A stretch of 44,132 nucleotides of DNA from contig VIKI01000115.1 of the NCBI GenBank assembly GCA_008080595.1, positions 1 through 44,132 of the forward strand, given 5' to 3'. Source of the DNA: Comamonadaceae bacterium (lineage in GTDB: Bacteria; Pseudomonadota; Gammaproteobacteria; Burkholderiales; Burkholderiaceae_C). Positions 1 through 44,132 of the stretch are shown one piece after another; the first letter of the stretch is position 1, and each line of letters opens with the position of its first letter. Made by a program: the position numbers and the translations under genes. The notes under the pieces were generated by a model. The model searched no databases and had not been told where the DNA came from. It saw only the letters and a list, made by a program, of their open reading frames with translations.

Positions 1-1
1 T

Positions 2-58
2 GCTTGTGGCTTGACGCTGCTGACCCTGGTGGGGATTGGGTTCTTTACTGCGCTTTGA
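2..58 (+). CDS. C-terminal end of a membrane protein (partial)
   Basis: The window opens inside a reading frame that ends in TGA at 56-58 and encodes a run of 18 mostly hydrophobic residues (ACGLTLLTLVGIGFFTAL). This looks like the last transmembrane helix of an integral membrane protein such as a permease. Too little is present to name a family. A second frame is also open here, so the call rests on the hydrophobic pattern alone. Confidence 0.35.
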   Translation, partial: ACGLTLLTLVGIGFFTAL

Positions 59-113
59 TTTGGAGTCACGTCGGGTTAGCGCAGCGTAACCCGACATCTG
101 TACTGCCAAGAGC

Positions 114-581
114 TCAAAGCCCCAAGTCGCTCAGGGATGGATGCTCATCCGGGCGGCGGCCCAGGGGCCAGTGAAATTGGCGCTCGGCCTGCTGGATCGG
201 CAGATCGTTGATGCTGGCGAAGCGCCGCGCCATCAAACCCTGGGCATTAAATTCCCAGTTTTCGTTGCCGTATGAGCGAAACCAATGGCCCGAGTCGTCA
301 TGCCACTCGTAGGCAAAGCGCACCGCAATGCGCTGTTCGCCAAAGGCCCAGAGTTCCTTGATCAGGCGGTAGTCCAGCTCCCTGGCCCATTTGCGTGCGA
401 GCAACTGGCGCACTTGTTCGCGCCCTTGCGCAAACTCGGCTCGGTTGCGCCAGCGTGTGTCTTCGGTATAGACCAGGGCCACACGCTGCGGGTCTCGTGT
501 GTTCCAGGCATCCTCGGCCAGGCGAACTTTTTGGCTGGCGGTCTCGAAGTTGAAAGGGGGCAGGGGTGGCTTGTTGGGCAT
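114..581 (-). CDS. NTF2-like fold protein, DUF1348 family
   Basis: A 155-residue soluble protein. It matches the DUF1348 branch of the nuclear transport factor 2-like fold by its pattern: an N-terminal '[21 protein letters not shown]' helix/strand, a central 'WRNRAEF..GR' segment and the late '[24 protein letters not shown]' strands. These cone-shaped proteins often bind small hydrophobic ligands or act as isomerase-like enzymes; the substrate here is unknown. The start has an AAGGAA-type ribosome site about 7 nt upstream. The gene diverges from a TetR regulator across two palindromes and is very probably its main target. No signal peptide is visible. Confidence 0.75.
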
Positions 582-600
582 CTTGGTTTCCTTGGGAGTG

Positions 601-660
601 ACATGTAGACAGATTTGTCTACATGTGCCAGTCTATCAGCCGTAGACAGATCTGTCTACA
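601..660. promoter_or_regulatory. Twin TetR operator palindromes in a divergent promoter
   Basis: Two copies of one palindrome lie between the divergent genes. The first (601-626) has arms ACATGTAGACA and TGTCTACATGT around a short centre with a single mismatched pair. The second (642-659) is the perfect 18-mer GTAGACAGATCTGTCTAC. Their centres are 37 bp apart, between three and four helical turns. The shared half-site GTAGACA sits directly upstream of both starts. This is the classic arrangement for autoregulation by the adjacent TetR protein, which is the inferred ligand. Confidence 0.8.
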
Positions 661-668
661 ATCAAGCC

Positions 669-1235
669 ATGCCCACCCGTACTCCACCCACATTGCAAAG
701 CCTGCCCGCGCGGGAGCGCATTTTGCAAACGGCGCACACGCTGTTTTACCGTGAAGGCATCCGGGCCACCGGAATCGACCGGGTGATTGCCGAATCGGGC
801 GTGACCAAGGTCACGTTTTACCGACACTTTCCCAGCAAAAACGATCTCATCCTGGCGTTTCTCGACTACCGGCATCAGCGCTGGATGGCCTGGTTCACCG
901 ATGCTCTGCAACGGTATGGCGGCAACGCCGGAGCGCTGGTTCCAGCCTTGGCCGAGTGGTTGGGCTCAGAAAGCTTCCGGGGTTGTGCTTTCATTAACAG
1001 CGTGGGTGAGTTGGGGCCAAGTTTACCGGGCGTGGTTGAAATGGCGCAGCGCCACAAGCAGGACATGATGGCCGCCATTGCCAACGTGCTGGTTCCGTCC
1101 GAGCAGCGCGAAGCCGACGCTCAGGCCATTGCCCTGGCTGTAGACGGAGCGATCATTCGGGTGCAGATGGATGCCAAGCCTGATGCCGCCTTGCAGTCGT
1201 TAAACCGGGTCATGCAGGCGTTGCTGAACAACTGA
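669..1235 (+). CDS. TetR/AcrR family transcriptional regulator
   Basis: A 188-residue repressor-type regulator. The N-terminal helix-turn-helix is clear: 'RERILQTAHTLFYREGIRATGIDRVIAESGVTKVTFYRHFPSKNDLILAFL' occupies roughly residues 15-65. The rest is the helical ligand-binding and dimer domain. I chose the ATG at 669 because the upstream TTG at 615 lies inside the operator palindrome and would make that sequence coding. The message may be nearly leaderless, since no good ribosome site is visible. It is divergent from the DUF1348 gene and probably represses both. The inducer is unknown. Confidence 0.88.
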   Translation: MPTRTPPTLQSLPARERILQTAHTLFYREGIRATGIDRVIAESGVTKVTFYRHFPSKNDLILAFLDYRHQRWMAWFTDALQRYGGNAGALVPALAEWLGSESFRGCAFINSVGELGPSLPGVVEMAQRHKQDMMAAIANVLVPSEQREADAQAIALAVDGAIIRVQMDAKPDAALQSLNRVMQALLNN

Positions 1236-1346
1236 CCCCGGCACCGGTTGTGAGTGCGATCTGGCATGACCTTATTCAAGGTTTGCATGCGGGTACGAAG
1301 TTTGCTGGTTATAGTTGTACGAGCTTCCAACTTTCGGGGTAATTTG

Positions 1347-2243
1347 ATGAAAAAAATGAGTCGTTGTTTCTTGGGGTGCTGTCTGGCGGCGTTTGTCCAG
1401 GTGGCTATGGCGCAGCCCCAGACACCGGTCTTGCAAAAGATTGCGTCCGGGGGGCATCTGGTGCTGGCGCACCGTGACTCCTCGATTCCCTTTTCTTACC
1501 TGAATGCTGAGAAAAAACCGGTTGGCTACGCACTGGATTTGTGCCTGAAAATTGCCGAAGCAGTGCGTAAAAAAACCAACACCCCCAACATGGTGGTGGA
1601 CTATCTGCCGGTGACATCTGCCAACCGGATCGACATGGTGGCCCAGGGCAAGGCAGATCTTGAGTGTGGGTCGACCACCAACAATGCCGAGCGCCGCCAG
1701 AAAGTGGCGTTCACCGTGCCCCACTTCATTACGGGAGCCCGCTTGCTGGTGCGTGCAGACAGCAGCATCACATTGCTGGAAGGAATGGAAGGCAAGCGTC
1801 TGGTGTCAACCAAAGGCTCAACCCCCCTGAAGGCAGCAACTCAGGCCAATCGGGAGCGTATGCTGCGCATCCAGATTCTTGAGGCCCCTGACCACGCCAA
1901 AGCGGTTGAGATGGTTGAAAAAAATGAAGCCGATGCTTTTGTGATGGACGACGTGTTGTTGTACGGCCTGGCAGCCAGCCGAGCCAATCCGGCGGGGCTC
2001 AAAGTGGTGGGCAAGTTCCTGACCACCGAGCCGCTGGCCATCATGTTGCCCAAGGACGATGCCCCCTTCAAGGCCTTGGTTGACGAAGAAATGCGCCGCC
2101 TGATCTACAGCGGGGAAGCCCGTGCCATCTACAACAAATGGTTCATGCAGCCGATCCCACCCCAAAACACCACACTGAACATGCCGATGAGCTATTTGCT
2201 CAAAGATTTCTGGAAATACCCCAGCGATCATGTGCCTGAATAA
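1347..2243 (+). CDS. Periplasmic amino-acid-type ABC transporter substrate-binding protein
   Basis: A 298-residue family 3 solute-binding protein, similar in layout to glutamate/aspartate binders (GltI-like). It has a Sec signal peptide (MKKMSRCFLGCCLAAFVQVAMAQ), then 'SGGHLVLAHRDSSIPFSYLN', 'PVGYALDLCLKIAEAV' and the 'GKADLECGSTTNNAERRQKVAFTVP' hinge region typical of the family. The ATG at 1347 is chosen because it places the signal peptide at the N-terminus and has GGGGT upstream; a longer frame starts at 1254. No permease or ATPase gene adjoins it, so it is either an orphan binder or works with a transporter elsewhere. Its exact ligand cannot be read from sequence. Confidence 0.85.
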   Translation: MKKMSRCFLGCCLAAFVQVAMAQPQTPVLQKIASGGHLVLAHRDSSIPFSYLNAEKKPVGYALDLCLKIAEAVRKKTNTPNMVVDYLPVTSANRIDMVAQGKADLECGSTTNNAERRQKVAFTVPHFITGARLLVRADSSITLLEGMEGKRLVSTKGSTPLKAATQANRERMLRIQILEAPDHAKAVEMVEKNEADAFVMDDVLLYGLAASRANPAGLKVVGKFLTTEPLAIMLPKDDAPFKALVDEEMRRLIYSGEARAIYNKWFMQPIPPQNTTLNMPMSYLLKDFWKYPSDHVPE

Positions 2244-2252
2244 TCCAACCTG

Positions 2253-2272
2253 GCATGACAAAACTGTCATGC
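2253..2272. promoter_or_regulatory. CusR-box-like palindrome upstream of lipoprotein gene
   Basis: The perfect inverted repeat GCATGACAAAACTGTCATGC has 8-nt arms and an AAAC centre. It lies 66 bp before the lipoprotein start. The identical 20-mer, in the same orientation, recurs at 5272-5291 next to the response-regulator gene. Its core TGACAAAACTGTCA differs at one position from the known CusR box TGACAANNTTGTCA. I infer that it binds the response regulator encoded at 4541-5227. Confidence 0.7.
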
Positions 2273-2338
2273 TGTTGTGAGCCAAAAATACCCTTGAATC
2301 CCCGACACTTCTGAGCAATTTCTTTGTTGGGGTGTTCC

Positions 2339-3010
2339 TTGAAAAATTTGTTGTTGAGCGCATCGCTTGTTTCGATGCTGGCGGGTTGCGCCGCACCGCC
2401 ATCCTCTGTCACTGCCACGGGCAGTGCGCATTTGTTGACGCAGGCCCCGCAGTTCAGCGCTGGTCAGCAATGGACTTACAAACGCATTGATTTGTGGAAA
2501 AAAGAAGAGGTTGAGCGCTTCTCTCAAACCTTCAACACACAAACCCATCCAACCTGGTCGGTGGCCTGGGGCATTCTGAGTTCATCAGACAAGACTCGGC
2601 TGGGAACGACCACCGAGCAGTTTGATGCCAACACCCACGGTTTTGCCGATCCGCGCATGACCGGCCACTATGCACCCCTGAAATTCCCTCTTGCGCCAGG
2701 CAAGACATGGACATTCAGCTATAACTTTCAAAGCAAACCAGACACCTTGATAGAGGTCACTCAAACTGCTCAGGTGACCCGTTGGGAAGACGTGACTGTG
2801 CCCGCAGGAAACTTCAAAACCCTGCGTGTCGAACATGTGGGCAACTACAAAGCTACCCAAGGGGTTCAGAGCTGGCGCGGACGCATCACCGAAACCTTCT
2901 GGTATGCACCGGAGGTTGGTCGGGTGGTGGCGCAGGAATACAAAGACACAAATGGGCGTGGCACCACCTGGGATCAGCGGCGTGATGAACTGGTGGCAAT
3001 GCGCCAATAG
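2339..3010 (+). CDS. Putative lipoprotein of unknown function
   Basis: A protein of about 223 residues with a lipoprotein signal peptide ending in a canonical lipobox (VSMLAGC; Cys is residue 17 from the TTG start at 2339). The start is chosen so the signal peptide is complete; GGGGTG lies just upstream. The mature part is polar and probably beta-rich, with a central 'FPLAPGKTWTFSY' strand and 'VTVPAGNFKTLRVEHVGNYK' and 'ETFWYAPEVGRVVAQEY' motifs. Such motifs recur in uncharacterised proteobacterial envelope lipoproteins. The CusR-like palindrome upstream suggests control by the neighbouring two-component system, so it may be an envelope-stress or metal-linked lipoprotein. That role is inference. 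Confidence 0.7.
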   Translation: MKNLLLSASLVSMLAGCAAPPSSVTATGSAHLLTQAPQFSAGQQWTYKRIDLWKKEEVERFSQTFNTQTHPTWSVAWGILSSSDKTRLGTTTEQFDANTHGFADPRMTGHYAPLKFPLAPGKTWTFSYNFQSKPDTLIEVTQTAQVTRWEDVTVPAGNFKTLRVEHVGNYKATQGVQSWRGRITETFWYAPEVGRVVAQEYKDTNGRGTTWDQRRDELVAMRQ

Positions 3011-3029
3011 TTCTTGTGGACTTGGCGGA

Positions 3030-4544
3030 TCAGTTCAGCGGCAATTGCAGTTCAAACACCATCTGTTCGCTGCTTTGTGATTGGAGCCTGAGTTCGCCAC
3101 CATGGGCGCGGGCAATTTCACGCGACAGGCTCAGTCCCAGCCCGACACCTTCCACCTGGCGGCTGTGGGCCGTGTCGGCTCTGAAAAAGCGCTCAAACAG
3201 TCGGGCTTCATCGGCCGGTGTCATGCCGGTTGAGGCATTGGCGATGCTGACCTCAACACAAGCACCATGGCGCTTGGCGGCGATATGAATCCAGCCCGGC
3301 TCCAGGTTGTATTTGATGGCGTTGCTGATCAGGTTGTAGAGCACCTGGTGCAGCAGGCTGCTGTCGGCTTGAATCGTCAGCCCGGGTTCAATCTCGCTGC
3401 TGATTTTCAGGTGCGGGGCCAGCATCTGGCTGTCTTCCAGCACTTCCTCCAGCGCGGCGCTTAAATCAAAATTTTCCTTGCGAACTTGGGCATCGGCTTG
3501 TGACAGCAGCAGCAACTTGCGCGAAATGCCCGACAAACGGCGCACTTCGTCCAGGATACTGGAGAGTTCGCGCTGCAACGGCGAATCTTCTTCGGCTTGG
3601 TGAATCACACGTTCCATCTGCCCTTGCAAAATCGCCAGCGGGGTTTTGAGTTCGTGCGCCGCATCGGCAGAAAAACGGGTAGCCTGCTTGAAGCTGCGCT
3701 CCAGCCGCTCCAGCATGCCGTTGTAGACCGCAATCAGCTCCACAAATTCCTGGTCTTTTCCGGCCGTGGTCAGGCGTTGATCCAGCCCCTTGGCGGTGAC
3801 CCGTTGTGTGGCTTCGGTGAGTTTTTGCAAAGGTCGCATGGCGCGACTCGACAACACCCAGGCCCCCAGGCTGATCAGCAACAAGGCAAACGGAATGGCA
3901 ACTACAAATGCATTACGCACACTGGTCATTTCGCCATCCATCACTTTGGCGTTGACGGCAATCAGCACATGGGCACGTTCGGTGCTGGCCAGCCCAATGC
4001 GCCACTGCTCGCCTGCAATGTCACGAAATATCACGGATGACCCTGGCCGTACCCCCAGTGGTGGGGGTTCCAGATTCGGTTCAGCGGGCAAATCTGCCGA
4101 GGTCGGTGGGGGTGGCCCCCATTGCCCCTCACGCGGCAAGCCACGTGGGCCATCCGGCGGTGGCAGGCGCAACAACTGAATCCACGGGCCGGCTTTGGGC
4201 ACATCATGCTGGCTTGGCCAGGGCAGACGTTCAATGGCAAAAGTGCTGGGCCAGTTGGGTGATTGGTAAATCACCTGTCCCGCACCGTCTTGTGCCAACA
4301 GCAGCAAGTCCTCTGGCTTGCGCAGACCAAAGTTGGTCAATACATCGGCCTCAAAACGCTGCCAGCCAAAAGCGGTGCGTGGCCGTCCTACCTCACGTTC
4401 GGCATGGACTCGCACCTCGGTGTCGAGCCGCTCCAGTTGAATGCTGCGAATCAGCCACCAGGAGCCCACACCAAAGCCCACCAGCGCCACCCCGCTGACC
4501 AGTACCGACAACAAAATCAGCCGGGTTTTGAAGCTGCTAATCAT
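3030..4544 (-). CDS. Two-component sensor histidine kinase (CusS-like architecture)
   Basis: A 504-residue membrane kinase. TM1 is about residues 8-32, followed by a periplasmic sensor of about 175 residues with a proline-rich stretch (about 125-167). TM2 is about 212-233 and is followed by HAMP. The phosphoacceptor is His297 in 'SADAAHELKTPLAIL'. The ATPase domain has the N-box 'LLHQVLYNLISNAIKYN' (about 397-413) and the G-box 'GVGLGLSLSREIARAHGG'. It overlaps the response-regulator gene by four bases (ATGA), so the two are translationally coupled. The layout resembles heavy-metal sensor kinases, but no Cys/His metal cluster is obvious in the sensor. The signal is therefore unknown. Confidence 0.92.
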   Translation of the reverse strand: MISSFKTRLILLSVLVSGVALVGFGVGSWWLIRSIQLERLDTEVRVHAEREVGRPRTAFGWQRFEADVLTNFGLRKPEDLLLLAQDGAGQVIYQSPNWPSTFAIERLPWPSQHDVPKAGPWIQLLRLPPPDGPRGLPREGQWGPPPPTSADLPAEPNLEPPPLGVRPGSSVIFRDIAGEQWRIGLASTERAHVLIAVNAKVMDGEMTSVRNAFVVAIPFALLLISLGAWVLSSRAMRPLQKLTEATQRVTAKGLDQRLTTAGKDQEFVELIAVYNGMLERLERSFKQATRFSADAAHELKTPLAILQGQMERVIHQAEEDSPLQRELSSILDEVRRLSGISRKLLLLSQADAQVRKENFDLSAALEEVLEDSQMLAPHLKISSEIEPGLTIQADSSLLHQVLYNLISNAIKYNLEPGWIHIAAKRHGACVEVSIANASTGMTPADEARLFERFFRADTAHSRQVEGVGLGLSLSREIARAHGGELRLQSQSSEQMVFELQLPLN

Positions 4545-5227
4545 GCCAGTTTGCGAAAACGGTAGCCCACCCCACGCACACTCTCAATCGGGGAAGCCCC
4601 GTCTGCGCCCACTCCAATCGAGGCCATCTTTTTGCGGATACGCTGAATACACACGTCGATGATGTTGGTGCTGGGGTCAAAGTCGTAGTCCCACACATGT
4701 TCCAAAATTTGTGTGCGGGTGAAGACCCGTCCGGGTGAGCGCATCAGGTACTCCACCAGGTTGAATTCGCGCCCGGTCAGGTCTACCGTCTCGCCGCACC
4801 AGGTTACCTCACGGCTGATGCGGTCCAGCTTCAGGTCGCCCACCGCCAAGATGTTTTGCCGCTCGCCTGAGACACGGCGCAGCAGCGCCTGAATGCGGGC
4901 AATCAGCTCTTCCACAAAAAACGGTTTCGACAGGTAGTCGTCCGCTCCCAGGCTCAGGCCCTCAATGCGGTCATCCAGCTCGTTGCGGGCGGTGAGCAAA
5001 ATCACCGGCGTGACGTTGCCCGCCTTGCGCAAACCTTTCAGGATCGACAGGCCATCACGCCCGGGCAGCATGATGTCGAGCACGATCACATCAAAGCTGC
5101 TGGTGCTGGCGCGGTCAAACCCGTCAATGCCGTTGTCGCAGTGCTCGCAGGCAAAACCCTGCTCTTTAAAGCCGGCGCAAACAAAGTCGGCAATCTTCTT
5201 CTCATCTTCAACCAGTAGTACTTTCAT
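4541..5227 (-). CDS. OmpR-family response regulator, CusR/CopR-like
   Basis: A 228-residue regulator. The receiver has acidic residues E7/D8, phospho-acceptor D51 in 'VIVLDIMLPGRDG', T79 and K101 ('YLSKPF'). A winged-helix DNA-binding domain follows, with 'LTGREFNLVEYLMRSPGRVFTRTQILEHVWDYDFDPSTNIIDVCIQRIRKK', close to the CusR/CopR subgroup (…TN.IDV.I.R.R.K). A longer frame starts at 5293, but the internal ATG at 5227 gives the standard N-terminus MKVLLVEDE and has AGGAAG upstream. The palindrome at 5272-5291 lies 44 bp before this start, suggesting autoregulation. It is the first gene of the pair with the kinase. Confidence 0.93.
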   Translation of the reverse strand: MKVLLVEDEKKIADFVCAGFKEQGFACEHCDNGIDGFDRASTSSFDVIVLDIMLPGRDGLSILKGLRKAGNVTPVILLTARNELDDRIEGLSLGADDYLSKPFFVEELIARIQALLRRVSGERQNILAVGDLKLDRISREVTWCGETVDLTGREFNLVEYLMRSPGRVFTRTQILEHVWDYDFDPSTNIIDVCIQRIRKKMASIGVGADGASPIESVRGVGYRFRKLA

Positions 5228-5271
5228 CGTGTGCTTCCTTGGGCAGAGCTTAAGTCTTTGCGCCGCGTGCT

Positions 5272-5291
5272 GCATGACAAAACTGTCATGC
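5272..5291. promoter_or_regulatory. CusR-box-like palindrome between response regulator and TPR/decarboxylase operon
   Basis: The second copy of GCATGACAAAACTGTCATGC, identical in all 20 positions and in the same orientation as the copy at 2253-2272. It can be extended by a T/A pair on each side. It sits between the divergent response-regulator gene (44 bp away) and the TPR gene (85 bp away). It is therefore well placed to control both. The assignment to the local response regulator is inference from resemblance to the CusR box. Confidence 0.75.
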
Positions 5292-5376
5292 AAACAGCGC
5301 CTGAATCGTTAGGTACGGCTTCCAGAATTCGCCCATTCCATTTTGATTTCATTCATTTCACAGGAGGTATTCAATC

Positions 5377-5988
5377 ATGAAACTGAACTCTTTGATGGCC
5401 GCACTGGCGGCGAGCATGGCTTTGATGTGTTCCCACGTGAGCGCACAAGAAGCCGCCTGGCAAAACTCTTACCAGCTGGAGGCGGCGGGCAAATATTCCG
5501 AGGCCATGGCCGCCATCGACGGTGTACCTGCCAACGGGCCAGATGCCGAGTTGAAGATTCTCCGCCGCGGCTGGCTGAATTACCTGCCGGGTCGGTTTGA
5601 TGAGTCGATTCGCGAATACCGCCTGGCGATTGAGCGCAACCCCAAATCCCTGGATGCGCGGTTGGGCATCACCTTGCCCTTGCTGGCCGCCAAACGCTGG
5701 CGCGAAGCCGAGCAAGCGGCACAAGCCGCCCTGAACCTGGCCCCCAACAACTACACCGCCATGCTGCGCCTGGTGATTGCCCTGGAAGCCCAGCAAGACT
5801 GGAACATCATGGCCAAAACTGCGGCCAGCATGGTCACCAGCTACCCCACCGATGCCAGCGCCTATGTCTACCTGGCACGTGCCAATGCCTGGCTGGGCAA
5901 GCGCGATGAAGCCGCCGCCGCTTACACCGCAGCGCAAGCACGCTCGCCAGGCCATCTGGAAGCCAAAGCTTACCTGGCCAAAAAATAA
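5377..5988 (+). CDS. Secreted tetratricopeptide-repeat protein
   Basis: A 203-residue protein with a Sec signal peptide (cleavage likely after 'MCSHVSA', about residue 23) and tandem TPR-type helix pairs. Examples are 'AWQNSYQLEAAGKYSEAMAAID', 'GRFDESIREYRLAIERNPKSLDARLG', 'KRWREAEQAAQAALNLAPNNYTAMLRL' and 'AYVYLARANAWLGKRDEAAAAYTAAQ'. The ribosome site AGGAGG is strong. TPR proteins are periplasmic scaffolds or partners for assembly. Only 25 bp separate it from the decarboxylase gene, so it is probably the first gene of that operon, downstream of the CusR-like box. No enzymatic motif is present. Confidence 0.85.
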   Translation: MKLNSLMAALAASMALMCSHVSAQEAAWQNSYQLEAAGKYSEAMAAIDGVPANGPDAELKILRRGWLNYLPGRFDESIREYRLAIERNPKSLDARLGITLPLLAAKRWREAEQAAQAALNLAPNNYTAMLRLVIALEAQQDWNIMAKTAASMVTSYPTDASAYVYLARANAWLGKRDEAAAAYTAAQARSPGHLEAKAYLAKK

Positions 5989-6013
5989 ACCCGCATTCAA
6001 CCCATCCCCGGTC

Positions 6014-8668
6014 ATGACCTCGTTCGATTTAAAACACCAGCGCAACACGCTCTGGCAAGCCTTGCAGCAAGCGCTGCATCTGCCCACGCCACCGGGTGAT
6101 GAGCTGGCCGCCAGCCTGCAAGCGCTGGCCACCATGGACCGCTTCTGGACTTATCCCGGCCTCGGGGTCATGCTGCGTTTGCAGGCCTATCTGGCGCAGG
6201 GCCAATTCACGCTGATGCGCCAACTGGTGGACAACTGCTGCCATCAGCTGCAAAGTGAGAGTTATCGGATGCAAACTTTCAGACCGTTTCAAACCAACCT
6301 GGAGCGGCTGGATCGCCCCATGCTGCATGAAAACCGGCAGCTGGAGGCCGTGCCGGTGGCGCCGCTCAAACCCTATTTTGAGGTGCTGATTGTTCACCCC
6401 TGTCCGGCCGACTATGAAATGCTCTACCGCCAGCAATTGGCCAGCTTCAAGTCCTTACACGATGAGTTTGTCTATGACATTGTGCTGGTGGACTGTGCCG
6501 AAGATGCCCTGACCGCCGTGCTGGCCAACACCGACATTCAGGCCTGCGTGTACCTGAACCATGTGCCGGTCAGCAGCGTAGCGGCCAGTGCGCTGTACCC
6601 GCAGTTCAGCCAGCCGTTGCTGGCCACCGCCGCACCAGTGCAGTGGCATGACGTGGTGGAGGCCAACCTGTGCCGCAGCATGCGTGCCATGCGCCCGGAG
6701 CTGAACCACTTTTTGATCAGCGAACTCTCACCGCTGGAGATGAGCGATGCCCAGCGCGCCCAGTTTGACCGCGTGCTGTTTCACCTCAACCCGTTTCAAG
6801 ACCTGCATGCGGCCATCTTGAGCGGTGTGCGCCAGCGCTTTTCAACCCCGTTTTTTGATGCCCTGCAAGCCTACAGCCGCCAGCCTAAAGGCGTGTTCCA
6901 TGCTTTGCCGCTGTCGCGCGGGGCCTCGGTGAAAGGCTCGCCGTGGATTCACGACATGCTGGACTTTTACGGCAACAACCTGTTTCTGGCCGAGACCTCG
7001 TCGACCCAGGGCGGGCTGGATTCGCTGTTGGACCCCACCGGGGCGATTTTGCAAGCGCAGCGCAAAGCAGCCGAAACTTTTGGTGCAGACAGCAGCTACT
7101 TTGTCACCAACGGCACTTCCACCTCCAACAAGATCGTGATGCAGGCCAACCTGCAACCTGGCGACCTGGTGCTGGTGTCCTCCGACTGCCACAAGTCCAT
7201 CCCTTACTCGGTGATGCTGACGGGCGCGTACCCGATTTTTCTGGAAACCTATCCGCTGGTGGATTACGACTTGTATGGTGGCATTGACCTGGCCCAGATC
7301 AAGGCGGTGATGCTGGACTTGAAGGCCCATGGCCGGCTCGACCAGCTCAAACAAATCACCCTCACCAACTCCACCTTTGACGGCCTGATCTACCACACCG
7401 AGCATTTCATGATGGAGCTGCTGGCCATCAAGCCCGATGTGATTTTTCATTGGGACGAGGCCTGGTTTGCCTTCTCCCACTTTCACCCGCTGTACCACAG
7501 CCGTACCGCCATGAGCGCGGTGAAAAAAATCCGCCAGCGGATAGTCGACCCGGCTTATTGGGAGTTTTACGCCCAGTGGAAAACGGCGTTTGATGCCAAT
7601 ACCGATGAAGCCAAATGGCAGCAGCCGCTGTTCCCTGACCCGGCGCGGGTGCAACTGCGGGTGTACGCCACCCAATCCACCCACAAAACCTTGTCGGCCT
7701 TTCGGCAAGCCTCGATGATCCATGTGGCCGATGTGGGCTTTGACCAGGGGCACTTTCTGGAAGCGTTTCGCATCCACACCTCCACTTCGCCCAACTACCA
7801 GATCATTGCCTCGCTGGACATTGCCCGCCGCCAGGCCGCGCTGGAAGGTTTTCACCGGGTGCGTGAATGCATTTTGTTGTCGATGCAACTGCGCCAGCGT
7901 ATTCAAGACAGTGCCGAGCTGGCGGCGTATTTCTCGGTGCTGGGTGATGCGCAGATGATCCCAGCCCATTTCCGCAGCGCAGATGCAGCCGCCACCCCCC
8001 ATGATCTGGCCGGTTTGAGCCAAAGCTGGGGCAGTTCAGACTTTGTGATTGACCCGACCCGCGTCACGCTCGATGTCAGCCGCACCGGCATGGACGGCAG
8101 CAGTTTCCGCCAACTGTTGATGACCCGCTACGACATTCAGGTCAACAAAACCTCACGCCACACCGTGCTGTTTTTGATCAACATTGGCGCTACCCAGGCC
8201 AGTGTGGACTACCTGGTGCAAGTGCTGAGCGAGATGGCGGCCAAATTTGCACAGGAGCATCAGCAGCAGGCGGCCTTGACGCTGGAGCCCTCCCTGGCCT
8301 TGCCGCAGCGGCGCTATTACCACCCGGCCTTCATGCCGTTTACCGACGGCGCTTACCACGCCTGTGATGTGCGCCGCGCCCACTACCAGGGCGAAGTGCG
8401 CCGCCATGTGGAATTTGTGCCCTTGTCAGCCGACACGCTGGCTCAGGTGCAGGCCGGGCGCATCTGGGTCTCGGCCACCTTCGTCACACCTTACCCACCG
8501 GGCTACCCGGTGCTGGTCCCGGGGCAAATCATCACCCCGGAAATCCTGAGTTTTTTCGCCCACATCAAGGTCAAGGAAATCCACGGCTTTCATTTCGAAC
8601 ACGGCTTCAAGGTGTTTGACGATGAGTTCCTGGCCCAACTTGGCAGAACACCTGTTGACGCATCATGA
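6014..8668 (+). CDS. Orn/Lys/Arg-type PLP decarboxylase (large form)
   Basis: An 884-residue fold-type I PLP enzyme of the inducible lysine/ornithine/arginine decarboxylase family; typical members have about 710-760 residues. A flavodoxin-like 'wing' resembles about residues 120-190. The core has 'VTNGTSTSNKI' (about 364-374), His393 in 'SSDCHKS' that stacks on the cofactor, Asp481 in 'FHWDEAWFAF', and the Schiff-base Lys558 in 'ATQSTHKTLSAFRQAS'. The C-terminal domain ends with 'PYPPGYPVLVPGQIITPE'. The reaction would be decarboxylation of a basic amino acid to a polyamine-type amine; which amino acid is not clear. The ATG at 6014 follows the TPR stop closely. The gene overlaps the next by ATGA, which argues for a shared pathway. 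Confidence 0.93.
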   Translation: MTSFDLKHQRNTLWQALQQALHLPTPPGDELAASLQALATMDRFWTYPGLGVMLRLQAYLAQGQFTLMRQLVDNCCHQLQSESYRMQTFRPFQTNLERLDRPMLHENRQLEAVPVAPLKPYFEVLIVHPCPADYEMLYRQQLASFKSLHDEFVYDIVLVDCAEDALTAVLANTDIQACVYLNHVPVSSVAASALYPQFSQPLLATAAPVQWHDVVEANLCRSMRAMRPELNHFLISELSPLEMSDAQRAQFDRVLFHLNPFQDLHAAILSGVRQRFSTPFFDALQAYSRQPKGVFHALPLSRGASVKGSPWIHDMLDFYGNNLFLAETSSTQGGLDSLLDPTGAILQAQRKAAETFGADSSYFVTNGTSTSNKIVMQANLQPGDLVLVSSDCHKSIPYSVMLTGAYPIFLETYPLVDYDLYGGIDLAQIKAVMLDLKAHGRLDQLKQITLTNSTFDGLIYHTEHFMMELLAIKPDVIFHWDEAWFAFSHFHPLYHSRTAMSAVKKIRQRIVDPAYWEFYAQWKTAFDANTDEAKWQQPLFPDPARVQLRVYATQSTHKTLSAFRQASMIHVADVGFDQGHFLEAFRIHTSTSPNYQIIASLDIARRQAALEGFHRVRECILLSMQLRQRIQDSAELAAYFSVLGDAQMIPAHFRSADAAATPHDLAGLSQSWGSSDFVIDPTRVTLDVSRTGMDGSSFRQLLMTRYDIQVNKTSRHTVLFLINIGATQASVDYLVQVLSEMAAKFAQEHQQQAALTLEPSLALPQRRYYHPAFMPFTDGAYHACDVRRAHYQGEVRRHVEFVPLSADTLAQVQAGRIWVSATFVTPYPPGYPVLVPGQIITPEILSFFAHIKVKEIHGFHFEHGFKVFDDEFLAQLGRTPVDAS

Positions 8669-10161
8669 ACCCAAGCATCACCCTGCACACCCTGGCCGAC
8701 ATCAAGGCCCACTTTGCCAGCAACACCCGGCCCCTGTTCTTTGTCAGCGCCAGCAACTTCAACATGCTGGGCATGCACGAGTGGGTGAAGGATTGGCACA
8801 ACATCAACCTGCTGGACTGTTTTGACGGCCAGCACCCCTGCGCCCTGGTCATTCCAGACGACCATGCCCAGGTGTTCGAGAGCATTGAAGATGTGAACCG
8901 TTACCTGCTGGCCAGCCCGGTCACACGTGAAGCGATTGCCCAGGTGCAAGCCAGCACAGCCGAGCCCTGCCAGGCGCTGTTCTTGTTTTTTGATGAGCAG
9001 ATTGAAGCCATGTGCCAAGCGCTCAAGCTCAACATCGTGCTGCCCAAAAACGCCTTGGTGCGCGAGATTGACAGCAAGATCGTCACCACCGAAATCGGCA
9101 ACGCCGCCGGGGTCGCCAGTGTGCCCAATGTGCTGGCGCATGTGGGCTCGTATGCCGAGTTAGAGCAGCTGGCAGAACAGGCGGATCTGGGCCAGCGCTG
9201 GGTGGTGCAAACCGCTTATGGCGATTCTGGCAAGACTACATTTTTTATAGCTTCTCCTGCAGATTACACAAGCGTTGCAAGCCAAATTGAGTCGCAAGAG
9301 CAGGTCAAGGTGATGCGCTGGGTGAACTGTGTGGGCACGGCCATCGAGGCTTGTGCCACGCGCTGGGGCACTTTTGTCGGGCCGCTGCTCTCGGAGATGA
9401 TCGGGCTGGAATCCCTGACCCCATACCAGGGTGGCTGGTGTGGCAATGAGAACTACGCGGCAGCATTTTCAGACCGCATTCGCGCCCAGGTGCAGCAAAA
9501 AACCCAGGCCATGGGTGATGCGCTTTACCAGCGCGGTTACCGGGGCTATTTCGAGCTGGACTTTTTGATTGACCAGGACAGCGGCGAGGTCTACCTGGGT
9601 GAGCTCAATGCCCGCATCAGCGGGGTCAGCGCCTTGACCAACCTGAGCAACTTTTGCGCCCAGCATGTGCCGCTGTTTTTGTTTCACCTGCTGGAGTATG
9701 ACGAGCGCGTCAACCTGACCCTGAATGTGGCCGAATTCAACCAGGCCATGCTGATGCTGGGGGCCAGCGGCATGAGCGCCCAGGTGATTCTGAAACACAC
9801 CGACTGCACGCTGAAAATTCTCACCCAGGCTCCGGTGTCAGGTGTGTACCGGCTGGAAGACGATGGCAGCTTGACGCTCAAAGCGGCCAGCGTCAACCGG
9901 CGTGATGCCCTGGCCGAGGACGAAGCCTATGTGCTGCGTATCCTGACCGAAGGCGAATACGCCTACAAGGGCGCAGACCTGGCCATCATGCTTGTCAACC
10001 AGGTGATCCGCACACCCAAGGGCCAACTCAACACCCAGGGTGAGCGCTGGGTGGCTGCGCTGCAAAGCCAATTTGCCATGCGCCAGCTCAACCAGGAAGA
10101 GCGCGCCCTGGTCGAGCTGGCCCACAACCCGGCCAATGTTAAAAGCGGGAGGGCGGAATGA
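8665..10161 (+). CDS. ATP-grasp ligase (carboxylate-amine type)
   Basis: A 498-residue cytoplasmic ATP-grasp protein. The ATP-binding segment 'RWVVQTAYGDSGKTTFFI' (about 193-210) and the metal-binding 'YFELDFLIDQDSGEVYLGELNARISG' (about 294-320, with the conserved E-x-N) are both visible. Members activate a carboxylate as acyl phosphate and join it to an amine or thiol. It overlaps the decarboxylase gene by ATGA upstream and the C45 gene by ATGA downstream. I infer that it may conjugate the amine made by the decarboxylase; the substrate is unknown. It could be annotated as biotin-carboxylase-like, but no BCCP partner is present. An AT-rich patch lies at about 9236-9290. Confidence 0.85.
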   Translation: MNPSITLHTLADIKAHFASNTRPLFFVSASNFNMLGMHEWVKDWHNINLLDCFDGQHPCALVIPDDHAQVFESIEDVNRYLLASPVTREAIAQVQASTAEPCQALFLFFDEQIEAMCQALKLNIVLPKNALVREIDSKIVTTEIGNAAGVASVPNVLAHVGSYAELEQLAEQADLGQRWVVQTAYGDSGKTTFFIASPADYTSVASQIESQEQVKVMRWVNCVGTAIEACATRWGTFVGPLLSEMIGLESLTPYQGGWCGNENYAAAFSDRIRAQVQQKTQAMGDALYQRGYRGYFELDFLIDQDSGEVYLGELNARISGVSALTNLSNFCAQHVPLFLFHLLEYDERVNLTLNVAEFNQAMLMLGASGMSAQVILKHTDCTLKILTQAPVSGVYRLEDDGSLTLKAASVNRRDALAEDEAYVLRILTEGEYAYKGADLAIMLVNQVIRTPKGQLNTQGERWVAALQSQFAMRQLNQEERALVELAHNPANVKSGRAE

Positions 10162-11141
10162 CGATCAGCCCACGCAAATGCTTTACCGCCGTCAACGAGT
10201 CCCACCCCGGCGACCAGTGGCTGGCCCATGCCCAGGCCGCGCTGCCCAGCTACCGGCGCTGGTTTGCCAGTGAAGGTGAACTCAAACGCCCCAGCTTGAA
10301 CGCCTGCCGTGAGGCCCTGCACACCCACATGCCGGAACTGGTGCCGATGTGGCAGCGGTTGATAGATCTGACCCAGGCCGATGAACAAGATGCCCGCTTG
10401 CTCAGCTTCTACTGCCCGGCTGTCGCCACTGCCGGCTGCTCACAAGCGGTGTGGACCCGCTACACCCCCACCCTGGTGCGCAACTACGACTATGCACCCG
10501 AGTTGTGTGAGGGCCGTATCCTGAAAACCCGCTGGTTTGACACCACGGTGATCGCCTCCACCGACTGCCTGTGGGGTGTGCTCGACGGCATGAATGAGCA
10601 CGGCCTGAGCGTGTCACTGGCCTATGCCGGCAAAGACAGCGTGACAGAGGGCTTTGGCATCTCTCTGATCCTGCGCTATGTGCTGGAGTTTTGTGGCACG
10701 GTGGACGAGGCGGTCAAAGTGCTGTGCCGGGTACCGGCCCACATGGCTTACAACGTGACCCTGCTGGATGCTTATGGCCAGGTGCGCACCGTGGAGCTGG
10801 CCCCGTTTGCCAGCCCCAAGATCAGTTGCAAACCCCTGGCGGTGAATCACCAGGGCGATTTTGAGCTGACCAACTACGCCATGTTTTCGCACTCGTATGA
10901 GCGACAGCAAACCCTGCTGGCCAAGCTCTATGACCCCTTGAGTACGGTTGAGTCGTTTGTCAACAGCTTTGAGGTCAGCCCGCTGCGTGCCAGCAACTAC
11001 GCGCAAGGCTTTGGCACGCTCTACACCGCCATTTACAACCCGCAGTTGCGTGCCATGGAATACCGCTGGCCCAACAAGCTGCGCATGTACCAATCTTTTG
11101 CCTACTTTGAGCCTTGTACGCTGTGGGTGGATTTGGTGTGA
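10158..11141 (+). CDS. C45-family Ntn hydrolase / acyltransferase
   Basis: A 327-residue protein of the acyl-CoA:6-aminopenicillanate acyltransferase (C45) group. These are N-terminal-nucleophile enzymes that cut themselves before a cysteine and then hydrolyse or transfer amide-linked acyl groups. The predicted nucleophile is Cys94 in 'TAGCSQAVW', followed by the diagnostic 'LVRNYDY' (about 106-112) and 'WGVLDGMNEHGLSVSLAYAGK'. The preceding segment of about 93 residues would be the released or retained propeptide. It is coupled to the ATP-grasp gene by an ATGA overlap. Together they suggest making and then trimming or exchanging an amide bond. No signal peptide is visible, so it acts in the cytoplasm. 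Confidence 0.88.
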   Translation: MTISPRKCFTAVNESHPGDQWLAHAQAALPSYRRWFASEGELKRPSLNACREALHTHMPELVPMWQRLIDLTQADEQDARLLSFYCPAVATAGCSQAVWTRYTPTLVRNYDYAPELCEGRILKTRWFDTTVIASTDCLWGVLDGMNEHGLSVSLAYAGKDSVTEGFGISLILRYVLEFCGTVDEAVKVLCRVPAHMAYNVTLLDAYGQVRTVELAPFASPKISCKPLAVNHQGDFELTNYAMFSHSYERQQTLLAKLYDPLSTVESFVNSFEVSPLRASNYAQGFGTLYTAIYNPQLRAMEYRWPNKLRMYQSFAYFEPCTLWVDLV

Positions 11142-11151
11142 TTGGATTCCT

Positions 11152-13156
11152 ATGTTGATGATTGTTCGTCGTTATTTGCAGCGGCTGCTGGAAGAAGTGG
11201 CCCTGGGCTACGCCTGGATCTCGCTGCTGCCGTCCTGGCCCTCGGGTGTGTTGCTGGCACTGCTTACATTGGCTGACCCTGCCGCCGGGGCCATGGGCTT
11301 GCTGGCGGCGCTGAGTGCCTGGCTGGCCGGGCAAGTCGCCGGGGCCGATGCCGGTGAACGCCCGGTGTGTGTGTTCAATGGCTTGCTCAGCGGCTTGTTT
11401 GTGGCCCATGTGTGGGTGTTTGGCGCACCGGTGCTGGCCTTGACGCTGCTCGGCGGTGTGCTTTCGGGCTGGTTGACGGTGGTGCTGGGCCGCCTGGCCT
11501 GGTCACTGGTGACCCTGCCGATTTTGAGCCTGCCGTTTGCCTTGGGGGCCATGTTCACCCTGGCGGCGGGCGGCAGCTTGTCCAGCTTGCACATGCGTGC
11601 CTATGTGGCCCCGCCCGAGCTGCTTGGCAACGGGCTGGATGCCTTTTTGAGTGCCTTTGGGGCGCTGTATTTCATGCCCAACCCCTGGGTTGGTGCGGTG
11701 GTGCTAGGGGTAATCGCACTGGCCTCGCGCTACTACCTGCTGTTGGCCGTGCTGGGTTATGCCGCCGCCCGTGCCTGGCTGCAACTGCTGGGCGCGGCCC
11801 CCGAGCATCTGGCCAGCACCGCCTGGGACAGCAATGCCATTTTGGCGGCCCTGCTGGTGGGCGGCTTGTTTGCCACACCCTCACTCATGACCGCCGCGCT
11901 GGCGGTGCTGGCCGCGGTGTTGGCGGCCTGGCTGGCTTTGGCGCTGGGGCGCATTCTGGATGTGGTGCATCTGGTGGCTTTCTCCGCCCCGTTTGTGCTG
12001 GCGGCCTGGCTGGTGCTGTACGCTGCTGTGCGCAACACCCGCATGGCCAGCAGCTTCAACCTGTTGCAACCGGATTTTCCTGAGGCCTCGTTTGTGCGTG
12101 CCCAGGTCAGCCGCGCACGGGTGGGCGAGCCCGGCAGCGTGCCGCTGGGCCTGCCCTGTATGGGCGCGTGGACGGTGTCGCAAGGCTTTTCTGGCGCTCA
12201 CACCCACCGTGGGCCGTGGCGGCATGCGCTGGACTTCATCGTCCAATGTGGCCGCCAACTGGGGCAACTGTGTGGTGATCAAGCTCTATGAGGGGCGGTT
12301 TGCCATGGTGGCGCACCTCAAGCCGGGCTCGGTGGTGGTGGCCCCCGGGGCCTGGGTGCAGCCGGGTGATGTGCTGGGCACCTGCGGCAACTCGGGCCGC
12401 TCACCTCAACCCCACATCCACCTGCATGTGCAAACCAGTGACGAGCCCGGTTCACCCACGGCGGCGTTTCTCCTCAGCAGCGTGATGCTGACCGAGCCTG
12501 GGCAGGAGGCCCGTTACGAACTGGCCGTGGTGCCACCTGAATCCTCCACCGTGGTCACTGCCCTGGACGGCCATGCACGCCCGTTTTATTTGCTGGCCGG
12601 GCGCGGCTTGTGCTACACCGTGGCCCGCAACGAGCAGTTGCAAAACTGGTCACTACATTGCGAGGTGGACTTGCAAGGCCGTATGACGCTGGTGTCGAGC
12701 CTGGGTGCACGCTGCGTGGCCGAATCCACCTGGGCGGTGTTTTCCTGTTATGAGCGTAATGCGGTGGCCGACCCGTTTTTTGACCTCTGGCTGCTGGCCT
12801 GCGGCTACATGCCCGCATCGATTCACGTCACCCGCTGGCAAGACCGCTGCACCCCCGCCCGGCTGTTACCTATGGCCACAGCCCAATGGACGGCCCGCCT
12901 GCTCTGGCCCTGGGCCACCTTTGCCAGCAGTGCCCACCAGCGCCGCTGGGACGAGCAGTGGCAGTGCTGGCAGCAAGACGCGCTACACACCCAGTCGTTC
13001 ACCGGGCTGGCGCTGAGCACCCAGGCGCGTATTGCGCCGCAAGTGGGCTGCACCGCTCTGAGTGCCCAAGCCGGGCCAGACCGCTACATCTTGCAGGCCA
13101 CCCACATGTTCCAAAAGGCCGATATGGGCGTGCCGGGGTGGGAGGTGGGGTTGTGA
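11152..13156 (+). pseudogene. Urea transporter fused to M23 peptidase-like domain, frame-broken
   Basis: The first open part (11152-12291, 379 residues) contains a complete UT-type urea/amide channel of about 10 helices. It shows 'VFNGLLSGLFVAHVW', 'LPILSLPFALGAM' and the second-repeat counterpart 'WDSNAILAALLVGGLFATPS'. It then enters an M23 metallopeptidase domain ('SQGFSGAHTHRGPWRHALDFIV') and runs into a stop. The rest of the domain continues in another frame from about 12255 to 13156, with 'ANWGNCVVIKLYEG', 'AHLKPGSVVVAPGAWVQPGDVLGTCGNSGRSPQPHIHLHV' and a long C-terminal tail. Around 60 residues expected between 'DFIV' and 'NWGN' are missing, so this is a deletion and not one slipped base. 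The transporter half may still be made. It is the last gene of the decarboxylase operon, 10 bp after the C45 stop. Confidence 0.8.
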
Positions 13157-13161
13157 GTCTT

Positions 13162-13209
13162 CTATAAAAATGAGAGCTGCTTGCGCAAGTGGAGTAAGCG
13201 CTAGAGGCC
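13162..13209. repeat. Comamonadaceae-type short stem-loop repeat (copy 1)
   Basis: 'agctgcttgcgc' followed by 'gtaagcgctagaggcc', lying between the convergent UT-M23 and DUF1624 genes. It shares its core with copies near 14276, 29326, 36200, 39371 and 44077. Confidence 0.6.
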
Positions 13210-13213
13210 TAAA

Positions 13214-14272
13214 TCATTTCAATTTCAGAGGCTTTGGGGCCAAAAACTGTACCCCCCAGCGCGTCAGCAGCACCAGCGCTACAAACCACAGCAGGCAAGC
13301 GCCCAGAGACTGGGTTTTGTAGATCGCGGTGGCCAGGTTGCCAATCAGCAGCCACTGCAGCACATAACACGCCGTCACATGCTGGCCCCACCAGGCCAAC
13401 CATGTTGTCACGCGCTGCGGCAAACCCAGGCGTGGCAGCAGCAGCGCCCAGCACAGCGCCAACAGGCTGGCCCACAGGAAAAACCGCAGATCATGGTGGT
13501 AATAGGCGCTGAGCTGGTGACTTGTCGCCACCGCAAACGGCCCGGTCAGCAGCAACCCCAGCAGCACAGCCGCCAGCAAGGGTTTGCGCCAGGGCGGTGA
13601 AAGGTGTAAGCGGCTGCGCCCGTAAAACGCCGCCACCCCCAGCAGCGGGTAGGCCAGCCACGGAAACAGCGGAAAAAATGACCAGGGCGCAGGCAGGCCC
13701 ACAAAAGCCGCCAGCCATTGCCAGCCCGATTCGCCCCCAGCCCATTCGCTCATCCACTGCCCCACCCAGGGGCTGACAGCAGCCACGCTCAGGCTGGCCA
13801 GCAGCCAGGCCCATGCATGCTCTTTCAACAGCGGGCGCAGCCAGGTGATGGCGATCAGGCTCAAGCCCGCCAGCAGCAAAATGTCCACCCCCAGCAGATA
13901 GCGCCATGGGTCAAGCGCAAGCTGGCCTTGCCCAATGCGCGTCAGCAGGTGTATGTTCATCCCCAGGTTCAACAGCAGGCCCAGCAGCAACAACTTCAGG
14001 CCACGCCACAGCAGCCGCCCAGGCCACACCGGCGCACGCAAGGCGTAAAAGCCAAACAGCAGCAAAAACACCGGGGCCACCGGCGCCCCCCCCAGAAATA
14101 GCGACACTTTTCCCGCCAGGCCGTCCATCACGCTTTGCGTGGCCAGCAGCTCCATCACATGCACCTGAATCATCAGCAACACCGCCACCCCTTTGAGCAG
14201 GTCGTGGCCGACTTCCCGCACCGGCTGGGTGGGCTGCACGGGCGGCGGGTGAAGAGGGTTTAGGAAAGTCAT
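13214..14272 (-). CDS. Multi-pass membrane protein, DUF1624 / heparan-glucosaminide N-acetyltransferase-like
   Basis: A 352-residue integral membrane protein with about ten hydrophobic helices. The first-helix motif 'HDLLKGVAVLLMIQVHVMELLA' with a conserved histidine, and later 'FPLFPWLAYPLLGVAAFYGRS' and 'HHDLRFFLWASLLALCWALLLPRLG', fit the DUF1624/HGSNAT-like acyltransferase superfamily. Members move acetyl groups across the inner membrane onto sugars, but the substrate is unknown. The start at 14272 has no strong ribosome site and abuts a stem-loop repeat. It is alone on this strand and converges on the UT-M23 gene. Confidence 0.75.
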   Translation of the reverse strand: MTFLNPLHPPPVQPTQPVREVGHDLLKGVAVLLMIQVHVMELLATQSVMDGLAGKVSLFLGGAPVAPVFLLLFGFYALRAPVWPGRLLWRGLKLLLLGLLLNLGMNIHLLTRIGQGQLALDPWRYLLGVDILLLAGLSLIAITWLRPLLKEHAWAWLLASLSVAAVSPWVGQWMSEWAGGESGWQWLAAFVGLPAPWSFFPLFPWLAYPLLGVAAFYGRSRLHLSPPWRKPLLAAVLLGLLLTGPFAVATSHQLSAYYHHDLRFFLWASLLALCWALLLPRLGLPQRVTTWLAWWGQHVTACYVLQWLLIGNLATAIYKTQSLGACLLWFVALVLLTRWGVQFLAPKPLKLK

Positions 14273-14275
14273 TCA

Positions 14276-14323
14276 GCTATTTTATTTGTAGTTGCTTGCG
14301 CTTATTTAACAAGCGATACAGCC
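14276..14323. repeat. Comamonadaceae-type short stem-loop repeat (copy 2)
   Basis: 'gctattttatttgtagttgcttgcgc' is the left part, followed by 'ttatttaacaagcg'. It lies immediately upstream of the DUF1624 start, inside the expected promoter/leader region. Confidence 0.6.
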
Positions 14324-14354
14324 TTTTTTATCATATGAATGCTGGGGGTTCTGG

Positions 14355-14579
14355 TTACCGTTCGTGGGCTTCGTCACGGTCAAAGCGCCAGCCCTCAAGT
14401 CGGGCGGGTGAACTCAGGCAGCGGGATTCATGTGGCGGCCACTGTTGCGCACGGCGTGCGCCATCCCCCCGTTGCTCCAAGTCGTCGCAAACCACTTGGT
14501 TCAGGTTTTTGCCCATCTGTTGGGCGGTTTCATGCGCACGTTGCGCCGCTGGTTCGTCAACCGGCAGGGTGATCTTCAT
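14355..14579 (-). CDS. Orphan VapB-type antitoxin
   Basis: A 74-residue protein. Its N-terminus (MKITLPVDEPAAQRAHETAQ, then 'QMGKNLNQVVCDDLEQ') reads as a ribbon-helix-helix DNA-binding unit. Its C-terminus 'GWRFDRDEAHER' matches the toxin-wrapping tail common in VapB-like antitoxins. The start at 14579 has AAGGAC upstream. No PIN-domain toxin gene follows: the next 80 bp hold only a stem-loop repeat and then the DUF1624 gene. It is therefore probably a solitary antitoxin left after toxin loss, or one acting on a distant toxin. It is divergent from the aldo/keto reductase gene. Confidence 0.6.
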   Translation of the reverse strand: MKITLPVDEPAAQRAHETAQQMGKNLNQVVCDDLEQRGDGARRAQQWPPHESRCLSSPARLEGWRFDRDEAHER

Positions 14580-14688
14580 TGGAAGTGTCCTTGGCAAGAG
14601 TGTGTTCAAGCCGATGATAGGCACGAAGCCTCCAAGCCAAAGCCTTAAACTCAAAAAATCGGCTGCAAGGCCTTTTTTTATTGACACC

Positions 14689-15750
14689 ATGAAAACCATT
14701 CAACTCGGCAGCAGCGATCTTTTTGTCACCCCCATTTGCCTGGGCACCATGACTTTTGGTGAGCAGGTGGACGAAGCCACGGCCCACCGCATTCTGGATC
14801 GCGCCCTGGAGCGCGGCGTGAGCTTTATCGACACGGCAGAGATGTATTCCGTGCCACCCCGGGCGGAAACCTTCAACGTCACTGAAAAAATCATTGGCAA
14901 CTGGCTGGCCCAGCGCCCCGGAGCGCGGCAAAAGCTGGTGCTGGCGACCAAGGTGGCGGGGCCGTCGCGTGGCATGAACTGGGTTCGGGGTGGTAGCCCG
15001 GACTTGACCGGGGCCGACATCCTGGCCGCCTGCGACGGCAGCTTGCAGCGCCTGAACACCGATGTGATTGACCTCTACCAGATTCACTGGCCGGTGCGCA
15101 GTGTGCCGGCTTTTGGCAATGTTTATTACCAGCGCCGGGAGGAGGATGGCACGTCGATCCATGCCCAATTGCAAGCCTTGCACACCCTGGTGCAGGCCGG
15201 CAAGGTGCGGGCGGTGGGTATCTCCAACGAAACCCCGTATGGCGTGCACGAGTTTGTGCGCCTGGCCGAGCAATACGGTTTGCCACGGGTGGCCACGGTG
15301 CAAAACAATTACAGCCTGCTCAGCCGCACGGTGGAAAACGGTCTGGATGAAACCATGCATCGCCTGAAGGTGTCGCTGCTGGCCTACTCACCACTGGCGT
15401 TTGGCCTGCTCACCGGCAAGTACGATGCGCAGGGTCTGACCGGGGCCGATGTGCCGGATCGGGCGCGGCTGAAGTTGTTCGAGTCAACCCGCCAGCAGCG
15501 CTGGGGCCGCCCATTGGCCTTGGCTGCGGCCCGCCGATACAACGAGCTGGCCCGCGCCAACGGCCTGACCCCGACGCAGCTGGCGCTGGCGTTTTGCTAC
15601 ACCAAGTGGCAGGTGGCCAGCACCATCATCGGGGTTACCTCGGTGGCGCAGTTGGATGAAAACATTGACATCTGGGGCACGACGCTCAGCCCCGAGTTGC
15701 TCAAGGCGATTGATGAGATTCGCTGGGACATGCGCGACCCGGCGCAGTGA
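14689..15750 (+). CDS. Aldo/keto reductase, NADP(H)-dependent (Tas-like)
   Basis: A 353-residue cytoplasmic TIM-barrel oxidoreductase. The family signatures are 'LGTMTFGEQVDEATAHRILDRALERGVSFIDTAEMY' (with the catalytic Asp and Tyr), 'KLVLATKV' (catalytic Lys), 'VDLYQIHWP'-type ('VIDLYQIHWPVRS') and the C-terminal coenzyme-binding 'STIIGVTSVAQLDENI'. Length and the 'MNWVRGG' loop fit the Tas/YghZ subgroup. A longer frame upstream has no homology; the ATG at 14689 gives the standard N-terminus (MKTIQLGSSDL). It reduces aldehydes or ketones; the natural substrate is unknown. It stands alone. Confidence 0.9.
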   Translation: MKTIQLGSSDLFVTPICLGTMTFGEQVDEATAHRILDRALERGVSFIDTAEMYSVPPRAETFNVTEKIIGNWLAQRPGARQKLVLATKVAGPSRGMNWVRGGSPDLTGADILAACDGSLQRLNTDVIDLYQIHWPVRSVPAFGNVYYQRREEDGTSIHAQLQALHTLVQAGKVRAVGISNETPYGVHEFVRLAEQYGLPRVATVQNNYSLLSRTVENGLDETMHRLKVSLLAYSPLAFGLLTGKYDAQGLTGADVPDRARLKLFESTRQQRWGRPLALAAARRYNELARANGLTPTQLALAFCYTKWQVASTIIGVTSVAQLDENIDIWGTTLSPELLKAIDEIRWDMRDPAQ

Positions 15751-15875
15751 GTTGAGCAATCTTTAAGTCAATCCCCTTTTTTAGTTCCATTTTCTTTGCT
15801 GCGCGCGCAGTGCTGAGGTACAGCGCTGTGCGGTTGGGGTGACCAGGCAGGCATGGTGGCTGTTTTTTTGAATTA

Positions 15876-15897
15876 GTGTATTATTTCACTAATACAC
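15876..15897. promoter_or_regulatory. YtrA-type GntR operator
   Basis: An inverted repeat GTGTATTA-N6-TAATACAC lies 34 bp upstream of the GntR-type regulator start, in an AT-rich promoter. The half-site pattern GTnTA...TAnAC is typical of YtrA-subfamily operators, so this is most likely the autoregulatory site of the operon that follows. Confidence 0.7.
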
Positions 15898-15931
15898 ATA
15901 TCGGCAGCAATTCATCACTTCCGCGTTCACC

Positions 15932-16312
15932 ATGCAATTTGAGATCAATCCAAGCATCAGCGTTCCGATTTATCGCCAGATCGTGGATCAAGTACAGCGC
16001 TTGGTGGCGGGCGGTGGTTTGCGTCCCGGTGATGAATTGCCATCGGTGCGCACGGTAGCAGCGCTGCATGCAGTCAACCCCATGACGGTTTCCAAGGCCT
16101 ACAGCTTGCTCGAAGGGCAGGGCTTGTTACAGCGCCTGCGTGGGCAAGGCATGGTGGTGGCCGAACGTGCGCCGGGCAGTTCCAAGTCTGAGCGTCTGGC
16201 CTTGTTGCGACCGAGCTTGCAGGCTGCAGCACAACAAGCACGCCAATTAGAGATTTCACCAGCCGACGCATTGGCGGCTTTTCGCATGGAACTTGAAGGA
16301 GGAAATCAATGA
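15932..16312 (+). CDS. GntR-family regulator, YtrA subfamily
   Basis: A 126-residue regulator consisting almost entirely of the winged helix: 'PIYRQIVDQVQRLVAGGGLRPGDELPSVRTVAALHAVNPMTVSKAYSLLEGQGLL'. A short C-terminal helix of about 45 residues follows. This small size and the lack of a ligand-binding domain are typical of the YtrA subgroup, which sits with ABC transporter genes. It overlaps the ATPase gene by four bases. Probably it represses the three-gene operon through the palindrome at 15876-15897. Confidence 0.9.
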   Translation: MQFEINPSISVPIYRQIVDQVQRLVAGGGLRPGDELPSVRTVAALHAVNPMTVSKAYSLLEGQGLLQRLRGQGMVVAERAPGSSKSERLALLRPSLQAAAQQARQLEISPADALAAFRMELEGGNQ

Positions 16313-17202
16313 ACCAACAACACTTGGCCGATGGTTTACACAAGCAAGAGCTTGCAGCCACTCGTACTTCACCCATTGAGGTCAGTGGTCTGAACCTGAG
16401 CTTCAAAGATCGCCATGTGCTCAAGGATCTGGACTTGTGTATTCCACAGGGAGCTGTGGTCGGAGTGGTGGGGGCCAACGGTGCGGGCAAAACCAGTTTG
16501 ATGCGTTGCTTGCTGGGCTTGACGCTGCCGCAAAGTGGGCAGATTCGCCTGCTGGGCGAGAACCCGCAAACTTTGAGCCACAGTGCGCGTGCCCGGTTGG
16601 GGTATGTGGCACAAACCCCTGAGTTGGTCGACTGGATGCGGGTGGGCCACTACCTTGATTACATTGCGGCCTTTTATCCGGTATGGCGCAGCGCGAGGGT
16701 AGAGGCTTGGCGGCGGGCCTGGGATTTGGATATTGACCAAAAAATATCCGTATTGTCATTGGGGCAAAAGCAGAAATTGGCCTTGCTGCAGGCATTGGGG
16801 CATGCGCCGGAGTTGTTGCTTTTGGATGAACCGGTGGCCAGTCTTGATCCGCTGATGCGGCGTGATTTCATGCGTTCCCTGTTCGACGACGGTCAGTTAC
16901 GCACAGTACTGATTTCAAGTCATTTATTGAGTGATCTGGAGCGCATCATCACCCACCTGGTACTGATGAAAAACGGGCGCATTGTGTTGGCCGAAGAATG
17001 GGATGTGATAACCGAATACGTTCAGCGCGTGCAACTGACCAGGCGTTTGCCAGAGGCACCTGGCCTGTTGGCGCAACATGTGTGTTCCGAAGGACTCTCT
17101 GCTGTGATTGATACGCGGCTGTTTGATCTGTCGTTGCTGCCCAGCGACGCACACCGTGCGCCCATGAATCTGGATACCCTGTTCGTGGAGTTGGTGTCAT
17201 GA
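16309..17202 (+). CDS. ABC transporter ATP-binding protein
   Basis: A 297-residue ATPase with Walker A 'GANGAGKTS', the Q-loop region 'LGYVAQTPELVDWM', signature 'LSLGQKQKLALLQAL' and Walker B 'LLLLDEPVASLD', plus a switch His in 'LISSHLLSDLE'. The C-terminal part of about 70 residues is divergent. It belongs to the two-component exporter class (YtrB/CcmA-like) that pairs with a membrane protein, here the next gene, which it overlaps by ATGA. Codon use is slightly more AT-rich than in the flanking operons. The substrate is unknown. Confidence 0.92.
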   Translation: MNQQHLADGLHKQELAATRTSPIEVSGLNLSFKDRHVLKDLDLCIPQGAVVGVVGANGAGKTSLMRCLLGLTLPQSGQIRLLGENPQTLSHSARARLGYVAQTPELVDWMRVGHYLDYIAAFYPVWRSARVEAWRRAWDLDIDQKISVLSLGQKQKLALLQALGHAPELLLLDEPVASLDPLMRRDFMRSLFDDGQLRTVLISSHLLSDLERIITHLVLMKNGRIVLAEEWDVITEYVQRVQLTRRLPEAPGLLAQHVCSEGLSAVIDTRLFDLSLLPSDAHRAPMNLDTLFVELVS

Positions 17203-18587
17203 GGGTGTATGGCGTGATTTTTCTGGCCCTCCTGAGGTCGAGTGTTTTGATGCTGCCGCTGCTGGGTTTGATGGTGGTCGTGTCCCTGTGTGTTCAGGTG
17301 TTTGGATGGCGCTTTGGAGGGGCCAGCGGGTTGGCTGTGCTGATGCTTTTTTTGAGCTCGTGTGTCGGCGGGTTATTGGGTAGTTTCAGCGCTAGCCTTA
17401 TGTCTGGGCAAGCATGGCAAACCTTTCCAGTCTATGCAAGTCGCATTGTGACGGTGTGTGCGCTGACAGGCATGGCAGTCAGCATGCCTTTGCTTTGGAG
17501 TATTTCCGAGGCAGAAATGATGAACTGGACACACTGGACGGTGTGGTGGTGTTACGGTGCACTGGGCTTGGGATTTGTGAGTGGTGGGGCGGCGCTTTAC
17601 CTTCGTTCGGTTGTGTTTCGCTGGCTCTGGGTTGTACTGGTGATCATGGTGTTGTTCTGGGTGATGCCCAATAGGTGGAGCCGCCATACAGGTTTTTACC
17701 ATTGGGGGGCAGCTCCGCTGTTTGAAGAGATCCCTTTTCTGAGTCCGCTGGGTCTGATCTGCTTGTTGGTCGGGCCACTGTCCTGGCCACTTCTGGCAAG
17801 GATGATTGCCCATGATCGTCAGCCACCTTTTGTGGATGGCGGGTCGAATTGGTTGACAACAATCTGGAATGAACGAGGTGAATGGAGCCTGCCATTCATC
17901 GCCCACAGGATTCATGGACGTGACCATCCGCAGCTGGAGTTTTTGGCGCTGCCATCTTCGCTTTTGTCCTTGTGGACTTCGGCCTGGATGCCAGTTGTGT
18001 TGCCGATCATCGTTTGGCTGTGGTATCAGTTGACTGGCGAGCCGGGGACGGCGGTTCAATCACTCAAGGACGTATTGCGTGAATACTTCAATGTTTTTTT
18101 GATATCGAGTTTGAGTGTCCTGGGCTTTGCACCAGCGAATTTTTCTCCACGTCCAGCCGGGCAAATCTTGTTGTTACCGGGGCAACCTTGCCGTTTCAGT
18201 TTCCCAAAATGGTGGTTTCAGCGGTATGTATGGATTGCAATCGTCGGGGCCAGCGCGACGTTGTTGCCGATGGCGGGATGGGCTTTGTGGTTGGGCTATT
18301 CGCCAATCAAATTGTTGTTGTTTGCCCTATTTTTGTTATGGGCGATGTGCAGTTGCATTTCATTGCATTTCTGGCGTGTGCCAATCCGAGTCCAAGGCTT
18401 TGATTTGGTTCAACTTGGCGTTGTTGTGGTGATGGCGCTTTTCCTTGGACTGGTTGATCCCTATTTTCTTGGTGTTTTTTCGCCAGTGACCTGTCTGATC
18501 GTGATGAGCTTGGCCTTTGTGTTGCCTTGGACGCTGTATCAGCAGGGTGTTAAGCGCTGGCAGCGTATGGATTACGGTGTTCGTTAA
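17199..18587 (+). CDS. ABC transporter permease
   Basis: A 462-residue integral membrane protein with about ten to twelve hydrophobic segments, for example 'VIFLALLRSSVLMLPLLGLM', 'GLAVLMLFLSSCVGGLLG', 'WVVLVIMVLFWVMPN' and 'LLFALFLLWAMCSCISLHFW'. No enzymatic domain is seen. Its position directly after the regulator and ATPase, with an ATGA overlap, makes it the membrane partner. A TTA/TAA-rich intergenic stretch of about 200 bp follows before the sensor kinase. The family is not recognised beyond ABC-2-like topology. Confidence 0.8.
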   Translation: MRVYGVIFLALLRSSVLMLPLLGLMVVVSLCVQVFGWRFGGASGLAVLMLFLSSCVGGLLGSFSASLMSGQAWQTFPVYASRIVTVCALTGMAVSMPLLWSISEAEMMNWTHWTVWWCYGALGLGFVSGGAALYLRSVVFRWLWVVLVIMVLFWVMPNRWSRHTGFYHWGAAPLFEEIPFLSPLGLICLLVGPLSWPLLARMIAHDRQPPFVDGGSNWLTTIWNERGEWSLPFIAHRIHGRDHPQLEFLALPSSLLSLWTSAWMPVVLPIIVWLWYQLTGEPGTAVQSLKDVLREYFNVFLISSLSVLGFAPANFSPRPAGQILLLPGQPCRFSFPKWWFQRYVWIAIVGASATLLPMAGWALWLGYSPIKLLLFALFLLWAMCSCISLHFWRVPIRVQGFDLVQLGVVVVMALFLGLVDPYFLGVFSPVTCLIVMSLAFVLPWTLYQQGVKRWQRMDYGVR

Positions 18588-18784
18588 CGGTGTTCTCCAT
18601 ATTCTTGGGTCACAGGTTGGTTTGAATGCCAATGTTTCTGGATGCAATGTCAGCAACGGGGCATGCTCAGCGAGCTTGCGAAAAGTGGGCAAATCGAAGC
18701 ACTATTGAGGTGAGTTTAAAAACGCTTCGTTGTAATATGTGACACAGACTCAAACGGCTGACCTGACGATAAAGGGGGCGGGGA

Positions 18785-21700
18785 ATGAAAACAACTTTCG
18801 GTAGCAGCCTGGTGGTGCGCACCAGCGGGCTGATCCTCCTGTCCTTGGTCGTTTTTGCTTTGGGTAGTTACCGCCTGGTGGTGATGCCCGCTGTGAATGG
18901 CTTGGCGCAAGCTGAAATGGGCCTGGTTTCACAGCAGTTGGATGCCCGTATTCAGCGCTTGTTTGAGTCCGTGGAGGTGACTCTTCGCAGCAGCCAGGGG
19001 TGGGGCATGAATGGTGACCTGGACCATAACCAGTTGTCGCGGTTCAACGAGTTCTTTTTTCCCATCATCAGCAGTCACGCTGAAATATCCTCGGTCAATT
19101 TTTCCCATGAGTCGGGGAGCGAGATTTTGTTGCTTCACACGGCAGATGGCAAATGGATCAATCGACTCAGCAACCCGGTTGTCTGGGGCAACAAGACTTA
19201 CTGGCTGACTTGGAGTTCAGATCGCGTTTTGGAGAAAAGCGAAATGCGCGAACTGGACTATGACACGCGCAAACGCCCCTGGTTTCAGGGGGCCATGGCG
19301 CTGCCCAAAGACGATGCGGTGTATTGGACTGATCCGTATATTTTTTTCACCACGCGCGAGCCGGGTATTACGGCTGCCATGCGCTGGACTGGCAAGGATG
19401 GCAGCCGCTATGTCATCGGGCACGACGTGAAGTTGCTCGATCTTTCCCGCTTCACGACCGGACTGCATCTGGGAAACCAGGGGGTCGCAGCCCTGATGAC
19501 CGACACCGGGGCTTTGTTGGCCTTGCCTCACTCCGCACAACTCGCCAATGACGAACAGCTCAAAGATGCCGTTCTGAAAACTGCCGCTGAAGTGGGACTG
19601 ACCGGAATTGCCACGGGATATGCCAACTGGCTTGCGCAGGGCAGGCCGGAGGCAGGTATCTCGGTGTTTGAGCATGAGCAGGAAAGCTGGTTCAGCCTGT
19701 TTCGCGCAACCGCGCTGGGGCAACGCCAGGTCTGGCTGGCGGTATTCGCGCCCCAAAGTGAGTTTGTGCCGCTGCGCCCGGATGATGTTGCCCTGTTGCT
19801 GTTGATCACGGTGTTGTCGTTGGCAACCGGTTCTCTGGTCGCGATGCGGGTTGCCAGACGGTTTGCCAAACCTCTGAAGGAGCTGATGCGGGAAAGTGAG
19901 CGTATTGGCCAGATGGATTTGCTCGCCCCGGTGGCCCAGTGCAAGAGCGAACCCTGACGCTGGCTCACCAAGTGGCTTTCATCGAGGCCTTGCTTGACAT
20001 CATTCCCAACCCTATTTTTTACAAGGGTGCTGATACCAGGTTCATGGGATGTAACCAGGCGTATGAGGCCAGCTTTGGCATCAGTCGCCAGCAATTTATC
20101 GGCAAACGGGTGTCTGATCTGGACTTTCTTCCTGAACCCAAGCGCCTGGCCTACCAGCAGGAGGACGAGGCGGTGATTCTTGCGGGGGGGCGAGTGTCCA
20201 GGAATGAGTCGCTCGTTTTTGCCGACGGCCAAGGGCACGATGTCCTGTATTCTGTGACCGGGTTTCGCAATGTGGATGGTTCCCCCGGTGGTTTGATTGG
20301 CATGATTGTGGATGTCTCAGAGCTCAAGGCGGCTGAGCGTGATGCCCGTGAGGCGCGTGCTCTGGCGGAGGCCGCGTCTTCGGCCAAGGCAGAGTTTCTT
20401 GCCAATATGAGCCATGAAATCCGTACCCCGATGAATGCCGTGATCGGGATGACCCAGTTGGCCTTGCAGACTGATCTCACCTCGCGCCAGCGCAACTATC
20501 TGGACAAAGTGCATTCCGCCGCCAAGGGTTTGCTGGCGCTGATCAACGATATTCTGGATTTTTCCAAAATCGAGGCAGGCAAACTGAGTTTTGAGCGTAT
20601 TGGTTTCCAACTGGAAACGGTGGTGAGTCATGTGGCGGATCTGGCCAGCATCAGCGCCCGTGACAAGGGGCTCGAGCTGTTGCTCAATATTGCCAGTGAT
20701 GTGCCTGACAAACTCATGGGTGACCCCTTGCGACTGGGGCAGGTGCTGACCAATCTGATCAGCAACGCTGTGAAGTTCACCGATCATGGCGAAATTACCT
20801 TGTCTGTGTCTTGCGTGACCCAGCAGGACAGCGGCACCGTGCTTCTTTTTGAGGTACGCGACACCGGTATTGGCATGACGGAGGATGCCGCAGGACGGAT
20901 TTTTACGGCGTTCTCTCAAGCCGACAGCTCCACCACCCGGCGTTATGGGGGAACGGGTCTGGGTTTGAGCATCAGCAAGCGGATTGTGGAACTCATGGGC
21001 GGAAAAATCGGCGTTTCCAGCCAACTCGGGGTCGGCAGTTGTTTCCATTTCACCGCAGTTTTTGAACTGGCGGACGCAACGACCCTGCCTGCCGAGAAAT
21101 CGCGTCATTTGCTGGATATTCGTGGCATGTCGATTCTGGTGGTGGACGACAACGCTGCGGCGCGTGAGGTGTTTGTGCACATGCTGCTCTCACTGGGTTT
21201 TGTGGCCTTGGCCGTGGACAGTGGGGAGGCCGCGCTGGTCGCGCTGGCTCAGGCCGCGCAGACGGGTGATCCCTACCGCCTGGTGTTGATTGACTGGAAA
21301 ATGCCCACCATGGACGGGGTTGAAACCTTGCGAAAAATCCATGCGACGCTGGGTGAGCAGCGCCCGTTGTGCCTGCTGGCCACGGCGCATGATCGGGACA
21401 ATCTGGCACTGGTGTTGGGAAATACTCCGGTAGAGGGCATTCTGGACAAGCCCGCTACCGCATCGACATTGCTGGATGCCATCATCACAGCCTGCCATCG
21501 GCAGCCCTTGCAGATGGATGTTGCCCAACTGATTCCCCGTCGCCTTGAACTTGTGGATATCCGGGCCGCGTTGCAGGGCAAGCGTGTCCTGTTGGTTGAA
21601 GACAACCAGACCAACCAGGAGCTGGCCGTGGAGTTGTTGCACAACGTGGGCATCACACCGGACCTGGCTGTCAACGGCAGCGAGGCGGTGGACAAGGTGC

Positions 21701-22605
21701 AGCGGGGCGATTACGCGCTGGTTTTCATGGACTGCCAGATGCCGGTGATGGATGGTCTGGAGGCTACCCGGCTGATTCGTCTGGACGCGCAATCTGCAGC
21801 CACGATCATTGTGGCCATGACGGCCAATGCCATGGCGGGCGAGCGTGAAAAGTGCCTTCAGGTCGGAATGAATGATTACCTGGCCAAACCCATTGACATT
21901 CATGCTTTTTATGCCACCTTGATCCGTTGGTTGGCCCCTGATCAGGAGTTACCAAGTCCCTTGATCGCGCCCCCGCTGGACCCGGCTGCTCAGGAAACCA
22001 CCATAGAGAACAAGCCGAAAATTCTGGACCGGGACATCGCATTGAAGCGCATGGGGGAAGACCAGGCGCTTTACCAGCGTTTGCTGGATCGTTTTGGAGA
22101 GCGTGAAGCCGATGCCCCGCAGCGCCTGCGTCAGGCGCTTGATTCTGGCGACAAAGAGGCCGCCCGGCGTATCGTTCATAACCTGAAAGGTTTGGCGGCC
22201 AATATCGGTGCGGATCAATTGGCGGCCGCCAGCCGTCATCTGGAGTACCACCTTGATGGCGTGCAGCCTGTCTTGCAAGAGGCACTGGTCAATTGGGAGC
22301 AAAGCCTGAGCGCTGTCCTGACCCTGCTGAATGATGCCAAGCTGCAAAGTCCAGGCGAGTTGTCGCCGGATTCCCCAGTCTTTGATCATCTGGTGCTTGA
22401 ATCGTTGTTGCATCGGCTGATAGAAGAACTGCGAAACGACGATGCCAAGGCCAGCCGCAACGCCGCAGAGTTGGCCCGGCTTCTGGCGGGTCATGATTGC
22501 GCAGATCTGGCTCGCTCCCTGGCTCGCCATGCCGCACAATATGACTATGACGCTGCGATTCAGGACTTGAATATTCTGGTCAAACAACTGAATATCAGCC
22601 TGTGA
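18785..22605 (+). pseudogene. Hybrid sensor histidine kinase (Cache-HAMP-PAS-HK-REC-REC-HPt), frame-broken
   Basis: The first part (18785-19957, 390 residues) has a TM helix, a periplasmic Cache sensor ('YDTRKRPWFQGAM..YWTDPYIF'), a second TM and the start of HAMP ('LMRESERIGQMDLLAPVA'), then stops. The second part continues in another frame at about 19939 with 'VQERTLTLAHQ', PAS, the phosphoacceptor 'ANMSHEIRTPMN' (His159 of that part), the ATPase domain, two receivers ('LIDWKMPTMDG', 'FMDCQMPVMDG') and HPt ('IVHNLKGLAAN'). The rest of HAMP and the coiled coil are missing. RBS GGGGGCGGGGA precedes 18785. It partners the HD-GYP regulator downstream. The second part could still be made from GTG 19939 as a soluble kinase. 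Confidence 0.82.
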
Positions 22606-22633
22606 ATCCAGGACCTATTTGAGGAGCATTCCA

Positions 22634-23682
22634 ATGGCTGACCTGCGCCAACGCCAGACTGTGTTGATTGCTGATGATGTTCCTGAGAATATTGAGCTTT
22701 TGGCGGCCATTCTGGATGAGACTTATGACATCAAAGTGGCCTCCAATGGTGAGAAAGTCATCAAAATTGTCTATTCGGAAGACCCGCCTGATCTGATTTT
22801 GCTGGATGTCATGATGCCAGGCTTGAGTGGTCACGAGGTATGTCGGCGGCTCAAAGCCAATCCAGACCGGTGCAAGATTCCGGTCATCTTTGTGACCGCG
22901 ATGAGTACGGTGGAAGACGAACAGTTGGGGCTTGAAATTGGCGCGGTGGACTACATCACCAAGCCGTTCAGCCTGCCGGTTGTCAAGGCCCGTGTCCGCA
23001 CACATCTGGCACTCTACGATCAGGCCCGAGAGCTGGAACGAATGGTCGATCAGCGCACCCGGGATTTGCTGGTTTCACGACAGCAAATCATTCGTCGGCT
23101 GGGGCGGGCAGCCGAGTTCAAGGACAACGAGACGGGTAACCATGTGATTCGCATGGCGCACTATTCCCAGCTGATTGCAGATGCCTTTGGCATGGGTTCG
23201 GTGGCTCAGGAGATTTTGCTGCAAACGGCACCGATGCACGACATTGGCAAAATCGGCATTCCCGACAGTGTGTTGCTCAAGCCCGGAAAACTCGATGCCA
23301 GTGAATGGGCGTTGATGAAGCAACATCCGCTGATGGGGGCCGACATCATTGGCATGCATGATGACGAACTGCTCAGAACCGCCCGCCAGATCGCGCTGAC
23401 CCATCACGAGCGCTGGGACGGCTCGGGTTATCCCGGCGGACTGAAGGGGGAGGCCATTCCGTTGATGGGTCGGGTTGTTGCCGTAGCCGATGTTTTTGAT
23501 GCCCTTACAAACCTGCGTTTTCAATTGCGGATGCGGTCAACTACATGACGAGTGAAATGGGCCACCATTTTGATCCCGCGTTGATACCGGCTTTTACCAA
23601 AGTGCTGCCCGACATTCTCAGAATCAAGGACACATTTGCCGACGAACTGGGTGCCCAGACGGATAAGTTACTTGATACATAG
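22634..23682 (+). pseudogene. Response regulator with HD-GYP c-di-GMP phosphodiesterase domain, frame-broken
   Basis: The receiver (D58 in 'DLILLDVMMPG') is followed by an HD-GYP domain with 'MHDIGKIGIPD' and 'HHERWDGSGYPGGLKGE'. The frame is intact to 'VADVFDALT' (about 23508) and then shifts. The proper C-terminus resumes in another frame: 'RPYKPAFSIADAVNYMTSEMGHHFDPALIPAFTKVL', ending at TAG 23682. By family pattern about 16 nt are missing, consistent with loss between two GCCCT copies. The start ATG 22634 has GAGGAG upstream. The core catalytic residues are retained, so the truncated protein may still fold. It would hydrolyse c-di-GMP under control of the adjacent hybrid kinase. Confidence 0.82.
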
Positions 23683-23730
23683 TTTTTTCCCGACTCTCAC
23701 CAAATTTTTCGACTCTGACTTTGCTTGTTC

Positions 23731-24231
23731 ATGGCCAAAAAAGACCACGTTTCCGAAACCCCTGCCACCCAATGGCTTAAAGCCCACAAGGTGGCGTTTA
23801 CCGAACACCCTTACGAGTACCTGGAGCACGGCGGGGCGCTGCACAGCTCGGCTGAGCTGGGGTGGGATGCCTATGCAGTGGTCAAAACCCTGATCATGCA
23901 AGACCAGGAGGCCAAGCCACTGGTGGTGCTGATGCATGGCAACCGCAAGGTGTCAACCAAAAACCTGGCACGCCAGATCGGAGCCAAGTCGGTTGAGCCC
24001 TGTGCGCCCGAAGTGGCGAATCGGCACAGCGGTTACCTGGTGGGCGGCACCTCGCCGTTTGGCACGCGCCGCAGCATGCCGGTGTACATCGAATCCACCA
24101 TTCTGGCGCTGCCCAAAATTCTGATCAACGGCGGGCGGCGTGGTTACCTGGTGGGGATAGACCCGCAGGTGTGTGTGCACCTGCTGGGGGCCAAGTCGGT
24201 GCAATGTGCGCTGGCCGAGGTGCTGACGTGA
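23731..24231 (+). CDS. YbaK/EbsC-family aminoacyl-tRNA deacylase
   Basis: A 166-residue protein of the prolyl-tRNA synthetase-associated editing family. It clears mischarged Cys-tRNA(Pro) or similar species. Key motifs are 'WDAYAVVKTLIMQ' with the conserved lysine, 'GNRKVSTKNLARQIGAKSVEPC' and 'GYLVGGTSPFGTRRSMPVYIE'. The ATG at 23731 is preferred over a TTG two codons upstream. The gene is free-standing, followed by a dispersed palindromic repeat. No zinc motif is needed. Annotation at family level is firm. Confidence 0.9.
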   Translation: MAKKDHVSETPATQWLKAHKVAFTEHPYEYLEHGGALHSSAELGWDAYAVVKTLIMQDQEAKPLVVLMHGNRKVSTKNLARQIGAKSVEPCAPEVANRHSGYLVGGTSPFGTRRSMPVYIESTILALPKILINGGRRGYLVGIDPQVCVHLLGAKSVQCALAEVLT

Positions 24232-24239
24232 TTAACTTG

Positions 24240-24388
24240 ATCGGGTGCGATTCAAAGTGAGTTTTTGGTTTTACTCCCTCTCCCCTTGGGAGAGGGTTGG
24301 GGTGAGGGCTGTCTTTCCCAGATGCACAGGCGATGCGAACAGCCCAACATCCACCCTCACCCTGACCCTCTCCCTGAGGAGAGGGAAT
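24240..24388. repeat. Dispersed palindromic element, large inverted-repeat copy
   Basis: The element begins 'tcgggtgcgattcaaa', then 'ttactccctctcccc-ttggg-agaggg-ttggggtgaggg'. A second, inverted copy of the stem follows about 45 bp later ('ccaccctcaccctgaccctctccc'). The same start and stem occur at about 43955-44026. It has the appearance of a MITE-like or REP-like element with two arms, here between ybaK and plsY. Confidence 0.65.
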
Positions 24389-24452
24389 GAATCCCCATCA
24401 ACTGGCAAAATAGCCGACTTTCGCCCCAACGTTGGGGCATTCAGGAGCTGAT

Positions 24453-25193
24453 TTGGAATCTTTGCAAAGTTTTTTCCCGTTTTTGGCGGTTCTGGCGGCT
24501 TACCTGGTGGGCTCACTGTCGTTTGCGGTGATCGTCAGCCGTGTCATGGGCTTGGACGATCCGCGCACTTTTGGCAGCAAAAACCCCGGGGCCACCAATG
24601 TGTTGCGCTCAGGCAGCAAGGCTGCTGCCATTTTGACGCTGCTGCTGGATGCCGCCAAAGGCTGGCTGCCGGTGGTGCTGGTCAAGTGGTACGGCCCGGC
24701 TTACGGTCTGGGTGATGGCACGATGGCCTTGGTGGGGCTGGCGGCTTTTCTGGGCCATGTGTTTCCGGTGTTTTTCAAGTTTGTCGGCGGCAAAGGCGTG
24801 GCCACGGCCTTGGGCGTGTTGCTGGGCTTGAGTGGCTGGCTGGGTCTGGCTACGGCGCTGGTCTGGCTGGGTGTGGCGGTGCTGTTTCGCTACTCGTCGC
24901 TGGCTTCCATCACGGCGGCGGTGATGGCTCCGGTGGTGTACGTGCTGGGTGATGGCGCGTTGTGGTTTGCCAGCAAAAGTGTCACCCTGGCCGTGGCGGT
25001 GATGGCCTTGTTTTTGCTGTACCGCCATGCCGAGAACATCAACCGCCTGATCAAGGGCACGGAGTCCAAGCTGGGCAAAAAAGCCAGCCCTGAACCCGCG
25101 GCACATGCGCCGGTGCATGGGCACAGCAAACACGGCCATCGTCATCCGCCGCATGGGGATCACAAAACAACGCAGCACAGCGAGCGCAAATGA
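24453..25193 (+). CDS. plsY: Glycerol-3-phosphate acyltransferase PlsY with His-rich tail
   Basis: A 246-residue inner-membrane enzyme that transfers acyl groups from acyl-phosphate to glycerol-3-phosphate, the first step of phospholipid synthesis. The PlsY motifs are all present: 'GSKNPGATNVLRSGSK', 'GHVFPVFFKFVGGKGVAT' and 'RHAENINRLIKGTESKLG'. I chose TTG 24453 because AGGAG lies about 7 nt upstream and the N-terminus then begins just before the first helix. The last 30 or so residues form an unusual histidine-rich tail ('HAPVHGHSKHGHRHPPHGDHK'), absent from typical PlsY. It overlaps the amidotransferase gene by ATGA. Confidence 0.93.
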   Translation: MESLQSFFPFLAVLAAYLVGSLSFAVIVSRVMGLDDPRTFGSKNPGATNVLRSGSKAAAILTLLLDAAKGWLPVVLVKWYGPAYGLGDGTMALVGLAAFLGHVFPVFFKFVGGKGVATALGVLLGLSGWLGLATALVWLGVAVLFRYSSLASITAAVMAPVVYVLGDGALWFASKSVTLAVAVMALFLLYRHAENINRLIKGTESKLGKKASPEPAAHAPVHGHSKHGHRHPPHGDHKTTQHSERK

Positions 25194-25891
25194 AACTCTG
25201 CATTCTTGACAACGATTTTCTTGACCCCGCAGTTGCGCCCATCTACACGGGCTACGGGGCCATGTCTGAGCGCCTGCTGCGCCAGGCCGGGGCCGAGGGC
25301 GAGTTTGATATTTTCAACACCGTCAAGGGCGAGTACCCGGACTCGTTTGAGGCCTATGACGCGGTGCTGCTGACCGGCAGCAAGGCCGACTCGTTTTCGC
25401 AGGAGCCCTGGGTGCTGGAGCTCAAAGAGAAGGTGCAGGCGCTGCTCAAAGTCAAGAAGAAACTGATCGGCATCTGTTTTGGCCACCAGTTGATTGCCTT
25501 GTGTATGGGAGCCAAGGTGGGCCGTGCCCCCCAAGGCTGGGGGGCTGGGCGCATGTCTTACGAGTGGACTGCGCCAGAGCTGCCCCAAGCGCAAGGTCGC
25601 GCTGAGGTGGCCTTGCTGGCCAGCCACCAGGATCAGGTGCTGGAGTTGCCCAGCGGAGCCAAACTCTTGGCTACCAGTGCTTTTTGCCCGGTGGCGGCTT
25701 TTGGGGTGGATGGGCAGGTGTTTTGTGTGCAGCCACACCCCGAGTTTGTGGAAGACTACAGCGCGTTTTTGCTCAACAAACGCCGCACCATGTTTGGTGA
25801 AGAAAAGTACCAGGCTTTCATGCAAAGCCTGGCCAAGGGTCATGACGGCCTGGCGGTGGCGCGCATGATGGTGGCGTTCATCAACGGTTGA
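25190..25891 (+). CDS. Class I glutamine amidotransferase-like protein
   Basis: A 233-residue GATase1 domain protein. The nucleophile is Cys96 in 'LIGICFGHQL', and the triad is completed by His183 and Glu185 in 'VQPHPEF'; 'LLASHQDQVLELP' is also family-typical. These proteins hydrolyse gamma-glutamyl amides or act as stand-alone GMP-synthase-like amidotransferases; the true substrate is unknown. It is translationally coupled to plsY by a four-base overlap, though a functional link is not obvious. It converges on the PNPOx-like gene. Confidence 0.88.
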   Translation: MKLCILDNDFLDPAVAPIYTGYGAMSERLLRQAGAEGEFDIFNTVKGEYPDSFEAYDAVLLTGSKADSFSQEPWVLELKEKVQALLKVKKKLIGICFGHQLIALCMGAKVGRAPQGWGAGRMSYEWTAPELPQAQGRAEVALLASHQDQVLELPSGAKLLATSAFCPVAAFGVDGQVFCVQPHPEFVEDYSAFLLNKRRTMFGEEKYQAFMQSLAKGHDGLAVARMMVAFING

Positions 25892-25897
25892 TTCGTT

Positions 25898-26389
25898 TCA
25901 CGCAGTGGGCCGTGGCCGCAGCAAGCTGGCCAAATCTTCGGCATCCAGCGGCCGTGCCGTGCCAAATCCGGCCACTTGGCGGGCTGCCGTGGGGAAGATG
26001 GCGACAAAGCTGAAATCGCCCAGATGTGTCATGGGTTCGGCTTCGGGAAAACGTGCCAGATACACCTGTTGCGCTGCCTGCCAGGCCGGGCTGTCGGGTT
26101 GCAGTTGCTGGGCCGTGGCTTGCATCGAGACCCGTGGCAAGGCATGCACCGGCTCACCAGCCATCTCGGCTTGCATCACCATCAGCGACACCGCCGGGTT
26201 TCTGAGCACATTGTGGGTGTGGTGGGCCAGCAGGCTGATGTGGATCACCAGGCAGGCCGCTTGGGGTTCAATGGCATAAGGCACCATCGACACAAAGGGC
26301 GACCCATCCTGATTCAGGCTGCCCAGACTGGCCACGCGCTGGGTGTTGAGCATGTCGCGCAGGGCGCGGGTCAGACGGGGTTCGTGCAT
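25898..26389 (-). CDS. Pyridoxamine 5'-phosphate oxidase-like FMN-binding protein
   Basis: A 163-residue split-barrel protein. 'LNTQRVASLGSLNQDGSPFVSMVPYAI' and 'HISLLAHHTHNVLRNPAVSLMV' are the standard first strands of the PNPOx-like/HugZ superfamily, which bind FMN, F420 or haem. 'FPEAEPMTHLGDFSFVAIFPTAARQVAGFG' completes the pattern. The specific role, for example haem breakdown, cannot be read from sequence. The start ATG 26389 has GGAG upstream. It is a single gene, convergent with the GATase gene. Confidence 0.85.
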   Translation of the reverse strand: MHEPRLTRALRDMLNTQRVASLGSLNQDGSPFVSMVPYAIEPQAACLVIHISLLAHHTHNVLRNPAVSLMVMQAEMAGEPVHALPRVSMQATAQQLQPDSPAWQAAQQVYLARFPEAEPMTHLGDFSFVAIFPTAARQVAGFGTARPLDAEDLASLLRPRPTA

Positions 26390-26425
26390 TGCGGGGCTCC
26401 AGTTGATCGAGCCCCGTATTTTCTG

Positions 26426-26851
26426 TCAATGATTCAACACAATGCTGGCAATGATGCCGGTCGCAATGGCCACCAGCACATAGTCAGAACCCACTTGCAC
26501 CCAATGCTGATGGCGTGGAGGTGCTGGCAGGTGATGTGTGCGGTAATCGTTGATCACATAAGTGGGGTTACGGTATTCGTGCGGAATGTAGCCGCCGCGC
26601 CTGAATTCCGGGCCGCGTGCGTTGTACTCGGCGCGGCGTTCATTCCAGCGCTCATTACGCTGGTCAAAACGTGGGTCATACCGATCACCATGACCCCAAT
26701 GGTTGCCGCGTTGCTTGTCGTGTGAGTTGGCTTTTTGGTGGGATGCTGGCCGCTCATCGTTTGAATCGTGGCGGTCATGGCCTTGTGCCAGCGCCAAGTT
26801 GCCAAAGCTCAAGCTGGCAAACATGGCCAATGCCAAGGTAGTGGATTTCAT
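26426..26851 (-). CDS. RcnB-family periplasmic protein
   Basis: A 141-residue secreted protein with signal peptide MKSTTLALAMFASLSFGNLA. A His/Asp/Arg-rich, low-complexity middle follows, then the RcnB-type C-terminus 'GYIPHEYRNPTYVINDYRTHHLPAPPRHQHWVQVGSDYVLVAIATG'. RcnB helps nickel/cobalt homeostasis in enterobacteria; the role here is inferred from family only. The start is set at ATG 26851, which has AAGGAG upstream, because a longer frame up to 27070 lacks a signal peptide. The His-rich middle fits metal binding. It is divergent from the LRR-kinase gene. Confidence 0.82.
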   Translation of the reverse strand: MKSTTLALAMFASLSFGNLALAQGHDRHDSNDERPASHQKANSHDKQRGNHWGHGDRYDPRFDQRNERWNERRAEYNARGPEFRRGGYIPHEYRNPTYVINDYRTHHLPAPPRHQHWVQVGSDYVLVAIATGIIASIVLNH

Positions 26852-27036
26852 GGAAAAACTCCTTCGAATGAATGAGCCCCGATGGTGTACGCAATATGTA
26901 TCCTTGGTGTGAAGCTCCTGCATTTTGTGCAACCAACGGTAACTGGCTGAACAGGGTGGATGGCTCATCTGCCCGGGATAATCAGCGGCCACACTGTCTC
27001 GCCCCGGTATTTCTTCCATTGATCTCGACCCACACA

Positions 27037-28341
27037 ATGCACACCCTCGAACAATTGCGCAGCGGCGCACTCATTGGCACGCGCCGCCTGAACCTGTCTT
27101 GCGGGCTGCGCAGCCTGCCGCCCGAGGTGTTTGACCTGGCCGACACGCTGGAGGTGCTTAACCTCTCGGGCAACCAGTTGCACAGCCTGCCGCATGATTT
27201 GCCACGCCTGCACCAGCTCAAGGTGATTTTTTGCTCAGACAATCCGTTTACCCATTTGCCCGAGGTGCTGGGCGATTGCGCTGCGCTGCAAGTGGTGGGC
27301 TTCAAGGCGTGTCAGATTCACACTGTGCCAGGGGCGGCCTTGCCACCTGCGCTGCGCTGGCTGATCCTGACTGACAACGCGGTGAGCCTGTTGCCGCCCG
27401 AGCTGGGCCAGCGTCCAGCCTTGCACAAACTCATGCTGGCGGGCAACCAGTTGCGTGAGTTGCCTGCGAGTTTGGCCAACGCGCAGCGGCTGGAATTGAT
27501 CCGTCTGGCGGCCAACCAATTGACACAACTGCCTGGCTGGCTGACCGAGTTGCCACGCTTGAGTTGGCTGGCATTGGCGGGCAACCCGTTGGGCTGGTCA
27601 CAGCCGACCACCCCAACCCTGCGCCAAGTGTCTTGGCCTGAGCTGCAGTTGGGACAGCCATTGGGTGAAGGGGCCTCTGGCCAGATTTACCAGGTGTTAC
27701 AAGATAGTGACCAGCCCGCGCTGGCGCTCAAATTGTTCAAAGGCGCGGTCACCAGCGATGGTTTGCCCGAGCACGAGTTGGCGGCCTGCCTGGCTGCTGG
27801 ACAGCATCCGGCCCTGTGTACACCTCACGCCGAGCTGGCCGACCACCCGCAAGACCGGCGCGGCCTGCTGTTGCCGCTGATTGACCCGGCCTACATCAAC
27901 CTGGCCGGGCCGCCCAGTCTGGAGACGTGTACGCGCGATGTCTACCCCGCAGACCTGCGCCTGGCTTGGCCCACGGTGCGGCAACTGGCACAGACCATGG
28001 CCGGAGCGGTGGCGCATTTGCACCAGCAAGGGGTGATGCATGGCGACTTGTACGCCCACAACATCCTGTGGCACCCGGCCACAGGTGAGGCGCTGCTGGG
28101 CGACTTTGGCGCAGCCACCTGCTTGCCCAGCGAGGGTGGGCAAGCGCATCAGGGCTTGTTGGCACTGGAGGTGCGGGCCTTTGGCTGCTTGCTGCAAGAG
28201 TTGTTGGAGCGCTGCCCGGCGCAAGACAGCTCAAGCTGCGCCATGGATGCCTTGACACGGCTGGCCGAATCTTGCCTTCAATCCCAGCCCAAGGCCCGCC
28301 CCAGCATGGCTGAGGTGGTGGCGCAACTGCAGACTGTTTGA
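27037..28341 (+). CDS. Leucine-rich-repeat protein with eukaryotic-type protein kinase domain
   Basis: A 434-residue cytoplasmic protein. Residues about 15-190 hold seven or so LRR units ('LEVLNLSGNQLHSLPHDLPRL', 'LHKLMLAGNQLRELPASLANA', 'LELIRLAANQLTQLPGWLTEL'). Residues about 205-434 are a Hanks-type kinase: glycine loop 'LGEGASGQIYQV' (209-220), Lys232, catalytic loop 'HGDLYAHN' (335-342) and DFG at 356-358. The loop has HGD where most kinases have HRD. No transmembrane helix is present. The substrate and the ligand bound by the LRR domain are unknown. It converges on the YeeE pair across a REP-like element. The ATG at 27037 starts just before the first LRR. Confidence 0.9.
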   Translation: MHTLEQLRSGALIGTRRLNLSCGLRSLPPEVFDLADTLEVLNLSGNQLHSLPHDLPRLHQLKVIFCSDNPFTHLPEVLGDCAALQVVGFKACQIHTVPGAALPPALRWLILTDNAVSLLPPELGQRPALHKLMLAGNQLRELPASLANAQRLELIRLAANQLTQLPGWLTELPRLSWLALAGNPLGWSQPTTPTLRQVSWPELQLGQPLGEGASGQIYQVLQDSDQPALALKLFKGAVTSDGLPEHELAACLAAGQHPALCTPHAELADHPQDRRGLLLPLIDPAYINLAGPPSLETCTRDVYPADLRLAWPTVRQLAQTMAGAVAHLHQQGVMHGDLYAHNILWHPATGEALLGDFGAATCLPSEGGQAHQGLLALEVRAFGCLLQELLERCPAQDSSSCAMDALTRLAESCLQSQPKARPSMAEVVAQLQTV

Positions 28342-28362
28342 TTCGCACGGGTGGCGGCATTT

Positions 28363-28407
28363 GTAGGAGCGGCGGAAGCCGCGATTCGCGCCTCCCAGCG
28401 CTCCTAC
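28363..28407. repeat. REP-like palindrome between convergent genes
   Basis: The arms are GTAGGAGCG (28363-28371) and CGCTCCTAC (28399-28407), with a second inner stem 'gcggcggaagccgc'. It resembles the GTAGGAGCG REP elements common in Pseudomonas and relatives. It sits between the LRR-kinase and YeeE stops, supplies the YeeE stop codon, and may act as a bidirectional terminator. Confidence 0.65.
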
Positions 28408-28829
28408 AGCTTGGCCTGCCAACCCTGCACCAGCGCCCCCAGCGCAATACCCGCCAAGGCCCACAGCAGACTCCAGTTGCCAGCTCCCAAGCCGGCAATG
28501 GCTGGGCCAGGGCACACCCCGCACAGCCCCCAGCCCAGGCCAAACAGCGCCGCGCCCACCAGCGTGTTGCGGTTCCAGGCGCTGGGGTGGGCGTGGAAAT
28601 GGTCGTCCAGCAGCGGGCGTTTGAGCAGGCGCGGGGCCAGTTGGTAGCAGAGCAGTACCACACACACTGCGCCACCCATCACCAGCATCAGGCCGAAGTC
28701 TTCGAGGTGCAAAAAGCTCAGCACCACCTCGGGCTGGATCATGGTCGACACCGACAAGCCCAAACCAAACAGGACACCCGACACCAGTGTGGCCAATCCC
28801 CTGGCCAGGTTCAAACCCGTGGCGCTCAT
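28404..28829 (-). CDS. YeeE/YedE-family membrane protein, second half
   Basis: A 141-residue protein with about four transmembrane helices. The conserved 'LVGAALFGLGWGLCGVCPGPAIAGLGAG' carries the paired cysteines of the YeeE/YedE (TsuA-like) thiosulfate/sulfur-compound transporter family. The frame extends further upstream, but ATG 28829 is the natural start and overlaps the stop of the previous gene by ATGA. The two genes act as the two halves of a two-subunit transporter. Its stop codon is contributed by the REP-like repeat. Confidence 0.85.
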   Translation of the reverse strand: MSATGLNLARGLATLVSGVLFGLGLSVSTMIQPEVVLSFLHLEDFGLMLVMGGAVCVVLLCYQLAPRLLKRPLLDDHFHAHPSAWNRNTLVGAALFGLGWGLCGVCPGPAIAGLGAGNWSLLWALAGIALGALVQGWQAKL

Positions 28830-29305
28830 GCCAGCCACCTGGCGGCCAGGTTGGCCGTCAAAAAGGCCGTGGCCATGAAGGTCAGCACCGCGTAAAGCGA
28901 GGGCAGCTGGAGTGAGCCGAGTCCACAAATCCCGTGGCCCGAAGTGCAGCCGTTGCCCAGGCGGGCCCCATAGCCGACAAAAAAGCCGCCCACCAGCAGT
29001 TGCCACGCGGGCACGCTGGTGGCAAGGGCCGCACCACCAGCAAAGCCCAGCCACCACAGCAGTGCCCCCAGAATCAGCCCGGCGGCATACACCAGCCGCC
29101 AGCCGCGCGAATCGGTGAAGCGGGCCTGCTGGAAAAAGGGCCGTTGCACCAGATACGACCAACTGCTGGAAAACACCGTGCTCATGCCGCCTATGCGCCC
29201 GGTCAGCAGAAACAGCAGGCCAGTGCCCGCGCCAATCAACAGGCCACCCAGCAGGTAATGCTGCCAGCCCAAGGGAAACAAGGAAAATGTCATCATTGAA
29301 ATCAA
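28826..29305 (-). CDS. YeeE/YedE-family membrane protein, first half
   Basis: A 159-residue protein with about four helices, including 'WQHYLLGGLLIGAGTGLLFLLTGRIGGMSTVF' and the conserved 'GARLGNGCTSGHGICGLGSLQLPSLYAV' with a Cys used for sulfur-compound passage. In the known family this part carries substrate through conserved cysteines. An in-frame ATG four codons inside (29293) is an alternative start. It is coupled to the second half by ATGA. A sulfur-import role is inferred from family; no rhodanese or repressor gene accompanies it. Confidence 0.85.
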   Translation of the reverse strand: MISMMTFSLFPLGWQHYLLGGLLIGAGTGLLFLLTGRIGGMSTVFSSSWSYLVQRPFFQQARFTDSRGWRLVYAAGLILGALLWWLGFAGGAALATSVPAWQLLVGGFFVGYGARLGNGCTSGHGICGLGSLQLPSLYAVLTFMATAFLTANLAARWLA

Positions 29306-29325
29306 AAGTGTTTAAGGTATAAATG

Positions 29326-29373
29326 TAGCTCTAGCGCTTGTAGAATAAGCGCAAACAGCTATCAAATATATAG
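29326..29373. repeat. Comamonadaceae-type short stem-loop repeat (copy 3)
   Basis: 'gctctagcgcttgtagaataagcgcaaacagct' split by a small loop and followed by 'atcaaatatatag'. It lies between the divergent YeeE and exonuclease genes, where it must overlap the promoter region. The orientation is opposite to copies 1 and 2. Confidence 0.6.
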
Positions 29374-29411
29374 TAATAAGCTTATGCCGAAAAGCGACGA
29401 TGATAGGGCTT

Positions 29412-30005
29412 ATGCACACCACCCATCACCCCACCCCTGACAAAGAAGCCATTGCCCTGCTTGCGCCTTTTGAGCGCCTGGGGCTGGAGCGCATCACCCT
29501 GGTGAGCACGCCAGCCCAGGCGCAGGCTGCTTTTGCCAGCTTGACCAAGGCCACCGCCTGGGGTTTTGACACTGAGTCCAAACCGACCTTCAAAGTCGGC
29601 GAGCTGTCCGATGGCCCGCACATCCTGCAACTGGCCACCCCTGAGCAGGCCTGGGTTTTTCAGCTGCATGACCTGGATTGCCGCGCTGTGGCGGCCGAAC
29701 TGCTGGCCATGCCCGGTATTGTCAAAGCCGGGTTTGGCCTGGCCGATGACCGCAAACGCATCATCCACAAGCTGGGCGTGGTGCCAGTGGATGTGCTTGA
29801 ACTCAACACCGTTTTCCGGGAGCGTGGTTACCGCAAAGACATGGGTGTGAAAGGCGCGGTGGCGGTGCTGTTCAACCAGCGCTTCATCAAAAGCAAAAAA
29901 GCCTCCACCAGCAATTGGGCCAACCCGAAACTGACCGAGGCTCAGCTGATCTATGCCGCCAATGATGCCTATGCGGCGATTCGGGTGTATGACGCGCTGG
30001 GGTGA
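29412..30005 (+). CDS. 3'-5' exonuclease domain protein (RNase D-like, DEDDy)
   Basis: A protein of about 197 residues with the DEDD exonuclease motifs: Exo I 'WGFDTESKP', Exo II in 'IVKAGFGLADDRKRI' and Exo III 'YAANDAYAAI' (the Y-x3-D form). It lacks the HRDC domains of full RNase D, so it is a stand-alone nuclease domain that degrades RNA or DNA ends. The start is uncertain: an ATG at 29400 adds four residues. A conserved 'TVFRERGYRKDMGVKGAVAVLF' follows Exo II. The neighbouring small acidic gene converges on it. Confidence 0.87.
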   Translation: MHTTHHPTPDKEAIALLAPFERLGLERITLVSTPAQAQAAFASLTKATAWGFDTESKPTFKVGELSDGPHILQLATPEQAWVFQLHDLDCRAVAAELLAMPGIVKAGFGLADDRKRIIHKLGVVPVDVLELNTVFRERGYRKDMGVKGAVAVLFNQRFIKSKKASTSNWANPKLTEAQLIYAANDAYAAIRVYDALG

Positions 30006-30008
30006 CTT

Positions 30009-30257
30009 TTAGTGGGTGACAAACTCGTAAATCACCTCTTCGCTATCAACCATGTCCAGAAAATCATTCAAGGTGTCTTCTTCTTCGGTGCTGGTCCAGG
30101 TTTCTTCCGGGTTGTTGGCAAACATGGGTTCGATGGCGATGTCCAGAAACTGGCCATTGGGCAGTTTGAGCACCGGTGTGCCCTCGGAGGTTTCAACCAG
30201 TTCCCAATCGTCGGGGACGGACATTTCAAGTTTCAGGGTGACGTGGAGTTGTTTCAT
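30009..30257 (-). CDS. Small acidic protein of unknown function
   Basis: An 82-residue protein (MKQLHVTLKLEMSVPDDWEL at the N-terminus) with an acidic C-terminal half ('EETWTSTEEEDTLNDFLDMVDSEEVIYEF'). The early 'LKLEMSVPDDWELV' strand pattern recurs in small uncharacterised betaproteobacterial proteins. AGGAC upstream supports the start. No signal peptide, helix-turn-helix or catalytic motif is visible, so no function is given. It converges on the exonuclease with 3 bp between the stops. Confidence 0.65.
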   Translation of the reverse strand: MKQLHVTLKLEMSVPDDWELVETSEGTPVLKLPNGQFLDIAIEPMFANNPEETWTSTEEEDTLNDFLDMVDSEEVIYEFVTH

Positions 30258-30335
30258 GGATTTGTCCTAGGGAAGTGAGGCGGGGAGATTACCTCAAATG
30301 CACCCCGGCGACCAGAGCCAGCCACATTTACTCAT

Positions 30336-31495
30336 TTACTCAGAGCGCAACGCATCCACCGGATTGAGCTGGGCGGCACGGCGGGCTGGCAACACCCCGG
30401 CCAGCAAACCGATGGCCACCGCAATCCCCTCGGCCAGCAGCACAAAGACCAGCGGTGTGTGCACTGGCAGGGCGGGCACGGCCAGATGAATCAAATCGCC
30501 GACAAGGTGACCGCTTCACCCAGGAACAGGCCCAGAATGGTGTTGCGCGGTGCGCCCAAGGCCACCAGCAGGCCGATTTCACCGGTGCGTTCACTCACCG
30601 CGATGGTCATGATGGTCACAATGCCGACACCCCCCACCAGCAGTGAAATGCTGCCCAGTGCGCCGACCGCCATGGTCAAGATGTCCAGAATGTTCGACAG
30701 CGTGCGCAGCATGTCTTCTTGCGTGGTGATGGTGAAGTCTTCACGCCCGTGGCGCAGGGTGAGGGTGCTTTTCACTGCCGCCACGATGCGCGCCGCCGGA
30801 ATGCCTTCTTCATACGCCAGGTCGATCTTCATCATGCCGTCGCGGTTGTACAAGTCCAGCGCACGGGCGGTGGGAATGTAGGCGGCATCGTCCAGGTCAA
30901 CCCCCAGAAACTGGCCTTTGGCCTCCAGCACACCAATCACCCGAAACTGTAGACTGCCGATGCGCACCCGTGCCCCCAAGGGGTTGCTGCTGCCAAACAA
31001 CTCGCTCTTGAGTTTGGAACCCAGCACCACGAAGGCGCGGGCGTTTTCCAGCGCCTCGTCGGGCAGGAACTGGCCGATCTTGACCTTGATGCTGTAGACC
31101 TTGAGCATGTCGGCCCCGACACCGTTGACTGTGGTGCGGCGCAGGCGGCCATTGGCGGCAACTTCGGTATTGCCCCAGACCATGGCGGTCATACCCGTCA
31201 CATGAGGCAAATGGACCAGCGAACGGGCATCGTCCAGGCTCAGGGGCCGCACCGAGCTGGGAATACCGGTGGGGGCCGGGCCGGAGGTTTTGACCTTGCC
31301 CGGAGAAATGCTGGCAATGTTGGTCCCAAACTGGGTGAATTCGGCCAGCACAAAGCGGTGAATACCCTCGCCAATCGAGGTCAGCAAAATGACGGACGCA
31401 ATGCCCACGGCAATGCCCAGCAGCGTCAGGAAACTGCGCAGGCGCTGCGCCGTGACGGCACGCAGGGCGAGGTGGATGGCATCAGGCAGGCGCAT
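30336..31495 (-). pseudogene. MacB-type ABC transporter permease, frame-broken near C-terminus
   Basis: The open part (30491-31495, 334 residues) has the N-terminal helix 'RSFLTLLGIAVGIASVILLTSIGEG', the MacB periplasmic core domain and the FtsX-type helices 'LGSISLLVGGVGIVTIMTIAVSERTGEIGLLVALGAP'. It ends abruptly at 'GEAVTLSAI'. The expected last helix and tail 'LPVHTPLVFVLLAEGIAVAIGLLAGVLPARRAAQLNPVDALRSE' follow in another frame, ending at TAA 30336. About 12-15 residues are lost between them. The gene is last in the export operon, so the exporter would lack one intact permease unless the other permease compensates. Confidence 0.82.
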
Positions 31496-31522
31496 GCTGG
31501 TTCGCTTGGCGGTTTGTTTGGG

Positions 31523-32731
31523 TCAACGCTTGGACAGCGCCTGCACCGGGTCGAGTTGCGCCGCCCGACGGGCCGGCAGCACGCCAAACAAAATCCCGGT
31601 CAGCAGGGCGGTGGAGAGTCCGGCCAGCACTGCCCAGTCGGGGGGATAAGCCGGAAACGTGGGGTAGAGCCAGCGAATCAGCGCCGCCGCCAGTTGCCCC
31701 AGCAGGTAGCCCATCACCGCACCAGCCAGCGACAGCATGCTGGCTTCGGTCAAAAAAATCAGCCGGATGCCGCCACCCGTGGCCCCCAGCGCCTTGAGCA
31801 GGCCAATCTCGGCGGTGCGCTGGCTGACTGACACCAGCATCACATTCATCACCAGAATACCGGCCACCGCCAGGCTGATGGCGGCAATACCGGCCACGCC
31901 CAGGGTTAATGCCCCCAGCAGGCGGTCAAAGGTGGCCAGCACGGCATCTTGGGTGATCACGGTTACGTCTTGCTCACCTTCGTGGCGCAATTTGATGATC
32001 TCGGTCACTTGGGTTTTGGCAGCTTCAATCGACTCCCTGCCATGGGCTTCCACCAAAATGCGAAACAAGGTGTTGCTGTTGAACATGGCTTGCGCCAGTG
32101 ACACCGGCACAAACACCAGTTCGTCGGTGTTCAGGCTCAGACCCTGGCCGCTGGGGGCCAGCACCCCCACAATGCGAAACCGTCGGTCACCCAGTCGCAC
32201 CAATTGGCCCAGAGCCGGGGCGCTGCCAAACAGTTCGTCGCGCACCTTGGCCCCAATCACCGCTTCACTGGCCCCCCGATGCCAGTCCCCTGCGGCCAGA
32301 AAGCGCCCTTGCGCCATGGCCATCTGGCGCACCTCGATGTACTCGGCAACTGTTCCTGCCACCATCACCTCGCGTAATTTGCCCCCGACACTGATCTCAG
32401 AGGTGCCCACCGTCAGCGGGGCCAGGCGGCGCACGGCGCTGGCGCGTTGCAGGGCTAGCGCATCGTCAATGCTCAGGTCACGCGGGGTGCTGGTGATGGC
32501 ATTGCCGGGGTTGAAGCCGCCGGTTTGGGAGCGTCCGGGCAACACAATCACCAGGTTGCTGCCCAGGCTGGAGAACTCGCTCATCACATAGCGCCGCGCA
32601 CCGTCACCCAGCGCGGTGAGCACCACCACGGCGGCCACACCAATCGACATGGCCAGCACCAGCAAGGCGGCACGCAGCGGGTTGCCGGTGGCCGCCTCAC
32701 GGGCAAAACGAATCAGGTCGGTGCTGCGCAT
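31523..32731 (-). CDS. MacB-type ABC transporter permease (intact)
   Basis: A 402-residue FtsX/MacB permease: N-terminal helix 'LRAALLVLAMSIGVAAVVVLTALGDG', the MacB periplasmic core ('PGRSQTGGFNPGNAITSTPRDLSIDDALALQ'), then three C-terminal helices and the conserved 'VSQRTAEIGLLKALGATGGGIRLIFLTEA...GVLPARRAAQLDPVQALSKR'. With the ATPase and the adaptor it forms a tripartite exporter of drugs, peptides or lipoproteins. It overlaps the ATPase gene by 19 bp at the start, and is followed by the second, broken permease after a 27-bp gap. Confidence 0.9.
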   Translation of the reverse strand: MRSTDLIRFAREAATGNPLRAALLVLAMSIGVAAVVVLTALGDGARRYVMSEFSSLGSNLVIVLPGRSQTGGFNPGNAITSTPRDLSIDDALALQRASAVRRLAPLTVGTSEISVGGKLREVMVAGTVAEYIEVRQMAMAQGRFLAAGDWHRGASEAVIGAKVRDELFGSAPALGQLVRLGDRRFRIVGVLAPSGQGLSLNTDELVFVPVSLAQAMFNSNTLFRILVEAHGRESIEAAKTQVTEIIKLRHEGEQDVTVITQDAVLATFDRLLGALTLGVAGIAAISLAVAGILVMNVMLVSVSQRTAEIGLLKALGATGGGIRLIFLTEASMLSLAGAVMGYLLGQLAAALIRWLYPTFPAYPPDWAVLAGLSTALLTGILFGVLPARRAAQLDPVQALSKR

Positions 32732-33441
32732 GGGGTGGTTGCCGCTGCGAGCGGGGTGCGGCGCTGGTCGTTCTGGAGTGCGCCGTCTTCCATCCTCAAT
32801 TGGCGCTGGGCGCGGGCCCCCAGGGCGCTGTCGTGGGTCACCATGATCAGGGTGACGCCCTGGGCGTTGAGGCCTTCCAGCAGGTGAATCACCTCTTCGC
32901 CGGTGGCGCGATCCAGGTTGCCAGTGGGTTCGTCGGCCAGAATCATCGCCGGTTGCATGATGGTGGCGCGGGCAATCGCCACCCGCTGGCGCTGCCCGCC
33001 CGAGAGTTCATCGGGTCGGTGCTGGGCCCGTTGCTCCAGGCCGTAGTCTTTCAGGGCTTGTTGGACGCGCACCTCACGTTGAGCTGGAGCCAGACCGGCC
33101 AACACCATCGGCAGGGCAATGTTCTCGGCGGCGCTCAGGCGCGGCACCAGGTGAAAACTCTGGAACACAAAGCCGATGCGTTGGCTGCGCACCTGGGCTT
33201 GTTCGTCGGGCGAGAGCGTGGTCACATCACGCCCCTCCAGTCGGTAGATGCCGGTGTTGGGCCGATCCAGCAAACCCAGCAGATTGAGCAGGGTGGATTT
33301 GCCCGAGCCTGACGGCCCCATCACCGCCACATATTCGCCCGCCGTGATCGACAGGTTCAGGTTGCGCAGCGCATGCACCTCGGAGTCGCCCAGGTGAAAC
33401 ACCCGCTCGATCCCGGCCAGCTCGATTTGCGCGGTGCTCAT
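32713..33441 (-). CDS. ABC transporter ATP-binding protein (MacB/LolD type)
   Basis: A 242-residue ATPase with Walker A '[15 protein letters not shown]', the Q-loop '[25 protein letters not shown]', signature '[14 protein letters not shown]', Walker B '[12 protein letters not shown]' and switch '[21 protein letters not shown]'. The pattern is that of stand-alone MacB/LolD ATPases, which power export by pulling on the permease. The start overlaps the adaptor stop by ATGA; the C-terminus overlaps the permease start. The two permease genes downstream complete the complex. Confidence 0.93.
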
Positions 33442-34595
33442 TTTTTGGAGGTGTCGTCAGCCACAAACGGGATGCCGGCTTTGACCCCTTCCCGATCCAG
33501 CGATGTCACCACCCGGTCACCCACCACCAGGCCTTCCAGCACCTCGGTGAATTCCCAGTTGGCCAAGCCGGTTTTGAGCTGGCGCTGCTGCAGCGTGCCA
33601 TCCGACCCGGCCAGCAACACGCGGCCACCTTCCTGCAAGGCCGAGGTGGGCACACGCACCACTTTGTCACGCACCGCCAGCACCACCTCCACATCGGCGC
33701 TGTAACCGACCAGCAGGTGGGGTTGGGTTTGCTCAGGATCGAGGGTGGCTTCAATGTCGACCGTGCGGGCCTGTTTTTCAACAGCTGAGACATAGGGGGC
33801 CACGCGCTTGACCTTGCCGGGGAAAGATTGCTTGGGCAGTGCGTCAAAGCTGATGCGCACGGTCTGCCCGGCGCTCATCTTGGGGGCATCGACCTCGTCC
33901 ATCGGGGCGCGCACGTAGAGGCAGCTGTCGTCAATCAGGTCAATCGCCGGTGGGGTCGGCACACCGGGCGGTGACGGTGTGGCGTATTCACCGACCTCGC
34001 CCACAATTTTGGCCACCGTGCCGGCAAAAGGGGCGTAGAGCACGGTGCGGTTTTGTTCTACGCGAGTGGCTTTCAGTCGGGCCAGGGTTTGCACCACATC
34101 GGCCTTGGCTGCGTCGCAACCCGCACGCCGGGCCTGGGCCTCGGTGCGGGCCTGTTCGTCACGCGAGCCCGAGACAAAGCCTTGCTTGAACAGGGATTCT
34201 TGCCTTGCCGCCTCGCGCTCGGCGTTGGCGGCCACGGTGCAGGCCTCGGTGACGCGCTGGCGGGCGGTGTCCACCTGGGTCAGGGCCAGCGCACTTTGGG
34301 CTTGCTGGTCGTCGTTCCAGAGCTTCATCAGCAACTGGCCTTTTTTGACCTTGTCACCCTCCTTGACCGCCAGCACTTCGATGCGCCCGCCGATGGTGGC
34401 CGACAGCTTGGTGCGCTGGCAGGCCTCGACCGTACCGGCCCGGGTGTTGGCAATGCTGGACTCGACCCGGCCCTGGTCAATGGTGCTCAGCATGACGGCC
34501 ATTGGCTTGGGCCGCTTGAGCCACCAGATGCCAGCGCCCAGGAGGCAGACAACGAGCAAAACCAGCAGGAGGCGACGAATCAGCGTGGTGGACAT
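33438..34595 (-). CDS. HlyD/MacA-type efflux periplasmic adaptor
   Basis: A protein of about 385 residues with one N-terminal membrane anchor ('RRLLLVLLVVCLLGAGIWWL') and a membrane-fusion fold. The lipoyl half-motifs ('GGRIEVLAVKEGDKVKKGQLLMKL' and 'LYAPFAGTVAKIVGEVGEYA') flank a coiled-coil hairpin (about 95-180) and are followed by beta-barrel segments. It bridges the inner-membrane transporter to an outer-membrane channel, which is not encoded in this operon. The ATG at 34595 is preferred; a TTG at 34613 would add six residues. It heads the operon with ATPase and two permeases. Confidence 0.9.
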   Translation of the reverse strand: MSTTLIRRLLLVLLVVCLLGAGIWWLKRPKPMAVMLSTIDQGRVESSIANTRAGTVEACQRTKLSATIGGRIEVLAVKEGDKVKKGQLLMKLWNDDQQAQSALALTQVDTARQRVTEACTVAANAEREAARQESLFKQGFVSGSRDEQARTEAQARRAGCDAAKADVVQTLARLKATRVEQNRTVLYAPFAGTVAKIVGEVGEYATPSPPGVPTPPAIDLIDDSCLYVRAPMDEVDAPKMSAGQTVRISFDALPKQSFPGKVKRVAPYVSAVEKQARTVDIEATLDPEQTQPHLLVGYSADVEVVLAVRDKVVRVPTSALQEGGRVLLAGSDGTLQQRQLKTGLANWEFTEVLEGLVVGDRVVTSLDREGVKAGIPFVADDTSKK

Positions 34596-34711
34596 GCGGG
34601 AATCTTTCGGCAAAGCGGTTGTTTCATTCTAGGCTTGGCTGTGAACGCAGTAATATCTTCCCCAAATAATCAGGATTCATTGTGGGCAGTATCAAAGGAA
34701 GAGGCGACAAC

Positions 34712-35851
34712 TTGACGACACCCAGACGATGGTTTGGGCGTGGTGTGGAGGCTTTGCTTGGCACCGAAAAGGCCATGCGTATTCGCACCAGCCAATTTCT
34801 GCTGGCTGCCGTGTTGATGCTGGCTTGTGTCGGGGTGCTGTATTTCATGCGGGCCGCAGGCATCGAGGGCATGGGCGATGTCGATACCTGGGCGGCTTTT
34901 TCCTGTGGCGGCTTGGTGGTGATCTATGCCTTGATCCGCAGTGGGTTTTCGTGCCGTATGGCCGACCCCTCCCTGACATTTGTGCAAATGCTCTATGCCA
35001 TTGCCTGCAATGCGGCTGCGTTTCATATTGCGGGTCATGGTCGAGGTGTAACTTTGCCGATTCTGTCGGTGATTTTGATGTTTGGCATGTTCGGTTTGTC
35101 GATGCGCCAGGTGGTGTATGTGGCGCTGTACGGAATGATTCTGTTTTGTCTGTCCGCAGCTTATGCACTGAATCAGCTGTCAACGGACGAACCGGTTGAC
35201 CTGTTTGTTGCGTACATCTTCATGGTGTTTGTGGTTTTGTCGGCCACCACCTTTCTGACCTGGCGACTGCAGCAAATGAGTGCTTACATGCGCAACCAGA
35301 AAAACCAGTTGGCCTTGGCATTGGACAAGATTCAGCAAATTGCCACATGTGACGAGCTCACCGGCATTGCCAACCGCCGCTTTATGCTGGAAAAAATTCA
35401 AGACGAACTGCAACGCGCTGAACGTAATGCACAACCGTTGTTGTTGGCCATACTTGACATTGACCATTTCAAGCAGATCAATGACAAGCATGGGCATCCG
35501 GCAGGTGATCTGGTTCTGCAGGCGTTTGTGGCTGTGGTGCAAAGTGCGATTCGTGGCAATGACACGCTGGCGCGTTGGGGTGGCGAGGAATTCGTGATCT
35601 TGCTCACCGAGACTGACATGTCGGTTGGCTTGGTCTGCCTGGAAAGAATTCGCGCCAAAGTGGCTGAGGCGGAAGTTCTTGTGGGTGGCCTCGGCTTGAA
35701 GTTGACCGTCTCTATCGGCGTGACTCAATACCGCTGCGGGGAGAGCTTTGAGAGCACCATGGCACGTGCAGATTCTGCGCTGTATGAAGCCAAAACCCAA
35801 GGCCGCAACCGGCTTGTGTGGGGTGGCTCGTCACAATCAGTTTATTCCTGA
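34712..35851 (+). CDS. Membrane diguanylate cyclase (GGDEF)
   Basis: A protein of about 379 residues with five or six transmembrane helices in the first 190 residues, a short coiled linker ('QQMSAYMRNQKNQLALALDKIQQIATC'), and a C-terminal GGDEF domain. The active site is 'GGEEF', and the allosteric inhibitory I-site RxxD ('RGND') is exactly five residues upstream, so c-di-GMP feedback is expected. 'DELTGIANRRFM' and 'DIDHFKQINDKHGHPAGD' are standard. A TTG at 34712 is preceded by GGAAGAGG at good spacing; a GTG at 34682 is the alternative. It raises c-di-GMP, opposing the HD-GYP gene upstream. It stands alone, divergent from the export operon. Confidence 0.9.
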   Translation: MTTPRRWFGRGVEALLGTEKAMRIRTSQFLLAAVLMLACVGVLYFMRAAGIEGMGDVDTWAAFSCGGLVVIYALIRSGFSCRMADPSLTFVQMLYAIACNAAAFHIAGHGRGVTLPILSVILMFGMFGLSMRQVVYVALYGMILFCLSAAYALNQLSTDEPVDLFVAYIFMVFVVLSATTFLTWRLQQMSAYMRNQKNQLALALDKIQQIATCDELTGIANRRFMLEKIQDELQRAERNAQPLLLAILDIDHFKQINDKHGHPAGDLVLQAFVAVVQSAIRGNDTLARWGGEEFVILLTETDMSVGLVCLERIRAKVAEAEVLVGGLGLKLTVSIGVTQYRCGESFESTMARADSALYEAKTQGRNRLVWGGSSQSVYS

Positions 35852-35863
35852 ACCTCAAAGGGT

Positions 35864-36199
35864 ATGTCATAAAACTGGGTTACACCATTTTGTCTGACCC
35901 TTAAATTTCTGCACGACTGTGGCGATTTTGGCGAGCTCGACACCGGCAGCACCAGCTTGGCGTTTTCCTCGCGCAAGCTGATGACCGAATTGCCGCCCCC
36001 CCAAACTGCCGATGTCAAGGCCCCGAGTTTTGAGATTGCTTTCACCACCGATGATGTGGCCGCTGCCGTGGTGCGTGCTGTGGCCGCAGGTGCACCGCTG
36101 ATGCAGCCACCCGAGCAGATGCCCTGGGGCCAGACCGTGGCCTATGTGGCGGATCTGGATAGATTTTTGGTGGAAATCTGCACCCCGATGGCATTGTAA
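35864..36199 (+). pseudogene. VOC/glyoxalase-family protein remnant
   Basis: The C-terminal half is clear ('GDFGELDTGSTSLAFSSRKLM', then 'PSFEIAFTTDDVAAAVVRAVAAGAPLMQPPEQMPWGQTVAYVADLDRFLVEICTP'). The first half is damaged. ATG 35864 begins MS, but the next codon is a stop; inserting one T would give MSLKLGYTIL, the usual VOC start. The segment between 'YTIL' and 'KFLHDCGDFGEL' (the 'YV..V..TVAFYE..FGL' helix) is missing. At least two lesions are therefore present. The gene followed the diguanylate cyclase closely (12 bp). Confidence 0.7.
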
Positions 36200-36250
36200 A
36201 TGCTATAAAAAAAGTAGCTGCTTGCGCATTGATTTATTGGGATTCAGGCC
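36200..36250. repeat. Comamonadaceae-type short stem-loop repeat (copy 4)
   Basis: 'gctataaaaaaagtagctgcttgcgc' followed by 'attgatttattgggattcaggcc'. It begins immediately after the VOC remnant stop and separates it from the convergent DUF6463 gene. Confidence 0.55.
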
Positions 36251-36260
36251 GTTTTGTCAC

Positions 36261-36629
36261 TTATTTTTGCCGCAGGAGCGCAATTCCAGGTGGAAGACAC
36301 AGCCAGAAGCCCGAAACCGGCATCCACAGTGCTCCCATGGCGCAGAGCAAAAGCATCAACCAGCCCAGCGTTGGCATGGCGCGGGTGCTTGGGTGTTGCT
36401 CCAGCGCGTCAATGGCCAGGCCCAATGCCAGCAGGGGGCCGCCAAACAGCATGAACCAGGCGGCAACACCTCGCGTTGGGTCGTGGCCCACGCTGTCCCA
36501 CCATCCACCACTGGCCATGGCCGTCAGCGGGGTTTGGAACATGACCAGTCCGACCAGTGTGTGCAGAGCGGCAACCGCCATGATCCAGCGGCCGATCCAG
36601 CGGGTGGGTGGGGTGTCAAGGGTTTGCAT
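36261..36629 (-). CDS. Small membrane protein, DUF6463-like
   Basis: A 122-residue protein with four predicted helices ('WIMAVAALHTLVGLVMF', 'GVAAWFMLFGGPLLALGLAIDAL', 'TLGWLMLLLCAMGALWMPVSG', C-terminal 'WLCLPPGIALL'). The 'GWWDSVGHDPTRGVAAWF' loop is characteristic of the DUF6463 family. Function is unknown. The start has GGAGAAG upstream. It is the last gene of the TetR-led operon, 12 bp after the ABC1 kinase stop, so it may accompany the kinase at the membrane. Confidence 0.7.
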   Translation of the reverse strand: MQTLDTPPTRWIGRWIMAVAALHTLVGLVMFQTPLTAMASGGWWDSVGHDPTRGVAAWFMLFGGPLLALGLAIDALEQHPSTRAMPTLGWLMLLLCAMGALWMPVSGFWLCLPPGIALLRQK

Positions 36630-36641
36630 GCTGAGCTTCTC

Positions 36642-37943
36642 CTAAAAAATCCAGGCGTTGCCGGTGTGTACCCGTGCCCCCATGGCACGCAGCATCTGAA
36701 CCAGCCCCAGGTGCGCCCGGTCAAAGTAGGGCAGATCGGGCGGCACGGCTTGCAGGTGCTGCATCACTTGGCGATGCTCTGCACCTGGACGCGGTGGCAG
36801 GGGGAGCTGGCCAAAGTCATACATCGTGCTGCGAAACGGCAGGCACTGCCAGTCTTGCATGGCTTGTAATGCGGGCAGCAACTCGGTGCAGAACACCGCC
36901 TCGCTCATGGCCGGGTCGATCAGGCCGAGCTGGGTGTAGGCGGCTTGCAGCGCGGAGGTGTCTTTCGGGCGGCACAACACGGCACACCAGGCGCGGGTAA
37001 GGCCGTTGCAAAACGCCGGGTCGAGCGTGCGGGTACAGCCAAAGTCGAGCAGTCCGAGCTGGCCACCGGGCATGAACAGAAAGTTGCCGGGGTGTGGGTC
37101 GGTTTGCAGGCGCTGCAGCACAAAACAGCTGTGCAGAAACAAGTCAAACAGCAACTGGCCGTAGTGGTCACGCTCGGCCTGACTGGGGTGGGTGGCCAGC
37201 CAGGCCTCCAGGTGTAGGCCGTCCAGCTTGTGCATGGTGAGCACTCGAGCGGTGCTGTGGCTGGGCACCGGCTGCGGCACGACCAGCCAGGGCTTGGGCA
37301 GATGCTGGGCAAACCACTGCAACTGGCTGGCTTCTTGCACATAGTCCAGCTCCTGCGCCAGGGTGGTGCTGATGTCGGCCAGTGTGCGTTCCAGTACCTG
37401 CGGCTTGGGCATGGCCGCAGTGTGCTGGCCCAGGGTGGAAAGCAGCAGGCGCAGCAACTGCAAATCGCTTTGCATAGTGGCGGCCATGCCGGGGTATTGC
37501 AGTTTGACGGCCACCGCCTCACCGGTATGCAGCGTGGCGGCGTGCACCTGGCCCAGGCTGGCGGCGGCAAAGGCGTGGGGTTCAAACTGGGCAAACAAGT
37601 CGTCCGGGCCTTGACCAAACTCCTGGCGCAGCAGTTTGAGCACCAGCGCCCGGTTCAGCGGCGTGGCCTGGTAGTGGGCTCGCGCCAGTTGCTGGCGCAT
37701 GGCTTCGGGCAGCAGCCCGATGTCCATGCTCAGCAGTTGCGAGGCTTTCAGCGCCACACCTTTGAGCTGGTTGAGTGCTTGAAAGGCGATGCGGCCAAGC
37801 GCTTCGTCATGCGCATCGGTGTTGGTGGTGGCTTGTACCCGTTGTCGGGCCGAGTGCGCCAGTTGCGCCACGCCTGCACGGGCCACCGCCACGCCCACCA
37901 CGGCGCTACGGGCCAGCTTACCGGTGCGCGGTGCTTGCGGCAT
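36642..37943 (-). CDS. ABC1/UbiB-family (AarF/ADCK) atypical kinase
   Basis: A 433-residue protein with the UbiB/ADCK fold. The family-specific K-x-G-Q motif appears as 'ALKASQLLSMD' (S replaces G); 'AAASLGQVHAATL' is the alanine-rich loop, Lys is in 'VAVKLQYPG', the catalytic loop is 'QTDPHPGNFLFMP' and the metal-binding motif is 'LLDFGCTR'. Family members support ubiquinone synthesis or lipid homeostasis. It overlaps the DUF2867 gene by 26 bp and lies between it and DUF6463. Membership of a TetR-controlled operon suggests a conditional, lipid-linked role, not general ubiquinone synthesis. Confidence 0.88.
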   Translation of the reverse strand: MPQAPRTGKLARSAVVGVAVARAGVAQLAHSARQRVQATTNTDAHDEALGRIAFQALNQLKGVALKASQLLSMDIGLLPEAMRQQLARAHYQATPLNRALVLKLLRQEFGQGPDDLFAQFEPHAFAAASLGQVHAATLHTGEAVAVKLQYPGMAATMQSDLQLLRLLLSTLGQHTAAMPKPQVLERTLADISTTLAQELDYVQEASQLQWFAQHLPKPWLVVPQPVPSHSTARVLTMHKLDGLHLEAWLATHPSQAERDHYGQLLFDLFLHSCFVLQRLQTDPHPGNFLFMPGGQLGLLDFGCTRTLDPAFCNGLTRAWCAVLCRPKDTSALQAAYTQLGLIDPAMSEAVFCTELLPALQAMQDWQCLPFRSTMYDFGQLPLPPRPGAEHRQVMQHLQAVPPDLPYFDRAHLGLVQMLRAMGARVHTGNAWIF

Positions 37944-38454
37944 GCGCCACCTGTTTCAGCATGATCGGCACGATGAGCTGGTGCACCGGCCCCACCACCG
38001 CCATGTAGAGGCGACCCAGCCGGTTGTGGTTGTGCACCACGGTGCTGACCGAGACCATCGGCTGGCCTAGCTCTTGGTGCTTGAACACCGAGACTTGTAC
38101 GCGCAGGTGCTTGTCGTCGTCACAGACGATCACCTCATTGGCCGCCAGGTGGATCAGGCTGAAGATGCCCACACGTTCACCCACTTGGTAGCTGCTGGCG
38201 GGCTTGGTGCTGGGCGGCAAGTGCATGGCCCCCAGGTGTTTCAGGCCGACCAGCCGCACCGCCTGGTTGCGCACCGCCATCAAAAAATCCATCCAGCGCG
38301 GCGTTTTGCCCATGACAGCCAGATATGTTTCCATGGCGCTGGCATCGGGGCACGGGTCGGCAAAACAATAGCAGTCAGCAAAGTCAGCGCCTGCTGTCTG
38401 AGTGGCAATGTGGCTGTGGGTGGGCAGGGCTTGCCGGGTGATTGGGGTGCTCAT
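37918..38454 (-). CDS. DUF2867 family protein
   Basis: A 178-residue protein. 'GADFADCYCFADPCPDASAMETYLAVMGKTPRWMDFLMAVRNQAVRLVGLKHLG' and the later 'YQVGERVGIFSLIHLAANEVIVCDDDKHLRVQVSVFKHQ' and 'NRLGRLYMAVVGPVHQLIVPIMLKQ' match the DUF2867 pattern, a SRPBCC-like fold. The function of the family is not known; lipid or small-molecule binding is plausible. It overlaps the TetR gene by ATGA and the kinase gene by 26 bp, so its expression is tied to both. Confidence 0.8.
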   Translation of the reverse strand: MSTPITRQALPTHSHIATQTAGADFADCYCFADPCPDASAMETYLAVMGKTPRWMDFLMAVRNQAVRLVGLKHLGAMHLPPSTKPASSYQVGERVGIFSLIHLAANEVIVCDDDKHLRVQVSVFKHQELGQPMVSVSTVVHNHNRLGRLYMAVVGPVHQLIVPIMLKQVAHAASTAHR

Positions 38455-39203
38455 GCTTGGGCCTTGGGTTTGGCTGCGGCACTTTGCAGACCCTGGCGGG
38501 CCAGTTGCATCAGGCTGGTGAGCCCGTTGCCGTCTTGCAGCAGGCGGGTGAGCTGGCTGCGCAGCACAAAGCCGCCCAGCTCCAGCAGCTTGTCGATCAG
38601 GCCGCTGCGCAGGGCCAGCACCAGCACGCCCAGGCCCATGTCAACCAGCTGAGTGGTGTTGGCAAACTGCTCCGAGCTGTCGCGCAGCCAGTGGCTGATG
38701 ACGGCGTAGACCGAGTCGGCCAGCAAACCTGCCAGGCTGCCCTTGAAGCCACAGGGAGGCAGCTCGCCAGACAGTTCCGCTGCGTCGAGCATTTCGGCGT
38801 AAGCGGTTCGCAGCGCGGCTTTGCCGGGCAGGGCATCACTGAGCAGCGACAGCGGCAAACGCCCGACCAGCTGGTAGGCCAGGGCGACAAATTCGCGGTC
38901 GGCCAGCAGCTCATCGAGCACGCTGTCCATCAGCAACTGCATGCGCTCTTGCAGGCCAAAACTCGCCAGCCCCTTGGTTTTGCCCATGCGGGTGAGGGCA
39001 TCACCAATGGCTTGCTCAAAGTAGGCCAGCACCAGTTTTTCTTTGGTGGGAAAGTATTTGTAGATGGTGGCATCACCCAGACCGGCCGTGCGGGCGATTT
39101 GTTTCATGGTGGTGCCGTCAAACCCGTGCTGGGTCATCAGGTCCACCGCAGTGCGGATCAGCAGGCGGTGGTTTTGGGCTTGTTGGGTTTTGGTTGTGCG
39201 CAT
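38451..39203 (-). CDS. TetR/AcrR family transcriptional regulator
   Basis: A 250-residue regulator. The helix-turn-helix region is 'HRLLIRTAVDLMTQHGFDGTTMKQIARTAGLGDATIYKYFPTKEKLVLAYFEQ' (about residues 12-63), followed by a larger than usual helical ligand domain. It leads the operon with DUF2867, ABC1 kinase and DUF6463, and probably represses it. A perfect 12-bp-arm inverted repeat lies 15-47 bp upstream of the start, a plausible autoregulatory operator. The inducer is unknown; membrane-lipid stress is a guess from the target genes. Confidence 0.9.
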   Translation of the reverse strand: MRTTKTQQAQNHRLLIRTAVDLMTQHGFDGTTMKQIARTAGLGDATIYKYFPTKEKLVLAYFEQAIGDALTRMGKTKGLASFGLQERMQLLMDSVLDELLADREFVALAYQLVGRLPLSLLSDALPGKAALRTAYAEMLDAAELSGELPPCGFKGSLAGLLADSVYAVISHWLRDSSEQFANTTQLVDMGLGVLVLALRSGLIDKLLELGGFVLRSQLTRLLQDGNGLTSLMQLARQGLQSAAAKPKAQA

Positions 39204-39217
39204 AAAGCAACTTTACT

Positions 39218-39250
39218 ATTAAATAAATGTCTTGTAAACATTTATTTAAT
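39218..39250. promoter_or_regulatory. Perfect inverted repeat, TetR operator candidate
   Basis: ATTAAATAAATG (39218-39229) and CATTTATTTAAT (39239-39250), separated by 9 bp. The site lies 15 bp before the TetR start in an AT-rich promoter, within reach of its -10 and -35 elements. Repression of the TetR-led operon is inferred from location. Confidence 0.65.
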
Positions 39251-39485
39251 GTAGCAAGTTTCTTTTGTGCGGGGAAAAACGTTTTGACAGCGCTGCTGTG
39301 AGTATCCTGGGCCTCATGGGCTTGTTTTGACCAGGGTTTTCAATGCCAAATGATGCTCGAGCCCCCATGTGTAATAAGCGCAAACAGCTATTAAAATAGG
39401 AGTATCTCAGGGCCTTGGCATGAGGGGCGGCTGCCAGCGCAGCCACCGTGGCGACCAGAACTGCAAAATTTTTCAGACGAGCCAT
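39246..39485 (-). pseudogene. Signal-peptide-bearing gene remnant cut by a repeat
   Basis: ATG 39485 begins a clean Sec signal peptide (MARLKNFAVLVATVAALAAA, then PHAKAL), with GGAG about 10 nt upstream. After the expected cleavage site the frame runs directly into the stem-loop repeat at 39371-39405 and then into non-coding sequence without family features. The mature protein therefore appears to be lost. It lies just downstream of the PLP-enzyme gene on the same strand and may once have been the operon's last gene. The call is tentative. Confidence 0.35.
39371..39405. repeat. Comamonadaceae-type short stem-loop repeat (copy 5)
   Basis: 'taataagcgcaaacagct' followed by 'attaaaatagg', in the orientation of copy 3. 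It interrupts the signal-peptide gene remnant. The 332-bp stretch 39204-39535 holds this repeat, the operator at 39218-39250 and that remnant, with nothing else recognisable. Confidence 0.6.
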
Positions 39486-39535
39486 GTTTTTCAAACTCCA
39501 TGAATGGGTAACGGGATGCCAGAGGGGGGACGGGA

Positions 39536-40801
39536 TCAGGGATTGGCTTGCAGCACCGGCCAGCGCTGCTCGATCTGTCCATTACGCACGGCCAGCAGGT
39601 CACCGAATTGCAGCAGCACCGCTTCGGATTGGGTCGGGCGCAAGAACAGGAAATCGTCCACCGCCAGTGCCACGCCCCGGGCGGCGTAAAACCCTTCCTG
39701 GTTGGAGCTGGCATAGATGTCGGCCCGTTGCACCCCGGCAGGCGACTCGGTGTGTGCGAGCCAGTTGCCGCCGTAGGTGAACAAGGTGTCGGCCTTGTTC
39801 CTGTCCCAGGCGGCCAATGGGCCAGCCAGCCATTCCTGAGTCGGTAGCCCGGTGCTGGCATGGCGCTTGAGGACGGGGGTGGCGATGAAGGCCGCAGGCT
39901 CAAAATCTTCCAGCACGGGCAGGTCATAGTGGCTGGGTTTGAGCAGGGCAGAGCCGACCGACACGTCGTTGAGGGGGGAGTCCGTCTCGTGATGGCGAAA
40001 GCTCGGGCTGCCTGCGCCATTGAAAGTCAGCGCCGAATGACTCAACTGCGGGAAGCTGCGGCGCAGGTCGTCGACAAAGGCCGCGTAACGCGCTTTCACT
40101 TTCGGGATTTCTCCGCCTGCCAGAAAACCAGGCAGCCCCATGAGGTGTGCGTCGTAGCCCATAAAGCCTGAGAACGCCAGCTGCTGCGGGTGGCTGGTAA
40201 TGGTTCTCAGCGCCACGGCAGCAGCTTGCGGGTTGGCAAAACCACCCCGGTGCAGACCGACATCAATCTCCAGATTCACGCGCAGCCGAAGCTGTTGACC
40301 CTGCGCCAGTGCCAGGTATTGGGCCAGGCGCTCGGGGGAGTCCACCAGCCATTGCAGTTGCCGCGCCGGGTCAAACGGGCCGCGATGCTGCGCATAGAAG
40401 CTGGCCAGCGCTGCTACCGGCATGGGCTTGCCCAGCAACAGATCCGCGTCGGGTCGCAAGCGGGCCAGGGCCTGGATGAAGGGGCGGTGGAACACCATGC
40501 CGGATCGGGTGGCGGCACGCTTGGCAATGTAGTCCACCAGCGCCGGACTGGGCACTGACTTGACCACGATGCGGTAGTTGCGCGGCGTGCCGCTGCGTGC
40601 AGACTTGACCACGCGGTCAATGTTGCGATCCAGCCGATCCAGGTCAATCAGCAGCACGGGGCGGTCAATGCCTTGTTGGCGCAAGGTCGTGTTGAGCCCG
40701 GCGAAATAGGGCGAATAGCTTGCGCTGGCCTCATGCGGTCGAGCCCAAGCCAAAGCCCCTGCGGCAGTGCCACCGATGAGCAGTGTGCGGCGTGACAGCA
40801 T
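39536..40801 (-). CDS. Tat-exported DSD1/D-threonine-aldolase-like PLP enzyme
   Basis: A 421-residue protein with a twin-arginine signal (MLSRRTLLIGGTAAGALAWA) and a fold-type III (alanine racemase-like) barrel. The PLP lysine is in 'RNYRIVVKSVPSPALVDYI' (about residue 80). 'RLRVNLEIDVGLHRGG', 'FSGFMGYDAHL', 'FNGAGSPSFRHH' and 'LNDVSVGSALLKPSHYDL' fit the DSD1/D-threonine aldolase group, which cleaves or dehydrates hydroxy D-amino acids. Export of a PLP enzyme already loaded with cofactor would explain the Tat route. It starts 1 bp after the stop of the FAD oxidase gene, so they are co-transcribed. The substrate is unknown. Confidence 0.85.
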   Translation of the reverse strand: MLSRRTLLIGGTAAGALAWARPHEASASYSPYFAGLNTTLRQQGIDRPVLLIDLDRLDRNIDRVVKSARSGTPRNYRIVVKSVPSPALVDYIAKRAATRSGMVFHRPFIQALARLRPDADLLLGKPMPVAALASFYAQHRGPFDPARQLQWLVDSPERLAQYLALAQGQQLRLRVNLEIDVGLHRGGFANPQAAAVALRTITSHPQQLAFSGFMGYDAHLMGLPGFLAGGEIPKVKARYAAFVDDLRRSFPQLSHSALTFNGAGSPSFRHHETDSPLNDVSVGSALLKPSHYDLPVLEDFEPAAFIATPVLKRHASTGLPTQEWLAGPLAAWDRNKADTLFTYGGNWLAHTESPAGVQRADIYASSNQEGFYAARGVALAVDDFLFLRPTQSEAVLLQFGDLLAVRNGQIEQRWPVLQANP

Positions 40802-40802
40802 C

Positions 40803-42209
40803 TCAGGCCCCCAACATTTTTTTCAGATACGGGTTGAGCATCTTGCCCTGCGAATCCAGCTGGCGGCGCACTTCCTGAAAGTCTTGCCAATGCTTGGGGT
40901 ACAGGGCGGCCAGGCGCGGGGCATCCAGGGTGTGAAGCTTGCCCCAGTGGGGTCGCCCCTGGTATTTCCAGAAAATCGGCTCGATGGCGGCGAAGTAGGG
41001 CGCGGGGTCGATGTCACCGTACTGGTGGACGGAGATGGTGGCTGCGGCTTGGCCGGAGAACATTGACAGCCAGATGTCGTCTGCATCAACGCTCCGGTAC
41101 TCCAGCGGGAAGCACACGGGTATTTTTTGATCACGAATGGTCTGAAGAATCTCGCGGATGCAGGCTGCTCCGGCATCGGCGGGCACGGCGTATTCCATTT
41201 CACGAAAGCGCACACCACGCAGGTGTGGAAACACCTGGTAAGACGGGCCGGTGCGCACGCTGGAGGCGCTGTCTCCCATGGCGATTTTCAGCAGCCGGTC
41301 ATACACCAGGCTGGCGCCGGGCATCCAGCTGACGGCATCAAAAACCTTGCGCAGATCGGCCAGCGCCTTGGGGTCATCCTCACCCACGTTGGCATCTCCC
41401 GGTTGGGCCAACTCGGTGACCACCGTGGCCGCCAGATCGGAATGGGGCAGTGGCATGAACTCGAAATGCCGGTGCTGGGCAAAGCGTTTGTCCAGATCGG
41501 CCAGGATGTCTTCGGTGCGTTCAACCCGGTTGGTTTCCGTGAGGTGAAAGGGCTTGTCGTTTTGCAGTCGGACACGGGTGACGATGCCCAGCGCACCAAC
41601 GGATACACGGGCGGCGTGAAACACCTCGGGGTGCTGGGTGGTCGAGCACTCGATCAATTCGCCACTCGGGGTGGCCAGCGTGAGACCGACGATGCGGCTG
41701 GAGAGTGAGCCAAAGCGGGTGCTGGTGCCGTGCACCGAGGTGGCGATGGCCCCACCGAGTGCAAAGTGATCCACATCGGGCATGTTTGGCAGGGCTTGTG
41801 CTACGCCAGCCAGCAGCGGGCCGACTTCATTCAAGCGGGTGCCCGCCCACAGTTCCGCCTGAAGCGTCGCGGCATCGTGGCTGACCAGGCCGCTGAGCAA
41901 ATCGGTGGCGATCAAGGTGTCATCGGTCGGTACCAGGGCGGCAAAGGAATGCCCGGCCCCAACGGCCCGCACCTGGCCCGGGGCCTGGCGCAAAGCGTCA
42001 ACCACTTCGGCCTCGGTGCTGGGTGAGGGGCGGTGTTTGGGAAAACAATGTTGATTGCCAGCCCAGTTCACCCAGGGCAGGGGTTTGCCAAGCTCGTAGG
42101 CCACCGGCATGTGCGGTTCGCTGCCACGCGAACTGCAGCCTGGCAACAGGGTGGCGGCTGCACTGGCAGCGGTGGCGCTGAGAAATTGGCGGCGATTGTG
42201 CTGCATCAC
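40803..42209 (-). CDS. Tat-exported FAD oxidoreductase, lactone/alditol oxidase family
   Basis: A 468-residue flavoprotein. The N-terminus combines a Tat signal ('NRRQFLSATAASAAATLLPGC') with a lipobox-like Cys, so it is likely a membrane-anchored periplasmic protein. The FAD domain shows 'VRAVGAGHSFAALVPTDDTLIATDLLSG', where the His of GxGHS is the covalent-FAD position in alditol and gulonolactone oxidases, and 'ALGGAIATSVHGTSTRFGSLS'. The C-terminal ALO domain carries 'GRPHWGKLH'. It oxidises sugar alcohols or aldonolactones; electrons likely pass to the cytochrome c encoded just upstream, which overlaps it by ATGA. The substrate is unknown. Confidence 0.9.
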   Translation of the reverse strand: MMQHNRRQFLSATAASAAATLLPGCSSRGSEPHMPVAYELGKPLPWVNWAGNQHCFPKHRPSPSTEAEVVDALRQAPGQVRAVGAGHSFAALVPTDDTLIATDLLSGLVSHDAATLQAELWAGTRLNEVGPLLAGVAQALPNMPDVDHFALGGAIATSVHGTSTRFGSLSSRIVGLTLATPSGELIECSTTQHPEVFHAARVSVGALGIVTRVRLQNDKPFHLTETNRVERTEDILADLDKRFAQHRHFEFMPLPHSDLAATVVTELAQPGDANVGEDDPKALADLRKVFDAVSWMPGASLVYDRLLKIAMGDSASSVRTGPSYQVFPHLRGVRFREMEYAVPADAGAACIREILQTIRDQKIPVCFPLEYRSVDADDIWLSMFSGQAAATISVHQYGDIDPAPYFAAIEPIFWKYQGRPHWGKLHTLDAPRLAALYPKHWQDFQEVRRQLDSQGKMLNPYLKKMLGA

Positions 42210-42523
42210 TGGGCTCCTTCCAGCCCCGCCACGGTGCGGATCATGGCACGCAAATCAGCCTCGGTGCAGGCAGCGCAATAGCCCAGCGGCGGCATACCAC
42301 CCAGGCCTTCAATCACGCTGCGCAGCAGCTTGTCTTCACCTGTGCTGTCTCTGGTTTTCCAGTTCTCGGCGTGGCCCATGCCCGGCGCACCGGTGGCGGC
42401 CCGCGCATGGCATTGCACACAGTTGTGGGCCAGCAGCTTGGCCTGGCGTTCGGTCAGTTCGGCCAGTGTCACAAATGGCAGGGCCAGTAAAACTGTGGCT
42501 ACCAAGGGCTTTAAAAGTTTCAT
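42206..42523 (-). CDS. Periplasmic cytochrome c (c5-like)
   Basis: A 105-residue protein with a Sec signal (MKLLKPLVATVLLALPFVTLA), one haem-binding CxxCH ('HNCVQCHA'), the likely axial Met in 'GGMPPLGYCAACTEADLRAMIR', and the extra CAAC pair seen in cytochrome c5. An in-frame TTG at 42556 has no signal peptide, so ATG 42523 is chosen. It is linked by ATGA overlap to the FAD oxidase gene, for which it is the natural electron acceptor. The aldehyde dehydrogenase stop is 14 bp upstream. Confidence 0.9.
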   Translation of the reverse strand: MKLLKPLVATVLLALPFVTLAELTERQAKLLAHNCVQCHARAATGAPGMGHAENWKTRDSTGEDKLLRSVIEGLGGMPPLGYCAACTEADLRAMIRTVAGLEGAQ

Positions 42524-42537
42524 GTTTGTGGGTGAGG

Positions 42538-43957
42538 TCAAAGCCTGCGCACACAAGCGATCAGCGTGCCGATCAAGCGCTTTGTCATCGGTGTGTAGGG
42601 CGGGAAAAACAGCTTCACTGGCAGCAGCTTGCCGCCACGCAGCAGGGCGCGTTCGTGCGAAAAAGCCTTGAAGCCATAGACCCCGTGTGAATTGCCGACC
42701 CCGGAGTTGCCCACCCCGCCAAACGGCAGGCCGCTGTGGGCAAATTGCTGCATGCAGTGGTTGATGACCAGGCTGCCGGAGCTGAGTTCTGCCTGAACCC
42801 GCTGGATGATTGTTTTCTGGGTGCTCCAGAGGTAGAGGGCCAGGGGTTTGGGACGCGCATTCACATGGGCGATGACCTCGCCAATGTCGTCAAAAACGAT
42901 GACCGGCAGCACCGGCCCGAAGTTCGGGGGGTACATCGGTGAGCAAGGTCGGCGCAATGAAGCGCTCCCGCACGTTGTGTCCACCGCCCAGAAGTAGCTT
43001 GGCTCCCAGCCCCACGGCATCGTCAATCAAGGCCGCTACGCGAGCGGCGTGGCGCTCGTGGATCATTCGCGTCAAATCCGGGCTGGAGGCAATGGCTGCA
43101 TCACTCTTGCCATAACGGGCAGCGACGATGACTTTGCAGCGGTGCAGCAGTTCGTCGCGCACGCTGCGATGCACAAACAAGGTGTCGGGTGCGATGCAGG
43201 ACTGCCCGGCGTTGACCAGTTTGCCCCACATGATCAACTCCGCAGCCTGCGCCAGGTCGGCACTCTCATCCACAATCACCGGCGACTTGCCCCCTAGCTC
43301 CAGCGTGACCGAGGCCAGATGCCGGGCGGCGGCACTCATCACCAGCTTGCCCACCGTGCTGGAGCCGGTGAAAAAGATGTGGTCAAACGGGCAGTCCAGC
43401 AGGGCTTGCGCGGTGGCGGTAGCACCGGTGACCATCGTCACCTCGGCGGCATCAAACACCTCGGCAATCACTGTGCCCAACACCGCATTCACCGCTGGGG
43501 TGAATTCTGAGGGCTTCAAAATGACGGTGTTGCCCGCAGCAATGGCCGACACCAGCGGGCTGATCAATGTTGCCACCGGATAGTTCCAGGGGCCGATGAT
43601 CAGGCAGCGTCCTTTGCCCTGGTAAGTCACGCGGGCGGAGGTGCCCAAGGTTGTCAGGCCGGGCATGACGCGCCGGGGGCGCATCCAGCTGCGCAGATGC
43701 CGGGTGGCGGCGTGAATCTCGTCCACCACCGGCAGCAGCTCGGTCAGGTCGACCTCGGCAGCGGGCTTGCCAAAGTCGCTGGCAAAGGCTTGGTGCAGTT
43801 CGCTTTGCCGTTTCAGCAAGGCAGCTTGCAGCAGCTTGAGCTTGCCAATGCGTTCACTGGCGCTGGACGTTCGCAATGCCAATGCCCGCTCAGCTTGGGC
43901 GGCAAAGCAGGCCTGGATAAGCTCTATGGGCGTGTCATGGGTTGGGGAAGGATTCAT
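42538..43957 (-). pseudogene. Coniferyl-aldehyde-dehydrogenase-type ALDH, frame-broken
   Basis: The reading frame from ATG 43957 encodes an NAD(P)-dependent aldehyde dehydrogenase: 'IIGPWNYPVATLISPLVSAIAAGNTVILKPSE', 'HIFFTGSSTVGKLVM', Glu in 'VTLELGGKSPVIVD' and the catalytic Cys in 'NAGQSCIAPDTLFV'. At about 42930 it runs out of frame after 'TLLTDVPPE'. The normal continuation 'NFGPVLPVIVFDDIGEVIAHVNARPKPLALYLWS' to 'GGVGNSGVGNSHGVYGFKAFSHERALL' is in another frame, ending at 42538. About 8 residues are missing. Layout and length fit the coniferyl aldehyde dehydrogenase subgroup, and it heads the cytochrome c-FAD oxidase-PLP operon. Confidence 0.85.
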
Positions 43958-44026
43958 CGGGTGCGATTCAAACTGAAGTGGACTTACTCCCTCTCCCGCA
44001 AGCGGGAGAGGGCCGGGGTGAGGGGG
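43955..44026. repeat. Dispersed palindromic element, short copy at an ALDH start
   Basis: 'tcgggtgcgattcaaa' then 'ttactccctctcccgc-aagc-gggagaggg-ccggggtgaggg'. It matches the first arm at about 24240-24310. It ends exactly at the ALDH start codon, so it forms that gene's leader. Confidence 0.65.
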
Positions 44027-44076
44027 ATGTGATTGACATTTATGCAGTAAAAACAGTGTCTGGCCCAGTATTGATG

Positions 44077-44115
44077 TGTGCAAGCAGCTATTAAATATAT
44101 AGCATCATTTGCGCC
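44077..44115. repeat. Comamonadaceae-type short stem-loop repeat (copy 6)
   Basis: 'gtgcaagcagctattaaatatatagc' followed by 'atcatttgcgcc', with the same core as the other copies. It lies upstream of the aldehyde dehydrogenase and the dispersed element, near the end of the window. No gene is seen between 44027 and 44132. Confidence 0.5.
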
Positions 44116-44132
44116 ACTGTCTCCCTCACCCC

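Follow-up and report, generated by a model that had tools for sequence, protein, structure and literature searches.

A urea transporter-M23 fusion beside two unrelated enzyme sets: a candidate envelope system for amide-conjugated diamines

Why would a PLP decarboxylase, an ATP-grasp ligase and a C45-family Ntn enzyme be encoded in a single operon with a urea transporter (UT) fused to an M23 domain? The question is raised by a window of 44,132 nucleotides from a Comamonadaceae bacterium, the whole stretch of DNA analysed here, in which the following features are found:

3030-4544, minus strand: histidine kinase, partner of the response regulator (Pfam)
4541-5293, minus strand: divergent response regulator, possibly the regulator of the operon (Pfam)
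5377-5988, plus strand: TPR protein of 203 aa (Pfam TPR; relatives 53-79% identical)
6014-8668, plus strand: OKR-fold (fold I) PLP decarboxylase-like protein of 884 aa (PF01276)
8665-10161, plus strand: ATP-grasp ligase of 498 aa, PRK06524-like
10158-11141, plus strand: C45-family Ntn acyltransferase/hydrolase of 327 aa (NF040521)
11152-12291, plus strand: UT part of the UT-M23 gene (PF03253) and a first M23 stub, with an early frame end
12239-13156, plus strand: remaining M23 part (PF01551) and C-terminal region, in a different frame
12240-12246, plus strand: junction at which 140 bases are absent relative to the loci L001 and L003 (DNA alignment, protein pieces)

The five operon genes all lie on the plus strand, with the families and spacing (25 bases, ATGA, ATGA and 10 bases, in window order) that the preliminary description had assigned to them, the frame of the last gene excepted. 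An open reading frame starting at the TTG at 5777 over-extends the decarboxylase gene, which runs from 6014 to 8668. The N-terminus of the TPR protein, judged by eye, is signal-like; a crude hydrophobicity script flagged no segment in this protein. The divergent response regulator is also found in the relative loci L001, L003 and L008, together with its histidine kinase, which in L008 is cut by the contig end. Pfam places the decarboxylase (OKR_DC_1, 268.2 bits, cut-off 27), the C45 enzyme (AAT, 116.5 bits), UT and M23 above their cut-offs.

The last gene had been described as a fusion of UT and M23 reaching to 13156. Both domains are indeed present, but the window does not hold them in one reading frame: the UT frame stops at 12291 and the remaining M23 part lies in another, 140 bases and the frame having been lost at about 12242/12243 with respect to L001 and L003, through either a mutation or an assembly fault. 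The gene is intact in eight relatives, and the two parts are 73% (UT) and 68% (M23) identical to the 718-aa protein of L001 and to its residues 414-717, respectively. The likeness to bacterial urea transporters consists of a UT domain above the Pfam cut-off (123.7 bits against 25) and, for the L001 protein, of weak similarity to UTs of solved structure. Unlike these transporters, however, the protein carries the M23 fusion, falls below the cut-off of the NCBIfam yut equivalog (57.1 bits against 274.6) and occurs mostly in the absence of urease. In each of the 18 aligned relatives with an intact gene, the M23 domain (38.4 bits, cut-off 28.7) is joined to UT, and the HxH motif (His470, His472), His437 and Asp363 are invariant. 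In the HxxxD motif, which we take to be the M23 zinc motif, Asp363 is kept and the expected first-His position is variable in these relatives. The invariant His354 could stand in for it, and the activity of the domain is uncertain because the first His is not conserved.

The genes occur in scattered bacteria, and their distribution shows that the decarboxylase, the ligase and the C45 enzyme form one unit. The ligase was detected in 11 of 398 sampled genomes and lies at a decarboxylase-ligase-C45 trio in all 11, with the C45 gene on the other strand in G256. The order TPR-decarboxylase-ligase-C45 is kept in each of the nine loci of this type (set 1) read that carry UT-M23, so the co-occurrence and order in which the preliminary description had seen an operon are conserved. 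An assembly of unrelated neighbours by chance would fit with the broken last gene of the window, with the position of UT-M23, which precedes TPR in 5/9 set-1 loci and follows C45 in 4/9, and with L006 and L007, whose contigs hold the trio and no UT-M23. This explanation is nevertheless refuted for the trio by the 11/11 count and for UT-M23 with its decarboxylase by the 38 of 38 loci read in which a PLP decarboxylase adjoins UT-M23, and we give it almost no credence. The trio also has looser forms: around 8 of the 11 sampled trios, the stretch read showed no UT-M23, and passage through UT is therefore not part of every version; ligase and C45 stand without the decarboxylase in 3/10 plasmid loci, and C45 without the trio at 4 of the 15 places read. 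Neighbour-gene counts were taken from tblastn; 10 of 32 plasmid records were read and 22 left out, as were partial matches (G415, G435, G458, G500), M23-only matches (G318, G383, G417, G462) and further places in G356 (one) and G448 (two).

UT-M23 recurs, moreover, beside another, unrelated group of enzymes (set 2), and this points to a genuine system that has not been described before. In the 29 loci of this kind read, UT-M23 is found beside a fold-III decarboxylase (29/29), another ATP-grasp enzyme (28/29, the contig of the 29th beginning inside the decarboxylase), a TPR protein or UT-TPR fusion (29), a PqqD-like protein (27) and a barrel protein (24), without C45. The enzymes of the two sets share no sequence similarity, and searches at E <= 1e-3 detected neither set-1 enzymes in the 29 set-2 loci nor set-2 enzymes in the nine set-1 loci. 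What both sets have in common is UT-M23, TPR (as such or as UT-TPR fusion in 38/38 loci read) and often a 14-strand barrel. The predicted structure of the barrel (pLDDT 86) resembles CymA and OmpG most closely. It is present in 4/9 set-1 loci and was not found in the window's own genome (89% complete), in a search without a positive control. Because the same envelope module stands beside two dissimilar enzyme sets, their comparison can tell which chemistry the module needs.

The reading that we favour, tentatively and without holding it to be probable, is that the operon makes an amide-conjugated diamine and is coupled to an envelope module. In this scheme, the ATP-grasp enzyme would link an amine, most likely one carried by a diamino acid, with a carboxylic acid or an amino acid, and the PLP decarboxylase would remove the alpha-carboxylate, most likely from the conjugate and not from a free basic amino acid, so that ligation would probably precede decarboxylation. 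The C45 enzyme would then transfer or cleave the acyl group, and UT-M23, TPR and, in many relatives, the porin-like barrel may handle the compound across the inner membrane, the periplasm and the outer membrane, perhaps in export rather than import. More doubtful, yet possible, is the wider proposal that UT-M23, TPR and the barrel constitute a new trans-envelope apparatus for small amide-conjugated diamines, served by two mutually unrelated enzyme pairs, each consisting of an ATP-grasp ligase and a PLP decarboxylase specific for the conjugate. What would be new is the system; its single enzymes are drawn from known families. The earlier suggestion of a membrane-crossing amide conjugate gains support from set 2 beside the same UT-M23, TPR and barrel, but its chemistry stays conjectural. 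Since the solutes known to pass UT channels are very small, the conjugate may be too large for one. If true, the proposal would name a class of bacterial amine conjugates so far unknown and give UT channels a job other than urea. A literature search found no described pathway with this gene set, in agreement with the preliminary description, nor any case of ectoine genes with the decarboxylase and the ATP-grasp enzyme, and none emerged from papers on the solved decarboxylase.

The proposed decarboxylation of a conjugate is modelled on FigC, which acts on N-citrylornithine. In the FigA/FigC (FslA/FslC) rhizoferrin pathway, ligation likewise comes first and decarboxylation second, according to the part of PMC7857480 available to us. 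Among solved chains, N-citrylornithine decarboxylase (7kh2, E 5.6e-56) comes closest to the L107 set-2 decarboxylase, followed by DAP decarboxylase (7.7e-40). FigC and all 29 set-2 decarboxylases share a Cys-Met pair, in which Met stands beside the catalytic Cys in place of an acidic residue; in FigC, the residue so replaced is an Asp in contact with the side-chain amine (PMC7857480, available part). There are also differences. Set-2 decarboxylases score 211.6 (L107) and 207.2 (L117) against NF041039 (FigC/FslC), below its cut-off of 500, and their motif has Ile where FigC has His357, modelled to meet citrate. Furthermore, the ligase of the rhizoferrin pathway is an NIS synthetase, whereas the ligase genes that accompany the decarboxylases here are of the ATP-grasp type, and the set-1 decarboxylase has a different fold from FigC. 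The available part of PMC7857480 mentions neither UT-M23 nor TPR nor barrel.

The set-1 ligase had no Pfam match at E 0.001, and its best NCBIfam model, PRK06524 'biotin carboxylase' (NF005096), is hit below cut-off (529.1 bits against 684). Across 143 genomes of the class, NF005096 had hits at 1e-30 in G256 and in the genome of the window itself, and in none of 14 control genomes; a search of phages for the ligase gave no match at 1e-10. The predicted structure of the ligase has an ATP-grasp fold, with biotin carboxylase, PurK, PylC, GAR synthetase and BesA all within 1.5 Z, so the modelled fold singles out no substrate. The resemblance to the 3-methylornithine-lysine ligase PylC (sequence identity 8-9%) likewise says little, since biotin carboxylase and PurK score the same. 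The C45 enzyme lies above the NF040521 cut-off (145 bits against 85), and its residues Gly93-Cys94, Arg108, Asn109 and Asp111 are invariant in 22/22 sequences; the nucleophile is probably Cys94, which follows Gly93.

The same three enzymes could instead act in catabolism, the ATP-grasp enzyme masking an amine with an acyl group, others oxidising its free end and C45 unmasking it, while the decarboxylase feeds in the amine. Models for such a route are the gamma-glutamyl-putrescine (Puu) pathway and the Ebony/Tan pair. In the Drosophila (carcinine) pair, as far as the available source describes it, conjugation of an amine to an amino acid is followed later by its release. Neither a decarboxylase operon nor a UT is known to belong to this pair. 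Tan is a C45-type enzyme; Ebony, to our knowledge, is not an ATP-grasp enzyme. Some trios without UT-M23 do adjoin catabolic genes. This form is accompanied by a nitrilase-type hydrolase in 8/8 genome loci and 6/10 plasmid loci read; an aldehyde dehydrogenase and an aminotransferase lie near the trio in L060, L059 and L065, and gabT is nearby in Roseobacter ponti, a cultured bacterium that, like Cupriavidus necator, carries this form. In L060, the trio sits among ectoine-degradation genes (DoeA 670 bits, cut-off 613; DoeB 491, cut-off 402.7; EutB 466, cut-off 413), but this locus may be a mere insertion site. In Shinella and Roseateles XES5, ligase and C45 are found among genes annotated as agmatinase, 5-guanidino-2-oxopentanoate decarboxylase, aldehyde dehydrogenase, D-amino acid dehydrogenase and racemase, neighbours that suggest D-arginine/4-guanidinobutyrate breakdown. 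Against this, the nine window-type loci keep company with TPR, UT-M23 and at times the barrel, and set 2 has no C45. We consider the catabolic explanation a possible one, on the doubtful side.

The envelope partners of the biosynthetic operon that we favour would also suit an amine-modified cell wall, in which the conjugate is added to peptidoglycan or removed from it, M23 and TPR perform the wall step, and UT is a membrane anchor or passes ammonia, urea or a small amide. The constant fusion of M23 to UT, its invariant HxH, His437 and Asp363, and the constant TPR or UT-TPR fusion agree with this view. It is made unlikely by the missing first His of HxxxD and by the lack of any recognised wall-synthesis gene among the neighbours that were named, which are a part of all neighbours.

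A urea/agmatine system, with agmatine as the product of the decarboxylase and UT as the carrier of released urea, would explain the UT score and the agmatinase near ligase and C45 in two plasmids. However, the five window genes include no agmatinase, the set-2 decarboxylase is nearest to FigC and then to DAP decarboxylases, and urease alpha, the usual though not strictly defining company of urea transporters, is encoded in only 4/33 UT-M23 genomes (4/22 among those with a completeness of at least 90% and a contamination of at most 5%). On this urease count, a general urea role finds no support and urea uptake for urease is rejected as such a role; the urea/agmatine system as a whole seems very improbable.

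Returning to the proposed conjugate, the set-1 decarboxylase matches the solved chains PDB 9n0o/9n0n with 637 bits over residues 37-876. The PLP lysine and cofactor residues (CadA Lys367, His366, Ser364, Asp330, Trp333 and His245) are identical in 22/22 relatives, the rows L059, L061 and L034 having been dropped from the alignment for stops, and in four E. coli references. By contrast, the position of CadA Glu526, a putative Lys-binding residue whose role comes from docking (PMC5607190, available part), is Asn in 22/22 relatives, Glu in CadA, SpeF and SpeC, and Thr in E. coli AdiA. To the extent that this docking-derived role holds, comparison with Lys, Orn and Arg decarboxylases, which the preliminary description had pointed to, gives no support to an ordinary Lys/Orn decarboxylase, a reading that we reject. 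The Asn does not track the ligase, as three lone decarboxylases without ligase and Rv2531c carry it too. Long OKR decarboxylases of the Rv2531c type resemble the window protein in this Asn, in the 637-bit match and in a long N-terminal region, but none of the lone relatives read (L030-L032, three in all, 38-39% identical) has a ligase or C45 nearby. Rv2531c, the solved member of this family, has no known activity (PMC12910592, available part); the system proposed here, if real, would place the family in a genomic setting and suggest a class of substrates that can be tested. At the position of CadA Met394, Arg is found in 10/10 window-type decarboxylases, whereas 8/9 from the other type of trio have Met and the lone ones have Phe (3/3).

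As the preliminary description had it, five genes with the proposed gaps and overlaps lie on the plus strand of the window, alongside a divergent histidine kinase/response regulator pair that also occurs at the related loci L001, L003 and L008:

3030-5293, divergent from the operon: histidine kinase and response regulator
5377-5988, + strand: TPR protein, confirmed in the window
6014-8668, + strand: OKR decarboxylase (Pfam OKR_DC_1, above cut-off)
8665-10161, + strand: ATP-grasp ligase (no match in a Pfam search; NCBIfam PRK06524, "biotin carboxylase", scoring 529 bits and so under its 684-bit cut-off)
10158-11141, + strand: C45 enzyme (Pfam AAT (C45), above cut-off)
from 11152, frame ending at 12291, + strand: urea-transporter (UT) part of the UT-M23 fusion (Pfam UT, above cut-off)

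Contrary to the single reading frame assumed for UT-M23, the UT frame stops at 12291 and the M23 peptidase part, which scores above its Pfam cut-off, continues in a different frame. Relative to L001 and L003, 140 bases are absent at this junction, which may reflect either a mutation or an assembly fault, the assembly being fragmented (322 contigs, 89% complete).

The decarboxylase, the ligase and the C45 enzyme form a unit. Among 398 genomes of the phylum, C45 matches were found at 18 places in 15 genomes, and in 11 of the 15 places examined (the window and 14 others) the ligase and decarboxylase are encoded at the same locus, being absent at the other four. A search with the ligase matched 11 of the 398 genomes, always at a trio, and these are the same 11 trio genomes found through C45; in one of them (G256) C45 lies on the opposite strand from the rest. 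The ligase also matches 32 plasmid records, ten of which were examined. Six carry the full trio (Roseobacter ponti, Rhizobium leguminosarum WSM1689 and Vaf10, the latter with a decarboxylase annotated as two pieces, Sinorhizobium meliloti SM11, Cupriavidus oxalaticus and Pseudorhodobacter turbinis), three hold ligase and C45 without decarboxylase (Shinella zoogloeoides, Roseateles XES5 and Cupriavidus necator), and one, from R. leguminosarum OyaliB, has a two-piece decarboxylase and the ligase with no C45 at its expected place. The ligase therefore retains C45 at 11/11 genome loci and 9/10 plasmid loci, while C45 occurs without the ligase at four places. The expected C45 site in OyaliB (L076, 11431-14391) is occupied by two transposase genes.

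Only three of the 11 genomic trios are of the window type. No UT-M23 was seen in the 17-19 kb examined around each of the other eight (L058-L065, about 39-47% identity), all of which adjoin a nitrilase-superfamily hydrolase. The L060 trio sits in a locus for ectoine degradation, where DoeA, DoeB and EutB all exceed their cut-offs, and L059 carries relatives of the DoeA and regulator genes of L060; the order of the locus in Halomonas elongata is given in PMC3187862. In Shinella and XES5, the annotated neighbours are agmatinase, 5-guanidino-2-oxopentanoate decarboxylase, aldehyde dehydrogenase, D-amino acid dehydrogenase and a racemase. The neighbours of the type lacking UT-M23 speak for a catabolic mask-and-release route, the main rival to a biosynthetic role and somewhat less likely than it. 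Both readings may represent two uses of the same chemistry.

The annotated gene order of the XES5 and Shinella plasmids (L072 and L086) is near-identical across 25 kb, and the Roseateles label of the former (marked UNVERIFIED_ORG) may be wrong. The gene annotated there as "alanine racemase" (L072, 15801-17588) combines a domain resembling ornithine racemase (397 bits; cut-off 480) with a C-terminus resembling arginase (50 bits; cut-off 227.6). On the Vaf10 plasmid (L085), the trio adjoins nifHDKEN; an ABC transporter and an amidase come after.

Relatives of the window decarboxylase are encoded in 8 of 26 candidate stretches from a genome contig search. Five of them (L001-L005) combine TPR, decarboxylase, ligase and C45 with an intact UT-M23 of 717-741 aa; L006 and L007 have the trio on contigs devoid of UT-M23, the L007 contig beginning, and that of L008 ending, within the decarboxylase. 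L001-L005, G034 (L033), G293 (L056), G321 (L057) and the window make up nine loci where window-type enzymes (set 1) accompany UT-M23. The order TPR-decarboxylase-ligase-C45 is kept in all nine, with UT-M23 after C45 in four and before TPR in five, and a porin-like barrel protein is present at four. The L004 contig is labelled as an Akkermansia muciniphila MAG, its TPR, decarboxylase, ligase and C45 proteins being 59-74% identical to those of the window, and is probably mis-binned.

The same UT-M23 also accompanies a second, unrelated set of enzymes. The intact L001 protein matched 40 of 299 genomes, comprising three with set 1 (the window's, G293 and G321), 29 examined as L107-L135, and eight kept out of the locus counts (four partial and four M23-only matches). 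All 29 loci encode a fold-III PLP decarboxylase, and 28 an ATP-grasp protein of a different family, the remaining contig beginning within the decarboxylase. They further include a PqqD-like protein (27/29, with a TetR-like N-terminus in both of two tested), the barrel (24/29), an asparagine-synthase-like protein (3/29), and a TPR protein (26/29) or, in the remaining three, a UT-TPR fusion. At E <= 1e-3, set-1 enzymes were found at 0/29 set-2 loci and set-2 enzymes at 0/9 set-1 loci. When 18 UT-M23 proteins are placed in a tree, the eight set-1 rows form a single group (support 100/100) adjacent to two set-2 rows (100/98); with midpoint rooting only and long branches flagged, this topology fits a single enzyme-set replacement, which could have run in either direction. 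At L110 5072-6643, L111 4897-6819 and L114 1963-3399, UT-like halves flank a TPR region and adjoin an asparagine-synthase-like gene and UT-M23.

The two decarboxylases differ in fold. The closest solved chain to that of set 2 (L107) is the N-citrylornithine decarboxylase 7kh2 (E 5.6e-56, versus 7.7e-40 for DAP decarboxylase), and a Cys-Met-Asn motif is present in 29/29. According to PMC7857480, decarboxylases acting on ornithine/lysine, arginine or DAP have an Asp beside the catalytic Cys that touches the side-chain amine; in FigC, the decarboxylase of rhizoferrin synthesis, Met355 takes the place of this Asp. The set-1 enzyme is closest among solved chains to Rv2531c, for which no activity is known (PMC12910592). 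PLP residues are retained in its aligned relatives, and the position of Glu526 in CadA (E. coli lysine decarboxylase) is Asn in 22/22 of them. Ligation before decarboxylation is a fair reading for set 2 and a weak one for set 1, because Glu526 is a substrate contact by docking only (PMC5607190) and the Asn is shared with lone relatives lacking the ligase.

C45 keeps Gly93-Cys94, Arg108, Asn109 and Asp111 in 22/22, and would probably be cytoplasmic because its N-terminus has no signal-like segment by eye. In 18/18 UT-M23 proteins, Asp363, His437, His470, His472 and His354 are kept, and the usual first zinc His of M23 is not conserved. The modelled barrel (L003; 14 strands, pLDDT 86) is closest to CymA and OmpG. 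Urease alpha occurs in 4/33 UT-M23 carrier genomes.

Tentatively, the most likely whole mechanism would start with amide ligation by the ATP-grasp enzyme, followed by decarboxylation of the conjugate, acyl transfer or release by C45, and passage via UT-M23, TPR and barrel. Among known systems, the operon would most resemble FigA/FigC in this sequence of events, a likeness that need not make it a member of that pathway. No published account of the gene set was found in the literature covered, which leaves out most subscription journals.

Elsewhere in the window, a bacterial protein (26872-28341, +) combines leucine-rich repeats and a protein-kinase domain in a single chain, and genes at 30491-34613 (-) specify a MacB-like ABC export system that includes two permeases. 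The second permease (30491-31495) may be truncated, since its match spans the FtsX domain only in part.
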